From contig NZ_FOND01000010.1 in NCBI RefSeq assembly GCF_900112815.1, forward strand, positions 62,001-126,000: a stretch of DNA of 64,000 nt, given 5' to 3'. Both the position numbers and the translations under genes were made by a program. Below are positions 1 to 64,000 of this stretch, piece after piece (positions within the stretch are counted from its first letter, which is position 1; each line of letters begins with the position of its first letter). The notes beneath the pieces were generated by a model. It did not search any database. It was given only the letters and a program-made list of their open reading frames with translations, and was not told the DNA's origin. The DNA comes from Blastococcus tunisiensis (GTDB lineage: Bacteria; Actinomycetota; Actinomycetes; Mycobacteriales; Geodermatophilaceae).

Positions 1-510
1 CGCCACCCACTCCCCCGCCCGCACCCGGGCCACCTGCGTGACGGCCCGGAAGGCGGTGGCGTAGCGGCAGCCCAGCGCCGCGGCGGTGGCGAGGTCGAGC
101 GCCTCGGGCACGGCGACCAGGTTGACGTCGGCGGCGTCCAGGGCGACGAACTCCGCCAGCGACCCCCAGTGGGTGAACCCGGGCTGGGTCTGGCGCACGC
201 ACACCTGGTGCTCGCCCGCCGCGCACTGGGTGCACCGCCCGCAGGCGTTGACGAACGGCACGGTCACCCGGTCACCGGCCCGCCAGCGCCGGACCCCGTC
301 GCCGACCGCCGCGACGGTGCCCGCCAGCTCGTGCCCCGGCACGTGCGGCAGGACGACGTCGGGGTCGTGGCCCTGCCAGGCGTGCCAGTCGCTGCGGCAG
401 AGGCCGCTGGCCGCGACGCGGACGACGACGCCGCCCGCCGGCGGCGCCGGCTCCGGCACCTCCCGCACCGACAGCGGACCGGCGAAGGACTCGAAGAGCA
501 GCGCGCGCAC
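1..510 (-). CDS. Zn-dependent alcohol dehydrogenase, N-terminal part (cut by window edge)
   Basis: This is the first 170 codons of a medium-chain (GroES-fold) alcohol dehydrogenase; the Rossmann half lies beyond base 1. The catalytic zinc ligands appear as Cys38 (GLCRSDWH) and the GHE motif at 59-61. The structural zinc cysteines are Cys90, Cys93, Cys96 and Cys104 ([15 protein letters not shown]). The GTG start at 508-510 follows the usual MCAD N-terminus. The gene is divergent from the threonine aldolase-like gene, with 76 bp between. The family oxidises alcohols or reduces aldehydes with NAD(P); the substrate cannot be told from this half. Confidence 0.88.
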
Positions 511-586
511 GGGGACAGCCTGCCCCGTCCCTCCCGTCGACCGGACCGACACCCTCCCCGGAGCACCGGCACACCAGACTGGCGGC

Positions 587-1657
587 GTGCACGACATGGA
601 CACCCTCCGCCGGGCCTGCGACCGCGCACTGACCGGGCACGGCCCGCAGAGCGCCGCCGACCTGCTCGCGAGCATCCCCGCCGACACCGTGACGGACCGG
701 TACGGCGACGGCGGCGTCGTGGCCGAGCTGGAGGAGGAGGTGGCCGCGGTGCTCGGGCTGCCGGCCGCGGTGTACCTGCCGAGCGGGGTCATGGCGCAGC
801 AGTCGGCGCTCCGGGTGCACGCCGACCGGCGGGGCCGGCGCACCGTCGTCCACCACCCCGAGTGCCACCTCGAGCGGCACGAGGGCCGGGCGCTGGAGCG
901 GCTGCAGGGCCTGATCGGCCGCCCGACCGGTGACCGGGACCGGTTGCTGCTCCGGGCCGACCTGGAGCCGGTCGCCGAACCGCCCGCCGCCCTGGTCGTG
1001 GAGCTGCCCCAGCGCGACCTCGGCGGGCAGCTGCCGCCCTGGGACGACCTCCTCGCCCAGGTCGCCTGGGCGCGTGACCGCGGCGCCGCCGCACACCTGG
1101 ACGGCGCCCGCCTGTGGGAGGCGGCCGCGGGCTACGGGCGCCCGCCGGCCGACGTCGCGGCGCTGTTCGACACCACCTACGTGAGCTTCTACAAGGCCCT
1201 CGGGGCGCTCCCCGGGTGCTGCCTGGCCGGCCCGGTCGACGTCGTGGCCGAGGTCCGCGAGTGGCGGAAGCGGATGGGCGGCACCCTGTTCGGCCTGTGG
1301 CCCGGCGCCGCCTCGGCGCTGAGCTGCCTGCGCCGCCGCCTCCCACTCATGGCCGGCTACCTGGAGCGGGCCCGCGAGATCGCCGCCACGGTGCGCGACC
1401 TGCCCGGCGTCACCGTCGTCCCCGACCCGCCGCAGACGCCGATGCTGCACCTGCTGCTGCGCACCGGCGCCGACGAGTTCCGGGCCGGCGCCCGTGCGCT
1501 CGCCGAGGGTGGGCTGTGGACCTGGGAGCGGCCGGCGGCGACGGGGGACCCGGCCGTGCAGCGGGTGGAGCTGGCGGTCGGCGACGCCACCATGGCCCTG
1601 ACCCTGCCGGAGATCCGCGACGCGGTCCGGTCACTCGCCGGCGGACAGCGCCCGTAG
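587..1657 (+). CDS. threonine aldolase-family PLP lyase
   Basis: A 356-residue fold-type I PLP enzyme of the beta-eliminating lyase/threonine aldolase group, which typically splits L-threonine or allo-threonine into glycine and acetaldehyde. The likely Schiff-base lysine is Lys203 in SFYKALG, after an AHLDGARLW segment that normally holds the PLP-binding Asp. The open frame runs upstream to about base 86, but that part is antisense to the dehydrogenase and low in complexity. The GTG at 587 (ATG at 596 as alternative) matches family length. A weak CAGACT box 6 nt before the GTG would allow a leaderless mRNA. The 3' end overlaps the convergent DUF167 gene by 27 bp. Confidence 0.85.
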
Positions 1658-1891
1658 CCGCTCGGGGGTGGCGCCGTCGACGTCGACGACCTTGGTGCGC
1701 GAGGTCGCCCCGGTGACCAGCACGACGGACGACCGCCGGACCCCGAAGGCCTGCGCGACGGCGGCGAGCGCCGCGTCCGTCGCCTTGCCGTCCACCGCCC
1801 GGGCCGCGACCCGGACCACCAGGGCGCCGTCGTGCTCGCCGCCCACGACGGTCCGCCCGGCGCCGGGCCGCACCCGGATGGTCACGCGCAC
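1631..1891 (-). CDS. DUF167 (YggU-like) protein
   Basis: An 86-residue protein of the DUF167/YggU family. The typical opening IRVRPGAGRT, the VRVAARAVDGKA segment and the TSRTKVVDV C-terminus are all visible. The family is small, widespread and of unclear function. The frame stays open upstream to 1963, but that extension runs antisense into the start of the SAM-IV aptamer region. GTG at 1891 is preferred because it gives the usual family length (GTG 1885 also possible). Its coding end overlaps the convergent threonine aldolase-like gene. Confidence 0.8.
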   Translation of the reverse strand: MRVTIRVRPGAGRTVVGGEHDGALVVRVAARAVDGKATDAALAAVAQAFGVRRSSVVLVTGATSRTKVVDVDGATPERLRALSAGE

Positions 1892-1935
1892 GGGGGCCAG
1901 TGTGACGCCTGTGATCGCGCGTCCTAGGATCGGCG

Positions 1936-2056
1936 GTGGCTCACGAGAGGCAGCGACAAGCACCTGGCTGGCTGCCCGGCAACCTCAACTCCGTCTGAGG
2001 TGCTCCAGGGGAAGAGCCGGTCGGACGGCGACCGCCGCCCGGCAAGGACGGAGTTC
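1936..2056 (+). ncRNA. SAM-IV riboswitch
   Basis: This leader carries the S-adenosylmethionine aptamer core shared by SAM-I and SAM-IV: TCACGAGAGGCAGCGACAAG, then GGCTGGCTGCCCGGCAACCT, then GGTGCTCCAGGGGAAGAGCC. P1 can form from GGCTC (1938-1942) and GAGCC (2014-2018). The feature that points to SAM-IV is a perfect 9-bp pairing between the P3-loop bases 1987-1995 (AACTCCGTC) and 2047-2055 (GACGGAGTT), downstream of P1, giving the expected 3' pseudoknot. It lies directly before metY-metX, the usual actinobacterial SAM-IV target, so high SAM should lower expression. Confidence 0.9.
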
Positions 2057-2060
2057 CTGC

Positions 2061-2098
2061 GCGCCGCGGGATCTCCCGCGAGCGACAGGAGACGGCGC
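2061..2098 (+). promoter_or_regulatory. metY: candidate expression platform around the metY ribosome-binding site
   Basis: Between the aptamer and the metY ATG, GCGCC (2061-2065) can pair with GGCGC (2094-2098). This encloses a small hairpin, CGCGGG/CCCGCG (2065-2070 with 2075-2080), and the Shine-Dalgarno CAGGAG (about 2087-2092). Such a fold would hide the ribosome-binding site, which fits translational control by the riboswitch. No T-rich terminator is seen. The structure is drawn by eye. Confidence 0.45.
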
Positions 2099-2099
2099 A

Positions 2100-3392
2100 A
2101 TGACCGATCCGCAGAGCTGGAGTTTCGAGACCCGGCAGATCCACGCCGGCACCAGCCCCGATCCCACCACCGGCGCCCGCGCGCTGCCCATCTACGCGAC
2201 CACCGCCTACCAGTTCCGCGACAGCAAGCACGCCGCGGACCTCTTCGCGCTGGCCGAGATGGGCAACATCTACACCCGGATCATGAACCCGACGCAGGAC
2301 GCGCTGGAGCAGCGCGTGGCCTCGCTCGAGGGCGGTGTCGCCGCGCTGGCCGTCGCCAGCGGGCAGTCCGCGACGACGCTGTCGATCCTCAACGTCGCCG
2401 AGGCCGGGGACCACGTCGTCGCCTCCGCCTCGCTGTACGGCGGCACCTACAACCTGCTGCACCACTCGCTGCCCAAGCTCGGCGTCACGGTCTCCTTCGT
2501 CGAGGACCCCGACGACCCGGAGGCGTGGCAGGCGCTGGTGCGGGACAACACCAAGGCGTTCTTCGGCGAGACGATCGGCAACCCCAAGGGCGACATCCTC
2601 GACATCGAGACCGTCGCCGGGGTGGCGCACCGCAACGGCGTTCCGCTGATCGTGGACAACACCATCGCCACGCCCTACCTGATCCGGCCGTTCGAGTTCG
2701 GCGCCGACGTCGTCGTGCACTCCGCCACCAAGTACCTGGGCGGCCACGGCACGGCGATCGCCGGGCTGATCGTGGACGGCGGCACGTTCGACTGGGCCGG
2801 CGGCAAGCACCCGGGCTTCACCACCCCGGACCCGACGTACAACGGCGTCGTCTACAAGGACCTCGGCGCGCCCGCCTACGCGCTGAAGGCCCGCGTCCAG
2901 CTGCTGCGCGACCTCGGCCCGGCGATCTCCCCGTTCAACGCGTTCCTGGTCGTCCAGGGCATCGAGACGCTGTCGCTGCGCCTCGAGCGGCACGTCGAGA
3001 ACGCCACGAAGGTGGCGCGGTTCCTGGAGGGCCACGACGCGGTGGACCGGGTGAACTACCCGGCGCTGGAGTCCTCGCCGTGGCACGCCGCGCAGCAGAA
3101 GTACGCGCCCAAGGGCGCCGGTGCGGTGCTGACCTTCGAACTGCACGGTGGCCGCGAGGCGGGCCAGAAGTTCGTCGAGGCGCTGGAGCTGCACAGCCAC
3201 GTGGCCAACATCGGCGACGTCCGCAGCCTGGTCATCCACCCGGCGTCGACCACGCACTCCCAGCTGACCGACGAGGAGCAGCTCACCACCGGCGTGACCC
3301 CGGGCCTGGTCCGGCTGGCCGTGGGCCTGGAGGGGATCGACGACATCATCGCCGACCTCGAGGCCGGGTTCCGCGCCGCGAAGTCCGCCTAG
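2100..3392 (+). CDS. metY: O-acetylhomoserine sulfhydrylase
   Basis: A 430-residue Cys/Met-metabolism PLP enzyme that makes homocysteine from O-acetylhomoserine and sulfide. Family signatures include YTRIMNPTQDALEQRVASLE near the N-terminus and the PLP lysine Lys211 in HSATKYLGGHGT. Length is normal for MetY. The ATG at 2100 is set by the Shine-Dalgarno CAGGAG 7 nt upstream and by the end of the riboswitch leader; the frame is open further upstream only across that leader. metX follows after 10 bp, so both are probably one SAM-controlled operon. Confidence 0.95.
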   Translation: MTDPQSWSFETRQIHAGTSPDPTTGARALPIYATTAYQFRDSKHAADLFALAEMGNIYTRIMNPTQDALEQRVASLEGGVAALAVASGQSATTLSILNVAEAGDHVVASASLYGGTYNLLHHSLPKLGVTVSFVEDPDDPEAWQALVRDNTKAFFGETIGNPKGDILDIETVAGVAHRNGVPLIVDNTIATPYLIRPFEFGADVVVHSATKYLGGHGTAIAGLIVDGGTFDWAGGKHPGFTTPDPTYNGVVYKDLGAPAYALKARVQLLRDLGPAISPFNAFLVVQGIETLSLRLERHVENATKVARFLEGHDAVDRVNYPALESSPWHAAQQKYAPKGAGAVLTFELHGGREAGQKFVEALELHSHVANIGDVRSLVIHPASTTHSQLTDEEQLTTGVTPGLVRLAVGLEGIDDIIADLEAGFRAAKSA

Positions 3393-3402
3393 GCGACGAC
3401 GG

Positions 3403-4473
3403 ATGGGCGGGTGGGTCGAGGGGGATCCGGTCGGCGACCGGGTCTTCCTCGACCTGCCCGCGTTCGCTCCGGAGCGCGGCGGCGTCCTGCCGTCGGTGCG
3501 CGTGGCCTACGAGACGTGGGGGACGCTCGCGCCGGACGCCTCCAACGCCGTCCTGGTCGAGCACGCCCTCACCGGTGACAGCCACGTCGTCGGCGCGGCC
3601 GGCCCCGGGCACCCCACACCCGGCTGGTGGAGCGGGCTGGTCGGGCCGGGCGCGCCGCTGGACACCGACCGGTTCTTCGTCGTCTGCGCCAACATCCTCG
3701 GCGGCTGCCAGGGGACGACCGGGCCCTCGTCCCCGGCCCCCGACGGCGTGCGGTGGGGCTCCCGGTTCCCCGAGGTGACCGTCGGCGACCAGGTGCGGGT
3801 GGAGGCGGCCCTCGCCGACGCCCTGGGCATCGACCGCTGGGCCTGCGTCGTCGGCGGCTCGATGGGCGGCATGCGGGCCCTGGAGTGGGCGGTCGCCCTG
3901 CCCGACCGGGTGGCGACGGTCTTCGTCCTGGCCTCCGGCGCGGTGGCCACCGCCGACCAGATCGGTACCCAGACCACCCAGCAGGCCGCCGTCCGGGCCG
4001 ACCCGCGATGGGCCGGCGGCGACTACGACCTCGACGATCCCCCGGCCGACGGGCTGGGCGTGGCCCGCCGGATCGCGCACCTGACCTACCGGAGCGCGCT
4101 CGAGCTCGGCGAGCGCTTCGGCACGACGGTGCAGGCGGACGGGCGGTTCGCCGTCGCCTCCTACCTCGACCACCACGCGGACAAGCTGGCCCGCCGGTTC
4201 GACGCCGGCAGCTACGTCCTGCTCACCGAGGCGATGAACACCTGGGACGTCGGCCGCGGCCGGGGTGGCGTCGAGGCGGCGCTGGCCCGCGTGACCGCGC
4301 GGGCGGTGGTCGCGGGCGTGGACAGCGACCGGCTGTACCCGATCGGGCTGCAGCAGGAGATCGCGGACGGCCTGGGCGTCCCGCTGCAGGTGATCCCCTC
4401 GCCGTACGGTCACGACGGCTTCCTGATCGAGACCGACGCCGTCGGCAAGCTCCTCCGCGACCTGCTCACCTAG
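3403..4473 (+). CDS. metX: homoserine O-acetyltransferase
   Basis: A 356-residue alpha/beta-hydrolase-fold acyltransferase that acetylates homoserine with acetyl-CoA, giving the MetY substrate. The nucleophile is Ser153 in GGSMGGM. The likely acid is Asp307 in AGVDSDRLYP and the base is His337 in YGHDGF. The motifs NILGGCQGTTGPSS and FPEVTVGDQV are typical of MetX. It lies 10 bp behind metY with no clear ribosome-binding site of its own, so translation may depend on metY. A large hairpin follows its stop codon. Confidence 0.95.
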   Translation: MGGWVEGDPVGDRVFLDLPAFAPERGGVLPSVRVAYETWGTLAPDASNAVLVEHALTGDSHVVGAAGPGHPTPGWWSGLVGPGAPLDTDRFFVVCANILGGCQGTTGPSSPAPDGVRWGSRFPEVTVGDQVRVEAALADALGIDRWACVVGGSMGGMRALEWAVALPDRVATVFVLASGAVATADQIGTQTTQQAAVRADPRWAGGDYDLDDPPADGLGVARRIAHLTYRSALELGERFGTTVQADGRFAVASYLDHHADKLARRFDAGSYVLLTEAMNTWDVGRGRGGVEAALARVTARAVVAGVDSDRLYPIGLQQEIADGLGVPLQVIPSPYGHDGFLIETDAVGKLLRDLLT

Positions 4474-4484
4474 CCGGCGAACCC

Positions 4485-4527
4485 TGCGATCTCGTGGCGA
4501 TCAGGACGTGATGGCCACGAGTTCGCA
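4485..4527 (+). repeat. 43-nt intergenic palindrome after metX
   Basis: The arms TGCGA/TCGCA, CTCGTGGC/GCCACGAG and ATCA/TGAT pair in order around the loop GGACG, with only T4490-T4522 and G4499-G4513 unpaired. It begins 11 bp after the metX stop and ends 29 bp before the next ATG. It may be the metYX terminator (no T tract) or a copy of a dispersed palindromic element. Confidence 0.55.
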
Positions 4528-4556
4528 TGGCTCGAGCCGTCGGTAGCGTCGCAGCC

Positions 4557-5765
4557 ATGAGCTACGACGTCGCCGCCGTCCGGGCGCTGTTCCCCGCGCT
4601 GGAGGCCGGTGCCGCCCACTTCGACGGTCCGGGCGGCACCCAGGTCCCGGAGCCGGTCGCGCGCGCTGTCGCCGACACCCTGACCTCCCCGATCGCCAAC
4701 CGCGGCCGGGTCACCGCGGCGGAACGGGCGGCGGACGACGTCGTGACCGGCACCCGCCAGGCGCTGGCCGACCTGCTGGGCGCCGACCCGCGGGGCATCG
4801 TGTTCGGCCGCAGCGCCACCGAGCTCACCTTCGCGGTGTCCCGGGCGCTGGCGGCCGGCTGGGGGCCCGGCGACGAGGTCGTCGTCTCCCGGCTCGACCA
4901 CGACGCGAACATCCGCCCCTGGGTGATCGCGGCCGAGGCGGCCGGTGCGACCGTCCGCTGGGCCGCGTTCGACCCGGCCACCGGCGAGCTCGGCGTCGAC
5001 GACGTCGCGGAGGTCCTGACCGACCGCACCAGGCTGGTCGCCGTCACCGGGGCGTCGAACCTGATCGGCACCCGGCCGCCGGTGGCCGCGATCGCCGAGC
5101 GGGTGCACGCGGCCGGCGCGCTGCTCGCCGTCGACGGCGTGCACCTGACCGCGCACGCCCCGGTCGACGTCCGCGCCCTGGGCGCCGACCTCTACACCTG
5201 CTCGCCGTACAAGTTCCTCGGCCCGCACTGCGGCGTCCTGGCCGCCGACCCCCCGCTGCTGGAGACCCTGCGCCCGGCCAAGCTGCTGCCCTCGTCCGAC
5301 GACGTCCCGGAGCGGTTCGAGCTGGGCACCCTGCCCTACGAGCTCATGGCCGGGACGACGGCGGCGATCGACGTCCTCGCCGGCCTGGTGCCCGGGTCGG
5401 GCAGCCGGCGGGACCGGCTGGTCGCCGCCCTGACGGCGCTCGAGGAGTACGAGGACGGTCTGCGCGTCCGGCTGGAGGCGGAGCTGGCCGCGCTCCCCGG
5501 CGTCCGGCTCTGGTCGAGGGCCGCGCAACGGACGCCGACGCTGCTGCTCACGTTCGACGGGCGCGACCCCGCCGACGCCTACCGCTTCCTCGCCGAGCGG
5601 GGCGTGAACGCCCCCGCCGGGTCGTTCTACGCGATCGAGGCCAGCCGCTGGCTCGGCCTCGGCGACACCGGCGGCCTGCGCGTCGGGCTCGCGCCCTACA
5701 CCGACGCCGACGACGTCGACCGGCTGGTGACCGGCCTCCGGGAATGGCTGGCGGCCCGCCCCTGA
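4557..5765 (+). CDS. cysteine desulfurase-like class V aminotransferase
   Basis: A 402-residue PLP protein of the cysteine desulfurase-like group of class V aminotransferases. The PLP lysine is probably Lys219 in CSPYKFLGP, after the Asp in LLAVDGVHLT. FDGPGGTQVP at the N-terminus and SNLIGTRPP are typical of the group. No iron-sulfur assembly genes are adjacent, so a role in Fe-S synthesis is not supported and the substrate is unknown. The ATG at 4557 is chosen because TAGCGT (4544-4549) ends exactly 7 nt upstream, the layout of a leaderless actinobacterial mRNA; no Shine-Dalgarno is seen. Confidence 0.85.
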   Translation: MSYDVAAVRALFPALEAGAAHFDGPGGTQVPEPVARAVADTLTSPIANRGRVTAAERAADDVVTGTRQALADLLGADPRGIVFGRSATELTFAVSRALAAGWGPGDEVVVSRLDHDANIRPWVIAAEAAGATVRWAAFDPATGELGVDDVAEVLTDRTRLVAVTGASNLIGTRPPVAAIAERVHAAGALLAVDGVHLTAHAPVDVRALGADLYTCSPYKFLGPHCGVLAADPPLLETLRPAKLLPSSDDVPERFELGTLPYELMAGTTAAIDVLAGLVPGSGSRRDRLVAALTALEEYEDGLRVRLEAELAALPGVRLWSRAAQRTPTLLLTFDGRDPADAYRFLAERGVNAPAGSFYAIEASRWLGLGDTGGLRVGLAPYTDADDVDRLVTGLREWLAARP

Positions 5766-5773
5766 GCCCGGCG

Positions 5774-5801
5774 CGGAGCCATGTCCACGGATCCGGCTCC
5801 G
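5774..5801 (+). terminator. possible terminator hairpin between convergent genes
   Basis: A 7-bp stem, CGGAGCC (5774-5780) with GGCTCCG (5795-5801), stands just after the aminotransferase stop and before the convergent carbonic anhydrase stop. No T run follows. Confidence 0.35.
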
Positions 5802-5840
5802 GGACCATGGGCATGGCTTCCGCTGCCCGGGCGCAACCCC

Positions 5841-6419
5841 CTAGGAGAGCGCGTCGCCGGGGACCATCCCCGCGGGCGGCAGTGGGCGGCGGACGACGGG
5901 GCGCACCTTGCGCGCCTCGGGCAGCCGGTCGTAGTACGCCGCCGCGTTGCCCCGGATGTGCGCCAGGTCGTCGTCGTTGGCCTCCCGCACGACCTTCGCC
6001 GGCACCCCGGCGATCACCGACCGCGGCGGGAACTGCTTGCCCTGGGTGACGACGGCGCCGGCGGCGACGATCGATCCCGAGCCGATGTGCGCACCGTTCA
6101 TGACCACGCTGCCCATGCCGACCAGGACCTCGTCGTCGACCCGGGCGCCGTGCAGGACGACGCGGTGGCCCACGGTCACGTTCCGGCCGACCACCAGCGG
6201 GAAGCCGGGGTCGGAGTGCAGCGTGCAGCCGTCCTGGACGTTGGAGCCCTCGCCGATCTCGATGGTCTCGTGGTCGGCCCGGGCGACGGCGCCGTACCAG
6301 ATGCTCGCGCGGGGCCCCAGCGTCACGGCGCCCACCACGACCGCCGTCGGCGCCACGAAGGCGTCCTCGTCGATCTTCGGTGCGCCGAAGGGCAGTTCCG
6401 CGATGTAGTTGTCGGGCAC
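5841..6419 (-). CDS. gamma-class carbonic anhydrase family protein
   Basis: A 192-residue left-handed beta-helix protein with the hexapeptide-repeat pattern of gamma carbonic anhydrases. Candidate zinc histidines are in LHSDPG and VGHRVVLHG, and RADHE near residue 60 is also conserved. The family hydrates CO2 or, in many homologues, has no proven activity. GTG at 6419 is chosen for the strong GAGGAGG 5 nt upstream. An in-frame ATG at 6497 overlaps the Xre stop as ATGA and would add 26 residues without family similarity. It is the last gene behind the membrane protein and Xre regulator. Confidence 0.87.
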   Translation of the reverse strand: MPDNYIAELPFGAPKIDEDAFVAPTAVVVGAVTLGPRASIWYGAVARADHETIEIGEGSNVQDGCTLHSDPGFPLVVGRNVTVGHRVVLHGARVDDEVLVGMGSVVMNGAHIGSGSIVAAGAVVTQGKQFPPRSVIAGVPAKVVREANDDDLAHIRGNAAAYYDRLPEARKVRPVVRRPLPPAGMVPGDALS

Positions 6420-6493
6420 GCCGTCCTCCTCGTGGTCCACGGGCCCGTCCCGTGCCGGGTCCTGCTTACCGCACCGGGCGCCTCGCGGAGCGG

Positions 6494-6691
6494 TCATGAC
6501 GCATCGGGGGTGAAGACGTCCTCGATCCGGCAGTCGAACAGGGCCGCGATCCGGAAGGCCAGCGGGAGGCTGGGGTCGAACCGGCCCTTCTCCAGCGAGA
6601 TCACCGTCTGCCGGGAGACACCGAGCTCCTCGGCCAGGCGCCCCTGCGACCAGCCCCGGGCGGCCCGGCGGTCGGCCAGGTCGTTGCGCAC
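6494..6691 (-). CDS. small Xre-family HTH regulator
   Basis: A 65-residue single-domain helix-turn-helix protein of the YozG-like Xre type: RAARGWSQGRLAEELGVSRQ forms the HTH, followed by TVISLEKGRFDPSLPLAFRI and a short tail ending IEDVFTP. Proteins of this type usually repress their own operon with a partner membrane protein. Here the GTG start directly follows the stop of the upstream membrane gene (TGAGTG), so the two are coupled. CTTGACA/TGTCAAG repeats in the operon leader are the likely operators. Confidence 0.88.
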   Translation of the reverse strand: MRNDLADRRAARGWSQGRLAEELGVSRQTVISLEKGRFDPSLPLAFRIAALFDCRIEDVFTPDAS

Positions 6692-7096
6692 TCAGGCGTT
6701 CCGTCTGCGCAGCACGGTGAACCGCACCGCGACGTCGGCGAAGCCGAGCAGGATGAGCGCGGCCAGCGGGTTCTGCGCCTCGATGCGCAGATCGGTGACC
6801 GCCAGGGCGAAGCTGGCGATCCCGGCCACGGCGATGATGTCGAGGAAGGCCCCGGTGGCGCTCTCCTGCCACCACTGGTGCTCCACCGTCTCCTCGACGT
6901 GGGTGACCGGTCCCTCGGGGATCGCGGGAGCCACGAAGAGCAACCACCCGATCCCGTAGGCGGGTGGCACGGAGCAGGCGGCGAAGACCCCTGCCCGCAA
7001 CCAGAACTGGTCGTCGCCGAAGCTGCCGGCGAGCAGGCCGACGCCCGAGGCCAGCGCCAGGGCGGTGACCACGGCGGCGAGGTGGCGCAGCAGCAC
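6692..7096 (-). CDS. small four-helix membrane protein, partner of the Xre regulator
   Basis: A 134-residue integral membrane protein with about four hydrophobic segments: LAAVVTALALASGVGLLAG, GVFAACSVPPAYGIGWLLFV, GAFLDIIAVAGIASFALAV and PLAALILLGFADVAVRF. The polar loop EGPVTHVEETVEHQWWQE is between the second and third. No family is recognised with confidence; the gene pair resembles Xre/DUF2178-type modules. GTG at 7096 has AGGAG 7 nt upstream; an open extension to 7144 lies over the operator region. First gene of the operon with xre and the carbonic anhydrase. Confidence 0.72.
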   Translation of the reverse strand: MLLRHLAAVVTALALASGVGLLAGSFGDDQFWLRAGVFAACSVPPAYGIGWLLFVAPAIPEGPVTHVEETVEHQWWQESATGAFLDIIAVAGIASFALAVTDLRIEAQNPLAALILLGFADVAVRFTVLRRRNA

Positions 7097-7151
7097 GGAA
7101 GTACTCCTAGGTGACAAGGAAGCTTGACACCTGGACACCATCACCCTCTGC

Positions 7152-7181
7152 CGCCACTGTCAAGCACCCTTGACAGTGGCG
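7152..7181 (-). promoter_or_regulatory. 13-bp inverted repeat, gdhA terminator and/or Xre operator
   Basis: CGCCACTGTCAAG (7152-7164) and CTTGACAGTGGCG (7169-7181) form a perfect 13-bp inverted repeat around CACC. It starts 4 bp after the gdhA stop on the minus strand, so it can act as the gdhA terminator. Each arm also contains CTTGACA/TGTCAAG, and a third CTTGACA lies at 7123-7129 in the leader of the membrane-xre operon. These may be regulator sites with embedded -35-like TTGACA. Confidence 0.5.
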
Positions 7182-7184
7182 TCG

Positions 7185-9466
<2,282 letters not shown>

Positions 9467-9483
<17 letters not shown>

Positions 9484-10204
9484 CGGGCTCCTCGGTGACG
9501 TCCTCGGACTCGGCGAGCAGGTGGTCGACCTCGTTGAACGAGACCAGCCGGAAGCCGCCGTCGGCGTCCCGCTCGTAGCGGGTCAGCGAGGCGTTGGCGA
9601 CCTGCTCCTCCTGGTCGACGGCGAGCAGTTCCTGCTCGGTCAGCTCCTCCAGCACGTACCGGAAGACCATGATCACCGCCTGGTGCGCGACGACCACCAG
9701 CCGTTCGCAGTCGTGCCGCATGCCCTCGGTCGCCAGCAGGCTGCGGATCCGGAGGGCGACGTCGGCCCAGCTCTCCCCGCCCGGCGGCCGGTAGTAGAAC
9801 TTGCCGAGCTGCTCCCGCCGTGCCGCCTCGTCCGGGTACTGCTCGCGGATGCCCGCGCCGGTCATCCGGTCGAACATGCCGAAGTCGCGCTCCCGCAGCC
9901 GTTCGTCGGTGCGGACGCGGATACCGAGTTCCGCCGTGGCCAGCTGCGCCGTGGTCAGGGCACGGGTGAACGGGGAGCTCAGCGCCACCGTGGGGCGCTC
10001 GCCCTCCGGCAGGGCGGCCAGCCGGTGCCCGAGGGCCTCGGCCTGCGCGCGCCCGGTGTCCGACAGCGGGACGTCGGGGTCGCGGACGTCGAGGTCCAGG
10101 CGGCCGGCCCCGGACCGCTGCGCCTGCGCGTCGGCGACGTTGCCCATGCTCTCGCCGTGCCGCACCAGCCACAGCACCGAGGGGCCCGGTTCCCGGTCGC
10201 CCAC
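9467..10204 (-). CDS. histidine phosphatase / phosphoglycerate mutase family protein
   Basis: A 245-residue member of the histidine phosphatase superfamily. The phosphohistidine motif is LVRHGESMGN near residue 12; the second catalytic histidine is in VVAHQAVIMVF, and RERDFG carries the acidic residue. The family covers mutases and broad phosphatases, so the substrate is unknown. GTG at 10204 follows GGGGAGGG; the frame is open up to 10879 only as antisense of the YdeI-like gene. It overlaps nnrD by 17 bp in a likely two-gene operon. Confidence 0.86.
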
Positions 10205-10303
10205 GAGCCCTCCCCGTCCGGGCCGCACGGTGCGGCCACCGGGACGCCGGTAGCCGCGCGCACGGACTCCGAAACCGTCGGACCCCGGCGGCAGGATGGC
10301 ACC

Positions 10304-10882
10304 GTGACGCTGCCGACCGAATTCCCGGTACTGCCGTTCGCCGACCAGGCCGAGCTCGAGGCGTGGCTGGAGGCCGAGCACCTGACCGCCCCGGGGCTGT
10401 ACGTGCGGCTGGCGAAGAAGGGCTCGGGCGTCCCGTCGATCAACTGGGAGCAGATGGTCGAGGTGCTGCTCTGCTTCGGCTGGATCGACGGCCGCGCGAA
10501 CCGGCTGGACGACCGCTTCTACCTGCAGCGGATCACCCCGCGGCGGCCGAGGAGCGTCTGGTCGCTGAAGAACGTCACGACCGTGGAGCGGCTGACGGCC
10601 GAGGGCAGGATGCGCCCGGCCGGGCTGGCGGTCGTCGAGGCGGCCAAGGCCGACGGGCGGTGGCAGCGCGCCTACGCCGGCCCGGCCACGATCGGGATGC
10701 CCGACGACCTGGCCGCGGCCCTGGACGCCGAGCCCGCGGCCCGGACGGCGTACGACGCGCTCGACGGCCAGAACCGCTACGCCGTCCTCTGGCGGGTGCA
10801 CACGGCGAGCACCCCGGCCACCCGGGCGAAGCGGATCGCCGACCTCGTCCAGCTGCTGGCCGAGGGCCGGCGCCTGCACTGA
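10304..10882 (+). CDS. YdeI/OmpD-associated family protein
   Basis: A 192-residue cytosolic protein of the YdeI/OmpD-associated (bacteriocin-protection) family. Typical segments are LVEVLLCFGWIDGRANRLDD in slightly varied form, FYLQRITPRRPRSVWS and NRYAVLWRVHTAS with a C-terminal helix rich in Arg. Molecular function is not established. GTG at 10304 has a weak GCAGGA upstream; the frame is open from 8765 only as antisense of nnrD and the mutase gene. It is divergent from the mutase gene with 99 bp between. Confidence 0.82.
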   Translation: MTLPTEFPVLPFADQAELEAWLEAEHLTAPGLYVRLAKKGSGVPSINWEQMVEVLLCFGWIDGRANRLDDRFYLQRITPRRPRSVWSLKNVTTVERLTAEGRMRPAGLAVVEAAKADGRWQRAYAGPATIGMPDDLAAALDAEPAARTAYDALDGQNRYAVLWRVHTASTPATRAKRIADLVQLLAEGRRLH

Positions 10883-10885
10883 GGG

Positions 10886-12349
10886 TCACCCCTCGGCGGT
10901 GCTCGCCCGCTCGCGCCAGAACGCCGTGTCCCACCGGCGCCACCAGAGCATCAGCCCGACGCCGGCGGCCATGACCCCGACCCCGATGACCAACGGCGGT
11001 CCCACGCCCAGCCAGGCCTGCCCGGTGTAGCTGTTGCCCGCGTCGGCGAGGTCGCGGACGGAGAGGACCAGCAGCCAGGCCAGCATCCCGGCCCCGGCCA
11101 GCGGCCCGACGCCCAGCAGCAGCAGGTTGCGCGTGCTGGCGAACAGCCGGCGCCGGAAGTACACGGCGCAGGCCAGGCCGGTCAGGGCGTAGTAGAGCGC
11201 GATGAGCAGCGACAGCCCGGTGAGCGAGTCGTAGAGGGCGTTCTCGCTGATCAGGCCCACGACGACGTACCAGGCGACCCCCACCGCGGCCACCCACCAG
11301 GTGGAGACGTCCGGCGTGCGGTGAGGGGGCGAGATCGAGGCGAACCGCCGTGGCAGCGCCCCGCGCCGGGCCATGGACAGGCCGGTGCGCGAGGCCGGGA
11401 TGATCGTCGTCTGGGTCGAGGCGATCGCAGACGTGGCGACCGCGACCAGGACCACCCAGTCCCAGCCGCCGAGCACCTCCGACGACAGCAGGGCGACGAC
11501 CGCCTCCTCCTCGTCGGCGTTGCCCGCGAGGAAGCCGGTGCCGGCGAAGGAGACGACCGCCGTCGCCACGCCGAGGTAGGTCAGCAGGAGCACGACCGTG
11601 GAGAGCACCGCGGCCCGCCCCGGCGCCGTCCGCGGGTTCGTCGTCTCCTCGGTGAGGTTGACCGCCGACTCCCACCCCCAGTAGGCGAAGACGCCCAGCA
11701 GCAGGCCGCCGGTCAGCCCCGCCCCACCGGCGCCGAAGGGGTCCAGCCACTCCCAGGAGGGGCTGATCGCCCCGAAGGGGCTGTCCCCCTGCAGGCCCCG
11801 CGCGAGGGCGACGGCGGCGAAGACGGCGAGCGCGGCGGTCTGGGCGAGGATCAGCCCGTTCTGCAGCCGGGCCGACAGCTCCGTGCCGCGGACGCAGATC
11901 CAGGCCATGAGCAGGATCAGCCCGACCGCGAGCCCCATGACCAGCGGCGTGGACCCGGCCGCGGCATTCAGCTCCAGGGCCAGCAGGGTGAACCGGACGC
12001 CGACCTCGGCCAGCGAGCCCAGCACCAGGACGCCGGTCATCGCGATCGCCCAGCCGCCGATCCACCCGGTCCACGGCCCCAGCGCCCGGGTGACCCACGA
12101 GAACGTCGTCCCGCAGTCGGGGTCGACGCGGTTGAGCGCGGCGAACGCGCCGGCGATGAGCAGCATGGGCACGAAGGAGGCCAGCAGCACGCCCGGGGCG
12201 TGCACGCCCACCAGCGCCACGACCGGCCCCAGGACGGCGGCCAGCGAGTACGCCGGAGAGGTGGCCGCCAGGCCGATCACCAGCGCGTCGAGGAACCCGA
12301 CGGCGTCCGGCCGGAGCGTCGGCTCCGCGGGGACGGGTCGGGCGGTCAC
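10886..12349 (-). CDS. APC-superfamily amino acid permease
   Basis: A 487-residue membrane transporter with about 12 or more helices of the amino acid-polyamine-organocation superfamily. The N-terminal region ATSPAYSLAAVLGPVVALVG and the segment FSWVTRALGPWTGWIGGW are typical of APC helices 1 and 3, and FAYWGWESAVNLTEET matches the helix-6 region. It imports or exchanges amino acids or polyamines at the cytoplasmic membrane; substrate unknown. GTG start at 12349. It converges with the YdeI-like gene with only 3 bp between stop codons. Confidence 0.88.
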   Translation of the reverse strand: MTARPVPAEPTLRPDAVGFLDALVIGLAATSPAYSLAAVLGPVVALVGVHAPGVLLASFVPMLLIAGAFAALNRVDPDCGTTFSWVTRALGPWTGWIGGWAIAMTGVLVLGSLAEVGVRFTLLALELNAAAGSTPLVMGLAVGLILLMAWICVRGTELSARLQNGLILAQTAALAVFAAVALARGLQGDSPFGAISPSWEWLDPFGAGGAGLTGGLLLGVFAYWGWESAVNLTEETTNPRTAPGRAAVLSTVVLLLTYLGVATAVVSFAGTGFLAGNADEEEAVVALLSSEVLGGWDWVVLVAVATSAIASTQTTIIPASRTGLSMARRGALPRRFASISPPHRTPDVSTWWVAAVGVAWYVVVGLISENALYDSLTGLSLLIALYYALTGLACAVYFRRRLFASTRNLLLLGVGPLAGAGMLAWLLVLSVRDLADAGNSYTGQAWLGVGPPLVIGVGVMAAGVGLMLWWRRWDTAFWRERASTAEG

Positions 12350-12378
12350 GCCCGGATCGTGCCAGGAGGGCGCAGGGC

Positions 12379-13395
12379 TCAGCCGAGCCGGACGCCGAAG
12401 CGGAACCCGCTCTGGTCGACGCTGGTGACGGCGACGGGAGAGCCGTAGGTGCGGGCGTGCACCATCATCCCGTTGCCGATGTAGAGGCCCACGTGGCTGA
12501 TCGGCGAGTAGAAGAACACCAGGTCGCCGGCCTGCAGCTCCGCCCGCGACACCTGGGTGCCCAGGGAGGACTGCGCGCGGCTGGAGTGCGGGAGCGAGAT
12601 CCCGGCGGCCGCGTAGGCGTAGGACGTGAGGCCGGAGCAGTCGAAGGCGTCGGGCCCGGTGGCGCCGTACCGGTAGGGCGTGCCGAGCTGCGCCATCGCG
12701 ACGCGGATCGCCTCACCGGCGGCACCGGGGGGCATCGGGAGGTCGCGCGGCGGCTGGATCGCGCGGCCGGCCACGGCGGTGGTGACGGCGGCCTGCTCGG
12801 CGGCCGACAGGCGGGCGAAGTCGGCCTGGTAGGCGGCGGCCTTCTGTTCGGCCTCGGCCTTCTGCGCCTGCAGCTGCTCGAGCCCGGCACGCGCCGCGGC
12901 GCCGGCCTGGTCGGCGACCGCCTGGGCCTCGGCGGCCGCCCGCTGGGCGAGGGAGGCCTCGGTGACGACGGTGTTGGTGTGCGCGGCGATCATGTCCAGC
13001 GTCGTCATCTGCTGGACGAGCTCCTCGGCGGACTCGCTCGTCATGAACGCGGCGACCCGGGACTGGGTCTTGCCGGTGAAGCCGGTCTGCGCGATGGCCC
13101 GGATCCGCGGCGCGAAGACGTCGAGCGCCTCCTGGGCCGCGGCGGCCTGCGCCGCCGCCTCGTCGGCGACCCGCTGCTGCTCGGCGACGATCAGCTCCGC
13201 CTCGTGCAGCTGCTCGTCGATGACGGTCAGCTGCTGCGCGGTGTCCCGCATCAGCTGCTGCGCCTGGGCGGCCGTCGTGGGATCGGCTGCCGCGGGGGCC
13301 GGCGCCAGGACCCCGGCGGCCACTGCGAGGAGCGTGGCTCCCAGGGCGAGGACGGCGCGGGAGCGACGCCGGGTCGTCGTGCGTGTGGACTGCAC
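12379..13395 (-). CDS. secreted NlpC/P60 peptidoglycan endopeptidase
   Basis: A 338-residue exported cell-wall hydrolase. An Arg-rich signal peptide runs to about residue 37 (core AVLALGATLLAVAAGVLAPA, then AAAD). A long alpha-helical, Ala/Gln/Glu-rich coiled-coil domain follows to about residue 230, then a C-terminal NlpC/P60 domain with catalytic Cys in DAFDCSGLTS and His in SHVGLYIGNG. The layout matches RipA-type D,L-endopeptidases used in division and growth. GTG at 13395 follows GGAGG at 6 nt. The 316-bp upstream gap holds a very long hairpin. Confidence 0.92.
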   Translation of the reverse strand: MQSTRTTTRRRSRAVLALGATLLAVAAGVLAPAPAAADPTTAAQAQQLMRDTAQQLTVIDEQLHEAELIVAEQQRVADEAAAQAAAAQEALDVFAPRIRAIAQTGFTGKTQSRVAAFMTSESAEELVQQMTTLDMIAAHTNTVVTEASLAQRAAAEAQAVADQAGAAARAGLEQLQAQKAEAEQKAAAYQADFARLSAAEQAAVTTAVAGRAIQPPRDLPMPPGAAGEAIRVAMAQLGTPYRYGATGPDAFDCSGLTSYAYAAAGISLPHSSRAQSSLGTQVSRAELQAGDLVFFYSPISHVGLYIGNGMMVHARTYGSPVAVTSVDQSGFRFGVRLG

Positions 13396-13593
13396 CGTCC
13401 ACCTCCGTCCGATTGCGCCGGGCCCGGGGAAGGGGCTCGTTGGCTGCGCGTCAGAACGGACGGTAAGGACCCGGTGTCGACAAGTAGTGGGAGGCGCGCT
13501 GGTCAGGTGTCGTGGTCCCGCCACACCCGTCACAGCCGTACCGGGCGGAGCGCCCGCCACTCCTGCGCCCCGACGCGGGCAGGTCCGCACATG

Positions 13594-13646
13594 CACGTGC
13601 GCCCACGGCGCGTTCCCGTGGTGGGAATGTGCCGTGGGCGCACGTG
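13594..13646 (+). repeat. 24-bp stem intergenic hairpin
   Basis: Positions 13594-13609 (CACGTGCGCCCACGGC) and 13631-13646 (GCCGTGGGCGCACGTG) are perfectly inverted. The stem continues inward through GCG/TGT (two wobble pairs in RNA) and TTCCC/GGGAA to the 5-nt loop GTGGT at 13618-13622. It lies between the Cys-rich gene end and the NlpC/P60 leader. A smaller CCTGCC/GGCAGG stem follows near 13651. It could be a terminator for the Cys-rich gene or a dispersed palindromic element. Confidence 0.7.
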
Positions 13647-13711
13647 GCCGCCTGCCGAGCCCGGCAGGCAGATGTTGTCGACGACCCCGCCGCAGGGGCC
13701 GGGGGTGGTTC

Positions 13712-14014
13712 TCAGCCGGCGAGGGGCTCCTGGGCCTGCAGGCCGGCCACGGTGTCGAGGTCGCGGAGGATCGCGGCGAGCTCGTCGGCGGTCCACGCCT
13801 CGCAGCAGTCGCACCCGTCGGCGGCGTAGCTGGCCAGGCCGAGCTTGCCGCCGGCCTGGTCCTCGGCGATGGCGAGATGCCCGGCGACGGGGTGGCGGTG
13901 GCAGGCGCAGCCGGAGGCGCACAGCCCCAGACCCCACCCGGAGATGACGACCGTGCGGCCGTCGTCCCGGACCTTGCCCACCTGGAAGACGGACGGCTTG
14001 CGACTCCTGCTCAC
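13712..14014 (-). CDS. Cys-rich small protein of unknown function
   Basis: A 100-residue cytosolic protein that I do not recognise. It opens with SRSRKPSVFQVGKVRDDG, has a central LCASGCACHRHPVAGH stretch and a second Cys cluster, DGCDCCEAWTADEL. Six cysteines and several histidines suggest metal binding, but this is inference. The GTG at 14014 has GGGAGGA 4-5 nt upstream, which supports a real gene. It stands alone between the NlpC/P60 gene and tldE, all on the minus strand. Confidence 0.65.
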   Translation of the reverse strand: MSRSRKPSVFQVGKVRDDGRTVVISGWGLGLCASGCACHRHPVAGHLAIAEDQAGGKLGLASYAADGCDCCEAWTADELAAILRDLDTVAGLQAQEPLAG

Positions 14015-14322
14015 GGAGTCCTCCCCTCGACGGTCCCGGGAACGTCGGGACCCGTGTACCTGTGCTGGAACGACCTGGAGGAGACATCGGCAGGATTTCG
14101 GTGACCCTGAATCCCGCGGCTCGACATTTCGTCCTTTTCGGGGGGAGCGGCAGTGCGCTCGTCCCAAAACCGAGCGTAGTGGCACCAGCACACGACGTCG
14201 CCGTCATTAGTCACCAGCGGTACCGCGGGTGGTTGTCGGAACTACACCGTTGCGATTCGCTCCGGTGACGGGTGTGACGGACGGGGTCCGACGCCGGTGA
14301 CCGGTCGCCGCTCCCGGCGCCG
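14015..14322. other. 308-bp gap upstream of the Cys-rich gene
   Basis: No convincing gene is seen. A GGTCCC/GGGACC inverted repeat at 14032-14052 lies in the leader of the Cys-rich gene. The rest is slightly less GC-rich, with short open frames lacking ribosome-binding sites. It probably holds the Cys-rich gene promoter and the tldDE operon end. Confidence 0.4.
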
Positions 14323-15711
14323 TCAGCTGGCGGGCGACACCGAGCTCATGTTGAAGTCCGGCACCCGCAGCGCCGGCATGGCGCACCGGGTGAACCAGTC
14401 GTTCCACTCGCGGGGCAGCGTGCGCTCGGTCCGGCCGGCCTGCACGACCCGTCCCAGCAGGTCGACCGGGGACTCGTTGAAGCGGAAGTTGTTCACCGCC
14501 CCGGTCACCTCGCCGTCCTCCACGAGGAAGACGCCGTCGCGGGTCAGCCCGGTGAGCAGCAGCGTCTGCGGGTCCACCTCGCGGATGTACCAGAGCGTGG
14601 TCAGGAACAGCCCCCGCTCGGTGCCGGCCAGCATCTCCTCGGTGGTCGCCGTCGCCGTCGGGTCCTCGAGGATCAGGTTGTCGACGGCCGCCGTCGCCGG
14701 GGCGGTGGTCTTCAGCGCCCAGGCCCGGGGCCGGATCAGGTTGGCCAGCGTGCCGTCGGCGATCCAGTTCACCGCGGGCGTGGCCATGCCGTTGTCGAAC
14801 ACCGACGCCGACCCCGACGAGGCGCTGACCACCTGGAACGGTGCGGTCTCCAGGCCGGCTGCGTTCGGATCGCTGCACAGCGTCAGCGGGAGCGACGCCA
14901 GCCGCTCCCCCACCCGGTTGCCGCCGCCCGGCCGCGCGAAGACGTTGCGGCCCTCGTCGGCGTCGCGGGCCTCCATCGTCCAGTAGAGGTAGATCATCAG
15001 GTCGCTGACCGCCGACGGCGGCAGCAGCGTCTCGTACCGGCCGGCCGGCAGCTCGACCCGGCGCCTGGACCAGCCCATCTTGCGCTCGACGTCGGCCGCG
15101 AGACCGGCCACCGAGACGTCCCGGAAGTCCCGGCTGCCCACACCCGCCCACACCGAGCGGCTGAAGTCGGGGCTCTTGCCGTTGAGCTCCACCCGGCCGG
15201 TGGGCTGGTCGGCCCGCAGCCGCAGGCCGGTGGAGCTGCCCAGGTAGGTCGTGGACATCTGGTGCTCGGCGAACCCGAAGAGCAGCTCGCCGCGGTCGCG
15301 CGCCTCGCCGAACGCCTGACCGAGGTCGGGGGCGAAGTCGGCGAAGACGCCGATCGACGTCTCGGCGGCGGGGGCGTCCCAGTCCCCGTTCCCCGGCGGC
15401 GCCTCGCTGATCAGCGGGACGGCGTCCTCCGCGGGACCGGCGTCCCGGGCGGCCTGCTCGCTGGCGGCCACGAGTGCGGCGACGTCCGGCGTCCCGGTGC
15501 GGCTGACGGTGCCGGCGGCCACGCCGGCGCCCCCGTCGACGAAGGACACGACCACGACCTGGCGGGAGCGCATCGAACCGTTGGTGGTCAGGCTGTTGGC
15601 CGCCCAGCGCAGGTTGGCCTCCGAGCTCTCCACGACGAAGGCGATCTGGTCGTCGGCCGTCGACGCCGCGAGGCAGCTCTCCACCAGCTCCTGCGGGGAC
15701 ACCCGACTCAC
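14323..15711 (-). CDS. tldE: TldE/PmbA-family metalloprotease subunit
   Basis: A 462-residue PmbA/TldD superfamily protein without the HExxxH zinc motif, as expected for the TldE partner. Features include FVVESSEANLRWAANSLTTN near residue 25 and the C-terminal LTRDGVFLVEDGEVTGAVNN, typical of the family. TldD and TldE form a heterodimeric protease that degrades unfolded peptides and matures some modified peptides. The GTG at 15711 overlaps the tldD stop as GTGA, so the two are translationally coupled. Confidence 0.9.
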   Translation of the reverse strand: MSRVSPQELVESCLAASTADDQIAFVVESSEANLRWAANSLTTNGSMRSRQVVVVSFVDGGAGVAAGTVSRTGTPDVAALVAASEQAARDAGPAEDAVPLISEAPPGNGDWDAPAAETSIGVFADFAPDLGQAFGEARDRGELLFGFAEHQMSTTYLGSSTGLRLRADQPTGRVELNGKSPDFSRSVWAGVGSRDFRDVSVAGLAADVERKMGWSRRRVELPAGRYETLLPPSAVSDLMIYLYWTMEARDADEGRNVFARPGGGNRVGERLASLPLTLCSDPNAAGLETAPFQVVSASSGSASVFDNGMATPAVNWIADGTLANLIRPRAWALKTTAPATAAVDNLILEDPTATATTEEMLAGTERGLFLTTLWYIREVDPQTLLLTGLTRDGVFLVEDGEVTGAVNNFRFNESPVDLLGRVVQAGRTERTLPREWNDWFTRCAMPALRVPDFNMSSVSPAS

Positions 15712-17219
15712 CGACCCGCCTCCTGCACCGTGTTCAGGATGTTCACGCCCTCGAACAGCGCCACCGGGCAGCCGTGGCTGACCGGGGCGACCTGGCCCGG
15801 CTGGGCCTTGCCGCAGTTCATCGCGCCGCCCAGCACGTAGGTCTCCGGACCGCCGACGGCCCGCATCGAGCCCCAGAAGTCCGTCGTCGTCGCCTGGTAG
15901 GCGACGTCGCGCAGCTGACCGGCCAGCTTCCCGCCCTCGATCCGGTAGAACCGCTGCCCGGTGAACTGGAAGTTGTAGCGCTGCATGTCGATCGACCAGC
16001 TCTTGTCGCCGACGACGTAGATGCCGCGCTCGACGCCGCCGATCAGCGCCTCGGTGGACGGGCCCGCCGGGTCCGGGCGGAGCGAGACGTTGGCCATCCG
16101 CTGCACCGGCACGTGGCCGGGGCTGTCGGCGAAGGCGCAGCCGTTCGACCGGTCCATACCGCGCAGCCGCGCCATGTTGCGGTCGACCTGGTAGCCCACC
16201 AGGACGCCGTCCCGCACGATGTCCCACTGCTGCCCGGCGACGCCCTCGTCGTCCCAGCCGACCGTGGACAGCCCGTGCAGCGCCGTCCGGTCGCCGGTGA
16301 CGTTCATCAGCGGCGAGCCGTACTGCAGGGTGCCGAGCTTGTCGACGGTGGCGAACGACGTCCCGGCGTACGCCGCCTCGTAGCCCAGCGCCCGGTCGAG
16401 CTCGGTGGCGTGGCCGACCGACTCGTGGATGGTCAGCCACAGGTTCGACGGGTCGACGACGAGGTCGTACCGGCCGGCCTGCACGGACGGCGCCTTGGTC
16501 TTCTCGCGCAGCAGCTCCGGGATCTCGGCGAGCTCGGCCGCCCAGTCCCAGCCGGTCCCGGTCAGGTACTCCCAGCCGCGGCCGACCGGCGGGGCGAGCG
16601 TGCGCATGCTCTCGAACGAACCCGTCGCCCGGTCGACGGCGAGCGCGGTGATCTCCGGCTGGATGCGGATCCGCTGCTGGTGCGTCCGGGTGCCCGCGGT
16701 GTCGGCGTAGTACTTCTGCTCCTTCACGTGCATGCAGCGGGTCTGCACGTGCTCCACGCCGTCGGCCGCGAGGAGCCGCTCCGACAGGTCGGTCAGCAAG
16801 CCGGACTTCTCGCCGTCCGGGACGCCGAACGGATCGACGTCGTAGGCGGACACGAAGACGGCGTCGGGGTACACCGGCTCCGGGGCCAGCTCGACGCGGT
16901 CGGTGTTGATGGCGGCCGACACCGTCGCGACGGCGACGGCCTCCTCGGCCAGCCGGACGGCCTCGGCGGCGGTCAGGACGACGCCCGCGGCGAAGCCCCA
17001 GGTGCCCTCGTGCACCACGCGGACGGCGAGCCCCAGGTCCTCCCCGTCGACGGAGGCCTCGGGGCGGGCGTCGCGCAGGCTGATCGTCTGGGTGCGGATC
17101 CGCTCGACCCGGATGTCGGCGTGCTCGCAGCCCAGGTCGACGGCGCGGGTGAGCGCGGCGTCGGTGAGGGCGGACAGCGGGAGCGCGAGGAAGGACTCGT
17201 CGAGGGCGCGTGCTGACAC
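15708..17219 (-). CDS. tldD: TldD-family zinc metalloprotease
   Basis: A 503-residue TldD protein with the zinc-binding motif HESVGHATE in the middle of the chain, followed by SPLMNVTGDRTALHGLSTVG and the family region DRSNGCAFADSP. It is the catalytic subunit of the TldD-TldE protease. GTG at 17219 sits 6 nt after TAGACA (minus strand of 17226-17231), consistent with a leaderless start. It leads the tldDE operon and is divergent from the frameshifted metallo-beta-lactamase gene. No RiPP precursor was seen beside it. Confidence 0.92.
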   Translation of the reverse strand: MSARALDESFLALPLSALTDAALTRAVDLGCEHADIRVERIRTQTISLRDARPEASVDGEDLGLAVRVVHEGTWGFAAGVVLTAAEAVRLAEEAVAVATVSAAINTDRVELAPEPVYPDAVFVSAYDVDPFGVPDGEKSGLLTDLSERLLAADGVEHVQTRCMHVKEQKYYADTAGTRTHQQRIRIQPEITALAVDRATGSFESMRTLAPPVGRGWEYLTGTGWDWAAELAEIPELLREKTKAPSVQAGRYDLVVDPSNLWLTIHESVGHATELDRALGYEAAYAGTSFATVDKLGTLQYGSPLMNVTGDRTALHGLSTVGWDDEGVAGQQWDIVRDGVLVGYQVDRNMARLRGMDRSNGCAFADSPGHVPVQRMANVSLRPDPAGPSTEALIGGVERGIYVVGDKSWSIDMQRYNFQFTGQRFYRIEGGKLAGQLRDVAYQATTTDFWGSMRAVGGPETYVLGGAMNCGKAQPGQVAPVSHGCPVALFEGVNILNTVQEAGR

Positions 17220-17248
17220 GCGCCCTGTCTACCAACCCCCACCACATC

Positions 17249-17290
17249 TGCACACTCGTGGCCTCGGCGCGCGCCGGTCGTGCGTGTGCA
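17249..17290. repeat. imperfect intergenic palindrome in the tldD upstream region
   Basis: TGCACAC (17249-17255) and GTGTGCA (17284-17290) flank an inner palindrome, GGCGCGCGCC (17266-17275), with partial pairing between. It lies in the 98-bp gap between divergent tldD and the metallo-beta-lactamase-fold gene. Its base content resembles the 13594-13646 element. Confidence 0.4.
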
Positions 17291-17317
17291 CGGGCAGGCA
17301 GGGGTAGGTGCCGCGCC

Positions 17318-18132
17318 ATGGCCCCGCCTCCCGCACCGCCCACGGACGACGTGACGATGACCTTCGGCGGCACCGCGACGATGCTGCTGCGGATCGGCGG
17401 GTTCACCCTGCTGACCGATCCCAACTTCCTGCACCGCGGCCAGCGCGCGCACCTCGGCTACGGGCTGCGGGCCAAGCGGCTGACCGAGCCGGCCCTGCAG
17501 CCGACCCAGCTGCCGGCGCTCGACGGAATCCTGCTCAGCCACATGCACGGCGACCACTGGGACCGCGTCGCCACCCGGTCGCTGCCCAAGGAGACCCCGG
17601 TGGTCACCACCCCGGAGGCCGCGACCTGCCTGGCCGAGCGGGGCTTCACCGGGACGGCGGACCTGCGGGCCTGCAGACCCACGAGTTCACCCGGGACGAC
17701 GGCACCCTGCGGATCACCTCGGTGCCCGGCGTCCACGGACCCGGGCCGCTGGCGCGAGTGCTGCCGCAGGTCATGGGCAGCGTGCTGGAGCTGATCCGCG
17801 ACGGGGAGGTCCGCTGGCGCGGCTACATCAGCGGGGACACCCTCTACCGGCCCGTCCTGGGCGAGGTGCTGGAGCGCTGCGGGCCGCTGGACGTCCTCAT
17901 CCCGCACCTGGGCGGGACGAAGGTGCTCGGCGTGACGGTCACCATGGACGCCCGGCAGGGCGCGGACCTCGTGGAGCTGCTGAAGCCGCCGGTCACCGTG
18001 CCGGTCCACTACGACGACTACACCCTGTTCCGGTCCCCGCTCGGCGACTTCGTCGCGGAGGTGGGCCGCCGCGAGCTGCCCGGGGAGCTGCGCACCGTCG
18101 GCCGCGGGGAGACCGTCTCCCTGCGGGCATGA
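17318..18132 (+). pseudogene. metallo-beta-lactamase-fold hydrolase, frameshifted
   Basis: A UlaG-like metallo-beta-lactamase-fold protein of about 270 residues, split between two frames. The first frame carries DDVTMTFGGTATMLLRIGG, LLTDPNF and the metal motif HMHGDH in LSHMHGDHWD, ending its similarity at GFTGTADLRA. The second resumes at QTHEFTRDDGTLRITSVPG and contains SGDTLYR, HLGGTKVLG and HYDDYTLF. The switch is near 17672-17675 (GGCCTGCAGACC), where one extra G would restore the frame. The gene is either truly broken or carries a one-base sequencing error. Confidence 0.8.
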
Positions 18133-18136
18133 CGGA

Positions 18137-18166
18137 AGGGCCCGCGGCAGGAGGCCCGCGGACCCT
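18137..18166. terminator. bidirectional terminator-like hairpin
   Basis: AGGG-C-CCGCGG (18137-18147) pairs with CCGCGG-A-CCCT (18156-18166) with one mismatch around an 8-nt loop. It lies between the convergent metallo-beta-lactamase gene and DoxX stop codons. Confidence 0.5.
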
Positions 18167-18175
18167 CCGCGCCGG

Positions 18176-18604
18176 TCAGCCGGCGGCCGGGCGGGGACGT
18201 CGCACGAGGAGCGCGCGGACGTCGTCCCGGCGGTTCCACGCGACCGCCGCGGCCGTCGCGAGGAGCGCGATCGTCAGCGCCGGGCTGACCTCGAGGACGA
18301 ACACGTTGGTCAGCGTCGCACCCGCCATCAGGACCACCAGGCCGGACGCCGCCGGCCCCGCGAGGCGCGGGACGAGCAGGCCGACGGCGGCGGCGACCTC
18401 CAGCGCTCCGACCAGGAAGCGCAGCCACTGGCCGCCCCCGATGTCGGCGAACATGTCCACCATCGCGGCGTCACCGACGAGCTTCGCCGCACCCGCGCCG
18501 GCGAAGACGGCGGCGAGGCCCAGCCGGAGCACCCACACGGCGACGGGTCCGGCGCGGCGGCCGGTCGCCGGCCGCCGCGCGGCCGGCACCACCGTGGTGC
18601 TCAC
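18176..18604 (-). CDS. DoxX-family membrane protein
   Basis: A 142-residue four-helix membrane protein of the DoxX type. VWVLRLGLAAVFAGAGAAKL is the family's first helix with its typical Ala-Lys end, followed by FLVGALEVAAAVGLLVPRLA and two more helices. DoxX proteins are poorly defined and often linked to redox or sulfur stress. GTG at 18604 overlaps the SRPBCC stop as GTGA. It is the third gene of the ArsR-SRPBCC-DoxX operon. Confidence 0.87.
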   Translation of the reverse strand: MSTTVVPAARRPATGRRAGPVAVWVLRLGLAAVFAGAGAAKLVGDAAMVDMFADIGGGQWLRFLVGALEVAAAVGLLVPRLAGPAASGLVVLMAGATLTNVFVLEVSPALTIALLATAAAVAWNRRDDVRALLVRRPRPAAG

Positions 18605-19107
18605 CGGACGCCGCCGTCCGCCAGGAGCTCGTCGAGCTTCTCGTAGCCCTCGGTGACGCCGACCTCCATGCCGCTGGCGACGAAGCCGTCCCGGCCCTCG
18701 AAGGAATCGACCAGGGACGTGGAGGTGAGCCGGGTCCGGCCGCCGCCGAGGTCCTCGAGGACGATCTTCTCCAGGGCGACGTCGTCCGGCATGCCCTCGA
18801 AGGCGAACGTCTGCACGATCAGCTCGTCCTGGCGCACCTCGTGGAAGACGCCGTTGAAGCCGTAGTCCTCCCCGTCCTGCGACATCACGTAGCGGTAGGC
18901 CCCGCCGGTGCGGCAGTCGTAGCGTTCGATCCGCATCTCCATGCCCTTCGGCCCGGTCCAGCGGGCGAACAGCTCGGGGTCGACGTGCGCCCGGAAGACC
19001 TTCGCGGGCGGGGCGTCGAACTCCCGCACGATGCGGACGAGGGGGACGTCGGGGTCGACGACGATCTGGGTCTCGTGGCGCCTGGTCGGGTTGCTGGTGC
19101 TGGTCAT
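18601..19107 (-). CDS. SRPBCC (AHSA1-like) domain protein
   Basis: A 168-residue START/SRPBCC-fold protein of the Aha1/YndB type. The signatures are REFDAPPAKVFRAHVDPELF, RWTGPKGMEM, GGAYRYV and the C-terminal GMEVGVTEGYEKLDELL. The fold binds hydrophobic ligands; partners of ArsR regulators in this layout are common in actinobacteria but have no assigned ligand. ATG at 19107 has GGAAGG upstream and overlaps the arsR stop as ATGA. Confidence 0.9.
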   Translation of the reverse strand: MTSTSNPTRRHETQIVVDPDVPLVRIVREFDAPPAKVFRAHVDPELFARWTGPKGMEMRIERYDCRTGGAYRYVMSQDGEDYGFNGVFHEVRQDELIVQTFAFEGMPDDVALEKIVLEDLGGGRTRLTSTSLVDSFEGRDGFVASGMEVGVTEGYEKLDELLADGGVR

Positions 19108-19466
19108 GACGCGGTTCCTTCCGGGGGCGGTGGGGGTGCGCTCTCCTCCGGCATGGACCGGAGGACGTCGTCGAGGCGCCGGTAGCGCGCCTCGGCCCGA
19201 CGGCGGTAGCGCTCGATCCACTTGGTCATCAGGTCGAACACCTCCGCCTCGAGGTGGACCGGGCGACGCTGGGCGTCCCGGCTGCGGCTCACCAGGCCGG
19301 CGTCCTCGAGCACCTTCAGGTGCTTGGACACCGCCTGGAGACTCACGTCGAAGGGGGCGGCGAGCTCGCTCACCGTGGCGTCACCGATCGCCAGTCTGGC
19401 GACCATGTCCCGCCGGGTGGGGTCGGCCAGCGCCGAGAACACCCGGGAGAGCGGATCTGCCACCAT
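19104..19466 (-). CDS. ArsR-family winged-helix repressor
   Basis: A 120-residue ArsR-type regulator. LSRVFSALADPTRRDMVARL is the classic opening and VSLQAVSKHLKVLEDAGLVS the recognition HTH. No metal-binding cysteines are visible, so it is not a classical metal sensor; it belongs to the group paired with SRPBCC genes. ATG at 19466 follows GAGGAGG at 5 nt. Two TCAACC-N4-GGTTGA sites at its promoter imply self-repression of the three-gene operon. Confidence 0.92.
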   Translation of the reverse strand: MVADPLSRVFSALADPTRRDMVARLAIGDATVSELAAPFDVSLQAVSKHLKVLEDAGLVSRSRDAQRRPVHLEAEVFDLMTKWIERYRRRAEARYRRLDDVLRSMPEESAPPPPPEGTAS

Positions 19467-19482
19467 GTCGTCCTCCTCGTTA

Positions 19483-19544
19483 TCAACCTTTCGGTTGAAC
19501 ACGAGGCTAGGGCCGGCCACCCGATTGGTCAACCGCTGGGTTGA
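19483..19544 (-). promoter_or_regulatory. arsR operon promoter with two operators
   Basis: Two identical inverted repeats, TCAACC-N4-GGTTGA, lie at 19483-19498 and 19529-19544, 46 bp apart centre to centre. On the minus strand, TTGACC (19527-19532) and TAGCCT (19504-19509), 17 bp apart, form a promoter. The upstream repeat covers the -35 and the downstream one lies just past the start site. This is the expected design for ArsR self-repression. Confidence 0.75.
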
Positions 19545-19617
19545 ATACGGCCGGCAAATGTGCAGCAACCGGGGTCCGGAGGACCGTCAGACCCCGATCA
19601 CTGCGCACTCGACGTGA

Positions 19618-20916
19618 TCAGCCGGCCGCCAGCCGGGCGGCGCGAGCCGCGACGTCCAGGCGCAGCGCCTCGGTGTCCACGGTGGTCGATCGGCCGTCCC
19701 GCACCACCTGCCGGCCGGCCACCCAGACGTCGCGGACGTGCCGCCCGGACGCCGACCACACCAGGTGCGCGAGCAGGTCCGCCGGGTCGCCGACGGGCTC
19801 GAAGACCAGGTCCCTGGTGTCGACGTGCACCAGGTCGGCGCGGCGGCCCACCACGAGCTGCCCCAGGTCCGGGCGGCCGACGGCGTCGGCCGCCGCCCCC
19901 GTCGCCAGCCAGACCGCCTCGGCAGCGGTCAACGCCGTGGCCGACCGGCCGGCGAGCCGGGCCAGCGACGCGGCGAGCCGCAGGTCGGCCAGCAGGTCCA
20001 GGCCGTCGTTGGAGGCCGGCCCGTCGGTGCCCATGCCCACCCGGATGCCGCGGTCGAGCATCGCGCGCAGCGGCGCGATGCCGCTGGCCAGCTTGGCGTT
20101 GCTCGCCGGGCAGTGCGCGACGGCGACGTCGTACTCCCGCCAGAGGTCGAGGTCGGCGTCGTCCATGTGCACGCAGTGCGCGGCCAGCACCCGCCCGCCC
20201 AGCACGTCGTGAGCGGCGAGCAGGGCCGGCACCGACAGCCCGTGGGTGGCCAGCAGTTCGGCGCCCTCCGTGGCGGTCTCGGCCACGTGCAGGTGCAGCA
20301 GCAGACCGCTCTCCCGTGCGGCGGCCGCCGCCTCGCGGAGCACCGGCAGGGGCACCGTGTACGCGGCGTGCGGGCCGATGCCGAACTCGACCGTCCCGTC
20401 GTCCGGGGCCCCGGCGGCCAGGTCGACGGCGGCCCGCAGCTGCTCCTCGAACGGCGGCAGGCCCGGCAGCGGGATCAGCGGCGTCGCGATGATCGCGCGG
20501 CCGCCGGTGGTGCCCACGGCGGCGGCGATCCGGTCCGGGTGGAAGTACATCTCCACGCTGGTGGTGACCCCGTTGCCCAGCATCTCCGCCGACGCGGCGG
20601 TCATCGCGACCTCGACGTCCTCGGCGGTCAGCCGGGCCTCCCGCGGCCACATGACCTCCTGCAGCCACCGGTCCAGCGGCAGGCCCTCGCCCTGGCCGCG
20701 GAACAGCACCATGGGCGCGTGCGAGTGGGCGTTCACCAGCCCCGGCATCAGCGCCCCGGGCAGCTCGACCAGCTCGGCGTCCCCGGGCGGAGGGGCCTCG
20801 GCGGCCGGCCCCACCCAGCTGATCACGCCGTCGTCGACGTCGACCACGGCATCGGGGACGACGGTGCCGGCACGGTCCCCGACGACGGCGGCGCGGGCGG
20901 TGAACCGGTGTGCCAT
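19618..20916 (-). CDS. amidohydrolase (TrzA/AtzB/MtaD-like deaminase)
   Basis: A 432-residue metal-dependent hydrolase. The metal-site motif is LVNAHSHAPMVLFRG near residue 65; further ligands are in HLHVAET, AAHCVHM and GTDGPASNDGLDL, the pattern of the ATZ/TRZ/SAH-deaminase group. Likely reactions are deamination of an adenosine- or guanine-like compound; the substrate is not decided. ATG at 20916 is chosen because TAGGTT (minus strand of 20925-20930) ends 8 nt upstream. It is divergent from dedA. Confidence 0.87.
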   Translation of the reverse strand: MAHRFTARAAVVGDRAGTVVPDAVVDVDDGVISWVGPAAEAPPPGDAELVELPGALMPGLVNAHSHAPMVLFRGQGEGLPLDRWLQEVMWPREARLTAEDVEVAMTAASAEMLGNGVTTSVEMYFHPDRIAAAVGTTGGRAIIATPLIPLPGLPPFEEQLRAAVDLAAGAPDDGTVEFGIGPHAAYTVPLPVLREAAAAARESGLLLHLHVAETATEGAELLATHGLSVPALLAAHDVLGGRVLAAHCVHMDDADLDLWREYDVAVAHCPASNAKLASGIAPLRAMLDRGIRVGMGTDGPASNDGLDLLADLRLAASLARLAGRSATALTAAEAVWLATGAAADAVGRPDLGQLVVGRRADLVHVDTRDLVFEPVGDPADLLAHLVWSASGRHVRDVWVAGRQVVRDGRSTTVDTEALRLDVAARAARLAAG

Positions 20917-20988
20917 GGGACCCCAACCTAGTGGCGCGCCACCCACGGGGCCCGGCGGCGCCCAGGACCCGCCGATACCGTGGAGCCC

Positions 20989-21666
20989 ATGTCACTCCTC
21001 GCCGCCACCGCATCCGACGAGGGCGGGATCACCGGCTTCCTGCTGGACCTCGTCGACCGGCTCGGGGCCGTGGGGGTGGGCCTGGCCATCCTGGCCGAGA
21101 CGGTCGTCCCGCCGATCCCCAGCGAGGCGGTGCTCGGGCTGGCCGGGGTGCTGATCAACGACGGGCGGATGAGCGTCGTCCCGGTGATCGTCTTCGCCAC
21201 GATCGGTTCGCTCCTCGGCGCGATCTTCTTCTACTACGTGGGCCTGGCACTGGGACCGCGCCGCTCGCACGCCTTCCTCGACCGGCTGCCGCTGGTCGAG
21301 ACCGAGGACGTGGACCGGACCTTCGAGTGGTTCGCCCGGCACGGCCGGGCGGCGGTGTTCTTCGGCCGCATGGTGCCCATCGTGCGCAGCTTCATCTCCG
21401 TGCCGGCCGGCGTCGTCCGGATGCCGCTGGGCCAGTTCCTGCTGTTCACCGCCGGCGGGAGCCTGATCTGGAACAGCGTCCTCATCGGCGTGGGCGTCGC
21501 GGCCGGCGACTTCATCCAGGACAACCTGAGGTACCTCGACTACGCGGTGGTCATCGCCGTGGTGCTCTTCGTGGGCTGGTTCGTCTACAAGAAGGCCACC
21601 GGCAAGTTGCGCCGGCCGCCGACCGCGGGCGCCGATCTGCCGATCGACGAGCGGGACCAGGCATGA
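20989..21666 (+). CDS. DedA-family membrane protein
   Basis: A 225-residue DedA/SNARE-associated (VTT) protein with about five or six helices. ETVVPPIPSEAVLGLAG is the family signature, and FFGRMVPIVRSFISVPAGV holds the conserved F/GRxxPxxR motif. The family moves lipid carriers or supports membrane homeostasis. ATG at 20989 is preferred because TACCGT (20976-20981) ends 7 nt upstream, a leaderless layout; an in-frame GTG is at 20980. The stop overlaps the next gene as ATGA. Confidence 0.9.
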   Translation: MSLLAATASDEGGITGFLLDLVDRLGAVGVGLAILAETVVPPIPSEAVLGLAGVLINDGRMSVVPVIVFATIGSLLGAIFFYYVGLALGPRRSHAFLDRLPLVETEDVDRTFEWFARHGRAAVFFGRMVPIVRSFISVPAGVVRMPLGQFLLFTAGGSLIWNSVLIGVGVAAGDFIQDNLRYLDYAVVIAVVLFVGWFVYKKATGKLRRPPTAGADLPIDERDQA

Positions 21667-22334
21667 GCCGGCTCCGGCCCGAGGTCGTCGCGTTCGACGT
21701 CAACGAGACGCTGCTCGACCTCGCCCCCGTCCGCGCGGCGCTGATCGACGCCGGCCACCCCGGGGAGCTGCTGCGTCCGGTGTTCGGCCGGACCCTGCTG
21801 CTCGGCTTCGCCGCGAGCATGACCGGCGGCTGGTGCCGGTTCCGGGATGCCTTCGACGACGCCCTCGCCCAGGAGACCGACCTGGACGCGCACCGGCGAT
21901 CGGCCGTCGCCGACGCCTTCGGCGAGCTGAGCCCGCACCCCGATGTCGAGCCCGCGCTGCGCCGGCTGACCGAGGCGGGGATCCGGGTGGTCACGCTGAC
22001 CCACGGCTCGCCGGGCGTCGCGGAGGCGGGCCTCGCCCGCGGCGGGATCTCGCCCCTGGTGGAGCGGACGCTGTCCAGCGAGGACATCCGGGCGTGGAAG
22101 CCCGCGCGCGAGGTCTACCTGTGGGCGGCGGGCGCGTGCGGCGTCGCCCCCGGGCGGATGGCGCTGGTCGCCGCGCACGCCTGGGACGTCCTCGGTGCCC
22201 AGCGGGCGGGCCTCACCGGGGCGTGGTTCTCCCGCGGCGAGCGGACCTACCCGGCCGTGTTCGACGCCCCGCACGTCGAGGCCGGCGACCTCCCGGCCGC
22301 CGTGGACGCCCTCCTGACGCTGCCGGCGGCGTGA
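21663..22334 (+). CDS. haloacid dehalogenase type II-like HAD hydrolase
   Basis: A 223-residue HAD-superfamily hydrolase. The nucleophile Asp lies in VVAFDVNETLLDL, the Ser/Thr motif in VVTLTHGS, the Lys in DIRAWKPAREVY and the acidic motif in LVAAHAWDVLGAQRAG, all matching the haloacid dehalogenase type II group. Dehalogenation is possible, but phosphatase activity cannot be excluded. ATG overlaps the dedA stop (ATGA), and the downstream hydrolase overlaps in turn. Confidence 0.88.
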   Translation: MSRLRPEVVAFDVNETLLDLAPVRAALIDAGHPGELLRPVFGRTLLLGFAASMTGGWCRFRDAFDDALAQETDLDAHRRSAVADAFGELSPHPDVEPALRRLTEAGIRVVTLTHGSPGVAEAGLARGGISPLVERTLSSEDIRAWKPAREVYLWAAGACGVAPGRMALVAAHAWDVLGAQRAGLTGAWFSRGERTYPAVFDAPHVEAGDLPAAVDALLTLPAA

Positions 22335-22957
22335 CCGACGTCCACGAGATCGGCACACCGCACGGTCCGGCCCGGGCGCACGTGACGACGGGCGGGGACC
22401 GCGGCACGCTCGTCCTGGGGCACGGTGCCGGTGGCGGGGTCGAGTCGGTGGACCTCGTCCAGGTGGCCGCCGAGGCCGCGGGCGCCGGCTGGCGGGTCAT
22501 CCGGGTGGAGCAGCCCTGGCGGGTCGCCGGGAAGCGGGTCGCCGCAGCGCCGCCGAAGCTCGACGAGGGCTGGCGCGCGGTGCTCGACCACCTCCGCTCC
22601 GCCGGGCTCCTCGCCTCCCCGCTGGTGCTGGGCGGCCGCAGCGCCGGCGCCCGGGTCGCCTGCCGGACGGCGGCCGATCAGGGCGCCGCCGGGGTGCTGG
22701 CGCTCGCGTTCCCGTTGCACCCGCCGGGCAGGCCGGAGAAGAGCCGCGCCGGCGAGCTGACCGCCGTCCCGGTGCCGCTGGTCGTCGTCCAGGGCGAGAC
22801 GGACGTCTTCGGCGGGCCGGCGGAGGTGGCCGCCGTCCTCACCGGGCGGGCCTTGGCCTCGGTCTACGCCGTCCCGGGCGACCACTCGCTCAAGCGCAAC
22901 GTCGACGTCGTGGCGGCCGCCGCGCTGTCCTGGCTCGACGAACTCACCACCGGCTGA
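22331..22957 (+). CDS. alpha/beta-hydrolase of the KANL3/Tex30 type
   Basis: A 208-residue alpha/beta hydrolase. LVLGHGAGGGVES is the oxyanion region, LVLGGRSAGARVACR holds the nucleophile Ser, VQGETDVFGGP carries the acid and GDHSLKRN the catalytic His. This matches the small KANL3/Tex30-like family of unknown substrate. GTG at 22331 overlaps the HAD stop as GTGA, ending a three-gene coupled operon with dedA. Confidence 0.84.
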   Translation: MTDVHEIGTPHGPARAHVTTGGDRGTLVLGHGAGGGVESVDLVQVAAEAAGAGWRVIRVEQPWRVAGKRVAAAPPKLDEGWRAVLDHLRSAGLLASPLVLGGRSAGARVACRTAADQGAAGVLALAFPLHPPGRPEKSRAGELTAVPVPLVVVQGETDVFGGPAEVAAVLTGRALASVYAVPGDHSLKRNVDVVAAAALSWLDELTTG

Positions 22958-22996
22958 GTTCGGCAGCAGGCGTTGCTTTGGGTGGGAAAGCAGGCC

Positions 22997-23174
22997 ATGC
23001 CCGGTCCAGTCGACTTTCTGCTTGCCCGTATCGCCGAGGACGAGGCCCTCGCACGGGCGGCGGTCCGGACGACCGAGCGCGGCGGCGCGGCCCGGAAGCC
23101 TTGGCGCGGTGGTCGAACTCCTCGCACTGTCGTACGCCGATCACCGGGACTACGACGACGAGTGGCGGCCCTGA
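22997..23174 (+). pseudogene. DUF6221 remnant
   Basis: The N-terminus VDFLLARIAEDEALARAA, read from ATG 22997, and the C-terminus LALSYADHRDYDDEWRP, ending at TGA 23172-23174, match the two ends of DUF6221 proteins. They are in different frames, and the central Cys-containing part is missing. This is therefore a decayed copy with an internal deletion and frameshift. It lies beside the DUF222/HNH gene, in a gap with no other gene. Confidence 0.65.
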
Positions 23175-23289
23175 GCGTCGGCGACCTGATGACGCGGAAC
23201 GTCTGTGAGCCTGCCGGGCGCATGCGGCCCCTGCGCGACACATCAACGCCTGCTGCCGAATTCGTCGCAGCCCGATCGCTGCTCCCCAC

Positions 23290-24891
23290 TCAGAAGGGCG
23301 GCGGCTCGTCGTCGGGCTCGTCGGGTTCGGCGAGACCGGGTGGTCGGGTGGTGCGGGTGACGCCGCTGGGTGTGGTGACGGTGAGGGTGCCGTCGGCGGC
23401 CATGCTGAAGGTCCAGCCGGTGGCGTGGGTCTTGAGCCGGTGGTGCCGGCGGCACAGGCAGCAGAGGTTCTCGCAGGCGGTGGCGCCGCCGTCGGCGTGG
23501 GCGAGGACGTGGTCGAGGTCGGCCCAGGCGGCCCGGTTGTGGCAGCCGGGGTGGCGGCAGGTGCGGTCGCGGGTGGTGACGAACCGGTGCTGGGCGGGGG
23601 TGTGCCGGTAGCGGTCGACCGGGGCGGGGCGGTCCAGCAGCGGGCAGCGACAGTCCCCGGCGGGGTGGGCGGGGCAGCCGCGGCGGGCCAGGCGCTCGAG
23701 TTCGGCGCGGGTGACGGTGGCCCGCAACCTGCCGCTGACGGGGTCGGTGAGGGCGAGGTGCAGGGCGCCGCCGGCCGGGGGCTGCAGGCCGCCGGGGCAC
23801 AGGGCGTCGAGCTGTTCGAGCAGGTCGCGCAGCTGGGCGGCGGTGATCGGCTGCCCGTCCAGGTGCGCCGGTTCGACGCGCCTGCAGTCGGCTGTCCCGT
23901 CGGTGGCGGGCAGGTGGGCGGCGGTGCAGGCATCGTGCCCGGCGGAGGCGGCCTGCAGGGTCCGCAATGGGGCGAGCACGGTGAGGGTGGCGGTGACCGG
24001 GGCCCGACTGGTGTCCCAGGGCCGGGTGATGAGGTCGTACAGCACCCCGACCCGCAGCTGCCCGATCCGGTGCTCGTCGCCGTCGGCCTTGGCCATCCGC
24101 GCGTAGCGATCCAGCGTCTGGTGGATCGTCGTCGCCATCGGATGCGGCAAGAACACCGACAGCTCGGCCATGCCGTCGGCGGCCGGACGAACGACGACGT
24201 CCGTGCCGCGCTCGGCCCGCTTGCGTCGCCGGTCGGCCGCGGCCGGGTCCAGGTGCAGCAGTTCGGCGCGGGCGGCGGCCTGCAGCCCGCGGATGCTCAG
24301 CCGGTGCGCGCGGGGCAGCACCGCGGCCTCGACCTGGGCCAGCAGGCCGGGCTCGACCTCGCGGGAGGGGGCCAGCAGTTCGGCGGCCAGGGCGCGGGCC
24401 CGCGGCCAGTCCAGTCGGCCGTCGGCCAGCGCCGCCCACGTCGCGGTCAGCACACGGGTGAGCAGCAGGCAGTGCTCGGCCAGCGTGGTGGCCGCCGTAC
24501 GGGAACAGTTGCCGATCATGGCCAGCTCGTCGACGAAGAACTCGCTCACCCCCGGCACCTGCTCCCCTCCCGGGCCCGGCGCCCAGTCGGGGGAGGCGGC
24601 GCCGGGTTCCCCGGGCCGCCGGTCGGCGGAGTCGGGGCGGCGCACGGCCAGTTCGGCGACCAGCTCCGCCCGGTAGGCGGCCAGCTGGGCCTCCAGCCGG
24701 GTGATCCGCTGCAGCTCTCCGGCGATCTCGCCGTCGGCACGGGAGGTCACCGGCAGCATCTCGCCGAGCCGCGTCGGCCGGGCCACCACTCCGGCCGGCA
24801 GCACGTCCGCCGGCGGCATGTCGCCGTCCCAGGGCACGGCGCCGACCGGGGTGACCGTGATCCCTACGCCGAAACCGCCGCCGTCGAACAC
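23290..24891 (-). CDS. DUF222 / HNH endonuclease-domain protein
   Basis: A 533-residue protein of the actinobacterial DUF222-HNH (13E12-like) family. The DUF222 region covers about residues 60-330. The C-terminal HNH domain shows CRHPGCHNRAAWADLDHVLA and ENLCCLCRRHHRLKTH, with the HNH histidines and zinc cysteines intact. Copies are often multiple per genome and suspected to be mobile; function is unproven. GTG start at 24891. It is flanked on one side by a DUF6221 remnant. Confidence 0.9.
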   Translation of the reverse strand: MFDGGGFGVGITVTPVGAVPWDGDMPPADVLPAGVVARPTRLGEMLPVTSRADGEIAGELQRITRLEAQLAAYRAELVAELAVRRPDSADRRPGEPGAASPDWAPGPGGEQVPGVSEFFVDELAMIGNCSRTAATTLAEHCLLLTRVLTATWAALADGRLDWPRARALAAELLAPSREVEPGLLAQVEAAVLPRAHRLSIRGLQAAARAELLHLDPAAADRRRKRAERGTDVVVRPAADGMAELSVFLPHPMATTIHQTLDRYARMAKADGDEHRIGQLRVGVLYDLITRPWDTSRAPVTATLTVLAPLRTLQAASAGHDACTAAHLPATDGTADCRRVEPAHLDGQPITAAQLRDLLEQLDALCPGGLQPPAGGALHLALTDPVSGRLRATVTRAELERLARRGCPAHPAGDCRCPLLDRPAPVDRYRHTPAQHRFVTTRDRTCRHPGCHNRAAWADLDHVLAHADGGATACENLCCLCRRHHRLKTHATGWTFSMAADGTLTVTTPSGVTRTTRPPGLAEPDEPDDEPPPF

Positions 24892-25063
24892 ATGGGCGAC
24901 CGTACGGGCAGGGTCTGACAGTTTTCTGGTCGCTGACCAGGGAACTCCCCAGGATTCTCGTCCCGGGCCACGCGCAGGTCCGAGCCCGCCCGAGCTCCCG
25001 GATCAGTTCAGGAAATCGTCGAGGGCGATGCCGGCCACGGTTCGATGCCGGGCTCGCCAAGGC

Positions 25064-26116
25064 TCAGCGGCGCCGCCGACGGCGGCGCGCGAGCAGCACG
25101 ATGACCAGCACGACCCCGGCGATGCCGGCCGCGGGCGCGGCGTAGCGCGCCATCGCGGCTCCGCCGGCGACCTCGAGCAGGTCGATCGGCTCGGGCTCCT
25201 CCTGCGGCTTCGGCACCGTGCGCGGCCCGGCGGACGGCACGCTGCGCACGGGGGCGCCCGTAGCCGGCCGGCTGGGCGGGGCGGTGGGGCCGCCGGGAGG
25301 CCCGCTGGGCGCCTTGGCCGCGGGCGCGGTGTCGGCGGCAGCAGGAGCGGTGTCGGCAGCGGCCGGCGCGGAGTCCTCCAGCGGCGGCACCGCCGTCACC
25401 GGCGCGGTCTTGGCCGCCGCCGTCTTCTTGGCCGGGGCGGCCTTCTTCGCCGGCGCGGGCTCCGCGGAGCCGCTCACCTTGTCGGTCGCCGCCGCGGCGG
25501 TCTTCTTGGCGCCCGCGGCCGCCTTCTTGACGGCCTGGCCGCCCGCACCGTTGCCGGCGGCCTGCTCGGCGGAGGCGGCCACCTCCTCGACGGCACCGCT
25601 GGCCGTTGCGGCCGCCTTCTGCGCCGCGCTCTCCTCGGCCGCCGCGGCCCGGTCGGCGTCGCCCTGCGCGTCGCCCTCGCCGAGTTGGGCGGCGAGCTTG
25701 TCGGCGAACTGCCCGAGCAGCTTGTTGCCGACGTCGGTCATGACCCCGCGGCCGAACTGGGCCGGGCGGCCGGTGATGTTGAGATCGGTCAGCACATCGA
25801 CCCGGGTGATCGAGCCCTCCGCGGCCAGCCTGGCGGTGACCACCGCGGCCGCGGTGCCGTTGCCGCGCTGGTCCTTGCCGCGGGCGTCGATGACGGCCTT
25901 GTGCGCGGCCTCGTCCTTCTCGATGAAGGACGCCTTGCCCTGGTAGGTGAGATTGATCGGGCCGAGCTTGACCTTCACTCGGCCGGTGAAGTCATCGCCG
26001 TCGACGGAGTCGAGCGCCGCTCCGGGCATGCACGGGGCGATTCGCTCGATGTCGAGGAGCACCCGCCAGGCCTCGTCGATCGGAACGGGCACGGTGAACG
26101 AGTTCTCCAGCTGCAC
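25064..26116 (-). CDS. coxG: CoxG-type SRPBCC protein with long linker and C-terminal anchor
   Basis: A 350-residue protein. Residues 1-150 form the CoxG domain (MQLENSFTVPVPIDEAWRVL, CMPGAALDSVDG, GPINLTYQGKASF). Residues 170-310 are an Ala/Lys/Pro-rich low-complexity linker, and a final helix, AAGIAGVVLVIVLLA, ends in a run of Arg, giving a tail anchor facing the cytoplasm. CoxG in CO oxidisers recruits the dehydrogenase to the membrane. It follows coxM after 87 bp that contain a hairpin. The linker is much longer than in plain CoxG. Confidence 0.87.
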   Translation of the reverse strand: MQLENSFTVPVPIDEAWRVLLDIERIAPCMPGAALDSVDGDDFTGRVKVKLGPINLTYQGKASFIEKDEAAHKAVIDARGKDQRGNGTAAAVVTARLAAEGSITRVDVLTDLNITGRPAQFGRGVMTDVGNKLLGQFADKLAAQLGEGDAQGDADRAAAAEESAAQKAAATASGAVEEVAASAEQAAGNGAGGQAVKKAAAGAKKTAAAATDKVSGSAEPAPAKKAAPAKKTAAAKTAPVTAVPPLEDSAPAAADTAPAAADTAPAAKAPSGPPGGPTAPPSRPATGAPVRSVPSAGPRTVPKPQEEPEPIDLLEVAGGAAMARYAAPAAGIAGVVLVIVLLARRRRRRR

Positions 26117-26138
26117 GGGTACCTCCTGGAGGTGCGCT

Positions 26139-26171
26139 CGGCCGGCCCACCCGGGGAGGGCGGGCCGGCCG
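26139..26171 (-). terminator. hairpin between coxM and coxG
   Basis: CGGCCGGCCC (26139-26148) pairs with GGGCCGGCCG (26162-26171), with an inner CCC/GGG step across one mismatch. Lying inside the cox operon, it may lower or uncouple coxG expression rather than end transcription. Confidence 0.4.
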
Positions 26172-26203
26172 GTACGGACGGTTACGGACCGGCGATGGGG
26201 ACG

Positions 26204-27058
26204 CTACAGCCCACAGGCCGCCGATACCGCACGGCGCGTGAGCACCGTCGCGAGGTGTTGGCGGTAGTCGGCCTGCGCGTTGAGGTCGCTGCTCGGGCTG
26301 GTGCCCTCACCGGCGTGCTCGGCCGCTGCGGCGATGGCCTCCGCGGTGGCGTCGGCACCGGCCAGCGCCGCCTCGACCGCCGACGCGCGCAGGGGCGTCG
26401 GGCCCATGTTGGTCAGCCCGATGCGCGCCTCCGCGATCCGGCCGCCCTCCATCCGCACGGCCGCGGCGACCGCCACGATCGACCACGCCTGGGCCACCCG
26501 GTTGAACTTCTCGTAGTGCATGGCCCAGCCCTCGCGCTTGGGGACGCGGATCTCGACGAGCAGCTCCCCCTCCTCCAGCGCGGTGGTGAGGTAGTCGACG
26601 AAGAACTCCGCGGCGGGAACGGTGCGGCGACCGGACAGCCCGGCGATGACGAACTCGGCGTCCAGGGCCAGGGCCACCGCCGGCAGGTCACCGGCGGGGT
26701 CGGCGTGCGCCAGGGCCCCGCCGAAGGTGCCGCGGTGGCGCACCTGCCGGTCGGCGACCGTCTCGGTCGCCTCGGCGATCAGCGGCGCGTACCGCGCGAT
26801 GAGCGGGTCGGAGAGGACGTCGGAGTGCGTCGTCATGGCGCCGACGACGATGGCGTCCCCCTCCTCCCGGACGCCCCGCAGCTCGGCGACCTTCGTCAGG
26901 TCGACGACCGTCTCCGGTGCGGCCAGCCGCAGCCGCATGACCGGGATCAGCGACTGCCCGCCGGCGAGGATCTTCACGTCCTCCCCGCCGGTGGCCACCG
27001 CCTGCAGCGCCTCGTCGATCGTGGACGGGCGGGCGTACGCGAACGGCGCGGGAATCAT
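26204..27058 (-). CDS. coxM: CO dehydrogenase-type medium (FAD) subunit
   Basis: A 284-residue FAD-binding subunit of the xanthine dehydrogenase/CO dehydrogenase family. FAD motifs are ILAGGQSLIPVM near residue 30 and RHRGTFGGALAHADPAGD near 105. It passes electrons from the Mo site through CoxS to the acceptor. ATG at 27058 overlaps the coxL stop as ATGA. Confidence 0.92.
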   Translation of the reverse strand: MIPAPFAYARPSTIDEALQAVATGGEDVKILAGGQSLIPVMRLRLAAPETVVDLTKVAELRGVREEGDAIVVGAMTTHSDVLSDPLIARYAPLIAEATETVADRQVRHRGTFGGALAHADPAGDLPAVALALDAEFVIAGLSGRRTVPAAEFFVDYLTTALEEGELLVEIRVPKREGWAMHYEKFNRVAQAWSIVAVAAAVRMEGGRIAEARIGLTNMGPTPLRASAVEAALAGADATAEAIAAAAEHAGEGTSPSSDLNAQADYRQHLATVLTRRAVSAACGL

Positions 27059-29550
27059 CGGTCCCCTCCCAGCGAGGAAGCGTCGGTGGCGACACCGGCG
27101 GTGGTCTCGGTCTGCGCCCCGCCGTAGGCGTTCGTCCCGGCGGTGGCGCGGCCGCCGCCGTCCCCGCCCTGGTGGATGGCGCGCCACACCCGTTCCGGCG
27201 TCAGTGGCATGAGGATGTCGGACACCCCCAGGTGCCGGACGGCGTCCAGTGCGGCGTTGACCACGGCGGGGGTGGACGCGATGCAGCCGGCCTCGCCGAC
27301 GCCCTTGGCGCCGATGGGGTTGCCCGGCGCCGCGTGCACGGTGTTGCCGGTGTCGAAGTGCGGCAGGTCGGCCGCCGACGGAACCAGGTAGTCGACGAAG
27401 GTGCCGGTGGTCAGGTTGCCGTCGGCGTCGTAGACCGCCTCCTCGTAGAGGGCCTGCGCGATGCCCTGGGCCAGGCCGCCGTGCATCTGCCCCTCCACGA
27501 TCAGCGGGTTCACGACCACGCCGATGTCGTCCACCGACGCGTACTTGCGGATCGTGACCATGCCCGTCTCGGTGTCGACCTCCATCGCGCACAGGTGCGT
27601 GCCGTGCGGGTAGGAGAAGTTCACCGGGTCGAACGTCGCCTCACCGTCGATCGACGGCTCCATGCCCTCCGGGAAGTTGTGCGCGGCGAACGTGGCCAGC
27701 GCGATCTCCTGGATGGACAGGCCCGTGCCCGGCGTCCCCCGCACCGAGAAGCTGCCGTTGGCGAAGTCGAGGTCGTCCTCGTTGGCCTCCAGCAGGTGTG
27801 CGGCCACCCGGCGCGCCTTGGCGAGGACCTTGTCCGCGGCCTTCATCACGGCGGCGCCACCGACGACCAGCGAGCGCGAGCCGTAGGTGTCCATGCCGCG
27901 CGTGGAGATGGCGGTGTCACCGTGCAGGACCTCGACGTCCTCGAACGGGACCCCGAGGGAGTCGGCGACCAGCTGGCTCCACGCCGTCTCGTGACCCTGA
28001 CCGTGTGGGGTGCTCCCGGTGACCACCTCGACCTTGCCCGTGGGCAGCATCCGGATCGAGGCGTTCTCCCAGCCGCCGGCGCCGTAGGAGAGCGAGCCCA
28101 GCACCCGCGACGGGGCCAGGCCGCACATCTCGGTGAACGTGGAGATGCCGATGCCCAGCTGGACGGGGTCGCCGGACTCCCGCCGCCGCTGCTGCTCGGC
28201 GCGCAGCTCGTCGTAGCCGAGCAGCTCCAGCGCCTGCTGGGTGGCCTGCTCGTAGTCGCCGCTGTCGTACTCGAGCCCCGCGGCCGTGGTGAAGGGGAAC
28301 TCCTCGGCGTTGATCCAGTTCTTGCGGCGCAGCTCCAGCGGATCCATCCCGAGCTCGACGGCGAGCTCGTCCATGATCCGCTCGATGGCGAACGTCGCCT
28401 CCGGCCGTCCGGCGCCGCGGTAGGCGTCGGTGGGCACCTTGTTGGTGAAGATGCCCCGGCAGTCGAACCGGTAGGCCGGGAACTTGTAGATGCCGACGTA
28501 CATGAAGGCGCCGAGCACCGGGACACCCGGGCTGACCAGCCGCAGGTAGGCACCCATGTCGGAGAGGATCCGGCAGCGCAGGCCCTTGAGGTTGCCCTCG
28601 CGGTCGGCCGCGATGTCGATGTACTGGATCTGGTCGCGACCGTGGTGCGCCGACATCAGCGACTCGCTGCGGGTCTCGGTCCACTTGACCGGCTTGCCCA
28701 GCCGGCGGGCCACCAGCAGGCAGAGCACCTCCTCGGGCGTCACCTGGAGCTTTCCGCCGAAGCCGCCGCCCACGTCGGGGGCGATGACGCGCAGCTTGTG
28801 CTCCGGGACGCCGGTGACCATCGCCAGCATGACGCGCAGGATGTGCGGGATCTGGGTGGACGACCACAGGGTGTAGTTGTCGCCCTGCGGCTGGACGACC
28901 ACCGACCTCGGTTCCATGAACGCGGGGATCAGCCGCTGCTGGACGAACCGGCGGCTGACGACGACCTCGGCGTCGGCGAAGGCCTGCTCGGTGTCGGCCC
29001 CCGTGCCGGCCTCACCGGCGTCGAAGACGAAGTTGAAGCTCTCGTTCGACTCCAGGTGGTCGTGGCACAGCGAGGGGTTCTGGGCCGTCGCCTCCTCCAT
29101 GTCCAGGACGACGGGCAGGAGGTCGTAGTCGACGTCGACGAGCTCGACGGCGTCCTGCGCCGCGGTCTTGCTCCGGGCCACGATCACCGCGACCGCCTCG
29201 CCGACGTGGTTGACCTCGTCAACGGCGACCGACGGGTGGCCGGGATTGACCATGTCGGGGGTCACCGGCCAGGCGCACGGGATCGAGCCCTGCTCGTCCT
29301 TGAAGTCCTGCCCGGTGAAGACGGCGATGACGTTCGGCGACTGCTGTGCGGCGCTGACGTCGACGTTGGTGATCTTCGCGTGGGCCACGGGGCTACGGAC
29401 GACCGCGAGGTGCAGCATTCCGGGCAGGACCATGTTGTCGGTCCAGGTGGTCTTGCCGGTGATCAGCCGGGCGTCCTCCTTGCGGCGACGCGCCTTGCCG
29501 ATCTCCTTCTGCGGTGCGTCAGCGGTGGTCGGCTCCTCGACGAGGGTCAT
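27055..29550 (-). CDS. coxL: form II CO dehydrogenase-type molybdenum subunit
   Basis: An 831-residue molybdopterin-binding large subunit. The active-site loop reads AYRGAGR (residues 376-382), the form II signature; proven CO dehydrogenases (form I) have [17 protein letters not shown] and GAKGVGEAG near the C-terminus are cofactor contacts. Form II enzymes are often annotated as CO dehydrogenase, but their real substrates are uncertain. Gene order S-L-M is also that of form II. It overlaps coxS by 4 nt. No coxD/E/F maturation genes are in the window. Confidence 0.92.
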
Positions 29551-30050
29551 GACTGCGCTCCGAGGGTGTCGGCGGCATCGGTCCGGCCGTGCATCTCACC
29601 GGCGGCCTGCTGCACCGCGCGGACGATGTTCTGGTAGCCGGTGCACCGGCAGAGGTTGCCCTCGATCCCCTCGCGGACCTCGTCCTCGCTCGGGTCGGGG
29701 TTGTCGTTCACCAGGTCGATCGAGGCCATGATCATCCCGGGGGTGCAGAACCCGCACTGCAGCCCGTGCATCTCGTGGAAGGCCTTCTGCATCGGGTGCA
29801 GGGTGCCGTTCGACGAGATGCCCTCGATCGTGGTGACCTCGCTGCCGTCGGCCTGGACGGCGAAGACGGTGCAGCTCTTCACGGCCTCACCGTCGAGGTG
29901 GACGGTGCAGGCGCCGCAGTTGCTGGTGTCGCAGCCGACGACGGTGCCGACCTTTCCGAGCTGCTCCCGCAGGTAGTGGACGAGAAGCGTCCGCGGTTCG
30001 ACGTCGTCGCTGTAGTCCGCGCCGTCGACCCGCACAGAAATCTGGGTCAC
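29547..30050 (-). CDS. coxS: CO dehydrogenase-type small iron-sulfur subunit
   Basis: A 167-residue protein with two [2Fe-2S] sites. The plant-type site uses Cys40, Cys45, Cys48 and Cys60 ([14 protein letters not shown]). The second uses Cys99, Cys102, Cys134 and Cys136 ([16 protein letters not shown]). It carries electrons from CoxL to CoxM. GTG at 30050 follows GGAGGGG; the open frame to 30146 is an unlikely extension. First gene of the S-L-M-G operon. Confidence 0.93.
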
Positions 30051-30266
30051 TGCCCCTCCGCTCTGAGGTGTGGCACCGGTCACTGCCGGAGTGTCAGAGC
30101 GGAGTCTGTCAACGGAGCGGCCACTTAGCCAGACCTGCTCCGCCATTCGTTGGGTCCGGACCGTCCCGTTTGGACCATGGAGTCAGGAATGCCCGGGATT
30201 CCGGGCCGATCCGGGTCGCCGACCCGGCCCGGCACTCAGCGGGCAACGTTGCACGGTGGTTGCAGG

Positions 30267-31538
30267 TCAGGCCGCAGGGACGCGCTGGATCGCCGCCGCG
30301 CCGAACGCCGCCGTGCGGGCGGCGGCCTCCCCGGCGCGGTGCCGCAGAACCGCCGAGACCGCGAGCGGCAGCAGGCCGGCCGCGGCGAGCCCGGCCCCGA
30401 CCGCGCTGGGCGCGCGGTAGCCGAGGCCCGCGGCGATGACCAGCCCGCCGAACCAGGCGCCGAGGGCGTTGGCCAGGTTGAGCGCCGAGTGGTTCAGCGC
30501 GGCCCCCAGCATCTGGGCCTCCCCCGCGGTCTCCATCAGCCGCAACTGCAGCAGGATCGCCAGCGTCGAGCCGCTCACCGACACGAGGAAGACCCCGGCC
30601 ACCAGACCGGGGGCCCACGGCGCCGCCAGCGCCGTCGCGGCGAGCAGCGCCATCAGCGCGACGAGGGAGCCGGCCACCGAGCGGAACAGCGACCAGTCGC
30701 CCAGCCGCCCGGCGAGCGCCGTCCCGATGACCCCGCCGATGCCGTAGACGAGCAGCACCACCGGCAGCGTGCCGCGGGAGAGCCCGGCGACGTCGGTGAC
30801 GACCGGGGCGATGTAGCTGTAGAGCGCGAACAGGCCGCCGAAGCCGACCACGCCGATCCCCAGGGTCAGCAGCACCTGCGGGCGGCGCAGCGCGCCCAGC
30901 TCACCGCGGACCGTGGCCTCGGGCCGGCCCGGCTGCGAGGGGACGACGGCGAGTACGGCGGCCACGGTGGCCGCCGCCAGGACGACCACCAGCCAGTACG
31001 CCGTCCGCCAGCCGGCCGCCTGGCCCAGCCAGGTCGCGGCCGGGACGCCGGCGACCAGCGCGACGGACAGGCCGAGCATCACCGAGCTGACCGCGCGCCC
31101 CCGGAGCCGCGGGGCGACCAGGGAGGCGGCCACCAGCGAGGCGACGCCGAAGTAAGCGCCGTGCGGCAGCCCGGCCAGCAGGCGGGCGACCAGCAGCGTC
31201 CGGTAGCCGGGCGCCAGGGCGGTGAGCACGTTGCCCACCAGGAACGCCCCCATCAGCCCGACCAGCAGGGCGCGCCGCGGGAGGCGGGCACTCAGCGCCG
31301 CGATCACCGGGGCACCGATGACGACGCCGACGGCGTAGGCGGAGATGACGTGGCCGGCCGTGGGGATGTCCACACCCACGCCGTCGGCGATGTCGGGCAG
31401 CAGGCCCATGGTCACGAACTCGGTGGTGCCGATCGCGAACCCACCGAGCGCGAGCGCGACGATCGCGACCACGGTCCGGACCGTGCTCGGGGACGGGGCA
31501 TCGACGGAGGAGGGCACGGAGGGGGGCGCTGCACTCAC
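30267..31538 (-). CDS. MFS exporter of the AraJ/YdhP type
   Basis: A 423-residue, 12-helix drug-proton antiporter-1-type MFS protein. The first helix region VAIVALALGGFAIGTTEFVT and VARLLAGLPHGAYFGVAS are signatures of sugar-efflux/AraJ-like exporters. It expels small molecules across the membrane; the substrate is unknown. GTG 31538 is taken as start, with ATG 31571 in frame; neither has a strong ribosome-binding site. It lies just after the GAF regulator gene on the same strand. Confidence 0.85.
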   Translation of the reverse strand: MSAAPPSVPSSVDAPSPSTVRTVVAIVALALGGFAIGTTEFVTMGLLPDIADGVGVDIPTAGHVISAYAVGVVIGAPVIAALSARLPRRALLVGLMGAFLVGNVLTALAPGYRTLLVARLLAGLPHGAYFGVASLVAASLVAPRLRGRAVSSVMLGLSVALVAGVPAATWLGQAAGWRTAYWLVVVLAAATVAAVLAVVPSQPGRPEATVRGELGALRRPQVLLTLGIGVVGFGGLFALYSYIAPVVTDVAGLSRGTLPVVLLVYGIGGVIGTALAGRLGDWSLFRSVAGSLVALMALLAATALAAPWAPGLVAGVFLVSVSGSTLAILLQLRLMETAGEAQMLGAALNHSALNLANALGAWFGGLVIAAGLGYRAPSAVGAGLAAAGLLPLAVSAVLRHRAGEAAARTAAFGAAAIQRVPAA

Positions 31539-31593
31539 TCGGACTGCCAAGTGCCCGCCGGTGGCCGGCATTCCCGTGCCCGGCGAGTCCGGG

Positions 31594-32916
31594 TCAGCGG
31601 GACCGGTGGCCTCGCCGCAGACGCATCAGATGCTCGGCCGCGGCGGCCCGGCGCGCGGAACCGGCCGGCAGGCACTCCAGGCAGGCCTGCCAGACCAGCA
31701 CGTCGTCGTGAGCCTCGGGCAGCCGGGCGTAGCGCAGGAGCAGTTCGGGGCGGCGGCTGCGCAGGACCGCCTGGCGGAGCAGCGCGGCCACCCGCTCGCG
31801 GGCCACGGCGACCCCCGGCGCGCGGGAGCCGGGCAGCACCGCACCGGGATAGCGCTCCAGCGCCTCGCCGACGGCGCCCCGCGCCAGCAGCCGGCGGACC
31901 CGGTCGAGGTCGGTGTCCAGCCGCCCGAGCAGCCGGTAGGGGCGAGAGGCCACGAGGTCGCCCCCCACCAGGCGGCGCAGCCGGGAGAGTTCCGCGCGCA
32001 CGGTGACCTCCGCCGCCTCGCCGGGATGGCACTCGGCGGCCAGCTGCACCGCCGTCCGCCCCTCCCCCGCGACAGCGGCCTCGGCCAGCAGGAGCAGCAG
32101 CTCGGAGTGCCGCAGCGAGAGCTCCACCGGGCCGGCCGGCAGGGTGAGCCGGGCCCGCTCCCGGCCGAGCACCTCCAGCCGCGGGGCCGGCCGCTGCTGG
32201 AGCGGCGGCGGACGGTGGCTCGCGCGCCGCTGCAGCTGTTCCCGGTGCTGCCAGCGCAGCTCGGACTCCACTGCCGCGACCGTCGCCCGCACCAGCGTGA
32301 GCATGTGCGGGCTGGCCACGTGGTCACCGCCGGTCACGTCGATCGAGCCGAGCAGCGTGCCCGTGACCGGATCGTGCACGGGCGCCGCCGAGCAGCTCCA
32401 CGGCTGGGCTGTGCGCCGGTAGTGCTCGCTGCCGTAGATCTGCACGGAGTGGTCGACGGCGAGCGCCGTCCCCATGGCATTGGTACCCGCGATGTCCTCG
32501 CCCCAGCGGGCACCTTCGACGAAGTGGATGCCGGCAGCGCGGCTGCGCAGCCGGTGGTCCCCCTCGACCCAGAGCATGCGCCCGGACGCGTCGGTGACCG
32601 CGACGATCATCCGGTCGTCCTCGGCGTCCTCGACCAGCAGGCGGCGGATCACCGGCATCACCGGCGCGAGCGGATGGGCCGCGCGGTAGGTCAGCAGCTC
32701 GTCGTCCACCAGCTCGACCGGCGGCGCAACTCCGTCGGGATCGACCCCGCTCCCGAGCGACCGCCGCCAGGAGTCCACGATCACCGACCGGACGGTGTCG
32801 TCGGGCAGCCCGCAGCCGGTGATCAGGCGTTCGTGGGCAGCACGCAACCGGCGGATGTGGTCCGGGCCCGGCCGCCCCGCCGGGAGCGCCAGCCACGGAT
32901 TCACAGCCGTGGGCAT
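31594..32916 (-). CDS. GAF-domain regulator (AcoR-like without AAA+ domain)
   Basis: A 440-residue protein. Residues 20-220 match the sensory half of AcoR-type activators: VIVDSWRRSLGSGVDPDG, the GAF region with MLWVEGDHRLRSRAAGIHF and EDIAGTNAMGTALAVD. The sigma-54 AAA+ domain is missing. Instead, a C-terminal part from about residue 260 (SLRHSELLLLLAEAA, VTVRAELSRLRRLVGGDL) looks like a winged-helix DNA-binding domain. Actinobacterial versions often control alcohol or aldehyde genes. Targets here are unknown; the downstream MFS gene is 55 bp away. Confidence 0.8.
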   Translation of the reverse strand: MPTAVNPWLALPAGRPGPDHIRRLRAAHERLITGCGLPDDTVRSVIVDSWRRSLGSGVDPDGVAPPVELVDDELLTYRAAHPLAPVMPVIRRLLVEDAEDDRMIVAVTDASGRMLWVEGDHRLRSRAAGIHFVEGARWGEDIAGTNAMGTALAVDHSVQIYGSEHYRRTAQPWSCSAAPVHDPVTGTLLGSIDVTGGDHVASPHMLTLVRATVAAVESELRWQHREQLQRRASHRPPPLQQRPAPRLEVLGRERARLTLPAGPVELSLRHSELLLLLAEAAVAGEGRTAVQLAAECHPGEAAEVTVRAELSRLRRLVGGDLVASRPYRLLGRLDTDLDRVRRLLARGAVGEALERYPGAVLPGSRAPGVAVARERVAALLRQAVLRSRRPELLLRYARLPEAHDDVLVWQACLECLPAGSARRAAAAEHLMRLRRGHRSR

Positions 32917-33018
32917 CGGAGGCTCCGCGGACGGTGGCTCATGTCACGCCCATCGTGGCTGGTCCGGGCGGATTCCACCAGTACCAGCGATCGGCGAGGA
33001 CCTCCGGGTGCGACGGCC

Positions 33019-34305
33019 TCAGTGCGGGGGAACGGCCAGGTCGTCGGCGCCGGGCTCCGGCAGCTGCCACGGGCGCACCACGACGACGAGCACGCCGATG
33101 GCCAGGCCCAGCGCCGAGACGACGACGACGCCGATGGCCACCGCGTCGTTGCCGAGCAGCCCCACCACCGGCGAGACGACGGCACCCACACCGAACTGGA
33201 TGGCCCCCAGCAGGGCCGCGGCGGTACCGGCGGCGTCGCCGTGCCGGGAGAGGGCGAGCGCCGGCGCGTTGGGCAGGGCCAGACCGCAGGCGAAGAGCAC
33301 CGCCCACAGGGAACCGGCGACGGCGGGGAGCCCCCCGGTCCCCGTGCCGGCGAGGACCACGAGCGCGGCACCGGCCGCGGCGCCGAGCACGGTGCCGGCC
33401 ACCAGCAGCTGCTGCGGCGACCAGCGGCGGAGCAGCACGGGGTTGAGCTGGGTGGCCGCGATCAGCCAGACGGCCCCCGCGCCGAAGAGGAGGCCGAACT
33501 GCTGCTCGTCGAGGCCGAACTGGCCCTGGTAGACGAAGGCGGACCCCGAGACGTAGCTGAACAGCCCGGCCATCGTCAGGCCGGCCACCAGCACCAGGCC
33601 GACGTAGGTGCGGTCGCGGAAGAGGCTGCGGTAGCCCCGCAGGGTGCCCACGACCCCGCTGCCCTGCCGTCGCTCAGGGGGCAGCGTCTCCGGGAGGACG
33701 CGGTAGCCGACCACGATCATCAGCACGCCGTACACGGCCAGGACGGCGAAGATCCCCCGCCACGAGGTGAAGCGCAGCAGCTCCCCGCCGAGGGTGGGCG
33801 CGAGCACCGGCGCGGCGCCGAGGACGAGGAACAGCCGGGAGAGCATCGTCGCCGCGGCCCGCCCGTCGTAGAGGTCGCGGACGATGGCGATGGCGATCAC
33901 CGCGCCGGCCGCCGTCCCGACGCCCTGCAGGACGCGCAGGCCGCCGAGGACGGCCAGGTTCGGGGCGACGACCACCAGGAGCGACGCGAGCACGTGCAGC
34001 GCGGTGCCGGCCAGCAGCGGCCGGCGCCGGCCGTACCGGTCCGACAGCGGGCCGAGCACGAGCTGTCCCAGGGCCAGGCCGACCAGCGTGCCGGTCAGCG
34101 TGAGCTGCACCGCCGCCGACGTCGTCTCCAGCTCACCGGTGATGGTCGGCAGCGCCGGCAGGTACATGTCGATGGTGAGCGGGCCGATGGCGACGAACCC
34201 GCCGAGCACCAGCGCCGTCCGGGCCGTGCCCGGTCGGGGGACGGCGGGCGGCGGGGCGGGCGGCGCGGCGGGCGCGGCGACGGGGCGGTGCTGGAGTGTG
34301 GTCAC
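33019..34305 (-). CDS. Bcr/CflA-family multidrug MFS exporter
   Basis: A 428-residue, 12-helix MFS protein of the Bcr/CflA group. TIDMYLPALPTITGELETT is the family signature after helix 1, and GPLSDRYGRRRPLLAGTALH is MFS motif A. It is an efflux pump for drugs or metabolites. GTG at 34305 has GAGGG just upstream. It is followed on the same strand by the GAF regulator after 102 bp. Confidence 0.9.
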   Translation of the reverse strand: MTTLQHRPVAAPAAPPAPPPAVPRPGTARTALVLGGFVAIGPLTIDMYLPALPTITGELETTSAAVQLTLTGTLVGLALGQLVLGPLSDRYGRRRPLLAGTALHVLASLLVVVAPNLAVLGGLRVLQGVGTAAGAVIAIAIVRDLYDGRAAATMLSRLFLVLGAAPVLAPTLGGELLRFTSWRGIFAVLAVYGVLMIVVGYRVLPETLPPERRQGSGVVGTLRGYRSLFRDRTYVGLVLVAGLTMAGLFSYVSGSAFVYQGQFGLDEQQFGLLFGAGAVWLIAATQLNPVLLRRWSPQQLLVAGTVLGAAAGAALVVLAGTGTGGLPAVAGSLWAVLFACGLALPNAPALALSRHGDAAGTAAALLGAIQFGVGAVVSPVVGLLGNDAVAIGVVVVSALGLAIGVLVVVVRPWQLPEPGADDLAVPPH

Positions 34306-34389
34306 GGGTCCCTCGTTCGAGCTGGACGACGCGGTGACCGACGCTGGCCGTGCCGCAGTACGAGGAGGACAAGTGCTCCCGTTCCGGCC

Positions 34390-35832
34390 TCATTCCGCCG
34401 CGGCGGCAACCGGCGGAGTGTTCATCCGCACGTTCCCCGGTGGACGCGCGGGCAGGAGCGCCGCCGGGCTGCCGGCCCGGAGGGCGCCCCACCAGAGGCC
34501 GGCGCCGTAGGCGAGGTCGTCCAGCCGGCGGGCGAGGCCGAAACGGACCGGTCCTCCCCGCCCGCGGTGCGGCCACCACGCCGCCGCGGCGTCGGCCACG
34601 GCCGTCGCGAGCACCCACCGCCGGGCCCGCCGGGACAGCACCGCCGCGACCAGCGCCACGGGCCAGTGGTGCCGGGTTCCCGAGCGGGCCAGCGCCCGTC
34701 CGGACGCGCCCGCGCCCCGGGCGACGAGAAGGGCGGCGAACCCCACCGGCGGGCGCTCCCCCGGCGCGGCGAGCCGGGGGGCGAGTCGGGCGGTGGAGAT
34801 CCCGAGGATCCCCAGCGCGGCGATCCGGCACCACCGCCGTCCCGACAGCACGAGCGCCCAGGCCAGCGCCGTCTCCGGGGCGATGACGACCGGTGCGACC
34901 GCGCTGCCGTGGCGGGCGGCGAGCAGGGCGGCGCCGGTGCCGTAGAACGCCCGCCGGCGCAGCCACCCGGCCGTGGTCGCCGGGTGCTCGTGGGCCACCG
35001 CAGCCGCGGGCTCGTAGCGGACCCGCCACCCGGCTGCGTTCAGCCGCCAGACCAGGTCGACGTCCTCCGCGACCCGCATCGTCTCGTCGAAGCCGGACCC
35101 CAGGGCACCCCGTCGGACGAGCAGCGCGGCGCTGGGCACGTAGGAGACCGCCGACCCGGGCCGCACCGCGGCCGCCCGCGGGCCCATGTCGAGGGCACCG
35201 ACGGCAGCCTCGTAGCCGGCGAACCAGCCCGCGCCCCCCTCCAGCGGCACGATCCGCGGGGCGACGGCGGCCAGCCGCGGGTCCGCCAGGTGCGGCCGGA
35301 GCCGGGCCAGCCAGCCGGGACGCGGGACGACGTCGGAGTCGAGGAAGGCGACGAACGGCGTGGCCGCCGCGGCCAGGCCCGCGTTCCGGGCGGCCGCGGG
35401 ACCGCGCGCGGCGGGATGGCGGAGCACCTGCGCCCCGGGCGCGCGGACCGGGACGGCCGAGCCGTCGTCCACCACGACCACCGGCAGGCCCGCCGTCCCC
35501 GGATCGGCGCGCAGCGCCGCCAGCAGCCGGCGCAGCGCCGCGGGCCGGTCCCTGACCGGGACGACGACCGTGACGTCGTCCGCGGCCCGTGCGGGCAGCT
35601 CGGGACGGGCCAGGCCGGCGTCCAGCAGCCGGGCGGCGAGGGCCGCGGTCGTCGCGTCCCGCACCACCAGCCGGCCGTCGACGAGCAGCGTCCGGGCACG
35701 CGGGGCCAGCCGGACCAGGCGCAGCGGCGAGCCCCCGAGCAGCGCCGCACCGCCGTCCCTCGCGCGGGTCCGCTCGTCGAGCCGCACCACGAACCCGTCG
35801 GGCAGCCTCCCCTCGGGAGCGGACGGCGTCAC
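34390..35832 (-). CDS. mftF: mycofactocin glycosyltransferase
   Basis: A 480-residue GT2-family glycosyltransferase with C-terminal membrane segments. The N-terminal region has the MftF opening LPDGFVVRLDERTR; the GT-A core has VVVVDDGSAVP, ARNAGLAAAATPFVAFLDSD and FDETMRVAEDVDLVWRL. MftF adds a beta-1,4-glucose chain to mycofactocin. GTG at 35832 comes 12 bp after the DUF4386 gene, so both are probably one transcript under the TetR-type operators at 36580-36632. It is separated from other mft genes by several kilobases. Confidence 0.9.
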   Translation of the reverse strand: MTPSAPEGRLPDGFVVRLDERTRARDGGAALLGGSPLRLVRLAPRARTLLVDGRLVVRDATTAALAARLLDAGLARPELPARAADDVTVVVPVRDRPAALRRLLAALRADPGTAGLPVVVVDDGSAVPVRAPGAQVLRHPAARGPAAARNAGLAAAATPFVAFLDSDVVPRPGWLARLRPHLADPRLAAVAPRIVPLEGGAGWFAGYEAAVGALDMGPRAAAVRPGSAVSYVPSAALLVRRGALGSGFDETMRVAEDVDLVWRLNAAGWRVRYEPAAAVAHEHPATTAGWLRRRAFYGTGAALLAARHGSAVAPVVIAPETALAWALVLSGRRWCRIAALGILGISTARLAPRLAAPGERPPVGFAALLVARGAGASGRALARSGTRHHWPVALVAAVLSRRARRWVLATAVADAAAAWWPHRGRGGPVRFGLARRLDDLAYGAGLWWGALRAGSPAALLPARPPGNVRMNTPPVAAAAE

Positions 35833-35844
35833 GGGCCGATGGTC

Positions 35845-36555
35845 TCAGGCCGGGACCGGCGCTCCCCGCTCGACCGCGGGGGTCGAGGCCGGGACGGCGC
35901 CCCGGAAACCACGGGCCACGAGGTACACCGCCAGGGACATCTCCCACGCGAACACCGGGAGCGCGGCGAGCGTGCCGGGCAGGGACACCTGGTCGTAGAG
36001 CCCGGCGAGCACCGCGGTCGCCGAGACGAAGATGAGCGGTCCGGCGACGAGGCCGAGCGCGGGGATCCAGCGGGGGACGAGCCCGGAGCGGAGCAGGAGC
36101 CAGGCCAGGAGGACCGTGTTCACCCCGAGCGCGACGTTCGGGCCGAACAGGAACGTCCAGTCGTGCAGGGCCACCAGCGCCCGGCCGGTGGCGACCAGCG
36201 CGCCGTCGTCGGCGCCGGCCACGCCGTCGCGCAGGGTGAGGACCGCCAGCAGGGCGAGGATGCCGATGACGATGAGCGTGGCCTCCAGCAGCCGCCCGCA
36301 GACGTACCCCAGGGCGAAGCCGGAGTGCCGGTGACGGAGGACCGGGTACAGGGTGATGGCAGTACCGGCGACGGAGACGGCCACGAGGATCTCGAGGAAG
36401 GCGCCGAGCCGGATGCCTGCGTCCGAGCCCGTCCCGAGCACGTAGGACCCGTCGCCGAGCACCGGCTGGTAGAGCGCCAGTGCGGCCATCGCGGGGAACG
36501 CCGCGACCAGGAAGAACACCCCGGTCACCGTCGCCGTGCGCCTGGAGTCGATCAT
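35845..36555 (-). CDS. DUF4386 membrane protein
   Basis: A 236-residue protein with about seven helices matching DUF4386: RTATVTGVFFLVAAFPAMAA at the start, YVCGRLLEATLIVIGILALL, LHDWTFLFGPNVALGVNTVL and LVPRWIPALGLVAGPLIFVS. Its function is unknown; the family is often found beside TetR regulators. ATG at 36555 is preferred, because the open frame to 36630 crosses the operator region. It is first of a two-gene unit with mftF. Confidence 0.87.
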   Translation of the reverse strand: MIDSRRTATVTGVFFLVAAFPAMAALALYQPVLGDGSYVLGTGSDAGIRLGAFLEILVAVSVAGTAITLYPVLRHRHSGFALGYVCGRLLEATLIVIGILALLAVLTLRDGVAGADDGALVATGRALVALHDWTFLFGPNVALGVNTVLLAWLLLRSGLVPRWIPALGLVAGPLIFVSATAVLAGLYDQVSLPGTLAALPVFAWEMSLAVYLVARGFRGAVPASTPAVERGAPVPA

Positions 36556-36579
36556 CGCAGGTCTCCGATCGTCGTCGCG

Positions 36580-36637
36580 GGTGTACGGCGTACACCTCAT
36601 CGCCGCGGACGGTAGGTGTACGGTGTACACCTGTCAA
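36580..36637 (-). promoter_or_regulatory. DUF4386-mftF promoter with two TetR-type operators
   Basis: Two palindromes share the arm GTGTAC: GGTGTAC-GGC-GTACACC at 36580-36596 and AGGTGTAC-GGT-GTACACCT at 36614-36632, 35 bp apart. On the minus strand, TTGACA (36632-36637) and TACCGT (36609-36614) stand 17 bp apart, with the second operator filling the spacer. Binding by the adjacent TetR protein should block DUF4386-mftF transcription and its own. Confidence 0.75.
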
Positions 36638-36646
36638 GGAGGGTGG

Positions 36647-37378
36647 ATGGCGGACAGTGGCCCGGAGGGGCGTCGTACCCCGCTGAGCCGCGATCGGGTG
36701 CTCCGCAGCGCGGTGGCGCTGGCCGACGCCTCGGGCATCGACGCGGTCAGCATGCGCGGGCTCGCCCAGGAGCTCGGGGTCGTCCCGATGGCGCTCTACA
36801 AGCACGTGAGCGGCAAGGAGCAGGTGATCGACGGGATGGTCGACCTGGTCATCGGCGAGTTCGAGCCGCCGGATCCCGCCCTGGACTGGCGGGGCGCCGT
36901 CCGTTCCCGCGTCCTCTCGGCCCGGCGGGCCGTGCTGCGACACCCGTGGGCACGGCAGGCGATCGAGTCCCGCACCCACCGCTCGCCCACCGTGCTGGGC
37001 TACATGGACGCCGTGGCGGGCACGTTCATCGCCGGCGGGTTCTCCCCCGACCTCACCCACCACCTCATGCACGCGCTCGGCAACCGGATCTGGGGATTCA
37101 CCCCGGAACTGTTCGCGGAGGCGCCCGATCCCGACCGCGGCGCCGATCCTCCGACGGTCGAGGCGCAGCAGGCGATGGCGCGGGAGTTCGCCGAGCGGTA
37201 CCCGCACATCCTGGCCATCGCGACCGCCGCGACAGGGGGTGACCTGTCCCGCGTGGGCCAGGGGTGCGACGAGCAGTTCGAGTTCGAGTTCGCCCTCGAC
37301 CTGCTCCTGGACGGCGCCGACCGCCTCCGCCGGGACGGCTGGAGCTCGCTCCACCGCCGACCCCGCCCCGACCGGTGA
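36647..37378 (+). CDS. TetR-family repressor (TetR_C type)
   Basis: A 243-residue TetR protein. The HTH is in GIDAVSMRGLAQELGVVPMA and LYKHVSGKEQVIDGMVD; the C-terminal part resembles the tetracycline-repressor ligand domain. ATG at 36647 follows AAGGAGGG at 2-3 nt. It is divergent from DUF4386-mftF, and the two GTGTAC palindromes between them are the likely operators. The ligand is unknown. Confidence 0.88.
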   Translation: MADSGPEGRRTPLSRDRVLRSAVALADASGIDAVSMRGLAQELGVVPMALYKHVSGKEQVIDGMVDLVIGEFEPPDPALDWRGAVRSRVLSARRAVLRHPWARQAIESRTHRSPTVLGYMDAVAGTFIAGGFSPDLTHHLMHALGNRIWGFTPELFAEAPDPDRGADPPTVEAQQAMAREFAERYPHILAIATAATGGDLSRVGQGCDEQFEFEFALDLLLDGADRLRRDGWSSLHRRPRPDR

Positions 37379-37396
37379 CCACCCGCCGGAGTGTGG

Positions 37397-37413
37397 TTAG
37401 GTCAGCCTTACCT
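37397..37413 (+). promoter_or_regulatory. IdeR/DtxR iron box
   Basis: TTAGGTCAGCCTTACCT matches the 19-bp actinobacterial iron box (TTAGGTTAGGCTAACCT core) at most positions. It lies 20 bp before the start of a siderophore-binding lipoprotein gene, so iron should repress that gene through IdeR/DtxR. Confidence 0.8.
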
Positions 37414-37433
37414 GTTCGTCCGGAGGAGTTCCC

Positions 37434-38441
37434 ATGCCCACCCGTCCCACGCTCCGCGGCGCCGCCCTGCTGGCCGCCACCGCCCTCCTCGTCGCCGGGT
37501 GCGGCTCGGACGACAGCGACGGCGGCACCGGCGCCGCGGGCGGCGGCGGGTCCACCGGGTCCTCGGGCGCCTTCCCCGTCACCGTCGGCACCGCGTTCGG
37601 CGACGTGACCGTCGAGGAGGAACCGGCGCGCGTCGTGGCGCTCGGCTGGGGCGACGCCGAGACCGCCCTGGCACTCGGCGTCCAGCCGGTCGGCGCCAGC
37701 GACTGGCTGGCCTTCGGCGGCGAGGGCGTGGGCCCGTGGCTCGAGGGCGAGTACGACGAGGCGCCCGAGCTCATCGAGACCCTCGAGCCCAGCTACGAGG
37801 CGATCGCCGCGCTGGAGCCCGACCTCATCCTCGACACCAAGGGCCCCGGCGACGAGGACCGGCACGAGGCGCTGAGCCGGATCGCCCCCACGATCAGCCA
37901 GCCGGAGGGCGTCGACCCGTACCAGATCGGCTGGGAGCAGCAGCTGGACGTGGTCGGCCAGGCGCTGGGCCGCACCGACCGGGCCGAGGAGTTGGCCGCG
38001 GAGGTCGAGGAGGCCTTCGCCACCGCCCGCGAGGAGCACCCGGAGTTCGAGGGCACCGAGGTCGCCGTCGGGGCCTACACCGCCGAGGGGTGGGGCGCCT
38101 ACGTCCGCGGCGACGCCCGGGTGGACTTCATGGAGTCCCTCGGCTTCGTCAACAAGCCGGAGATCCAGGACCTGGCCGGCGAGAACTTCTTCGTCGAGGT
38201 CAGCGACGAGCAGCTCAACCTGCTCGACGCCCCGCTCACCGTCGTCTTCCCGATCTTCGTGGACGCCGCCGAGATCACCTCGAGCCCCCTCTGGACGACG
38301 CTGGGCTCGGTGCAGCAGGGCAACGCCGTCGTCCTCGAGGACTCGGACCTGCTGAACGCGTTCTCCAGCGGCACGGCCCCGGGGATCCTCTACGCGATCG
38401 ACAACGCCGTCCCGGAGTTCGCCGCCGCACTGGGCGACTGA
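37434..38441 (+). CDS. iron-siderophore ABC transporter binding lipoprotein
   Basis: A 335-residue FecB/FepB-like lipoprotein. The signal LRGAALLAATALLVAGC ends in a lipobox with Cys22-like position, followed by a Gly/Ser-rich spacer. The binding domain shows ARVVALGWGDAETALALGV and YEAIAALEPDLILDTKG. It captures ferric siderophores outside the membrane. ATG at 37434 follows GGAGGAG. No permease or ATPase gene is adjacent, so it must work with a transporter coded elsewhere. Confidence 0.9.
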   Translation: MPTRPTLRGAALLAATALLVAGCGSDDSDGGTGAAGGGGSTGSSGAFPVTVGTAFGDVTVEEEPARVVALGWGDAETALALGVQPVGASDWLAFGGEGVGPWLEGEYDEAPELIETLEPSYEAIAALEPDLILDTKGPGDEDRHEALSRIAPTISQPEGVDPYQIGWEQQLDVVGQALGRTDRAEELAAEVEEAFATAREEHPEFEGTEVAVGAYTAEGWGAYVRGDARVDFMESLGFVNKPEIQDLAGENFFVEVSDEQLNLLDAPLTVVFPIFVDAAEITSSPLWTTLGSVQQGNAVVLEDSDLLNAFSSGTAPGILYAIDNAVPEFAAALGD

Positions 38442-38457
38442 CCCGCCGCACCGGTCC

Positions 38458-39177
38458 TCAGGTCAGGCGGCCGGTGGGGTCCACCGACCAGGCGCGGGCC
38501 GCCGCGACGAGGCGGTCGGCCAGCTCCGCCAGCAGCGCCGCCCCCTCCTCGGCGGAGGCGCCGGCGGGGTCGCCCAGCACGCCGGTCGGGCTGACCCCGC
38601 GAACTCCCTCCGCCCGCAGTCGCGGGAGCAGGTCGCCGATCGGCGCCGTCTCCCCCGCCACCGCGCGCTCCTCCCGCACCTCAGCAGGTTCCACGTGCAA
38701 CATCAGTGACGTCTCGGTGCGCCCGGCGTGGGCGTCCCCGCCCCGCACCCCGCAGGGGAACCAGGCGACGTCCCGGCCCTCGGAGCGCAGCAGCGGGACG
38801 GCGGCCCGGAGCGCGTCGAGGTTCCCGCCGTGCCCGTTCACGATCAGCACCCGGCCGGCCCAGCGCCCGGCGGACCGGCCGTACTCGACGAGCAGGCCGG
38901 TGAGCGCCGCGGTGCCGATGGAGATCGTTCCGGGGAAGCCCTCGTGCTCACCGCTCGCCCCGTAGGCCAGGGCGGGCGCCAGGAGCGCGTCGTCCAGCGA
39001 TCCGACGGCCCCCTCCGCGACGGCGCAGGCGACCGACGTGTCCGTGCCCAGCGGCAGGTGGTGGCCGTGCTGTTCCACCGCCCCCAGCGGGACGACGAGC
39101 AGCGGCGCGTCGGGCAGCTCCGGCCACCGGGCTCCGGCGAGGGGCCGGACTCCCTGCCCACCTTCAGGGCGCCTCAC
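38458..39177 (-). CDS. mftE: mycofactocin creatininase-family peptidase
   Basis: A 239-residue creatininase-fold protein. Metal-site motifs are VPLGAVEQHGHHLPLGTDT near residue 30 and LIVNGHGGNLDAL near 110, as in MftE, which cleaves the modified MftA C-terminus to free the Val-Tyr-derived core. GTG at 39177 overlaps the ABC permease stop as GTGA, so it is the third gene of an exporter operon rather than part of mftABC. Start choice depends on that overlap. Confidence 0.9.
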   Translation of the reverse strand: MRRPEGGQGVRPLAGARWPELPDAPLLVVPLGAVEQHGHHLPLGTDTSVACAVAEGAVGSLDDALLAPALAYGASGEHEGFPGTISIGTAALTGLLVEYGRSAGRWAGRVLIVNGHGGNLDALRAAVPLLRSEGRDVAWFPCGVRGGDAHAGRTETSLMLHVEPAEVREERAVAGETAPIGDLLPRLRAEGVRGVSPTGVLGDPAGASAEEGAALLAELADRLVAAARAWSVDPTGRLT

Positions 39178-40058
39178 TCGGTGGTCCGGAACACCCGAGC
39201 TGCCAGCGAGATCAGGCCGAGGGTGATCACCGCGACCGCGAGCAGCTGCACCCCCACGGGCACCGCCCAGCCGAACCAGGTCAGGTGCGGCAGCAGCCGC
39301 TCCTGCTCGACCGCGGTCAGCGACAGGTGGTCGAGGGTGAAGTGCCGCATCGGCTGGACGACGTAGGTCAGCGGGTTGAGCCGGGTGAGCACGCTGAGCC
39401 AGTCGGGAAGGTTCGCGATCGGGAACAACGACCCCGACAGGAACATCATCGGCATGATCAGCAGCTGGCTGACCGGCATCGCCGCCTGGATCGTCTTGAT
39501 CCGCGTCGACAGCAGCACGCCCAGGGCGGTCAGCAGCAGCGCCCCGAGGAACAGGCAGCCGATCAGCGCGAGGATCAGCCCCGGCGCGTACGGGATGCCG
39601 ACGGTGCCGAGCAGGGCCAGCAGCACCAGGCTCTGCACCGTGGCCACGATGGCGCCGCCGAAGCACTTGCCCCAGATGATCGAGGCGCGGGAGATCGGCG
39701 CCACCATCATCTCGCGCAGGAAGCCGAACTCCCGGTCCCATACCAGCGAGATGCCGGCGAATGCGGCCGTGAACAGCACCGACGTCGCGAGCACGCCGGG
39801 GTAGAGGAACGTCCGGAAGCTGACGTCGCCGCCGGTGTCGACGATGCTGCCCAGCCCCGTGCCCATCACGAAGATGAACAGCACCGGCTGCAGCAGCATG
39901 GTCACCATGCGGGCCTTGTCCTGCCGGAGGCGCAGCAGCTCCCTCCGGGTGACCACCCAGGCGGCCCGCAACTGGTGGGACATGTCGCTGCGGACCTCGG
40001 GCAGCAGGTCGACCGGCCCTGCGGCGTCGGGGCGGGCCGTGGTGTCGCGGGACGCCAT
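39174..40058 (-). CDS. ABC-2 type exporter permease (DrrB-like)
   Basis: A 294-residue ABC-2 permease with about six helices. Typical segments are LLQPVLFIFVMGTGLGSIVD, FAGISLVWDREFGFLREMMV and PMMFLSGSLFPIANLPDWL, close to daunorubicin-resistance DrrB proteins. It forms the membrane path of an exporter whose substrate is unknown. ATG at 40058, one base after the ATPase stop; it overlaps mftE by 4 nt. Confidence 0.9.
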   Translation of the reverse strand: MASRDTTARPDAAGPVDLLPEVRSDMSHQLRAAWVVTRRELLRLRQDKARMVTMLLQPVLFIFVMGTGLGSIVDTGGDVSFRTFLYPGVLATSVLFTAAFAGISLVWDREFGFLREMMVAPISRASIIWGKCFGGAIVATVQSLVLLALLGTVGIPYAPGLILALIGCLFLGALLLTALGVLLSTRIKTIQAAMPVSQLLIMPMMFLSGSLFPIANLPDWLSVLTRLNPLTYVVQPMRHFTLDHLSLTAVEQERLLPHLTWFGWAVPVGVQLLAVAVITLGLISLAARVFRTTE

Positions 40059-40059
40059 G

Positions 40060-41052
40060 TCATCGCCTCCCGGCGAACGGGTTCACGGAGCCCTGGGGCC
40101 CCTCGGAGTCACGGATGGTGCGGCCGGTGTAGGTCATGAAGACGTCGTCCAGGCTGGGCCGGGTGACGGTCACGGAGTGGATGTGCACGCCCAGCTCGGT
40201 GAACAGCCGTGGGACGACCTGGGCACCCTCGGGGACCGCGATCGTCACCTGCCCCTCGTGGACCCCCGCCTCGACGCCGAGCCGCTCGCGGATGCGGGCG
40301 ATGGCGAGCTCGTCGTCGTCGGTGCGCAGGGCGATCCGGTCGGTGCCGATGCTGGACTTCAGCGCCTCGGGAGTGTCCTCCACCGCGATCTCGCCGTGGT
40401 CCATGATCGCGATCCGGTCGCAGTGCTCGGCCTCGTCCATGTAGTGCGTGGTGACGAAGACGGTGATCTCGGTGCGCTGGCGGAGGTCGTGCAGGTAGTC
40501 CCAGATCGCCGCGCGGGTCTGCGGGTCCAGCCCGATCGTGGGCTCGTCGAGGAACAGCACCTGCGGGGCGTGCACCAGGCCGCGGGCGATCTCCAGGCGG
40601 CGCTTCATGCCACCGGAGAACTTCATGACGACGTCCGAGCGGCGGTCGGCCAGCGCCACCATCTCCAGTACCTCGGCGATCCGGCGCTCGGCGTCGGCCC
40701 GGCCCAGCCCGTAGAGGTCGGCGTGGAACCGCAGGTTCTGCTCGGCGGTCAGCTGCAGGTCCAGGGTCTGCTGCTGGAAGACCAGGCCGATGCGGCGACG
40801 CACCTGGTCCCGCTGGGTGACGACGTCGTAGCCCGCGACCCGGGCCGAGCCGGACGTGGGGTTGCGGATGGTGCAGAGCATCTCGATGGTCGTCGACTTG
40901 CCCGCTCCATTGGGCCCGAGGAAACCGTAGGTCTGCCCGGCCTCCACGCGCAGGTCGATGCCCTTGACCGCCTCGACCTGGTGATCGCCGGACTTGTACG
41001 TCTTGGTGAGCGCGGCGACCTCGATCGCCGCCCCTCTAACGGTGTTAGACAC
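40060..41052 (-). CDS. ABC exporter ATPase (DrrA-like)
   Basis: A 330-residue ATPase. Walker A is GPNGAGKST, the signature is FSGGMKRRLE, Walker B is VLFLDEPTIGLD and the switch His is in FVTTHYMDEAEHCD. The C-terminal extension with VTVTRPSLDDVFMTYTGR is of the DrrA type. GTG at 41052 is taken as start; a TTG at 41061 is in frame. The start lies at the edge of the operator TCTAAC-N3-GTTAGA. First gene of drrA-drrB-mftE. Confidence 0.9.
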   Translation of the reverse strand: MSNTVRGAAIEVAALTKTYKSGDHQVEAVKGIDLRVEAGQTYGFLGPNGAGKSTTIEMLCTIRNPTSGSARVAGYDVVTQRDQVRRRIGLVFQQQTLDLQLTAEQNLRFHADLYGLGRADAERRIAEVLEMVALADRRSDVVMKFSGGMKRRLEIARGLVHAPQVLFLDEPTIGLDPQTRAAIWDYLHDLRQRTEITVFVTTHYMDEAEHCDRIAIMDHGEIAVEDTPEALKSSIGTDRIALRTDDDELAIARIRERLGVEAGVHEGQVTIAVPEGAQVVPRLFTELGVHIHSVTVTRPSLDDVFMTYTGRTIRDSEGPQGSVNPFAGRR

Positions 41053-41088
41053 GCGGGACAATGTCCTCTAACACCGTTAGGGTGTCAA
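41035..41088. promoter_or_regulatory. TetR operator pair and divergent promoters
   Basis: TCTAAC-GGT-GTTAGA (41035-41049) is a perfect palindrome and TCTAAC-ACC-GTTAGG (41067-41081) matches 14 of 15 positions; centres are 32 bp apart. On the plus strand, TAGGGT (41078-41083) ends 7 nt before the tetR GTG. On the minus strand, TTGACA (41083-41088) is a strong -35 for the exporter operon, with GACATT 17 bp on as a weak -10. Both units should be repressed together. Confidence 0.75.
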
Positions 41089-41090
41089 GC

Positions 41091-41771
41091 GTGTTTCCCG
41101 AGAATGCCACCGAGCGGGCGCCGGTGTCCCGCGACTCCGTGGTGGACGCCGCCCTCGGGCTGCTCGCGGAGGGCGGGCTCGAGGCCGTCTCGTTCCGGCG
41201 GATCGCGAAGGTGCTCGGGGTGTCCGGACCCACGCTGTACTGGCACGTCGACAACAAGCGCCAGCTGATGGACCTCATGGCGGAGGAGCTCGTGCGCCGG
41301 ACCGGCGGCGCCTACGCCGGGCCGGAGCCCGGGCAGCCGTGGTGGGAATGGCTGCGGGACGTCGCCGAGCGGATGTTCGACGCCGTGGTGTCCACCCGCG
41401 ACGCCCCGCGGGTGCTGGCCGGCAACCGGCCCAGCCCGGAGTCCTTCGCCCACATCGAAGGCGTCCTGCGGGTCCTCGTCGACGCCGGCATGACACCGGG
41501 CGAGGCGCAGCAGACCCTCTTCACCATCGGCGCCTACGTCATCGGCAGCGCCACGGAGTGGCAGGCCGAGGCCGAGCGGGCGTCGATCCAGCCGCTCCCG
41601 GATGCCGGTGACGAGCGGGCGAACGCCTTCCGGGCCCAGGTGCTCGCCGACAAACCGCTGCTCCTGGCCGCGATCGACGAGCGCCTCGGCGACACGGACA
41701 CCGCCGCCTTCGGGTTCGGCCTGGGGTTGCTGATCGACGGCCTCCGGGCCCGGTACGTGCCTCCGGGCTGA
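41091..41771 (+). CDS. TetR-family repressor of the exporter operon
   Basis: A 226-residue TetR protein. The HTH spans LEAVSFRRIAKVLGVSGPTL and YWHVDNKRQLMDLMAEELV; the C-terminal half is of the tetracycline-repressor type. GTG at 41091 is chosen because TAGGGT ends exactly 7 nt before it, which suggests a leaderless mRNA; an ATG at 41061 is in frame but upstream of that -10. It is divergent from drrA-drrB-mftE and overlaps its operators. Confidence 0.88.
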   Translation: MFPENATERAPVSRDSVVDAALGLLAEGGLEAVSFRRIAKVLGVSGPTLYWHVDNKRQLMDLMAEELVRRTGGAYAGPEPGQPWWEWLRDVAERMFDAVVSTRDAPRVLAGNRPSPESFAHIEGVLRVLVDAGMTPGEAQQTLFTIGAYVIGSATEWQAEAERASIQPLPDAGDERANAFRAQVLADKPLLLAAIDERLGDTDTAAFGFGLGLLIDGLRARYVPPG

Positions 41772-41810
41772 ACGGGTGTCGGCAGACCGGACGTGGGCAC
41801 TGCACACCCC

Positions 41811-42293
41811 ATGAGCGACGACCAGACGTGCAAGGTGGCCGAACTGCTGAAGGGTGAGCGCTTCGGCTTCCTCACCACGATCCGCCGGGACGGCACGCTG
41901 ACCAGCCGCCCCATGACGCTGCAGGAGGTCGAGTTCGACGGCGACCTGTGGTTCTTCGCCGAGCGGGGCTCGCACCCGGTCGAGCACGTCCTCGCCTCGC
42001 CGCAGGTGAACGTCGGGGTCGGCTCGGGCGGCTCCTGGGTCTCGCTCACCGGCGACGCCGAGGTGGTGGAGGACGCGGCGAAGAAGCGGGAGCTGTGGAA
42101 CGGCGCCGTCGAGGCGTGGTTCCCGCAGGGGCCGGACGACGGCAGCGTGGTGCTGATCAAGGTGCACGCCGACTCCGCCGAGTACTGGGACGCACCCGGC
42201 GGCCGGCTCTCCACGGCGTTCAGCTTCGTGAAGGCGAAGGTCACCGGCGAGCGGATCGACGCCGGGGAGAACGAGAAGGTCGACCTGCCCTAG
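41811..42293 (+). CDS. pyridoxamine 5'-phosphate oxidase-fold (general stress 26-like) protein
   Basis: A 160-residue split-barrel flavin-binding protein. RFGFLTTIRRDGTLTSRPMT is the N-terminal signature of the general stress protein 26 group; DLWFFAERGSHPVEHVLASP and AWFPQGPDDG follow. Members bind FMN or F420-like cofactors; enzymatic role unclear. ATG at 41811 chosen over GTG 41793 for family fit. It stands alone after the tetR gene and converges with the GGDEF-EAL gene. Confidence 0.85.
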   Translation: MSDDQTCKVAELLKGERFGFLTTIRRDGTLTSRPMTLQEVEFDGDLWFFAERGSHPVEHVLASPQVNVGVGSGGSWVSLTGDAEVVEDAAKKRELWNGAVEAWFPQGPDDGSVVLIKVHADSAEYWDAPGGRLSTAFSFVKAKVTGERIDAGENEKVDLP

Positions 42294-42309
42294 CCGGTGC
42301 CCTCGGGTG

Positions 42310-44187
42310 TCAGGCGATCGGGCTGCCCTGCAGTCGCTCGATCGCCGGCGCGTGAGCCTGAGCCGGGATCCGCGCCCCGACGAGGTGAGCCCCCGCGCGG
42401 GCGGCCGGCTCCGGCCTGGCGAACAGGTAGCCCTGCGCCGAGCCGCAGTCGAGGTCGGCGAGCGCCCGTCGCTGCCCCTCGGTCTCCACGCCCTCGGCCA
42501 CGACGTCGAGGCCCAGTGTGCGAGCGAGCTCGACGATCGAGGTGATGAGGGTGACCGCCGAACGGCCCAGCGGCAGGTCGGTGACGAAGCTCCGGTCGAT
42601 CTTGATGATGTCCGCGGGCAGGTGCCGCAGGTAGGACAACCCCGAGAAGCCGGTGCCGAAGTCGTCGATGGCGATCCGGATGCCCAGGGCGCGCAGCGAA
42701 CCCAGCTGCGCCACCACGGCGTCCATGTTGCGGACGAGGACTCCCTCGGTGACCTCGAGCGTCAGCTGATCGGCGGGGAAGCCGGTCTCCGCCAGCGCCG
42801 CCACGACGTCGGCGGTGACGTCGCCGTCCTGGAACTGGCGCGGGGAGAGGTTCACGGCCATGCGGAGCGGATCGCCGGTCTCGGCCGTCCAGGCCGCACC
42901 CTGGCGCAGCGCCTCGTGCAGCACCCACCGGCCGATGCCGGTGATCGCCCCGGTCTCCTCGGCCAGGGGGATGAACTCGACCGGCGGCACCAGGCCGCGC
43001 TCGGGATGGTTCCAGCGCACCAGCGCCTCGAAGCCGGTGGTCCGGCCGTCGGTCAGGCGGACGGTCGGCTGGTAGTGGACCTCCAGCTGGCCGGCGTCGA
43101 CGGCGCTCTCGAGGTCCTGCGCCAGCCCCGCCCGGCGGCGGGCGGCCTCGGCCATCCCGTCGGCGTAGACGACGAGGCGGTTCTTGCCCTGGGCCTTGGC
43201 GAGGTACATGGCGAGGTCGGCATTGCGCAGCAGCGCGCCGGCCGTGCGGTCGGTGGAGTCCGCGGAGACGGCGACGCCGACGCTGCCGTGCACGGTGACC
43301 ATCCCGTCGGAGAGCGGGACCGGGAGCGACAGCGCCACGAGCGCGCGCTCACCCACCGCGCGGGCGACCTCGGCACCACCGTCGACCACGATGGCGAACT
43401 CGTCGCCACCGACCCGCGCGACGGCATCGCCCGGCCGGATGCAGCCCCGCAGCCGCTCGGCCAGCACGAGCAGGAGCTCGTCACCGGACGCGTGCCCGCG
43501 GCTGTCGTTGACCGCCTTGAAGTCGTCGAGGTCGATGAACAGGAGGCTCACCGCCCCACCCCGGGCCAGCAGGCGGTGGGTGATCTCCTCCAGCAGCGTC
43601 CGGTTGGCCAGGCCGGTCAGCGGGTCACTGAGCACCTGGTCCTCGTTCAGCCGCCAGGAGGCGAGGTGGGCGATGCTGGCGGCGAGCACGAAGGCGGCAT
43701 GGATGCCGGCCCAGACCCAGGGATCGTGCCGGGCATCGTGGCTGAACACCGCGTGCGGGTACATGGTGCCGAAGACGCCGTGGTGGACGACCACGACGAC
43801 GAGGGCGATGCCGTACGGGATCCAGTCCTGGTACAGCGAGACGACGCCGATGATCACGAAGAAGACGAAGTGCGCCTCGGTGACGCCGCTCCAGAGGTGC
43901 ACCAGGGCGACGGAGGCGGCCAGGAGACTCGCCGTCGTCGCGGCGGCGCGCGCTTTGCGGCCCAGCCGGGGGACCACGGCCGGGACCACCGGGCCTGCGA
44001 CGGCGGCGAGGACGGCGACGGCGGCCGGCTGACCGCCCCCCTGCAGCCACGCGACGAGCACCAGCAGACCCGCGGAGACCAGGCAGAGCCGGACGATGGC
44101 GCGGTGCCGCCGCTCCCAGACGGCCTCGGGCAGCAGGCGACCCTCGGGCAGCAGTCCGGCCAGCCGGTCGCACAGGCGGAGGATCAC
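42310..44187 (-). CDS. membrane GGDEF-EAL cyclic-di-GMP protein
   Basis: A 625-residue protein with about six N-terminal helices (for example LCLVSAGLLVLVAWLQGG and WIPYGIALVVVVVHHGVFG). A GGDEF domain with DPLTGLANRTLLEE and intact GGDEF follows, then an EAL domain with FEALVRWNHPERG, DDFGTGFSGLSYLR and EGVETEGQ. Both catalytic halves look intact, so it could make or break c-di-GMP. GTG at 44187 is the best start. It lies 59 bp after mftC on the same strand and may share that transcript. Confidence 0.85.
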   Translation of the reverse strand: MILRLCDRLAGLLPEGRLLPEAVWERRHRAIVRLCLVSAGLLVLVAWLQGGGQPAAVAVLAAVAGPVVPAVVPRLGRKARAAATTASLLAASVALVHLWSGVTEAHFVFFVIIGVVSLYQDWIPYGIALVVVVVHHGVFGTMYPHAVFSHDARHDPWVWAGIHAAFVLAASIAHLASWRLNEDQVLSDPLTGLANRTLLEEITHRLLARGGAVSLLFIDLDDFKAVNDSRGHASGDELLLVLAERLRGCIRPGDAVARVGGDEFAIVVDGGAEVARAVGERALVALSLPVPLSDGMVTVHGSVGVAVSADSTDRTAGALLRNADLAMYLAKAQGKNRLVVYADGMAEAARRRAGLAQDLESAVDAGQLEVHYQPTVRLTDGRTTGFEALVRWNHPERGLVPPVEFIPLAEETGAITGIGRWVLHEALRQGAAWTAETGDPLRMAVNLSPRQFQDGDVTADVVAALAETGFPADQLTLEVTEGVLVRNMDAVVAQLGSLRALGIRIAIDDFGTGFSGLSYLRHLPADIIKIDRSFVTDLPLGRSAVTLITSIVELARTLGLDVVAEGVETEGQRRALADLDCGSAQGYLFARPEPAARAGAHLVGARIPAQAHAPAIERLQGSPIA

Positions 44188-44246
44188 CCCCGGGCCATCG
44201 GCCGATCTGCCCCGCCGCTGAAGCGTGCTCCCCCTTCCGGGGTGGG

Positions 44247-45470
44247 TCAGCGCAGGTCGAGCCCGGCCAGCGGCGACTCGTCGCAGATCTTGCTCGGGAT
44301 GGACGGGATGCCGAGCAGCGTGGGCTGGCCGCGGACGGGGCCCTTGTGCGAGTGGTCGACGGAGCTGCGGGGGGTGACCAGGTCGAGGTCGCGGGCGGCC
44401 AGCGCCGTCTCCCCGTACCCCTGGACGCACTCGGGGTCGGGGCCGTCCAGCGGGAGACCGGTGAAGAACTTCGCCGCCATGCAGCCGCCCCGGCAGGCGT
44501 CGAAGTGCGCGCACTTCGTGCACGCGCCGCCGGTCTGCGGGTTGCGCAGGTCGGCGAAGAGCTCGGAGGACTGCCACACCCGCTGGAAGCCGCCCTCGTC
44601 GCGGACGTTGCCGGCCAGGAAGTTCTCGTGGATCGCGAACGGGCAGGCGTAGACGTCGCCGACCGGGTCGATCAGGCAGACCACCCGGCCGGCGCCGCAG
44701 AGGTTGAGGCCCGGGAGGGACTCCCCCAGCGCCGAGAGGTGGAAGAACGAGTCACCGGTGAGCACCTGGTCACCGTTGGCCAGCAGCCAGGCGTACAGCT
44801 CCCGCTGCTGGGCCTGCGTCGGGTGCAGCCGGTCCCAGACGTCGGCTCCGCGGCCCGACGGGCGGAAGCGGGTGATCCGCAGCTGCGCGCCGTAGCGGTC
44901 GGTCAGCGCCTTGAAGTCGTCGAGCTGCCCGGCGTTCTCCCGGGTGACGACGACGGAGACCTTGAAGTCCTTCATCCCGGCCTCGGCCAGGTTCTCCAGG
45001 GCCCGCGTGGCGGTGGCGAAGGAGCCGGTGCCACGGACGGCGTCGTTGACCTCGGCCGTGGCCCCGTCCAGGGAGATCTGGACGTCGACGTAGTCGGTGC
45101 GGGCCAGCTGCTGCGCCCGAGCCTTGTCGAGCTTGATGCCGTTGGTGGAGAACTTGACGCCGACGTCGTGGCCGATGGCGTAGTCGAGCAGGTGCCAGAA
45201 GTCGGGGCGCACCGTGGGTTCGCCACCGCCGACGTTGACGTAGAAGACCTGCATCCGCTGCAGCTCGTCGATGACCGCCTCGGCCTCGGCGGTGGACAGC
45301 TCGCGCGGGTCCCGCCGCCCCGAGGAGGACAGGCAGTGCACGCACGCCAGGTTGCAGGCGTAGGTGAGCTCCCACGTCAGGCAGATCGGGGCGTCCAGCC
45401 CGTACTCGAACTGGTCGACCAGCCGGCCGCCTACCGGGCGATCGCTGCGGGCGGGCAGAACGGCGGTCAT
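44247..45470 (-). CDS. mftC: mycofactocin radical SAM maturase
   Basis: A 407-residue radical SAM/SPASM enzyme. The SAM cluster Cys39, Cys43 and Cys46 (CNLACVHC) is followed by VGGGEPTVRPDF. SPASM cysteines are in LCGAGRVVC, YACPFA, TKCAHFDACRGGC and DPECVQG. MftC decarboxylates and cyclises the MftA Val-Tyr end. ATG at 45470 overlaps the mftB stop as ATGA. Confidence 0.95.
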   Translation of the reverse strand: MTAVLPARSDRPVGGRLVDQFEYGLDAPICLTWELTYACNLACVHCLSSSGRRDPRELSTAEAEAVIDELQRMQVFYVNVGGGEPTVRPDFWHLLDYAIGHDVGVKFSTNGIKLDKARAQQLARTDYVDVQISLDGATAEVNDAVRGTGSFATATRALENLAEAGMKDFKVSVVVTRENAGQLDDFKALTDRYGAQLRITRFRPSGRGADVWDRLHPTQAQQRELYAWLLANGDQVLTGDSFFHLSALGESLPGLNLCGAGRVVCLIDPVGDVYACPFAIHENFLAGNVRDEGGFQRVWQSSELFADLRNPQTGGACTKCAHFDACRGGCMAAKFFTGLPLDGPDPECVQGYGETALAARDLDLVTPRSSVDHSHKGPVRGQPTLLGIPSIPSKICDESPLAGLDLR

Positions 45471-45766
45471 GCGGTCCTTCTCTCGATCATCTGGGAACGG
45501 GCGAGATCGGCGAGCGCCTTCACGTAGGCCGGCCGCTGGGCCTCGGTCACGCCACAGGCCACCAATGTGGCCGTCGCGGTGGGGTGGTCGGCCAGCGACT
45601 CCACGACCGCGACCAGCGTCCTCGACTTCAGGAAGGAGAGCTTCCGGTTGCCGAAGTGGTAGACCAGCGCGCCGAACGGCTCGGGCCGCAGCGCGACCGA
45701 GCGGGCCTTCTGCCAGGGCGCCGACGCGTCGAACTCCACGGCGGGCGGTGCCGCAGCGGGGGACAT
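45467..45766 (-). CDS. mftB: mycofactocin precursor-binding chaperone
   Basis: A 99-residue RRE (PqqD-like) protein. The family core ARSVALRPEPFGALVYHFGN and LSFLKSRTLVAVVESLADH is present. It binds the MftA peptide and delivers it to MftC. ATG at 45766, with GTG 45769 also possible; no strong ribosome-binding site is seen in the 13 bp after mftA, so translation is probably coupled to it. Confidence 0.9.
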   Translation of the reverse strand: MSPAAAPPAVEFDASAPWQKARSVALRPEPFGALVYHFGNRKLSFLKSRTLVAVVESLADHPTATATLVACGVTEAQRPAYVKALADLARSQMIERRTA

Positions 45767-45779
45767 CACCGACCGTCGG

Positions 45780-45893
45780 TCAGTAGACGCCGCACATGCC
45801 GTCGATGGAGACCTCTTCCACCAGCGACTCCTCGACCACCGTCTCCTCGACTGCGGGGGTCTCGTTCTCGACGTCCTGGACGGGCTCGGGCAT
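45780..45893 (-). CDS. mftA: mycofactocin precursor peptide
   Basis: A 37-residue peptide, too short for many gene finders. The leader is Glu/Val-rich (MPEPVQDVENETPAVEE) and the C-terminus is IDGMCGVY, the near-invariant mycofactocin core whose Val-Tyr pair becomes the cofactor. ATG at 45893 has AGGAG 6 nt upstream. Its promoter carries the candidate MftR site, and mftB and mftC follow at once. Confidence 0.95.
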   Translation of the reverse strand: MPEPVQDVENETPAVEETVVEESLVEEVSIDGMCGVY

Positions 45894-45933
45894 GGCGTCT
45901 CCTGGTGAACTGGGTCACGGACAGATGCCGTTC

Positions 45934-45962
45934 ACGGTAATGGCACCCGGTGCCACCGACAA
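45934..45962 (-). promoter_or_regulatory. mftABC promoter with candidate MftR operator
   Basis: TTGTCG (minus strand of 45957-45962) and TACCGT (45934-45939) stand 17 bp apart. The spacer contains the palindrome TGGCAC-CCG-GTGCCA (45941-45955). The same arms recur at the mftD promoter (46703-46717). Confidence 0.7.
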
Positions 45963-46026
45963 CACCGGCGGGCGACTACCGCCCTGCCCGGCCCCGCGGG
46001 CGGCACCGACCGGCGAAGATGGGGCG

Positions 46027-46623
46027 GTGAGCGAGACGGCGGTGGCTGCCCAGCCGCGGGACGGCGCCCGGAGCCGGGCCGAGCGGGCGGCCCTGGACCT
46101 GTTCACCTCCCGCGGCTTCGAGCACGTGACGAGCGACGAGGTCGCCGATTCGGCGGGGATCAGCCGGCGCACGTTCTTCCGCTACTTCGCCACCAAGGCC
46201 GACGCGGTGTGGGGGGACTTCGCCGGCCACGTGGCACGCCTGGAGCAGTTGCTCACCGCGACGGGCGACGCCGGGCCGGTGCTCGCCACGGTGTGCGCCG
46301 CCTACGTCGAGGTCAACGACTACCCGGACGCCGAGCTGCCGCTGCTGCGCGAGCGCATGCAGCTGATCCTGGCCGAGCCGGCGCTGCTCGCGCACTCCCA
46401 GCTGCGCTTCGCCGAGGTGGACCTGGTCGTCGCGCGGTACGTCGCGCGACGCACGGGGGACACCCCTACGGCACTGGTGCCGCGCCTGGTGGCCGCGACC
46501 ACCCGCGCCGCCGCCACGACGGCGTTCGAGGCCTGGCTCACCGACGCGCGCACCCCGCTGACCCAGTACCTGCACCAGGCCTTCGACGAGATGGCGGCCG
46601 GGTTCCCCGGCCTGCGCCGCTGA
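46027..46623 (+). CDS. mftR: mycofactocin TetR-type regulator
   Basis: A 198-residue TetR protein of the MftR group. The HTH is GFEHVTSDEVADSAGISRRT followed by FFRYFATKADAVWGDF, a typical MftR motif. In mycobacteria MftR represses mft genes and responds to long-chain acyl-CoA. GTG at 46027 is taken as start; the open frame back to 45796 is antisense to mftA. It is divergent from mftABC, with the candidate operator between. Confidence 0.9.
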   Translation: MSETAVAAQPRDGARSRAERAALDLFTSRGFEHVTSDEVADSAGISRRTFFRYFATKADAVWGDFAGHVARLEQLLTATGDAGPVLATVCAAYVEVNDYPDAELPLLRERMQLILAEPALLAHSQLRFAEVDLVVARYVARRTGDTPTALVPRLVAATTRAAATTAFEAWLTDARTPLTQYLHQAFDEMAAGFPGLRR

Positions 46624-46697
46624 CCCGCACCCACCCCCCGATGGCCGCGCTCGGCGATCCGGCGCAGCCCATGTGGCGGCCGTCTCACCGCCCGGAC

Positions 46698-46717
46698 TAG
46701 CATGGCACTGAGTGCCA
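46698..46717 (+). promoter_or_regulatory. mftD promoter -10 with candidate MftR operator
   Basis: TAGCAT (46698-46703) resembles a -10 box and runs into TGGCAC-TGA-GTGCCA (46703-46717), the same palindrome as at mftA. No clear -35 is visible. Confidence 0.65.
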
Positions 46718-46774
46718 CCGGCCGTCGAGGGCCGGCCACGAGCCCGCGGAACGGGCTCCCGAGGAGGTCTGACG

Positions 46775-48010
46775 ATGGCAAGTACCTGGTTCGAATCCGT
46801 CGCCGAGGCGCAGCGCCGGGCGAGGAAGCGGCTGCCCAAGGGCGTGTACGGCGCGCTGGTGGCCGGCTCCGAACGCGGGCTGACCGTCGAGGACAACCTG
46901 GCCGCCTTCGCCGAGCTCGGCTTCGCCCCGCACACCGCCGGTCTGGCCAACGAGCGGAACACGGCCGTCACGGTCATGGGCCAGTCCCTGTCGATGCCGG
47001 TGCTGATCAGCCCGACCGGCGTGCAGGCCGTGCACCCCGACGGCGAGGTCGCCGTCGCCCGCGCCGCGGCCGCCCGCGGGGTGGCGATGGGGCTGTCCTC
47101 GTTCGCCAGCAAGCCGATCGAGGAGGTCGTCGCGGCCAACCCGCAGACCTTCTTCCAGATGTACTGGGTCGGCACGCGCGAGGAGATGCTGGCCCGCATG
47201 GACCGCGCCAGGCGGGCCGGCGCCGTGGGCATGATCGCCACCCTCGACTGGTCGTTCGCCTACGGCCGCGACTGGGGGAGCCCCTTCATCCCGGAGAAGA
47301 TCGACTTCGAGGCGGCCCGCCGGTACGCGCCGCAGGTGCTGGTCAAGCCCCGCTGGCTGCTCGACTTCGCGAGGACCGGGAAGATCCCCGACCTCACCGT
47401 GCCGAACATGGTGGCGAACCCCGGCGACCCGGCGCCGACCTTCTTCGGGGCCTACGGGATGTGGATGCAGTCGCCGATGCCGACCTGGGAGGACGTCGCC
47501 TGGCTGCGCGAGCAGTGGGACGGCCCGTTCATGCTCAAGGGCGTCATGCGGGTCGACGACGCCAAGCGCGCCGTCGACGCCGGCGTCACGGCCATCTCGG
47601 TCTCCAACCACGGCGGCAACAACCTGGACGGCACTCCTGCGTCGATCCGCGCGCTGCCGTCGGTCGCCGCGGCCGTGGGCGACCAGGTCGACGTGCTCCT
47701 GGACGGCGGCATCCGCCGCGGTGGCGACGTCGCCAAGGCCCTGGCCCTGGGAGCGAAGGCCGTGATGATCGGCCGGGCCTACCTGTGGGGCCTCGGGGCC
47801 AACGGCCAGGCCGGCGTGGAGAACGTCCTCGACCTGCTCCGCGACGGGCTCGGTTCGGCGATGACCGGCCTCGGCCGCGCGGACGTCTCCGCGCTCAGCC
47901 GCGACGACCTGGTCATCCCCGAGGGCTTCGAACGCCGGCTCGGGGACGTCGCCGTCGCCAACGCCCTGCTGGGCACCTCGCCGGCCCGCGCGCGCAGCCG
48001 GGAGGCCTGA
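46775..48010 (+). CDS. mftD: mycofactocin FMN dehydrogenase
   Basis: A 411-residue FMN alpha-hydroxy-acid dehydrogenase-type enzyme. SNHGGNNLDGTPASIRALP holds the catalytic His region; LLDGGIRRGGDVAKALALGA and MIGRAYLWGLGA bind FMN. MftD oxidatively deaminates the cyclised intermediate to give premycofactocin. ATG at 46775 follows GAGGAGG at 7 nt. It is on the opposite strand to mftABC and converges with the IclR gene. Confidence 0.93.
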   Translation: MASTWFESVAEAQRRARKRLPKGVYGALVAGSERGLTVEDNLAAFAELGFAPHTAGLANERNTAVTVMGQSLSMPVLISPTGVQAVHPDGEVAVARAAAARGVAMGLSSFASKPIEEVVAANPQTFFQMYWVGTREEMLARMDRARRAGAVGMIATLDWSFAYGRDWGSPFIPEKIDFEAARRYAPQVLVKPRWLLDFARTGKIPDLTVPNMVANPGDPAPTFFGAYGMWMQSPMPTWEDVAWLREQWDGPFMLKGVMRVDDAKRAVDAGVTAISVSNHGGNNLDGTPASIRALPSVAAAVGDQVDVLLDGGIRRGGDVAKALALGAKAVMIGRAYLWGLGANGQAGVENVLDLLRDGLGSAMTGLGRADVSALSRDDLVIPEGFERRLGDVAVANALLGTSPARARSREA

Positions 48011-48068
48011 CCCGCGACGCATCCTCGGTCCCGCGGGCGGGCCTGGGAGCCGGGGGCCCGGCAGCCCG

Positions 48069-48866
48069 TCAGGCGCGGCCGACGGTACTGAGCAGGTCCT
48101 CGAGCTGGGCTGCGGCAGCGTGCAGGTCCCGGACGACCGCCACCTGCCGCTTCTTCGTCATCCGGCTGGAGGGCGCGGAGGCATTGATCGCGGCAATGCT
48201 GGCCCCGCGGTGGTCACGGACGACCACCGCCACGGAGATGATGTCCTCGGCCACCCGGTGGTTGATCGCGTACCCGCGCTCCCGAACCTCGGCCAGCTCG
48301 GCATCGAGCTCGGCACGATCGGCCGAGGTGAGCCCCTCTCCGTTGCCCGACCCGTCCAGCGAGAAGATCTCGTCGAGCTGCTGGGCGGTGAACGAGGCGA
48401 GGATCGCCTTGCCGGTCGCCGTCCGGTGGGCAGGGAGGAGCTGACCCGTCCGGTCGGCGACCCGCAACGGCTGGCCGCTCTCGGCTGCGGCCAGGTACCG
48501 GATCTTGCCCCCCTCCAGCTGCGCCAGGTGCACGGTCTCGTCGGTCTTCCTGGCCAGATCGGAGAGGATCGGACGGGCGTACGTACGGATGTCGAGGTTG
48601 CGCACGGCCGCCAGCCCCAGGTCCAGCAGCGCCGATCCGGCCACGTAGGTGCCCATGCCGTCCTCCTGCCGGACGAAGCCGTGGTGGACGAGCATCGCGA
48701 GCAGCCGGTGAGCAGTGGAGGGGGCGATGTCCAGAGCCACAGCGATCCCCGACAACCGCAGTCGCGGCTGGTCGCGCAGCATCAACACCAGGCGCAGCGC
48801 GTTGTCGACCGACGAAATCGGGTACGACGGGCCGGCCTTGGTGCCGTTGCTCACCGTCTCAGGCAT
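48069..48866 (-). CDS. IclR-family regulator
   Basis: A 265-residue IclR protein. The winged HTH is ISSVDNALRLVLMLRDQPRL and IAPSTAHRLLAMLVHHGFVR; the effector domain shows ILSDLARKTDETVHLAQLEG and LPAHRTATGKAILASF. Such regulators usually sense aromatic or organic acids. It is the last gene of the dioxygenase-ADH-ALDH operon, 73 bp after the ALDH gene, and likely controls that operon. Confidence 0.9.
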   Translation of the reverse strand: MPETVSNGTKAGPSYPISSVDNALRLVLMLRDQPRLRLSGIAVALDIAPSTAHRLLAMLVHHGFVRQEDGMGTYVAGSALLDLGLAAVRNLDIRTYARPILSDLARKTDETVHLAQLEGGKIRYLAAAESGQPLRVADRTGQLLPAHRTATGKAILASFTAQQLDEIFSLDGSGNGEGLTSADRAELDAELAEVRERGYAINHRVAEDIISVAVVVRDHRGASIAAINASAPSSRMTKKRQVAVVRDLHAAAAQLEDLLSTVGRA

Positions 48867-48939
48867 CTGATGATCCTAGTCGCCGCATTCGCCTTCCCGC
48901 TCCGCATCGAGCCCCCGGCCTGCACGTCCGACTGCCGGT

Positions 48940-50424
48940 TCAGGTGAGCTGGGCCGGGAGCGCGACATTGATGGTCTTGACCTCCGTGAAACTGAGGAGC
49001 TCGTCGAGCCCCTCCTCCGACCCGGTACCGCTCTCCTTCCGGCCGCCGAAACCGGTACCGGGGAAGTGGGTCGAGTTCCCGTTGATCCAGACGTATCCGG
49101 CCTGAACGGCGCGCGCCGCCACCAGGCCCCGGTTCAGGTCGTTGGTCCAGATGGAGGCGGTCAACCCATAGTCGACGCCGTTCGCGAGGGCGAACAAGTC
49201 GTCGACGTCGGACCACCGGCTGACCGCCAGCACCGGGCCGAAGACCTCGCTCCGGAACAGGCGCATCTCGGGGGTCACGTCGGCGAAGACAGTGGGCTGG
49301 AGCCAGAACCCACGCTCGAACTGCGCACCGCCAGGGCGCCGCCCCCCCGTCATCAGCCGAGCGCCGTCCTCCTCCGCCGCCGCGACGTGGCCGATCACGT
49401 TCTGCAGGTGCCGGGCGTTGTTGAGCGGGCCCATGTCGGTGTCGTCGCGCGTGGGGTCACCCAGGCGCAGGGCCGAGACCTTCTCGACCACCCGGGCCAG
49501 GACGTCCTCGTAGAGGTCCTCGTGGAGGAGCAGCCGGCTGGTCGAGCCGCACGACTGACCCTGGTGGCCGAAGTTCATGCCGGCGACCGCGGCCGTGGCG
49601 ACCTTCTCGGGATCGGCGTCGGGGAACACGATCATCGGGTTCTTGCCGCCCAGTTCCAGCGAGACGTGCTTGACCGCGGACTCCGCGGCCTGCCGCTGGA
49701 TGGCCCGGCCGGTCGGGACCGACCCGATGAACGTGAGCCGCTTGACGCGAGGGTGCCGGACCAGCGCTGCCCCCGCGACGATGCCCGTGCCGGTCACGAT
49801 GTTGACCACTCCGGGCGGGAAGATCTCCGCGCACAGCTCGGCCAGCACGGTCGTCGACAGCGGCGCCTCCTCCGAGGGCTTCAGCACCACGGTGTTGCCG
49901 GCGACGAGCGGCGCGGCCAGCCGGGAGGCGGCGAAGTAGAACGGGTGATTGAAGGCGAGGATGCGCCCCACCACCCCGTAGGGCTCGCGCACCGAGAAGT
50001 GCAGCCCGGTCGGCGACGACGGGACGGTCTCACCCTTGATCTCCAGGGCCAGACCGGCGAAGTACTCCAGCAGGTCCGTGGCCATGGTGACGTCACGGAC
50101 CATGCGGCGCCGGGTGTTCCCGGTGTCGCGGACCTCCAGCTCGAGCAGCTCGTCCGCCCGGTCCAGCGCGCGGCGGGCGAGTTCCCGCACCAGGCGGGCC
50201 CGCTCCAGCGCCGGCGTCGCCGCCCATGCCGGCGCGGCGCGGTCGGCGGCGAGAACCGCCTGCTCGACGTCCTCCGCCGTCGCCTCCGGGACCCGGCCGA
50301 GCACCTCCTCGTTGCTGGGGTCGATGGCGGTCAGCCATCCGCCGCCGGCGCTCGCGCAGAGCTTGCCGTCGATCAGCATCAGCCGATCCGGCGCACCGCT
50401 ACCAGGTGTGGCGGTGGGGGGCAT
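48940..50424 (-). CDS. NAD(P)-dependent aldehyde dehydrogenase
   Basis: A 494-residue ALDH. The catalytic Glu lies in SLELGGKNPM and the Cys in NFGHQGQSCGSTSR; the cofactor region FIGSVPTGRAIQ and FGPVLAVSRWSDVDDLFALA are typical. It oxidises an aldehyde to an acid. ATG at 50424 follows GAGGAG. It comes 52 bp after the Zn-dehydrogenase, so alcohol-aldehyde-acid steps are probably sequential. Confidence 0.93.
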   Translation of the reverse strand: MPPTATPGSGAPDRLMLIDGKLCASAGGGWLTAIDPSNEEVLGRVPEATAEDVEQAVLAADRAAPAWAATPALERARLVRELARRALDRADELLELEVRDTGNTRRRMVRDVTMATDLLEYFAGLALEIKGETVPSSPTGLHFSVREPYGVVGRILAFNHPFYFAASRLAAPLVAGNTVVLKPSEEAPLSTTVLAELCAEIFPPGVVNIVTGTGIVAGAALVRHPRVKRLTFIGSVPTGRAIQRQAAESAVKHVSLELGGKNPMIVFPDADPEKVATAAVAGMNFGHQGQSCGSTSRLLLHEDLYEDVLARVVEKVSALRLGDPTRDDTDMGPLNNARHLQNVIGHVAAAEEDGARLMTGGRRPGGAQFERGFWLQPTVFADVTPEMRLFRSEVFGPVLAVSRWSDVDDLFALANGVDYGLTASIWTNDLNRGLVAARAVQAGYVWINGNSTHFPGTGFGGRKESGTGSEEGLDELLSFTEVKTINVALPAQLT

Positions 50425-50476
50425 GTCGCATCTCCTCGGTGGGGGGCGGGCGGGGGAAGGGTGCGGGGGTGCTGGT

Positions 50477-51598
50477 TCACACGTGCGGGTCGATGAGCGG
50501 CTTCAGGACACCGCGCTTCATCGACTGCATGGCGTCGGTGACCCCGTCCAGCCCGACGGGCGCGGTCACGAGCGCGTCCCAGTCGACGGAGTCCCGGGTC
50601 TGGCGGAGGAAGTCCAGGGCCTTCCAGTAGTGGCCCGCGTGGGCCGAGAGGACGCCCCGGACGGTGAGCTGCTTGCGGACGAGCAGACTCGGGTCCATCG
50701 TGAGGTCGACCGCGCTGGTCTGCCCGGCGACGCCGTACCGGCCGCCCGGCCGGAGCAGGTCCAGGCCCTCCCCGAAGGCCGACCGTGCGCCGGAGAGCTC
50801 CAGCACGACATCGGCGCCGCGCCCGTCCGGGGTCAGCCGGCGCACTGCCTCGTCACGCTCCCGCGGGTCCGGCAGGTGCTCCACCGACACGGTCCCGGTC
50901 GCCCCGTAGGCCGTCGCGAGCTCGAGCCGGCCGTCGGGAGCGCCGATCACGACAACGGTGCCCACCCCGAGGGAGCGGAGCATCGCCGTCGCGTAGAGGC
51001 CCAGCGGTCCTGCTCCCTGGACGACCACGCACTCGTGGGGCTGGATAGTCCCCACCTGCTCCAGCACGTGCACGACGGTGCGCAGGGCGCAACTCGCCGG
51101 GGCGGCCCAGGCGTCCGGCACCTCGTCGGGGACCCGGACCCGGCCCGACCCCGGGAAGACGTAGCAGTACTCCGCGAAGCCCCCGGTCAGGTGGGGGAAG
51201 GCGGAGGCGGGCAGCCGTCCGTAGCTCCGGCGGCCCGAGCAGAGCGAGGGCTGACGCTCGATCGTGCAGTAGAAGCACTGCCCGCACGGCGCGTGCGTCC
51301 ACACCACCCGGTCACCGACCTCCACCGGCCGGCCGAGCGAGTCGGTGCGCGGGCCGTCGCCGAAGGCGACGATCTCCCCCACCATCTCGTGGCCCATCAC
51401 CTGCGGCAGGTTCGCGGCGCTCGCAGTGAAGGCCCCGCCGTCCCAGATGTGCACATCGGTGCCGCACACCGATGCCATGGTGACGCGCACCAGGAGCGCT
51501 CCCGGCTCGAGTTCCGCGGGCACGGGGACGTCCTCGACGGCAACTGGCCGGCCGAACGCGCGCAGCAGCGCCGCGCGGCTCGATGACGGGATACGCAC
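50477..51598 (-). CDS. Zn-dependent dehydrogenase
   Basis: A 373-residue medium-chain dehydrogenase. The catalytic zinc motifs are SVCGTDVHIWDG and GHEMVGEI; structural cysteines are in CGQCFYCTIERQPSLC. The NAD site is VVVQGAGPLGLYATAML. The substrate is not known, but its place between the dioxygenase and ALDH genes suggests a pathway alcohol or diol. GTG at 51598 has GAGAGGA about 7-8 nt upstream. Confidence 0.9.
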   Translation of the reverse strand: MRIPSSSRAALLRAFGRPVAVEDVPVPAELEPGALLVRVTMASVCGTDVHIWDGGAFTASAANLPQVMGHEMVGEIVAFGDGPRTDSLGRPVEVGDRVVWTHAPCGQCFYCTIERQPSLCSGRRSYGRLPASAFPHLTGGFAEYCYVFPGSGRVRVPDEVPDAWAAPASCALRTVVHVLEQVGTIQPHECVVVQGAGPLGLYATAMLRSLGVGTVVVIGAPDGRLELATAYGATGTVSVEHLPDPRERDEAVRRLTPDGRGADVVLELSGARSAFGEGLDLLRPGGRYGVAGQTSAVDLTMDPSLLVRKQLTVRGVLSAHAGHYWKALDFLRQTRDSVDWDALVTAPVGLDGVTDAMQSMKRGVLKPLIDPHV

Positions 51599-51694
51599 GC
51601 AGTGGTCCTCTCGGGTGAGCACGGGCGGTGGCGCCCCGACGGACCTCCTCCCGCCCGCGGGTGACGACGGGAGGAGGCCTGGTGGCGGGCGACC

Positions 51695-52228
51695 TCAGAC
51701 GAAGATGGAGAGGTTCTTCGCCAGGAGGACGGACTGGTCGAGCAGCAGCTCCCGTCGCACGACGTGCCAGGAATCACCGACCTGGCGCAGCCGGTCCTTG
51801 CGCCGGCCGACCAGGAAGTCGGTCTCGTCCGCCACCCGGTTCCGGTACACCAGGAAGCGGCAGCTCACCGCGACCTCGGGCAGCTCGACGGCGTCGAGCC
51901 GGATGTTGGTCACCAGGTGCGAGATCCGGGACACCGGTTCCTCCGCCCAGTGGAGGCCCGTGTTCAGCTGGTCGACGCGGAGGGACATCGTCTCCTTGCC
52001 TTCGTCGAACCAGCAGATTTCCCGGCCGGCACGCGTCTCCTCACGCGCATCCGTCTCCCCGAAGGCGACGTTCATCCGGAGCGGCACCGAGTACTGGTAG
52101 TCCTCGGCGAGCATGTCCAGCCACTCCGTGTACCGCCGCTCGTCGAGCAGATCGGCCTCCCGGTACAGGAATTCGGACACGCTCTCGCGCAGGAGCATCC
52201 GCTCGAGCAGGGCCTCGTCTATCGGCAT
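51695..52228 (-). CDS. ring-hydroxylating dioxygenase beta subunit
   Basis: A 177-residue SnoaL-fold beta subunit. FLYREADLLDERRYTEWLDM and EDYQYSVPLRMN are family-typical, as is the C-terminal RRELLLDQSVLLAKNLSIFV. The subunit stabilises the alpha3-beta3 dioxygenase and can influence substrate choice. ATG at 52228 has AAAGGA 6 nt upstream and follows the alpha gene by 29 bp. Confidence 0.92.
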   Translation of the reverse strand: MPIDEALLERMLLRESVSEFLYREADLLDERRYTEWLDMLAEDYQYSVPLRMNVAFGETDAREETRAGREICWFDEGKETMSLRVDQLNTGLHWAEEPVSRISHLVTNIRLDAVELPEVAVSCRFLVYRNRVADETDFLVGRRKDRLRQVGDSWHVVRRELLLDQSVLLAKNLSIFV

Positions 52229-52257
52229 GGCAGTCCTTTCGTGGAGTGGTGGTGGTC

Positions 52258-53748
52258 CTACTGCGCGGGGGGGCCGTCGACGACGTCGACGGCGTCGAGG
52301 ACCTTGACGCCCTCGGCGACGTCGGTGACGACGGCATCGCGTTCCGTGGCGCGGTCGTCGACCCGGGCGAGCTCGGTGAGCTCCGGCCACGAGAGGTTGT
52401 CGACGAACTCCGCCCAGCGCCGGTAGAAGGCGCGGGCGTTGACCTCGCCGGCGATGGCGTGGTGCGAGTGCACGGAGCCGTCCAGGTCACTGGCGGTCTC
52501 CTGACCGAGCCCCTGCTGGTAGTTGTAGGGATAGCGCCGGGCGACGACGCCCCGGCTGGCCTCGGTGGCGTAGTCCCAGTTCTCCATGTCGTCCTGCTCG
52601 GTCATCCCGGCCGGACCCGCGTAGCGCATGTAGTAGTGACGCAGCCAGTCGCGCACCTTCTCGGGCGCGGACTTGTCCACCAGGTACCAGCGCCACACCT
52701 CGGTCTCGGTGGGGCTGATCGGGTGCGCGACCAGGATGGTCCGCGGAAAGCCCGCGGCGAAGGACATGTTCGGGAAGAGCGTCGCCGGACCCCGGCCGCC
52801 CAGCAGCCGCCCCTCCGCCTGCAGCTTCTCCTTGCGCTTCTCCCATGCGGCGACGAAGTACTCGTCGAGCTCGGCCTCCTCGAACTCCGGGTACGGGATC
52901 TCGTAGGCGAGGTTGTCCGACGCACCGTGCCCGCGCCGGAAGGAGGTCTTCATCCGGCCCTTCGAGAATCCACCCTCGTTCTGACGCTCGCCGTGACGCC
53001 GCTTGCCCTTCCCGCCCGGGCCGATGCCGACGGCCTCGACCGAGGCGTGGGTGGAGGCGCCGTGGTAGGTGTCGCCGAGGAAGTTCTCCGAGACGAACTT
53101 CCAGTTCGACCGGATCCGCCACTTGTGCACGCCGCGGAAGGCCTCGGTGCCGCCCTCGGTGCCGTCGAAGGCGTCGGCCAGGTTGTCCAGCCACCAGTGG
53201 AAGTCACCGACGTACTCGTCGAACGACGGCGCCTCCGGGTCCCAGTTGGCGAAGACCAGGCCTTTGTAGTTGTGCACCTGGGCGGCGCGCACCAGCCCCC
53301 ACTTCTCCCGCTCCAGGTTGGTGCCGTACGCCGCCTTCTGCTGCGGGACACCGTGCAGCGCGCCGGGAGTGTCGACCAGCGAGCCGTCGATCGAGTACGA
53401 CCAGGCGTGATAGGGGCAGGTGAACTGGAGGGTGTTGCCCTCGTCGTAGCGGCAGACGCGCATGCCTCGGTGCCGGCACGAGTTCAGCAGGACGTTCAGC
53501 TCGCCCTTGTCGTCCCGGGTCAGCAGGACGGGGTCGGCCCCCATCCACGAGGAGAAGAAGTCCCCGGGCTCGGGCACCTGCGTGGCGTGGCCGACGAACA
53601 ACCAGGCCCGCGGGAACAGGTTCTCCAGCTCGTTCTTGAAGATCTGCTCGTCGATGAAGATCTCGCGGCTGATCTCGCCGTTCTTGACGTCGACCAGGTT
53701 CCGCACCTGCGGAGCACCGGTACGGGTGGGCTCTTCGACTGTCGTCAC
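52258..53748 (-). CDS. Rieske ring-hydroxylating dioxygenase alpha subunit
   Basis: A 496-residue alpha subunit. The Rieske ligands are Cys91, His93, Cys111 and His114 (SCRHRGMRVC, TCPYHAW). The mononuclear iron ligands are Asp226-bridge, His229 and His234 (DTYHGASTH). It is somewhat longer than naphthalene- or benzoate-type subunits, with a basic segment near residues 245-275 (KGKRRHGERQ, KTSFRRGHGAS). It dihydroxylates an aromatic ring using electrons from the upstream ferredoxin. GTG start at 53748 with GAGGAGGA upstream. Confidence 0.93.
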   Translation of the reverse strand: MTTVEEPTRTGAPQVRNLVDVKNGEISREIFIDEQIFKNELENLFPRAWLFVGHATQVPEPGDFFSSWMGADPVLLTRDDKGELNVLLNSCRHRGMRVCRYDEGNTLQFTCPYHAWSYSIDGSLVDTPGALHGVPQQKAAYGTNLEREKWGLVRAAQVHNYKGLVFANWDPEAPSFDEYVGDFHWWLDNLADAFDGTEGGTEAFRGVHKWRIRSNWKFVSENFLGDTYHGASTHASVEAVGIGPGGKGKRRHGERQNEGGFSKGRMKTSFRRGHGASDNLAYEIPYPEFEEAELDEYFVAAWEKRKEKLQAEGRLLGGRGPATLFPNMSFAAGFPRTILVAHPISPTETEVWRWYLVDKSAPEKVRDWLRHYYMRYAGPAGMTEQDDMENWDYATEASRGVVARRYPYNYQQGLGQETASDLDGSVHSHHAIAGEVNARAFYRRWAEFVDNLSWPELTELARVDDRATERDAVVTDVAEGVKVLDAVDVVDGPPAQ

Positions 53749-53820
53749 TTGCTCGTCCTCCTCTGTCGGGGGGTGGTCATGTCGGGATCGGGTGGGACGG
53801 GGATGCGCGGGGCCGCGGGG

Positions 53821-55074
53821 TCAGCCGACCGGAACGGGGGTGGCCGCGGTGGCGAGGGCGGACAGCCGGCCGGTGACCTGCGCGAGGTCCTCCCCCCGCT
53901 CCCAGGCCTGGCGGCAGGCCACGACGGCGCGCGGCCAGCCGAGGACGACGGCGGCCGAGAAGCCGCCGTCGCGGGAGTAGAGCGCGACGTCCTTCTCCCC
54001 GGCCGACGTGGTGCAGCGCAGGAAGCTCACCCGGTCGTCGGGGTGGATGCGCCCGACCATCTGGATCTTCAGACCGTGCTGGTCGGACCAGAAGTACGGC
54101 GCCTTCACGTGCGGACGCAGCTCGTCGGGGTGCAGCAGGTTGTGCGCCACGAGGTTGGCCTGCTCGACCGCGTTGGTCCAGTGCTCCACGAGGCGGTGCT
54201 CCCCGCTGCGCACGTCGAACCAGCGCGCGACGTCACCGACGGCGTACACGTCCGGCGCGCCGGATGCACGGCAGTACTCGTCGGTCAGCACGCCGCGGTC
54301 GAGGTCGAGACCGGAGTCCTCCAGCCACCGCGTGGCCGGGACCACACCGATGCCCACCACGACGGTCGCCGCCGGCAGCCGCCGGCCGTCGGCCAGGTGC
54401 ACGACACCGGTGCCGTCGGCCAGCGACTCCACCCGGGCGACCGCCGCCGAGCCCAGGACCGAGACCCCCGCGTCGGCGTGCAGCCGGCCGATCCGAGCGG
54501 CCACCTCGGAGCCGAGAGCCCGGGCGAACGGCTCCGGGAGCGCCTCGACGATCGTGACCTCCAGCCCCAGCTGCCGGGCACTGGAGGCCACCTCTGCACC
54601 GATGAAACCGCTGCCCACGACGACGACGGGACCACCACGGGAGAACTGCGCCCGGATGGCCTCGCTGTCCCGCAGTTCGCGAACGGTCCGGACCAGCGAG
54701 CCTTCGGGGGCCGGGATGCTCCGGGGGTGCGCGCCCGTGGCCAGCACGACGGCGTCGTAGGCCACCGGCTCGCCGTCGGACAGGATCACCTGCTTGCCGA
54801 CCGGGTCCAGCCGCGCCGCGGCGCGGCCCAGCACCGGCGTCAGGCCGTCGCCCGCCCAGCCGCCGGGACCGAGCAGCGGGATGTCGCCGGCGCTCTGGTC
54901 GCCCACGAGCACCTGCTTGGACAGCGGGGGCTTGTCGTAGGGCGCGACATCCTCCGCGCCGACGAGCACCACCTCGCCGGTATGGCCCGCGGCCCGGAGG
55001 GCCTGCCCGGTCCGGATCCCACCGACCGAGCTGCCGACGACGACGACCCGGCCGGGGATCCGGTCAGCCGTCAT
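53821..55074 (-). CDS. FAD-dependent ferredoxin reductase
   Basis: A 417-residue reductase of the rubredoxin/ferredoxin reductase type. The FAD motif is VVVVGSSVGGIRTGQAL, the NAD motif VVVVGSGFIGAEVASSA, and DVYAVGDVARW is the second FAD contact. It passes electrons from NAD(P)H to the ferredoxin and then the dioxygenase. ATG at 55074 lies 11 nt inside the ferredoxin gene end. The gene is 72 bp from the alpha subunit. Confidence 0.92.
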   Translation of the reverse strand: MTADRIPGRVVVVGSSVGGIRTGQALRAAGHTGEVVLVGAEDVAPYDKPPLSKQVLVGDQSAGDIPLLGPGGWAGDGLTPVLGRAAARLDPVGKQVILSDGEPVAYDAVVLATGAHPRSIPAPEGSLVRTVRELRDSEAIRAQFSRGGPVVVVGSGFIGAEVASSARQLGLEVTIVEALPEPFARALGSEVAARIGRLHADAGVSVLGSAAVARVESLADGTGVVHLADGRRLPAATVVVGIGVVPATRWLEDSGLDLDRGVLTDEYCRASGAPDVYAVGDVARWFDVRSGEHRLVEHWTNAVEQANLVAHNLLHPDELRPHVKAPYFWSDQHGLKIQMVGRIHPDDRVSFLRCTTSAGEKDVALYSRDGGFSAAVVLGWPRAVVACRQAWERGEDLAQVTGRLSALATAATPVPVG

Positions 55075-55264
55075 GATCGGCCAGCCAGACGGCCTGCACC
55101 GGGCAGCTGCGCACCGCGGCGCCGGACTTCTCCAGCTCGGCCTCGTCCACGGAGGTCCGCAGCAGGACGACCAGGCCGTCGTCGTCCAGGTCGAAGTGCT
55201 CCGGGTCCAGGTCGACACAGTTGCCGTAGCCCTGGCACTTGCCCACGTCCGCCTTGATCTGCAT
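55064..55264 (-). CDS. single-cluster ferredoxin with CxxYxxC motif
   Basis: A 66-residue ferredoxin. Ligands Cys10 and Cys16 flank Tyr13 in KCQGYGNC, and Cys54 precedes Pro55 in SCPVQAV: the C-x2-X-x2-C-xn-CP pattern of actinobacterial 3Fe-4S (sometimes 4Fe-4S) ferredoxins, with Tyr at the variable place. These usually serve P450s; here the neighbour is a Rieske dioxygenase. ATG at 55264 has GGAG about 9 nt upstream. First gene of the operon. Confidence 0.9.
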   Translation of the reverse strand: MQIKADVGKCQGYGNCVDLDPEHFDLDDDGLVVLLRTSVDEAELEKSGAAVRSCPVQAVWLADHDG

Positions 55265-55314
55265 GAGGTCGATCTCCGTACTCGTCCGGCACTGGGGGTC
55301 TGCGGCAGTGATGC

Positions 55315-55330
55315 GCCGCTGATCAGCGGC
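55315..55330. repeat. perfect 16-bp palindrome in the ferredoxin leader
   Basis: GCCGCTGATCAGCGGC lies in the 5' untranslated region of the ferredoxin operon, 50 bp upstream of its ATG. It may be a regulator site, for example for the IclR protein, or an RNA hairpin. Confidence 0.45.
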
Positions 55331-55364
55331 CTGTGCGACGCCGGCCGAGGCCGAAACCCGCACG

Positions 55365-55417
55365 TTGTGCAAATGGTCTGTCCAATATACCGTAAGAGTG
55401 GCCGCGGTCACTGTCAA
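55365..55417. promoter_or_regulatory. overlapping divergent promoters with GntR-type site
   Basis: Minus strand: TTGACA (55412-55417), 17 bp, TACGGT (55389-55394) for the ferredoxin-dioxygenase operon. Plus strand: TTGTGC (55365-55370), 17 bp, TACCGT (55388-55393) for the MFS gene. The two -10 boxes overlap by five bases. TGGTCTGTCCA (55374-55384), similar to FadR/GntR sites, fills the plus-strand spacer and falls at the minus-strand start site. Confidence 0.7.
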
Positions 55418-55460
55418 CCGTGCAGCCGGACATCCCGTCGTCGTGGAGAGGAGCCGCCGC

Positions 55461-56618
55461 ATGGCCGGAGCGCCGCAGGAGGGCGGAGGCGCCGCCCGCC
55501 GGGACGCGGTCGCCAGCCTGGCCGGGGCGGTGATCTTCGCCGTCGGACTCGGCATCGCCAGCGTCGCCGTGCCGCTGCTGGCGCTGCGGGTCGGCTATTC
55601 GGCCCCCGAGGTCGGGATCCTCGTCGCACTGTCCGCGGCGTCCCAGATGGGCACGCGGATCTTCATGGGCGCGATGATGCGACACCTGCCCGACAAGGTC
55701 TTCGTCGTCGTGGCGGCCGCCTCCCTCGCGGCGTCCTGCGGAGTCCTGGTGCTCTCGACCACGTGGCTGCTCTTCGCGGTGTCCCAGCTGCTCCAGGGCC
55801 TGGCCCGGGCCTTCTTCTGGACCGGCACGCAGACCCACGCCGTCCGCATGTCCGATTCCGCGGTCGGCGCGCTCGCGCGGGTCAACCTGGCCTCCGGCCT
55901 GGGGCAGATCGCCGGCCCACTGATGGCCGGGCTGCTCATCACCCGGTCGCCGCAACTGGCACTGGGGGTAGCCGCGGCCGTCAGCGCGCTGGGCGTGTTC
56001 AGCGCCCTGCTGCTCACCCGGCTCGCCCCCTTCGCCGCGCGCAGCAAGGACCGCAGCCGGGTCCAGGTCTGGCGGCGCCCGGGGGTGGACGTCGCCTGCT
56101 GGGCCGGCGCCAGTGCCGGTGCCTGGCGCGGGCTGCTCGGGTCCTACGTCCCGGTGGCCCTGGAGCACGCCCGGCAGAGCTCGACGACGATCGGCGCCCT
56201 CGTGGCCGTGGCCAACGGCGCCCAGGTGGCCGGCAGCGCGGTCGCGGGCCGGCTGCGCGGCGCCGGGCTGCGCCTGTCCCTGGTGCTGGGCGTCCTCGCC
56301 AGCGGCATCGGCATCGCGGTGGTCGGGCCGCTCGCCGGCGCGGCTGTGCTCTGCGCCGTCGCGCTGTGCGTCTCGGGGATCGGGGCGGGCGCGCTGCAGA
56401 CGGTGGGTCCCGCCGTCGCCACCGACGCCGTCCACCCCGAGGAACGCGGCGAGGCGATCGCGTCGGCGGGCACGTTCCGGGCGGCGGCCCTCCTGCTGGC
56501 GCCGTTCGCCGTCGCGGGCCTGGTGACCGTCATTCCGCTCAGTGCCGCCATTCTCACCGCCGGGCTGCTCATCACCGCTCCTGCGGTGGGCGTGGGCCGG
56601 CTCCGCCCGGCGGGCTGA
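55461..56618 (+). CDS. MFS transporter
   Basis: A 385-residue, 12-helix MFS protein. Segments include VASLAGAVIFAVGLGIASVA, GIASVAVPLLALRVGYSAPE and FFWTGTQTHAVRMSD. It does not match a substrate-defined subfamily by eye. ATG at 55461 has GAGAGGAG about 8 nt upstream. It shares a promoter region with the dioxygenase operon and precedes the gntR gene, so uptake or efflux of a pathway compound is likely. Confidence 0.82.
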   Translation: MAGAPQEGGGAARRDAVASLAGAVIFAVGLGIASVAVPLLALRVGYSAPEVGILVALSAASQMGTRIFMGAMMRHLPDKVFVVVAAASLAASCGVLVLSTTWLLFAVSQLLQGLARAFFWTGTQTHAVRMSDSAVGALARVNLASGLGQIAGPLMAGLLITRSPQLALGVAAAVSALGVFSALLLTRLAPFAARSKDRSRVQVWRRPGVDVACWAGASAGAWRGLLGSYVPVALEHARQSSTTIGALVAVANGAQVAGSAVAGRLRGAGLRLSLVLGVLASGIGIAVVGPLAGAAVLCAVALCVSGIGAGALQTVGPAVATDAVHPEERGEAIASAGTFRAAALLLAPFAVAGLVTVIPLSAAILTAGLLITAPAVGVGRLRPAG

Positions 56619-56710
56619 CCCCCGTGCCCACCAGGAAGGGACACTTGTCACCTGCGAGTCCGGTCCGTCCGGGTGCAGTAGCGTCCGCGCTGGATGAGAG
56701 GAGACGGGCC

Positions 56711-57427
56711 GTGAGTGAAGGCTCCGCCCCATCCAACGCCGGGTTGTTCCAGCCGGTCGCGGTCGGACGCATCTCGCAGGCGATCGTCGACCAGGTACGA
56801 GCGCTGATCCGCACCGGCGAGCTGGCCATCGGCGCCCGGCTGCCGTCCGAGCGGGAGCTCTGCGAGAGGTTCGGGGTCAGCCGGGTGACCGTGCGGGAGG
56901 CCTTGCGGGTGCTCGAGGCGAACGGCCTGATCGAGATCCGCGTCGGCTCACGGGGTGGCGCTTTCGTGACCGCTCCCACGACCGGGCGGATCGGCGAGGG
57001 AATCACCGATCTGCTCAGCATGTCCGCGCTGTCGGCGGCCGAGGTGACCGAGGCCCGCGTCGTGTTCGAGCTGGGCGTCGTGCCCCTGGTGTGCGAGCGC
57101 GCCACCGACGAGGAACTCGACGAGTTGATGGCGCTGTGCGACGAGGCGGCGCGGGCGCGGGAGGGAGGGACCTACACGGTGACGATGTCCTTCGACTTCC
57201 ATCTCCGGGTCGCGGCCGCGGCGCACAATCCCGCACTGGTCATGCTCATGCGCTCGTTGCGCGAGCCTGTGCTGATGTCCCTGCGCGAGGCGCAGCACGA
57301 GGGCCGCCAGGGCGTCGCGGAGCACCGCACGTTCGTCGAGGCCGTCCGGGCCCGCGACGCCGACCGCGCGCAGCGGGTCATGGCCGAGCATCTCCAGCGG
57401 ACCGCCCGCCGCGTCGCCGGGCGCTGA
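56711..57427 (+). CDS. GntR/FadR-type (FCD) regulator
   Basis: A 238-residue regulator. The winged HTH is LPSERELCERFGVSRVTVRE followed by ALRVLEANGLIEIRVGSRGG; the FCD effector domain has metal-site residues in FDFHLRVAAAAHNP and EHRTFVEAVRARD. FCD regulators usually sense organic acids. GTG at 56711 has GAGGAG 7 nt upstream. The TGGTCTGTCCA site at the divergent promoters is its most likely target. Confidence 0.9.
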   Translation: MSEGSAPSNAGLFQPVAVGRISQAIVDQVRALIRTGELAIGARLPSERELCERFGVSRVTVREALRVLEANGLIEIRVGSRGGAFVTAPTTGRIGEGITDLLSMSALSAAEVTEARVVFELGVVPLVCERATDEELDELMALCDEAARAREGGTYTVTMSFDFHLRVAAAAHNPALVMLMRSLREPVLMSLREAQHEGRQGVAEHRTFVEAVRARDADRAQRVMAEHLQRTARRVAGR

Positions 57428-57436
57428 GCCGGCTGG

Positions 57437-57471
57437 CCGCCGGGGACGGACCGAGGCCCGATCCCCGGCGG
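57437..57471. terminator. bidirectional terminator hairpin
   Basis: CCGCCGGGGA (57437-57446) and TCCCCGGCGG (57462-57471) form a perfect 10-bp stem with a 15-nt loop in the 48-bp gap between convergent gntR and the class II aldolase gene. Confidence 0.65.
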
Positions 57472-57475
57472 TGAG

Positions 57476-58237
57476 TCAGAGAGGGTCCGCCAGGCCGGCG
57501 AGCTGCAGCCTGCTCACGTTGTACGCCCAGACCTGCGCATCGTTGAACGCCGAGCCGAGGTCGGGCATGGCGCTGACGTCCTCCGCGGACAGCTCGGGCG
57601 GCGTCGTCCCGAAACTGTTGGCCTGCAGCGTCATCCGGGCCAGCGCGTCGAGGTTCAGTGCGCGGACGACGGCCTGCTCCACGGAGTCACCCGTAGCGAC
57701 GATGCCGTGCCCCCGCAGGATGCACACGGACCGGTCGCCCAGGGCCCGTGCCACGTCCTGCCCCAGCTCCGGCCGGTTGATGAGCACACCGCGCGGATAG
57801 GTCGGGACACCTTCCTGGGCCATCCGCATGGCGGGGATGTTGTACGCGCCCACGATCGGGCGCAGGGGCAGACCGGCCAGGTCGGCGGCGACGACCGCCG
57901 GCGGGTGCACGTGCACCACGGCCTGGACGTCCGGCCGGGCCCGGAGGATCTCCGTGTGGATGGGCAGCTCGTTCGGGGCCGAGAAGCCGACCGGCATCTC
58001 GCTCTCGCCGTCGAGGGAGACCGCATGCACGTCGTCGGATCCAGTGAAGAGCAGCCCCCGCTCCTGGGGGCCCCGGCAGCGCACGAGGAGCTCGTCGCCT
58101 GCGGTGCGGACGCTGATGTGCCCCAGGATGTCCTCGGCCAGGCCGCGGTAGGCCAGCACCCGGCAGCCCAGGGCGACGAGGTCGCCGAGGTCCGACGTCG
58201 TGCCGAGGCCGGGAACCGTCCGGTCGGTGATGGTCAC
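57476..58237 (-). CDS. class II aldolase/adducin-family protein
   Basis: A 253-residue class II aldolase-fold protein. Metal-site motifs are VVHVHPPAVVAADLAG near residue 100 and LRGHGIVATGDSVEQA near 170; GHISVR is the N-terminal signature. Members act as sugar-phosphate aldolases or as decarboxylases, including those of aromatic dicarboxylate routes. GTG at 58237 has AGGAG 7 nt upstream; GTG 58243 would overlap the upstream stop. It is cotranscribed with the dehydrogenase. Confidence 0.9.
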   Translation of the reverse strand: MTITDRTVPGLGTTSDLGDLVALGCRVLAYRGLAEDILGHISVRTAGDELLVRCRGPQERGLLFTGSDDVHAVSLDGESEMPVGFSAPNELPIHTEILRARPDVQAVVHVHPPAVVAADLAGLPLRPIVGAYNIPAMRMAQEGVPTYPRGVLINRPELGQDVARALGDRSVCILRGHGIVATGDSVEQAVVRALNLDALARMTLQANSFGTTPPELSAEDVSAMPDLGSAFNDAQVWAYNVSRLQLAGLADPL

Positions 58238-58239
58238 GG

Positions 58240-59127
58240 TCACGCTCCTGTTCGTGGGGGCATCGCCCGCAGTGCCTGAAGAAGTGCGGAGCTCTCCGGA
58301 TAAGGACGCTCGCGGTAGGGGGTGCCCCCGGCGGTGACGAAGAAGTCGACGGCTGCCGACAGCAGCCGGCTGCGGACGCCCGCGTCGGCGGCCATGGCCT
58401 CGGCGAGGGCGAGATCCTTCTCGATCGTGCTCGCCGGGGCGTGGGTGGCGATACCCGCGGCATCGCCCCGGAAGAACTTGGCAGCCGTGGAGAAGCCGGA
58501 GTCCGACCCGCTGGACTCCTCGATGGCCGTGGCCACCGTCTCGGCGTCCAGCCCGAGGGCCGCACCCACGAGCAGGGCCTCGGCGGAAGCGAGGTACCAG
58601 CTGTACTTCACCTGCTGATTGAGCAGTTTGACCGCGTAGCCCGCCCCGCGCCGGCCACAGTGGACGATGACCCGGGACACGGCTGCGAGGACCTCCTCGT
58701 CCGCGCCGAGCACGCCCGGCCGGCCACCGACCAGGACGGTCATGTGCGGCGCCTTCCGGCTCACGGGGCAGTCGACGAACCGGCGACCGGCGGCGTCGAA
58801 TGCCGAGCCGAGTTCCTCGGCCAGGTCCGGGCCGCAGGTGGACATGTCGAGCATCGCCGCGCCCCGCCGCAGGCCCGCCAGGACACCGTCGGCAGGATCC
58901 AGCGCCACCGCGCGAACCTGGTCCGGGCCGGGCAGGAACGTGAGGACGACGTCGCTGGCGGCGGCCAGCTCCCGCGGGCCGGCCGCTGCCTCTGCCCCCT
59001 TGGCCACCATGGCGGCCACCGGGTCGGGCCGGATGTCGTAGCAGCGCACGGGCCATCCGGCGCCGAGCAGGGACTCGGTCAGGGCGATTCCCATGCCGCC
59101 GAGACCGATGACTCCCACCTGTCTCAC
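58240..59127 (-). CDS. 3-hydroxyisobutyrate dehydrogenase-family protein
   Basis: A 295-residue beta-hydroxyacid dehydrogenase. The NAD motif is VGVIGLGGMGIALTESLL; FVDCPVSRKAPHM matches the substrate-loop region; the catalytic Lys is probably in GYAVKLLNQQVKYSWYLAS. It oxidises a beta-hydroxy acid. GTG at 59127 has GGGAGGA about 7 nt upstream. Together with the class II aldolase it resembles part of four-carbon acid-sugar pathways, but no DUF1537 kinase is present. Confidence 0.9.
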   Translation of the reverse strand: MRQVGVIGLGGMGIALTESLLGAGWPVRCYDIRPDPVAAMVAKGAEAAAGPRELAAASDVVLTFLPGPDQVRAVALDPADGVLAGLRRGAAMLDMSTCGPDLAEELGSAFDAAGRRFVDCPVSRKAPHMTVLVGGRPGVLGADEEVLAAVSRVIVHCGRRGAGYAVKLLNQQVKYSWYLASAEALLVGAALGLDAETVATAIEESSGSDSGFSTAAKFFRGDAAGIATHAPASTIEKDLALAEAMAADAGVRSRLLSAAVDFFVTAGGTPYRERPYPESSALLQALRAMPPRTGA

Positions 59128-59150
59128 GACGCTTCCTCCCGACCAAGCCA

Positions 59151-59167
59151 GCAGAAACGTTTTCTGC
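59151..59167. promoter_or_regulatory. GCAGAAA-CGT-TTTCTGC operator-like palindrome
   Basis: A 17-bp palindrome with a CG centre lies 24 bp upstream of the dehydrogenase start, in the 307-bp gap before tctA. A half site, TTTCTGC, recurs at 59280-59286, beside TTGACA (59265-59270) on the plus strand. The rest of the gap shows no gene. Confidence 0.5.
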
Positions 59168-59434
59168 CGTGCGGACTGTACGTGGCGCTCATCACGATGG
59201 ACAAGGGACCACCCGGGCCAGCTGTTCACGCTCAGAACCACGTCCGCGCCTCGGAACACCCGGCTTGACAAAGAACTCATTTCTGCTCGACCATCCGTGC
59301 CGGACGTGATGCACAGCACGTCAGGCCGCAGGGGTCGAGAACCGGACACCATCACCGTCCGGGTCGACGCCTCTGCATCCCCACCCCGGTTGGCCGACTC
59401 GGTCATGCGGACCACTACGTCCCCTGGAGCTTCC

Positions 59435-60946
59435 GTGGGCGAGGCACTCCTCGACAGCCTGTCGCAGGTTCTGCAACTGCAGACCCTCGGCCTGATGCTG
59501 CTCGGCGTCGCGATCGGCTTCGTCGTCGGCATCCTGCCCGGCCTCGGCGGCCCGGTGACGCTGGCGCTGATGCTGCCCTTCACGTTCGGCATGGAGCCGG
59601 TCGAGGCCTTCGCCTTCCTGCTCGGGATGCTGGTGGTCACCTCCACGACCGGCGACATCACCTCCGTCCTCTTCGGCATCCCGGGCGAGGCGACCTCGGC
59701 GGCCGCCACACTCGACGGGTACCCCCTCACGCGGCGCGGACAGGGCGGCCGGGCCCTCGGGGCGGTGCTCTTCAGCTCCGCCCTGGGATCGGTGTTCGGC
59801 GCGTTCGTCCTCGCCGCGATGGTGCCGGTCATCCGCCCGGTCGTCCTGGCCCTGAGCGCCCCCGAATTCTTCATGCTCACCCTCGTAGGGCTGACGTTCG
59901 TGGTGGCGCTGTCGGGCAAGAAGGTGCTAAAGGGCCTGCTCATGGCCGCCCTGGGCCTGCTGGTGGCCCTCATCGGGATCGACTCCCAGGAGGGGATCCC
60001 CCGCTACACGATGGACGAGATCTACCTGTGGGACGGCATCCCGTTGGTTCCGCTCGTGGTCGGCCTCTTCGGTGGAGCCGAGGTCCTGCAGCTGATGCTC
60101 AGCCGCAGCAGCATCGCCGGCGGTGCCGGCGAGATGCCGAAGCGGATCACCGGCATCGGCGAGGGCATTCGCGACACACTGCGCCACTGGCCGGTCGTCC
60201 TGCGGGCCAGCGCCATCGGCTCCACGATCGGCATGATCCCGGGCCTCGGCGGTTCGGTGGCCCAGTTCATCGCCTACGGCCAGGCCCGGCAGTCGTCCAA
60301 GAACCCCGAGCAGTTCGGCAAGGGGGCGATCGACGGCGTCATCGCCTCCGGCGCGGTCAACAACGCGAAGGACGGCGGCTCGCTCGTTCCCACCATCGCC
60401 TTCGGCATCCCCGGCGGAGCGGCCACCGCCGTGCTGCTGAGCGCCTTCCTGATCGCCGGACTCGACCCGGGCCCGGAGATGCTCACCACCGAGCTCGACG
60501 TCACCTACTCCATGGTGTGGATCGTCGTCCTGGCCAACATCGTCGCCGTCGCGGCCGCCTTCGCGTTCCTCCGCCCGCTCACCCGGCTGACCTTCATCTC
60601 AGGCCCGCTCCTGGTGCCCTTCCTCCTGCTCCTGCTGGGGCTGGGCGCCTACAGCTCCAGCAACTCCTTCGGCGACGTCCTCGTCATGCTGGTGGCCGCG
60701 GCGATCGGCGTGGCCTGCATCCGCTGGGACTGGCCGCGCGTGCCCTTCCTGCTGGCCGTGGTCCTCGGCGGCATCGCCGAGCGCTACCTGTTCGTCTCCT
60801 ATTCGCTGTTCGGGTGGGACTGGCTCCTCCGCCCGACGGTCATCGGCCTGGCCGTGGTGCTCCTCCTCGTCTTCGTGGTCCCCGCGCTCCGGCGTCGCCA
60901 GGCCCGTTCCCGGAACGCCCCCGTCGCCGAGGAGGTCCGTTCGTGA
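59435..60946 (+). CDS. tctA: tripartite tricarboxylate transporter large membrane subunit
   Basis: A 503-residue, about 12-helix TctA protein. The two GLGG motifs stand in GILPGLGGPVTLALMLPFTF-like and GMIPGLGGSVAQFIAYGQA contexts; GIPGEATSAAATLDGYPL is also typical. It takes up carboxylates using the ion gradient with TctB and TctC. GTG at 59435 has GGAG 6 nt upstream and gives the usual short N-terminus. It overlaps tctB by 4 nt. Confidence 0.93.
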   Translation: MGEALLDSLSQVLQLQTLGLMLLGVAIGFVVGILPGLGGPVTLALMLPFTFGMEPVEAFAFLLGMLVVTSTTGDITSVLFGIPGEATSAAATLDGYPLTRRGQGGRALGAVLFSSALGSVFGAFVLAAMVPVIRPVVLALSAPEFFMLTLVGLTFVVALSGKKVLKGLLMAALGLLVALIGIDSQEGIPRYTMDEIYLWDGIPLVPLVVGLFGGAEVLQLMLSRSSIAGGAGEMPKRITGIGEGIRDTLRHWPVVLRASAIGSTIGMIPGLGGSVAQFIAYGQARQSSKNPEQFGKGAIDGVIASGAVNNAKDGGSLVPTIAFGIPGGAATAVLLSAFLIAGLDPGPEMLTTELDVTYSMVWIVVLANIVAVAAAFAFLRPLTRLTFISGPLLVPFLLLLLGLGAYSSSNSFGDVLVMLVAAAIGVACIRWDWPRVPFLLAVVLGGIAERYLFVSYSLFGWDWLLRPTVIGLAVVLLLVFVVPALRRRQARSRNAPVAEEVRS

Positions 60947-61494
60947 CCACGCCCGAGACCCCGACCGACACCGCGAACCCGGCCGCGGCCGAGCGCCGGA
61001 CCGAGCGCCGGCTGCCGGTGGCCGACATCGTCATCAGCCTCGGCCTGGCCGCGCTGTTCGGCAACGCCTTCTGGATCGCGACGGAGTGGTCGGTCAGGGC
61101 GGGGCTGTTCCCGCGCATGGTCACCGGTGTCGGCCTGGCGCTGGCCCTGCTGCACGTGGTGATCCTGCTCCTGCGCGCCCGAACCCCCGTGCCGGTCGTC
61201 GAGGAGCGGGTGGATGCAGACGACGAGGCCGAGGGCGACGTCGAGTACGTCTTCGCCCACGCCGGTGGCCGCGCCTGGGCCGGTTCGCTGGCGTGGGTCG
61301 CCGCCTTCTTCGTCGGGCTGTACGTCGCCGGGCTCTTCGTCGTCGCACCGCTGTTCGCTCTGACCTACCTGCGGTTCTCCGTCCGCAGGCCCTGGGTGTT
61401 CAGCGTCGCCTACGCGGCCGTGATCCTCGCCGTGCTGTACCTCGCGTTCGAGGTGGCGTTGCAGCTGCCGGTGCCGCCCGGGCTCTTCCTCTGA
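60943..61494 (+). CDS. tctB: tripartite tricarboxylate transporter small membrane subunit
   Basis: A 183-residue TctB protein with four helices: VADIVISLGLAALFGNAFWI, FPRMVTGVGLALALLHVVIL, LAWVAAFFVGLYVAGLFVV and VFSVAYAAVILAVLYLAFEV. An acidic loop (residues 72-85) separates the halves. GTG at 60943 overlaps the tctA stop and has GAGGAGG 7 nt upstream. Confidence 0.88.
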   Translation: MTTPETPTDTANPAAAERRTERRLPVADIVISLGLAALFGNAFWIATEWSVRAGLFPRMVTGVGLALALLHVVILLLRARTPVPVVEERVDADDEAEGDVEYVFAHAGGRAWAGSLAWVAAFFVGLYVAGLFVVAPLFALTYLRFSVRRPWVFSVAYAAVILAVLYLAFEVALQLPVPPGLFL

Positions 61495-61628
61495 CCCCCG
61501 TCCACCGGCGTGCCCGGTGGACGGCATGCACAGCCGCACGACGCCGATGGACCGACGCCCGCTCCGGCGGTCCCACTCCACCGGCCAGCACCAGCATCCG
61601 CACTGCCACCCGAGCCAAGGAGAACGTC

Positions 61629-62666
61629 ATGACCCACAGGCCGTTGACCGCTCTGCGCCGCACCGGCGGAGCCGTCGTGCTCGTCGCCGCCCTCGCCGCC
61701 TGCGGGCAGGACGCCGACGCGACCGGGGACGCCGCGGCCGCGAAGTTCTACGAGGGCGAGAATCTCGACTTCGTGGTTCCCTACGACGCCGGTGGCGGCT
61801 ACGACGTCTACGCCCGCGCCATGGCGCCCTACCTGGGCGAGTGTCTCGGGGCCGAGGTCGTCGTCCGCAACGAGCCCGGTGCCGGAAGCCTGCTCGCCAC
61901 CAACACGACGGCCAAGGCCGGGCCGGACGAGCGCCGGATCCAGATCACCAACTCGGTCGGCACGACCAGCGCGCAGATCGCGGGCGCCGACGGCGTCATG
62001 TTCGACATGTCGGAGTTCTCGATCATCGGTCGGGTGGCGACCGCTCCGGACACCGTCGCCGTGGCCACCGACGGGCGGCTGACCTCGTTCCAGGACATGA
62101 TCGACTCCGAGGAGACGGTCCGCTTCGCCGCCACCGGCCCCGGCAGCAACGAGTACATCGCGGCCAGCGTGCTGTCGGCCATCTACGGCTTCCCGATCGA
62201 GGTCGTCACCGGCTTCGGCGGTTCGGGTGAGGCCCGCCTGGCGGTCATCGCCGGTAACGCCGACGCCCACGCCAGCACCTGGGACAGCGTGCTCGGCCCG
62301 GTGGAGAGCGGCGAGGTCGAGGCCGTCGTCGTGGCCAGCGACGAGCCGGTGGAACTGCTTCCCGACACGCCGGTCGTGACCGACTTCGTCCCCGAGTCCG
62401 ACGAGGGCAAGGAGCTGCTCGACGACCTGGTGGCGCTCGAGACCCTCGGCCGCGGGCTGGTGGCGCCCCCCGGCCTCCCGGAGGACCAGCTGGCCGAGCT
62501 CCGTGAGGGCTTCGAGTGCGCCACCAGCAACGAGGACCTGATCCAGGAGCTGGACCAGCAGCAGCGCCCGATCGACGTCCTGACCGGCGACGAGTACCTG
62601 GAGCTGCTCGAGTCCGTCCTCGACACCTCGCCGGAGTTCGCCGCGGTGCTGAAGGACTCCTTCTGA
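61629..62666 (+). CDS. tctC: tripartite tricarboxylate transporter binding lipoprotein
   Basis: A 345-residue TctC-type binding protein. The lipoprotein signal AVVLVAALAACG gives a lipobox Cys near 25. The binding domain has VPYDAGGGYDVYARAMAPYL, VVVRNEPGAGSLLATN and GSNEYIAASVL. The usual ligands are di- and tricarboxylates or aromatic acids. ATG at 61629 has AAGGAG 7 nt upstream, 134 bp after tctB. A strong hairpin follows. Confidence 0.92.
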   Translation: MTHRPLTALRRTGGAVVLVAALAACGQDADATGDAAAAKFYEGENLDFVVPYDAGGGYDVYARAMAPYLGECLGAEVVVRNEPGAGSLLATNTTAKAGPDERRIQITNSVGTTSAQIAGADGVMFDMSEFSIIGRVATAPDTVAVATDGRLTSFQDMIDSEETVRFAATGPGSNEYIAASVLSAIYGFPIEVVTGFGGSGEARLAVIAGNADAHASTWDSVLGPVESGEVEAVVVASDEPVELLPDTPVVTDFVPESDEGKELLDDLVALETLGRGLVAPPGLPEDQLAELREGFECATSNEDLIQELDQQQRPIDVLTGDEYLELLESVLDTSPEFAAVLKDSF

Positions 62667-62675
62667 GTTGAGACA

Positions 62676-62712
62676 CGGCGGGTGCCGGCGCTCTCGTCGC
62701 CGGCACCCGCCG
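62676..62712 (+). terminator. terminator hairpin after tctC
   Basis: A perfect 15-bp inverted repeat, 62676-62690 with 62698-62712 (outer CGGCGGG, inner CCGGCG), has a 7-nt loop CTCTCGT. It begins 10 bp after the tctC stop. No T tract is present; it may end transcription or protect the tctABC mRNA. Confidence 0.6.
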
Positions 62713-62776
62713 CACTGTCCTCCCGTTCCCCCGGCCGGCGCCCCCTCCCGGCCCTCGCCACCCTGAGGTGCTGTCC

Positions 62777-63508
62777 ATGTCGTCGACGACGGAGGCTCTC
62801 GACGCGTTCGAGGACCACTGCTGGCGGGACGTCGTCCCGGCCGAAACCCTGGAGGTCTACCGCGCCTACCGGCGCGAGACCCGGATCGTCGGCCGTCCCG
62901 CGGTGCTGGCCGTCGACCTGTTCAGCGGCGTGTTCCCCGACGGGCCAGTGTCACTGGCCGAGGCCGTCGCCCGGAACCCGCGCAGCTGCGGCCCCGCTGC
63001 CTGGGCCGCGCGGGCGCCGATCGCCGCCCTGCTCGACCACGCCCGCAGCCGTGACGTCCCGGTTCTGTTCAGCACGCAGGACCCCGAGACCTCCCGCGCG
63101 ACCCACCGCCCCCCGTCGTCGCGCGATGCAGCGGACCTGGCTCTCGACCCCGCCTTCGGGCCCCGTTCCGGCGAGCTCCTGGTCCCGAAGCGGCGCGCCA
63201 GCGTCTTCTTCGAGACCGGCCTGGCCGAGCACCTGACCCGGCTGCGGATCGACACGCTGGTCCTCTCCGGGGAGACCACGAGCGGTTGTGTCCGGGCGAC
63301 AGCGGTCGACGCCTACTCCCACGGCCTGCACGTGGTCGTGGTCGAGGAGGCGGTGTTCGATCGGAGCCCCCTCAGCCACAAGGTCAGCCTCTTCGACCTG
63401 CACCACAAGTACGCCGACGTCATGACGCTCGCGCAGTTCGAGGAGGCCCTCGACGCCGCCCTGCCGAGCACCCCGGCGAGCCAGGCTCACCGGTCCGCAC
63501 AGCACTGA
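62777..63508 (+). CDS. isochorismatase-family cysteine hydrolase
   Basis: A 243-residue isochorismatase-like amidohydrolase. The catalytic triad appears as Asp in AVLAVDLFSGVF, Lys in LVPKRRASVF and Cys in LSGETTSGCVRATAVDAYSH. This is close to N-carbamoylsarcosine amidohydrolase-type enzymes that hydrolyse amides or carbamoyl groups. ATG at 62777 is preferred to GTG 62768. It lies beyond the tctC hairpin. Confidence 0.88.
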   Translation: MSSTTEALDAFEDHCWRDVVPAETLEVYRAYRRETRIVGRPAVLAVDLFSGVFPDGPVSLAEAVARNPRSCGPAAWAARAPIAALLDHARSRDVPVLFSTQDPETSRATHRPPSSRDAADLALDPAFGPRSGELLVPKRRASVFFETGLAEHLTRLRIDTLVLSGETTSGCVRATAVDAYSHGLHVVVVEEAVFDRSPLSHKVSLFDLHHKYADVMTLAQFEEALDAALPSTPASQAHRSAQH

Positions 63509-63556
63509 CGCCGTCGCCGACGGCGTGATCCCACGAGTCCAGGGAGCGAATACCGC

Positions 63557-63967
63557 GTGTTCACCGACATCCTCGTCGCACTCAAGGAGAACCAGCCACA
63601 CCAGCCCCTGCTGGAGCTGGCGAAGAAGGTGGCGCCCAGCCCGGCGCGCGTGCATCTGGTCACCCTGGTGCGGGTCGGGACGGACGACGACGAGCTCCAG
63701 CGGCTCAGGCGGACGGAGCGGAGCCTCGGCCAGCTGGTCGAGTCCCTGGCGGCCGAGGGCTACGACGCGTCCTACGAGGCCGGCATCGTGGCCGTCAGCG
63801 CGGCGGTGGACCTGGTCCGGATCGCCGGGACGCGCGAGGTCGAGCTGATGGTCATCGGGCTCGCCAAGCGCACGCGGGTGGGCAAGGCCCTGATGGGCAG
63901 CGACGCCCAGCGGATCCTGCTCAGCGCCGACTGCCCCGTCCTGGTCAAGCAGCTGCACGGGATGTAG
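63557..63967 (+). CDS. universal stress protein
   Basis: A 136-residue UspA-domain protein. It opens with FTDILVALKENQPHQPLLEL, and the C-terminal region VMVIGLAKRTRVGKALMGS-like segment and DAQRILLSADCPVLVK match the nucleotide-binding loop, though the classic GxxGx9GS is altered. It probably binds ATP or supports stress survival. GTG at 63557 follows GGGAG at about 11 nt. It is often found with tripartite carboxylate transporters. Confidence 0.87.
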   Translation: MFTDILVALKENQPHQPLLELAKKVAPSPARVHLVTLVRVGTDDDELQRLRRTERSLGQLVESLAAEGYDASYEAGIVAVSAAVDLVRIAGTREVELMVIGLAKRTRVGKALMGSDAQRILLSADCPVLVKQLHGM

Positions 63968-64000
63968 CCGCCCGACTCCGGGCCGTACAGTCCCGACCAG

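Follow-up and report, generated by a model that had tools for sequence, protein, structure and literature searches.

In TetR-family systems such as those of KstR, FasR and the like, a short palindrome is repeated at the promoters of one pathway, and some of these regulators respond to acyl-CoA. For mycofactocin, an operator of the TetR-type regulator MftR at mftA is already known from M. smegmatis: a footprint is described with a single protected 27-bp region upstream of mftA, the palindrome in it (Omft) is conserved in other mycobacteria, and MftR overexpression lowers mft transcripts (PMC8728441). The same report mentions, as data not shown, that in vitro binding by MftR was unimpeded by substitution of single bases in the palindrome, so more than the core may matter, and it calls the MftR regulatory network likely incomplete (PMC8728441). 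In M. tuberculosis a regulon of about 50 genes without a clear pathway was proposed for Rv0691c (MftR) (PMC6398593), and a search for palindromic motifs in mycobacteria reports weak significance for this mftR orthologue (4.6e-2; PMC4482099). Enzymes of the TIGR03971 and TIGR03989 families are described as depending on mycofactocin (PMC3023750). The points of interest are when mycofactocin is made and which enzymes are switched on alongside it.

Here we analysed a window of 64,000 nucleotides from Blastococcus tunisiensis (Geodermatophilaceae), meaning the whole stretch of DNA at its full length. It holds a mycofactocin locus in which mftA and mftR are divergent and mftD follows mftR, with the following features:

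34390-35832, minus strand: mftF reading frame
38458-39741, minus strand: mftE reading frame
44247..45470, minus strand: mftC, radical SAM maturase (TIGR03962, E 4.6e-196)
45467..45769, minus strand: mftB, chaperone (TIGR03967, E 4.1e-33)
45780..45893, minus strand: mftA, mycofactocin precursor, 37 aa (TIGR03969, E 1.6e-12, above the cut-off)
45934..45939, minus strand: predicted mftA -10 box, TACCGT (TANNNT conserved after the site)
45941..45955, no strand: predicted operator O(A), TGGCACCCGGTGCCA, exact match inside the mftA promoter spacer
45957..45962, minus strand: predicted mftA -35 box, TTGTCG (TTG conserved before the site)
46027..46623, plus strand: mftR, TetR-family regulator, 198 aa (TIGR03968, 224.1 bits)
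46698..46703, plus strand: predicted mftD -10 box, TAGCAT (last base common to O(D))
46703..46717, no strand: predicted operator O(D), TGGCACTGAGTGCCA, exact match whose first base is the last of the mftD -10 box
46775..48010, plus strand: mftD, pre-mycofactocin synthase (TIGR03966, E 4.2e-208)

For TIGR03968 the curated cut-off is 224.9 bits; mftR falls 0.8 bits short of it, and 76 of 112 Geodermatophilaceae genomes have a match that exceeds it. The name of mftR is supported by its position beside mftA and by its best solved relative by sequence, PDB 8x0a, which is named MftR (E 1.2e-33). Other genes separate mftE and mftF from mftC, at a distance of 5-10 kb, and the window search gave no site within two mismatches upstream of either. 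A frame for a GGDEF-EAL protein (42310-44577, minus strand) adjoins mftC on the same strand. A generic sigma-70 scan of 45700-46900 found no promoter, and the hexamers predicted at mftA and mftD rest on conservation.

The initial annotation had proposed that palindromes with identical arms, TGGCAC-N3-GTGCCA, stand at the mftA and mftD promoters on either side of mftR and form an MftR operator that unites the two halves of the locus. The pattern is indeed found at 45941-45955 and 46703-46717, exact at all twelve named positions, and both copies are intergenic: O(A) lies in the divergent gap between mftA and mftR, 71 bases upstream of the mftR start codon, and O(D) in the gap between mftR and mftD. 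Each spans 15 bp, a single central base flanked by palindromic arms of 7 bp (TGGCACC-C-GGTGCCA for O(A), TGGCACT-G-AGTGCCA for O(D)). The seventh arm base is C/G at mftA and T/A at mftD, so identity of the arms holds for the outer six bases only. At mftA the palindrome sits, as had been claimed, within the spacer, here 17 bp between TTGTCG and TACCGT on the minus strand. At mftD it does touch the -10 box TAGCAT, but by an overlap of one base rather than by abutment.

To place the mftA site in a wider frame we searched 112 Geodermatophilaceae genomes, 92 of which have an MftR match (E<=1e-30). At 91 of 93 family mftR loci a site of at least 10/12 lies upstream of mftA (25 score 12, 57 score 11 and 9 score 10), and the two misses, L010 and L079, retain a GTGTCA half-site beside the -10 box. 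Five of these 93 loci have no mftA hit; they were scored from mftB and are dropped in counts over 88 loci. Alignment covered 87 mftA promoters, that is the 88 minus L010, which scores below 10/12, all of them chosen for having the site. In all 87 TTG starts 7 or 8 bases before the site and TANNNT follows 0-2 bases after it, with the site between -35 and -10 throughout. Palindromes with scrambled arms (n=179) reached the same 10/12 before mftA at 2.6 of the 88 loci on average; the highest count, 23, came from one that is a shifted version of the motif. Outside the family we took 50 loci, the 30 best-scoring and 20 picked for variety, of which 12 had no mftA hit and were left unscored; a site of at least 10/12 precedes mftA in 35 of the 38 readable ones, where a single hit at 10/12 counts for little, because the same score is seen in 6% of 270-bp coding windows. 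In the class as a whole MftR was detected in 97 of 394 sampled genomes. A Blastococcus-like mftR was also seen in SPQJ01000002.1 (L358), titled Bacillus sp. AZ43 (unverified), whose label looks wrong. The 15-base centre of the M. smegmatis footprint, taken from the sequence given in PMC8728441, matches 11 of the 12 positions of TGGCAC-N3-GTGCCA.

The mftD site is conserved as well. The gene was found in 101 of the 112 family genomes, and 97 of its 115 copies have a site of at least 11/12 upstream, a score that 5 of 797 270-bp coding windows reach and for which scrambled-arm palindromes (n=179) gave a mean of 0.18 of 115 and a maximum of 8. MftR and mftD occur together in 89 genomes, and in every one of them a site of 11-12/12 precedes one mftD copy or more, the best being 12/12 in 66 and 11/12 in 23. 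Of the 18 copies that lack a site, nine are additional copies in nine MftR-positive genomes, each of which has another copy with the site, and nine belong to genomes without detected MftR. In two genera (g2 and g10) and most of g1 mftD lies near mftR and the site is present; in g3, g4, g8, g11 and most of g9 mftD lies outside the mftR locus and the site is still kept. In G042, for instance, a single contig carries mftR at 2.41 Mb and, at 4.87 Mb, mftD. This persistence where mftD is far from mftR supports the proposal that the site joins the two halves of the locus. The distance from site to mftD start is 26-141 bp. Among 97 aligned mftD promoters, 63 have a TANNNT whose last base is the first T of the site and 34 have none that ends there; in these, judged by eye, the site can stand elsewhere relative to the likely promoter, with its letters kept. 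Beyond the site only two alignment columns exceed 0.8 bit. Separately, several relatives (L143, L150, L171) show by eye a second inverted repeat, approximately TGTGG...CCACA, near the mftD -35 region, which might be an activator site.

Outside the family, where mftD follows mftC on the same strand by 24-225 bp, there is no site before it in eight of eight loci (7-9/12), and none was found at mftD of L263 (8/12), in which no mftC was found. At L246, where mftD is detached, the score is 10/12, which is weak alone. In the family the operator is present upstream of an mftD that forms a separate unit and does not stand behind mftC, and the mftD site suggests that a gene which departed from its operon stayed under the same control because an operator copy went with it.

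The sites also co-occur with the regulator. In twelve family genomes mftD is present and no MftR was detected at E<=1e-30; mftC was found in nine of them. None of these nine has a site at mftD (7-8/12), nor do the eight with a readable mftA upstream have one there (7-9/12); in the ninth, G072, the contig end truncates this region. The three remaining genomes (G037, G095 and G097), in which no mftC was found, have a 12/12 site at mftD; their assemblies are incomplete (88%, 70% and 72%), and the mft locus may be missing from them.

Sequence, promoter geometry, conservation and co-occurrence with MftR are all observed. Together with the match to the M. smegmatis operator they support the operator reading of the initial annotation, and very probably the TetR-type repressor MftR, whose gene lies between O(A) and O(D), uses both as its operators. 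In the mechanism that we infer, which takes in MftR binding, repression, ligand and a dehydrogenase branch, an MftR dimer at O(A) in the mftA spacer would keep RNA polymerase off the -35 and -10 boxes and so hold back mftA-mftB-mftC, and might also lower expression of mftR itself from the divergent side. At O(D) a dimer would lie over the last part of the mftD -10 box together with the start region, blocking mftD. A ligand, which by analogy with M. smegmatis MftR could be a long-chain acyl-CoA, would release MftR, and precursor, chaperone, maturase and pre-mycofactocin synthase would come on together. Although mftD is a separate transcription unit in this family, its own operator copy would preserve this co-regulation.

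The binding protein could instead be another TetR regulator with the same recognition helix, namely an MftR-like paralogue acting alone or in competition with MftR. At five of 16 paralogue loci (L101, L104, L106, L115 and L116, the paralogues 35-42% identical) an exact palindrome stands 100-161 bp upstream of the region of the paralogue that matched, and in the seven aligned sequences the paralogues beside an exact palindrome have a recognition helix the same or nearly the same as that of MftR (GISRRTFFRYF or GIGRRTFFRYF). Related TetR proteins could therefore share the operator code. A close variant of the helix (GISRRTLFRYY or GIARRTLFRYY) occurs in three mftR of another family of the same order (f2), probably mycobacteria to judge from their operators. 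However, the B. tunisiensis genome has one TIGR03968 match at E<=1e-30, it is mftR that lies between the two sites, and the sites are absent where mft genes are found and MftR is not, so that we regard this explanation as unlikely. Two genomes of the set hold a second mft locus (L113 in G086, L081 and L088 in G105), and that of G086 adjoins an MftR-like paralogue.

MftR might also bind these sites and act as an activator, or control its own gene only, with no repression of mftA or mftD. From its location between divergent mftA and mftR, O(A) could serve either gene, but the positions are those of a repressor, with O(A) filling the spacer and O(D) overlapping the -10 box, O(D) is retained when mftD is far from mftR, and the overexpression result reported for M. 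smegmatis goes in the direction of repression (PMC8728441); this leaves activation or self-control quite improbable. Both palindromes are perfect inverted repeats overlapping predicted promoter boxes and could be nucleic-acid structures (a hairpin or a terminator) or parts of the core promoter rather than operators. Against this, O(A) lies upstream of the expected mftA transcription start, the mftD site shifts relative to TANNNT between genomes with its letters kept, and a scan of 45700-46900 found no terminator-like site; we give such a role very little credence.

As to rarity, under a first-order Markov model with the composition of the window 0.0065 exact sites are expected per 64 kb window and 0.51 per genome, and the probability of at least two in the window is about 2e-5. 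The 5.04 Mb genome (43 contigs) has two exact sites, both at the mft locus, and six more with one mismatch, so the motif does not recur at random throughout the genome. The pattern read backwards, used as a control, is equally frequent with two exact genome matches, and exceeds the real one when up to one mismatch is allowed (21 vs 8). With a control as common as the motif the raw counts are unconvincing, and it is promoter position and conservation that convince. Across the 112 family genomes there are 164 exact sites against 50 for the control. A chance origin, for which only the backward control speaks, is of negligible probability given the model expectation for two sites in one window and the conservation at both promoters.

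The window has no third exact site. Near-matches lie at 35694-35708 (two mismatches), within mftF, and at 51755-51769 (one mismatch). We considered the latter as an operator of the adjoining alcohol dehydrogenase (50477-51622) and rejected it, taking it as chance because it lies inside a frame that matches a ring-hydroxylating dioxygenase beta-subunit. The region 51695-59146, with ring-hydroxylating dioxygenase parts and a match to 3,4-dihydroxyphthalate decarboxylase, is probably an aromatic degradation cluster. At the one-mismatch sites L004-L007 none of five frames tried had a Pfam match.

Returning to MftR as the probable regulator of both sites, we asked where else the proposed operator stands. 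Of the 164 exact family sites 25 are at mftA and 72 at mftD. A further 15 or more, spread over 14 genomes, stand no further than about 130 bp upstream of alcohol dehydrogenase matches, counted as NDMA-type matches or as orthologues of an alcohol dehydrogenase of B. tunisiensis (G000:C42:68855-69967); for the dehydrogenases of L196, L207 and L215 a TIGR03989 match over the cut-off was confirmed. Three exact sites precede genes for mycofactocin-coupled SDRs, at L205 and L106 by profile and at L206 by reading of the sequence, and at L106 the SDR stands on the other side of the palindrome from the paralogue. Near other exact family sites there are frames that match an acyl-CoA dehydrogenase or a transposase, or that match nothing. 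B. tunisiensis itself has a third copy matching 11/12, CGGCACCCGGTGCCA at G000:C42:68829-68843 (L008 1501-1515), which ends 11 bases before the presumed ATG of the NDMA-type alcohol dehydrogenase just named (457 bits). Among the best 30 family matches to this enzyme, itself included, five have a site of at least 11/12, two have 10 and 23 have fewer, so the dehydrogenase branch is patchy. The best 30 TIGR03989 matches among alcohol dehydrogenases of relatives include ten at 10/12 and none at 11 or above, which is no more than suggestive. B. tunisiensis has two further NDMA-type alcohol dehydrogenase genes over the cut-off, C15:130426 and C29:75557, both lacking a site with best scores of 8 and 7 of 12, and no TIGR03971 SDR was found in its genome at E<=1e-60.

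The same operator at some mycofactocin-linked dehydrogenase genes probably makes a small MftR regulon in trans. More tentatively, and with doubt slightly outweighing belief, MftR could be a trans-acting master switch in the family, with its operator at mftABC, at detached mftD and at the enzymes that use the cofactor (NDMA-type alcohol dehydrogenases and mycofactocin-coupled SDRs) and with paralogues sharing the code; the alcohol dehydrogenase at G000:C42:68855-69967 would then be the third regulon member in B. tunisiensis. An operator of this kind, which accompanies mftD and tags certain dehydrogenases, offers a sequence handle on the clients of mycofactocin in actinobacteria.

In the titles and abstract openings of the literature on mycofactocin, MftR and Rv0691c, a scope that left subscription papers mostly outside, we found no report that places an operator before a detached mftD or before client dehydrogenase genes, and as far as this search reaches both are new. 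The locus looks like a clear case of an operon that was split with its regulation kept by an extra copy of the operator.

From the point of view of known systems, KstR- and FasR-type control differs in both regulator and pathway, and the FasR model matches mftR weakly (30.6 bits, cut-off 330). The mft loci with mftD inside the operon, as described for MTB (PMC8728441) and as found at the eight loci outside the family, have the same genes and the mftA site upstream, whereas in B. tunisiensis mftD stands apart from mftABC, on the opposite strand. The nearest likeness is to Omft of M. smegmatis, which has the same core GGCA-N5-TGCC upstream of mftA with a TIGR03968-type regulator nearby. The outer T and A of Omft (T-N2-GGCA...TGCC-N2-A) are by eye absent at O(A) and O(D), which would weaken a claim of identity with the mycobacterial consensus but not the proposed function as MftR operators. 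The main difference is that one protected region, at mftA, is described for Omft (PMC8728441), whereas here a second copy stands at the separately transcribed mftD.
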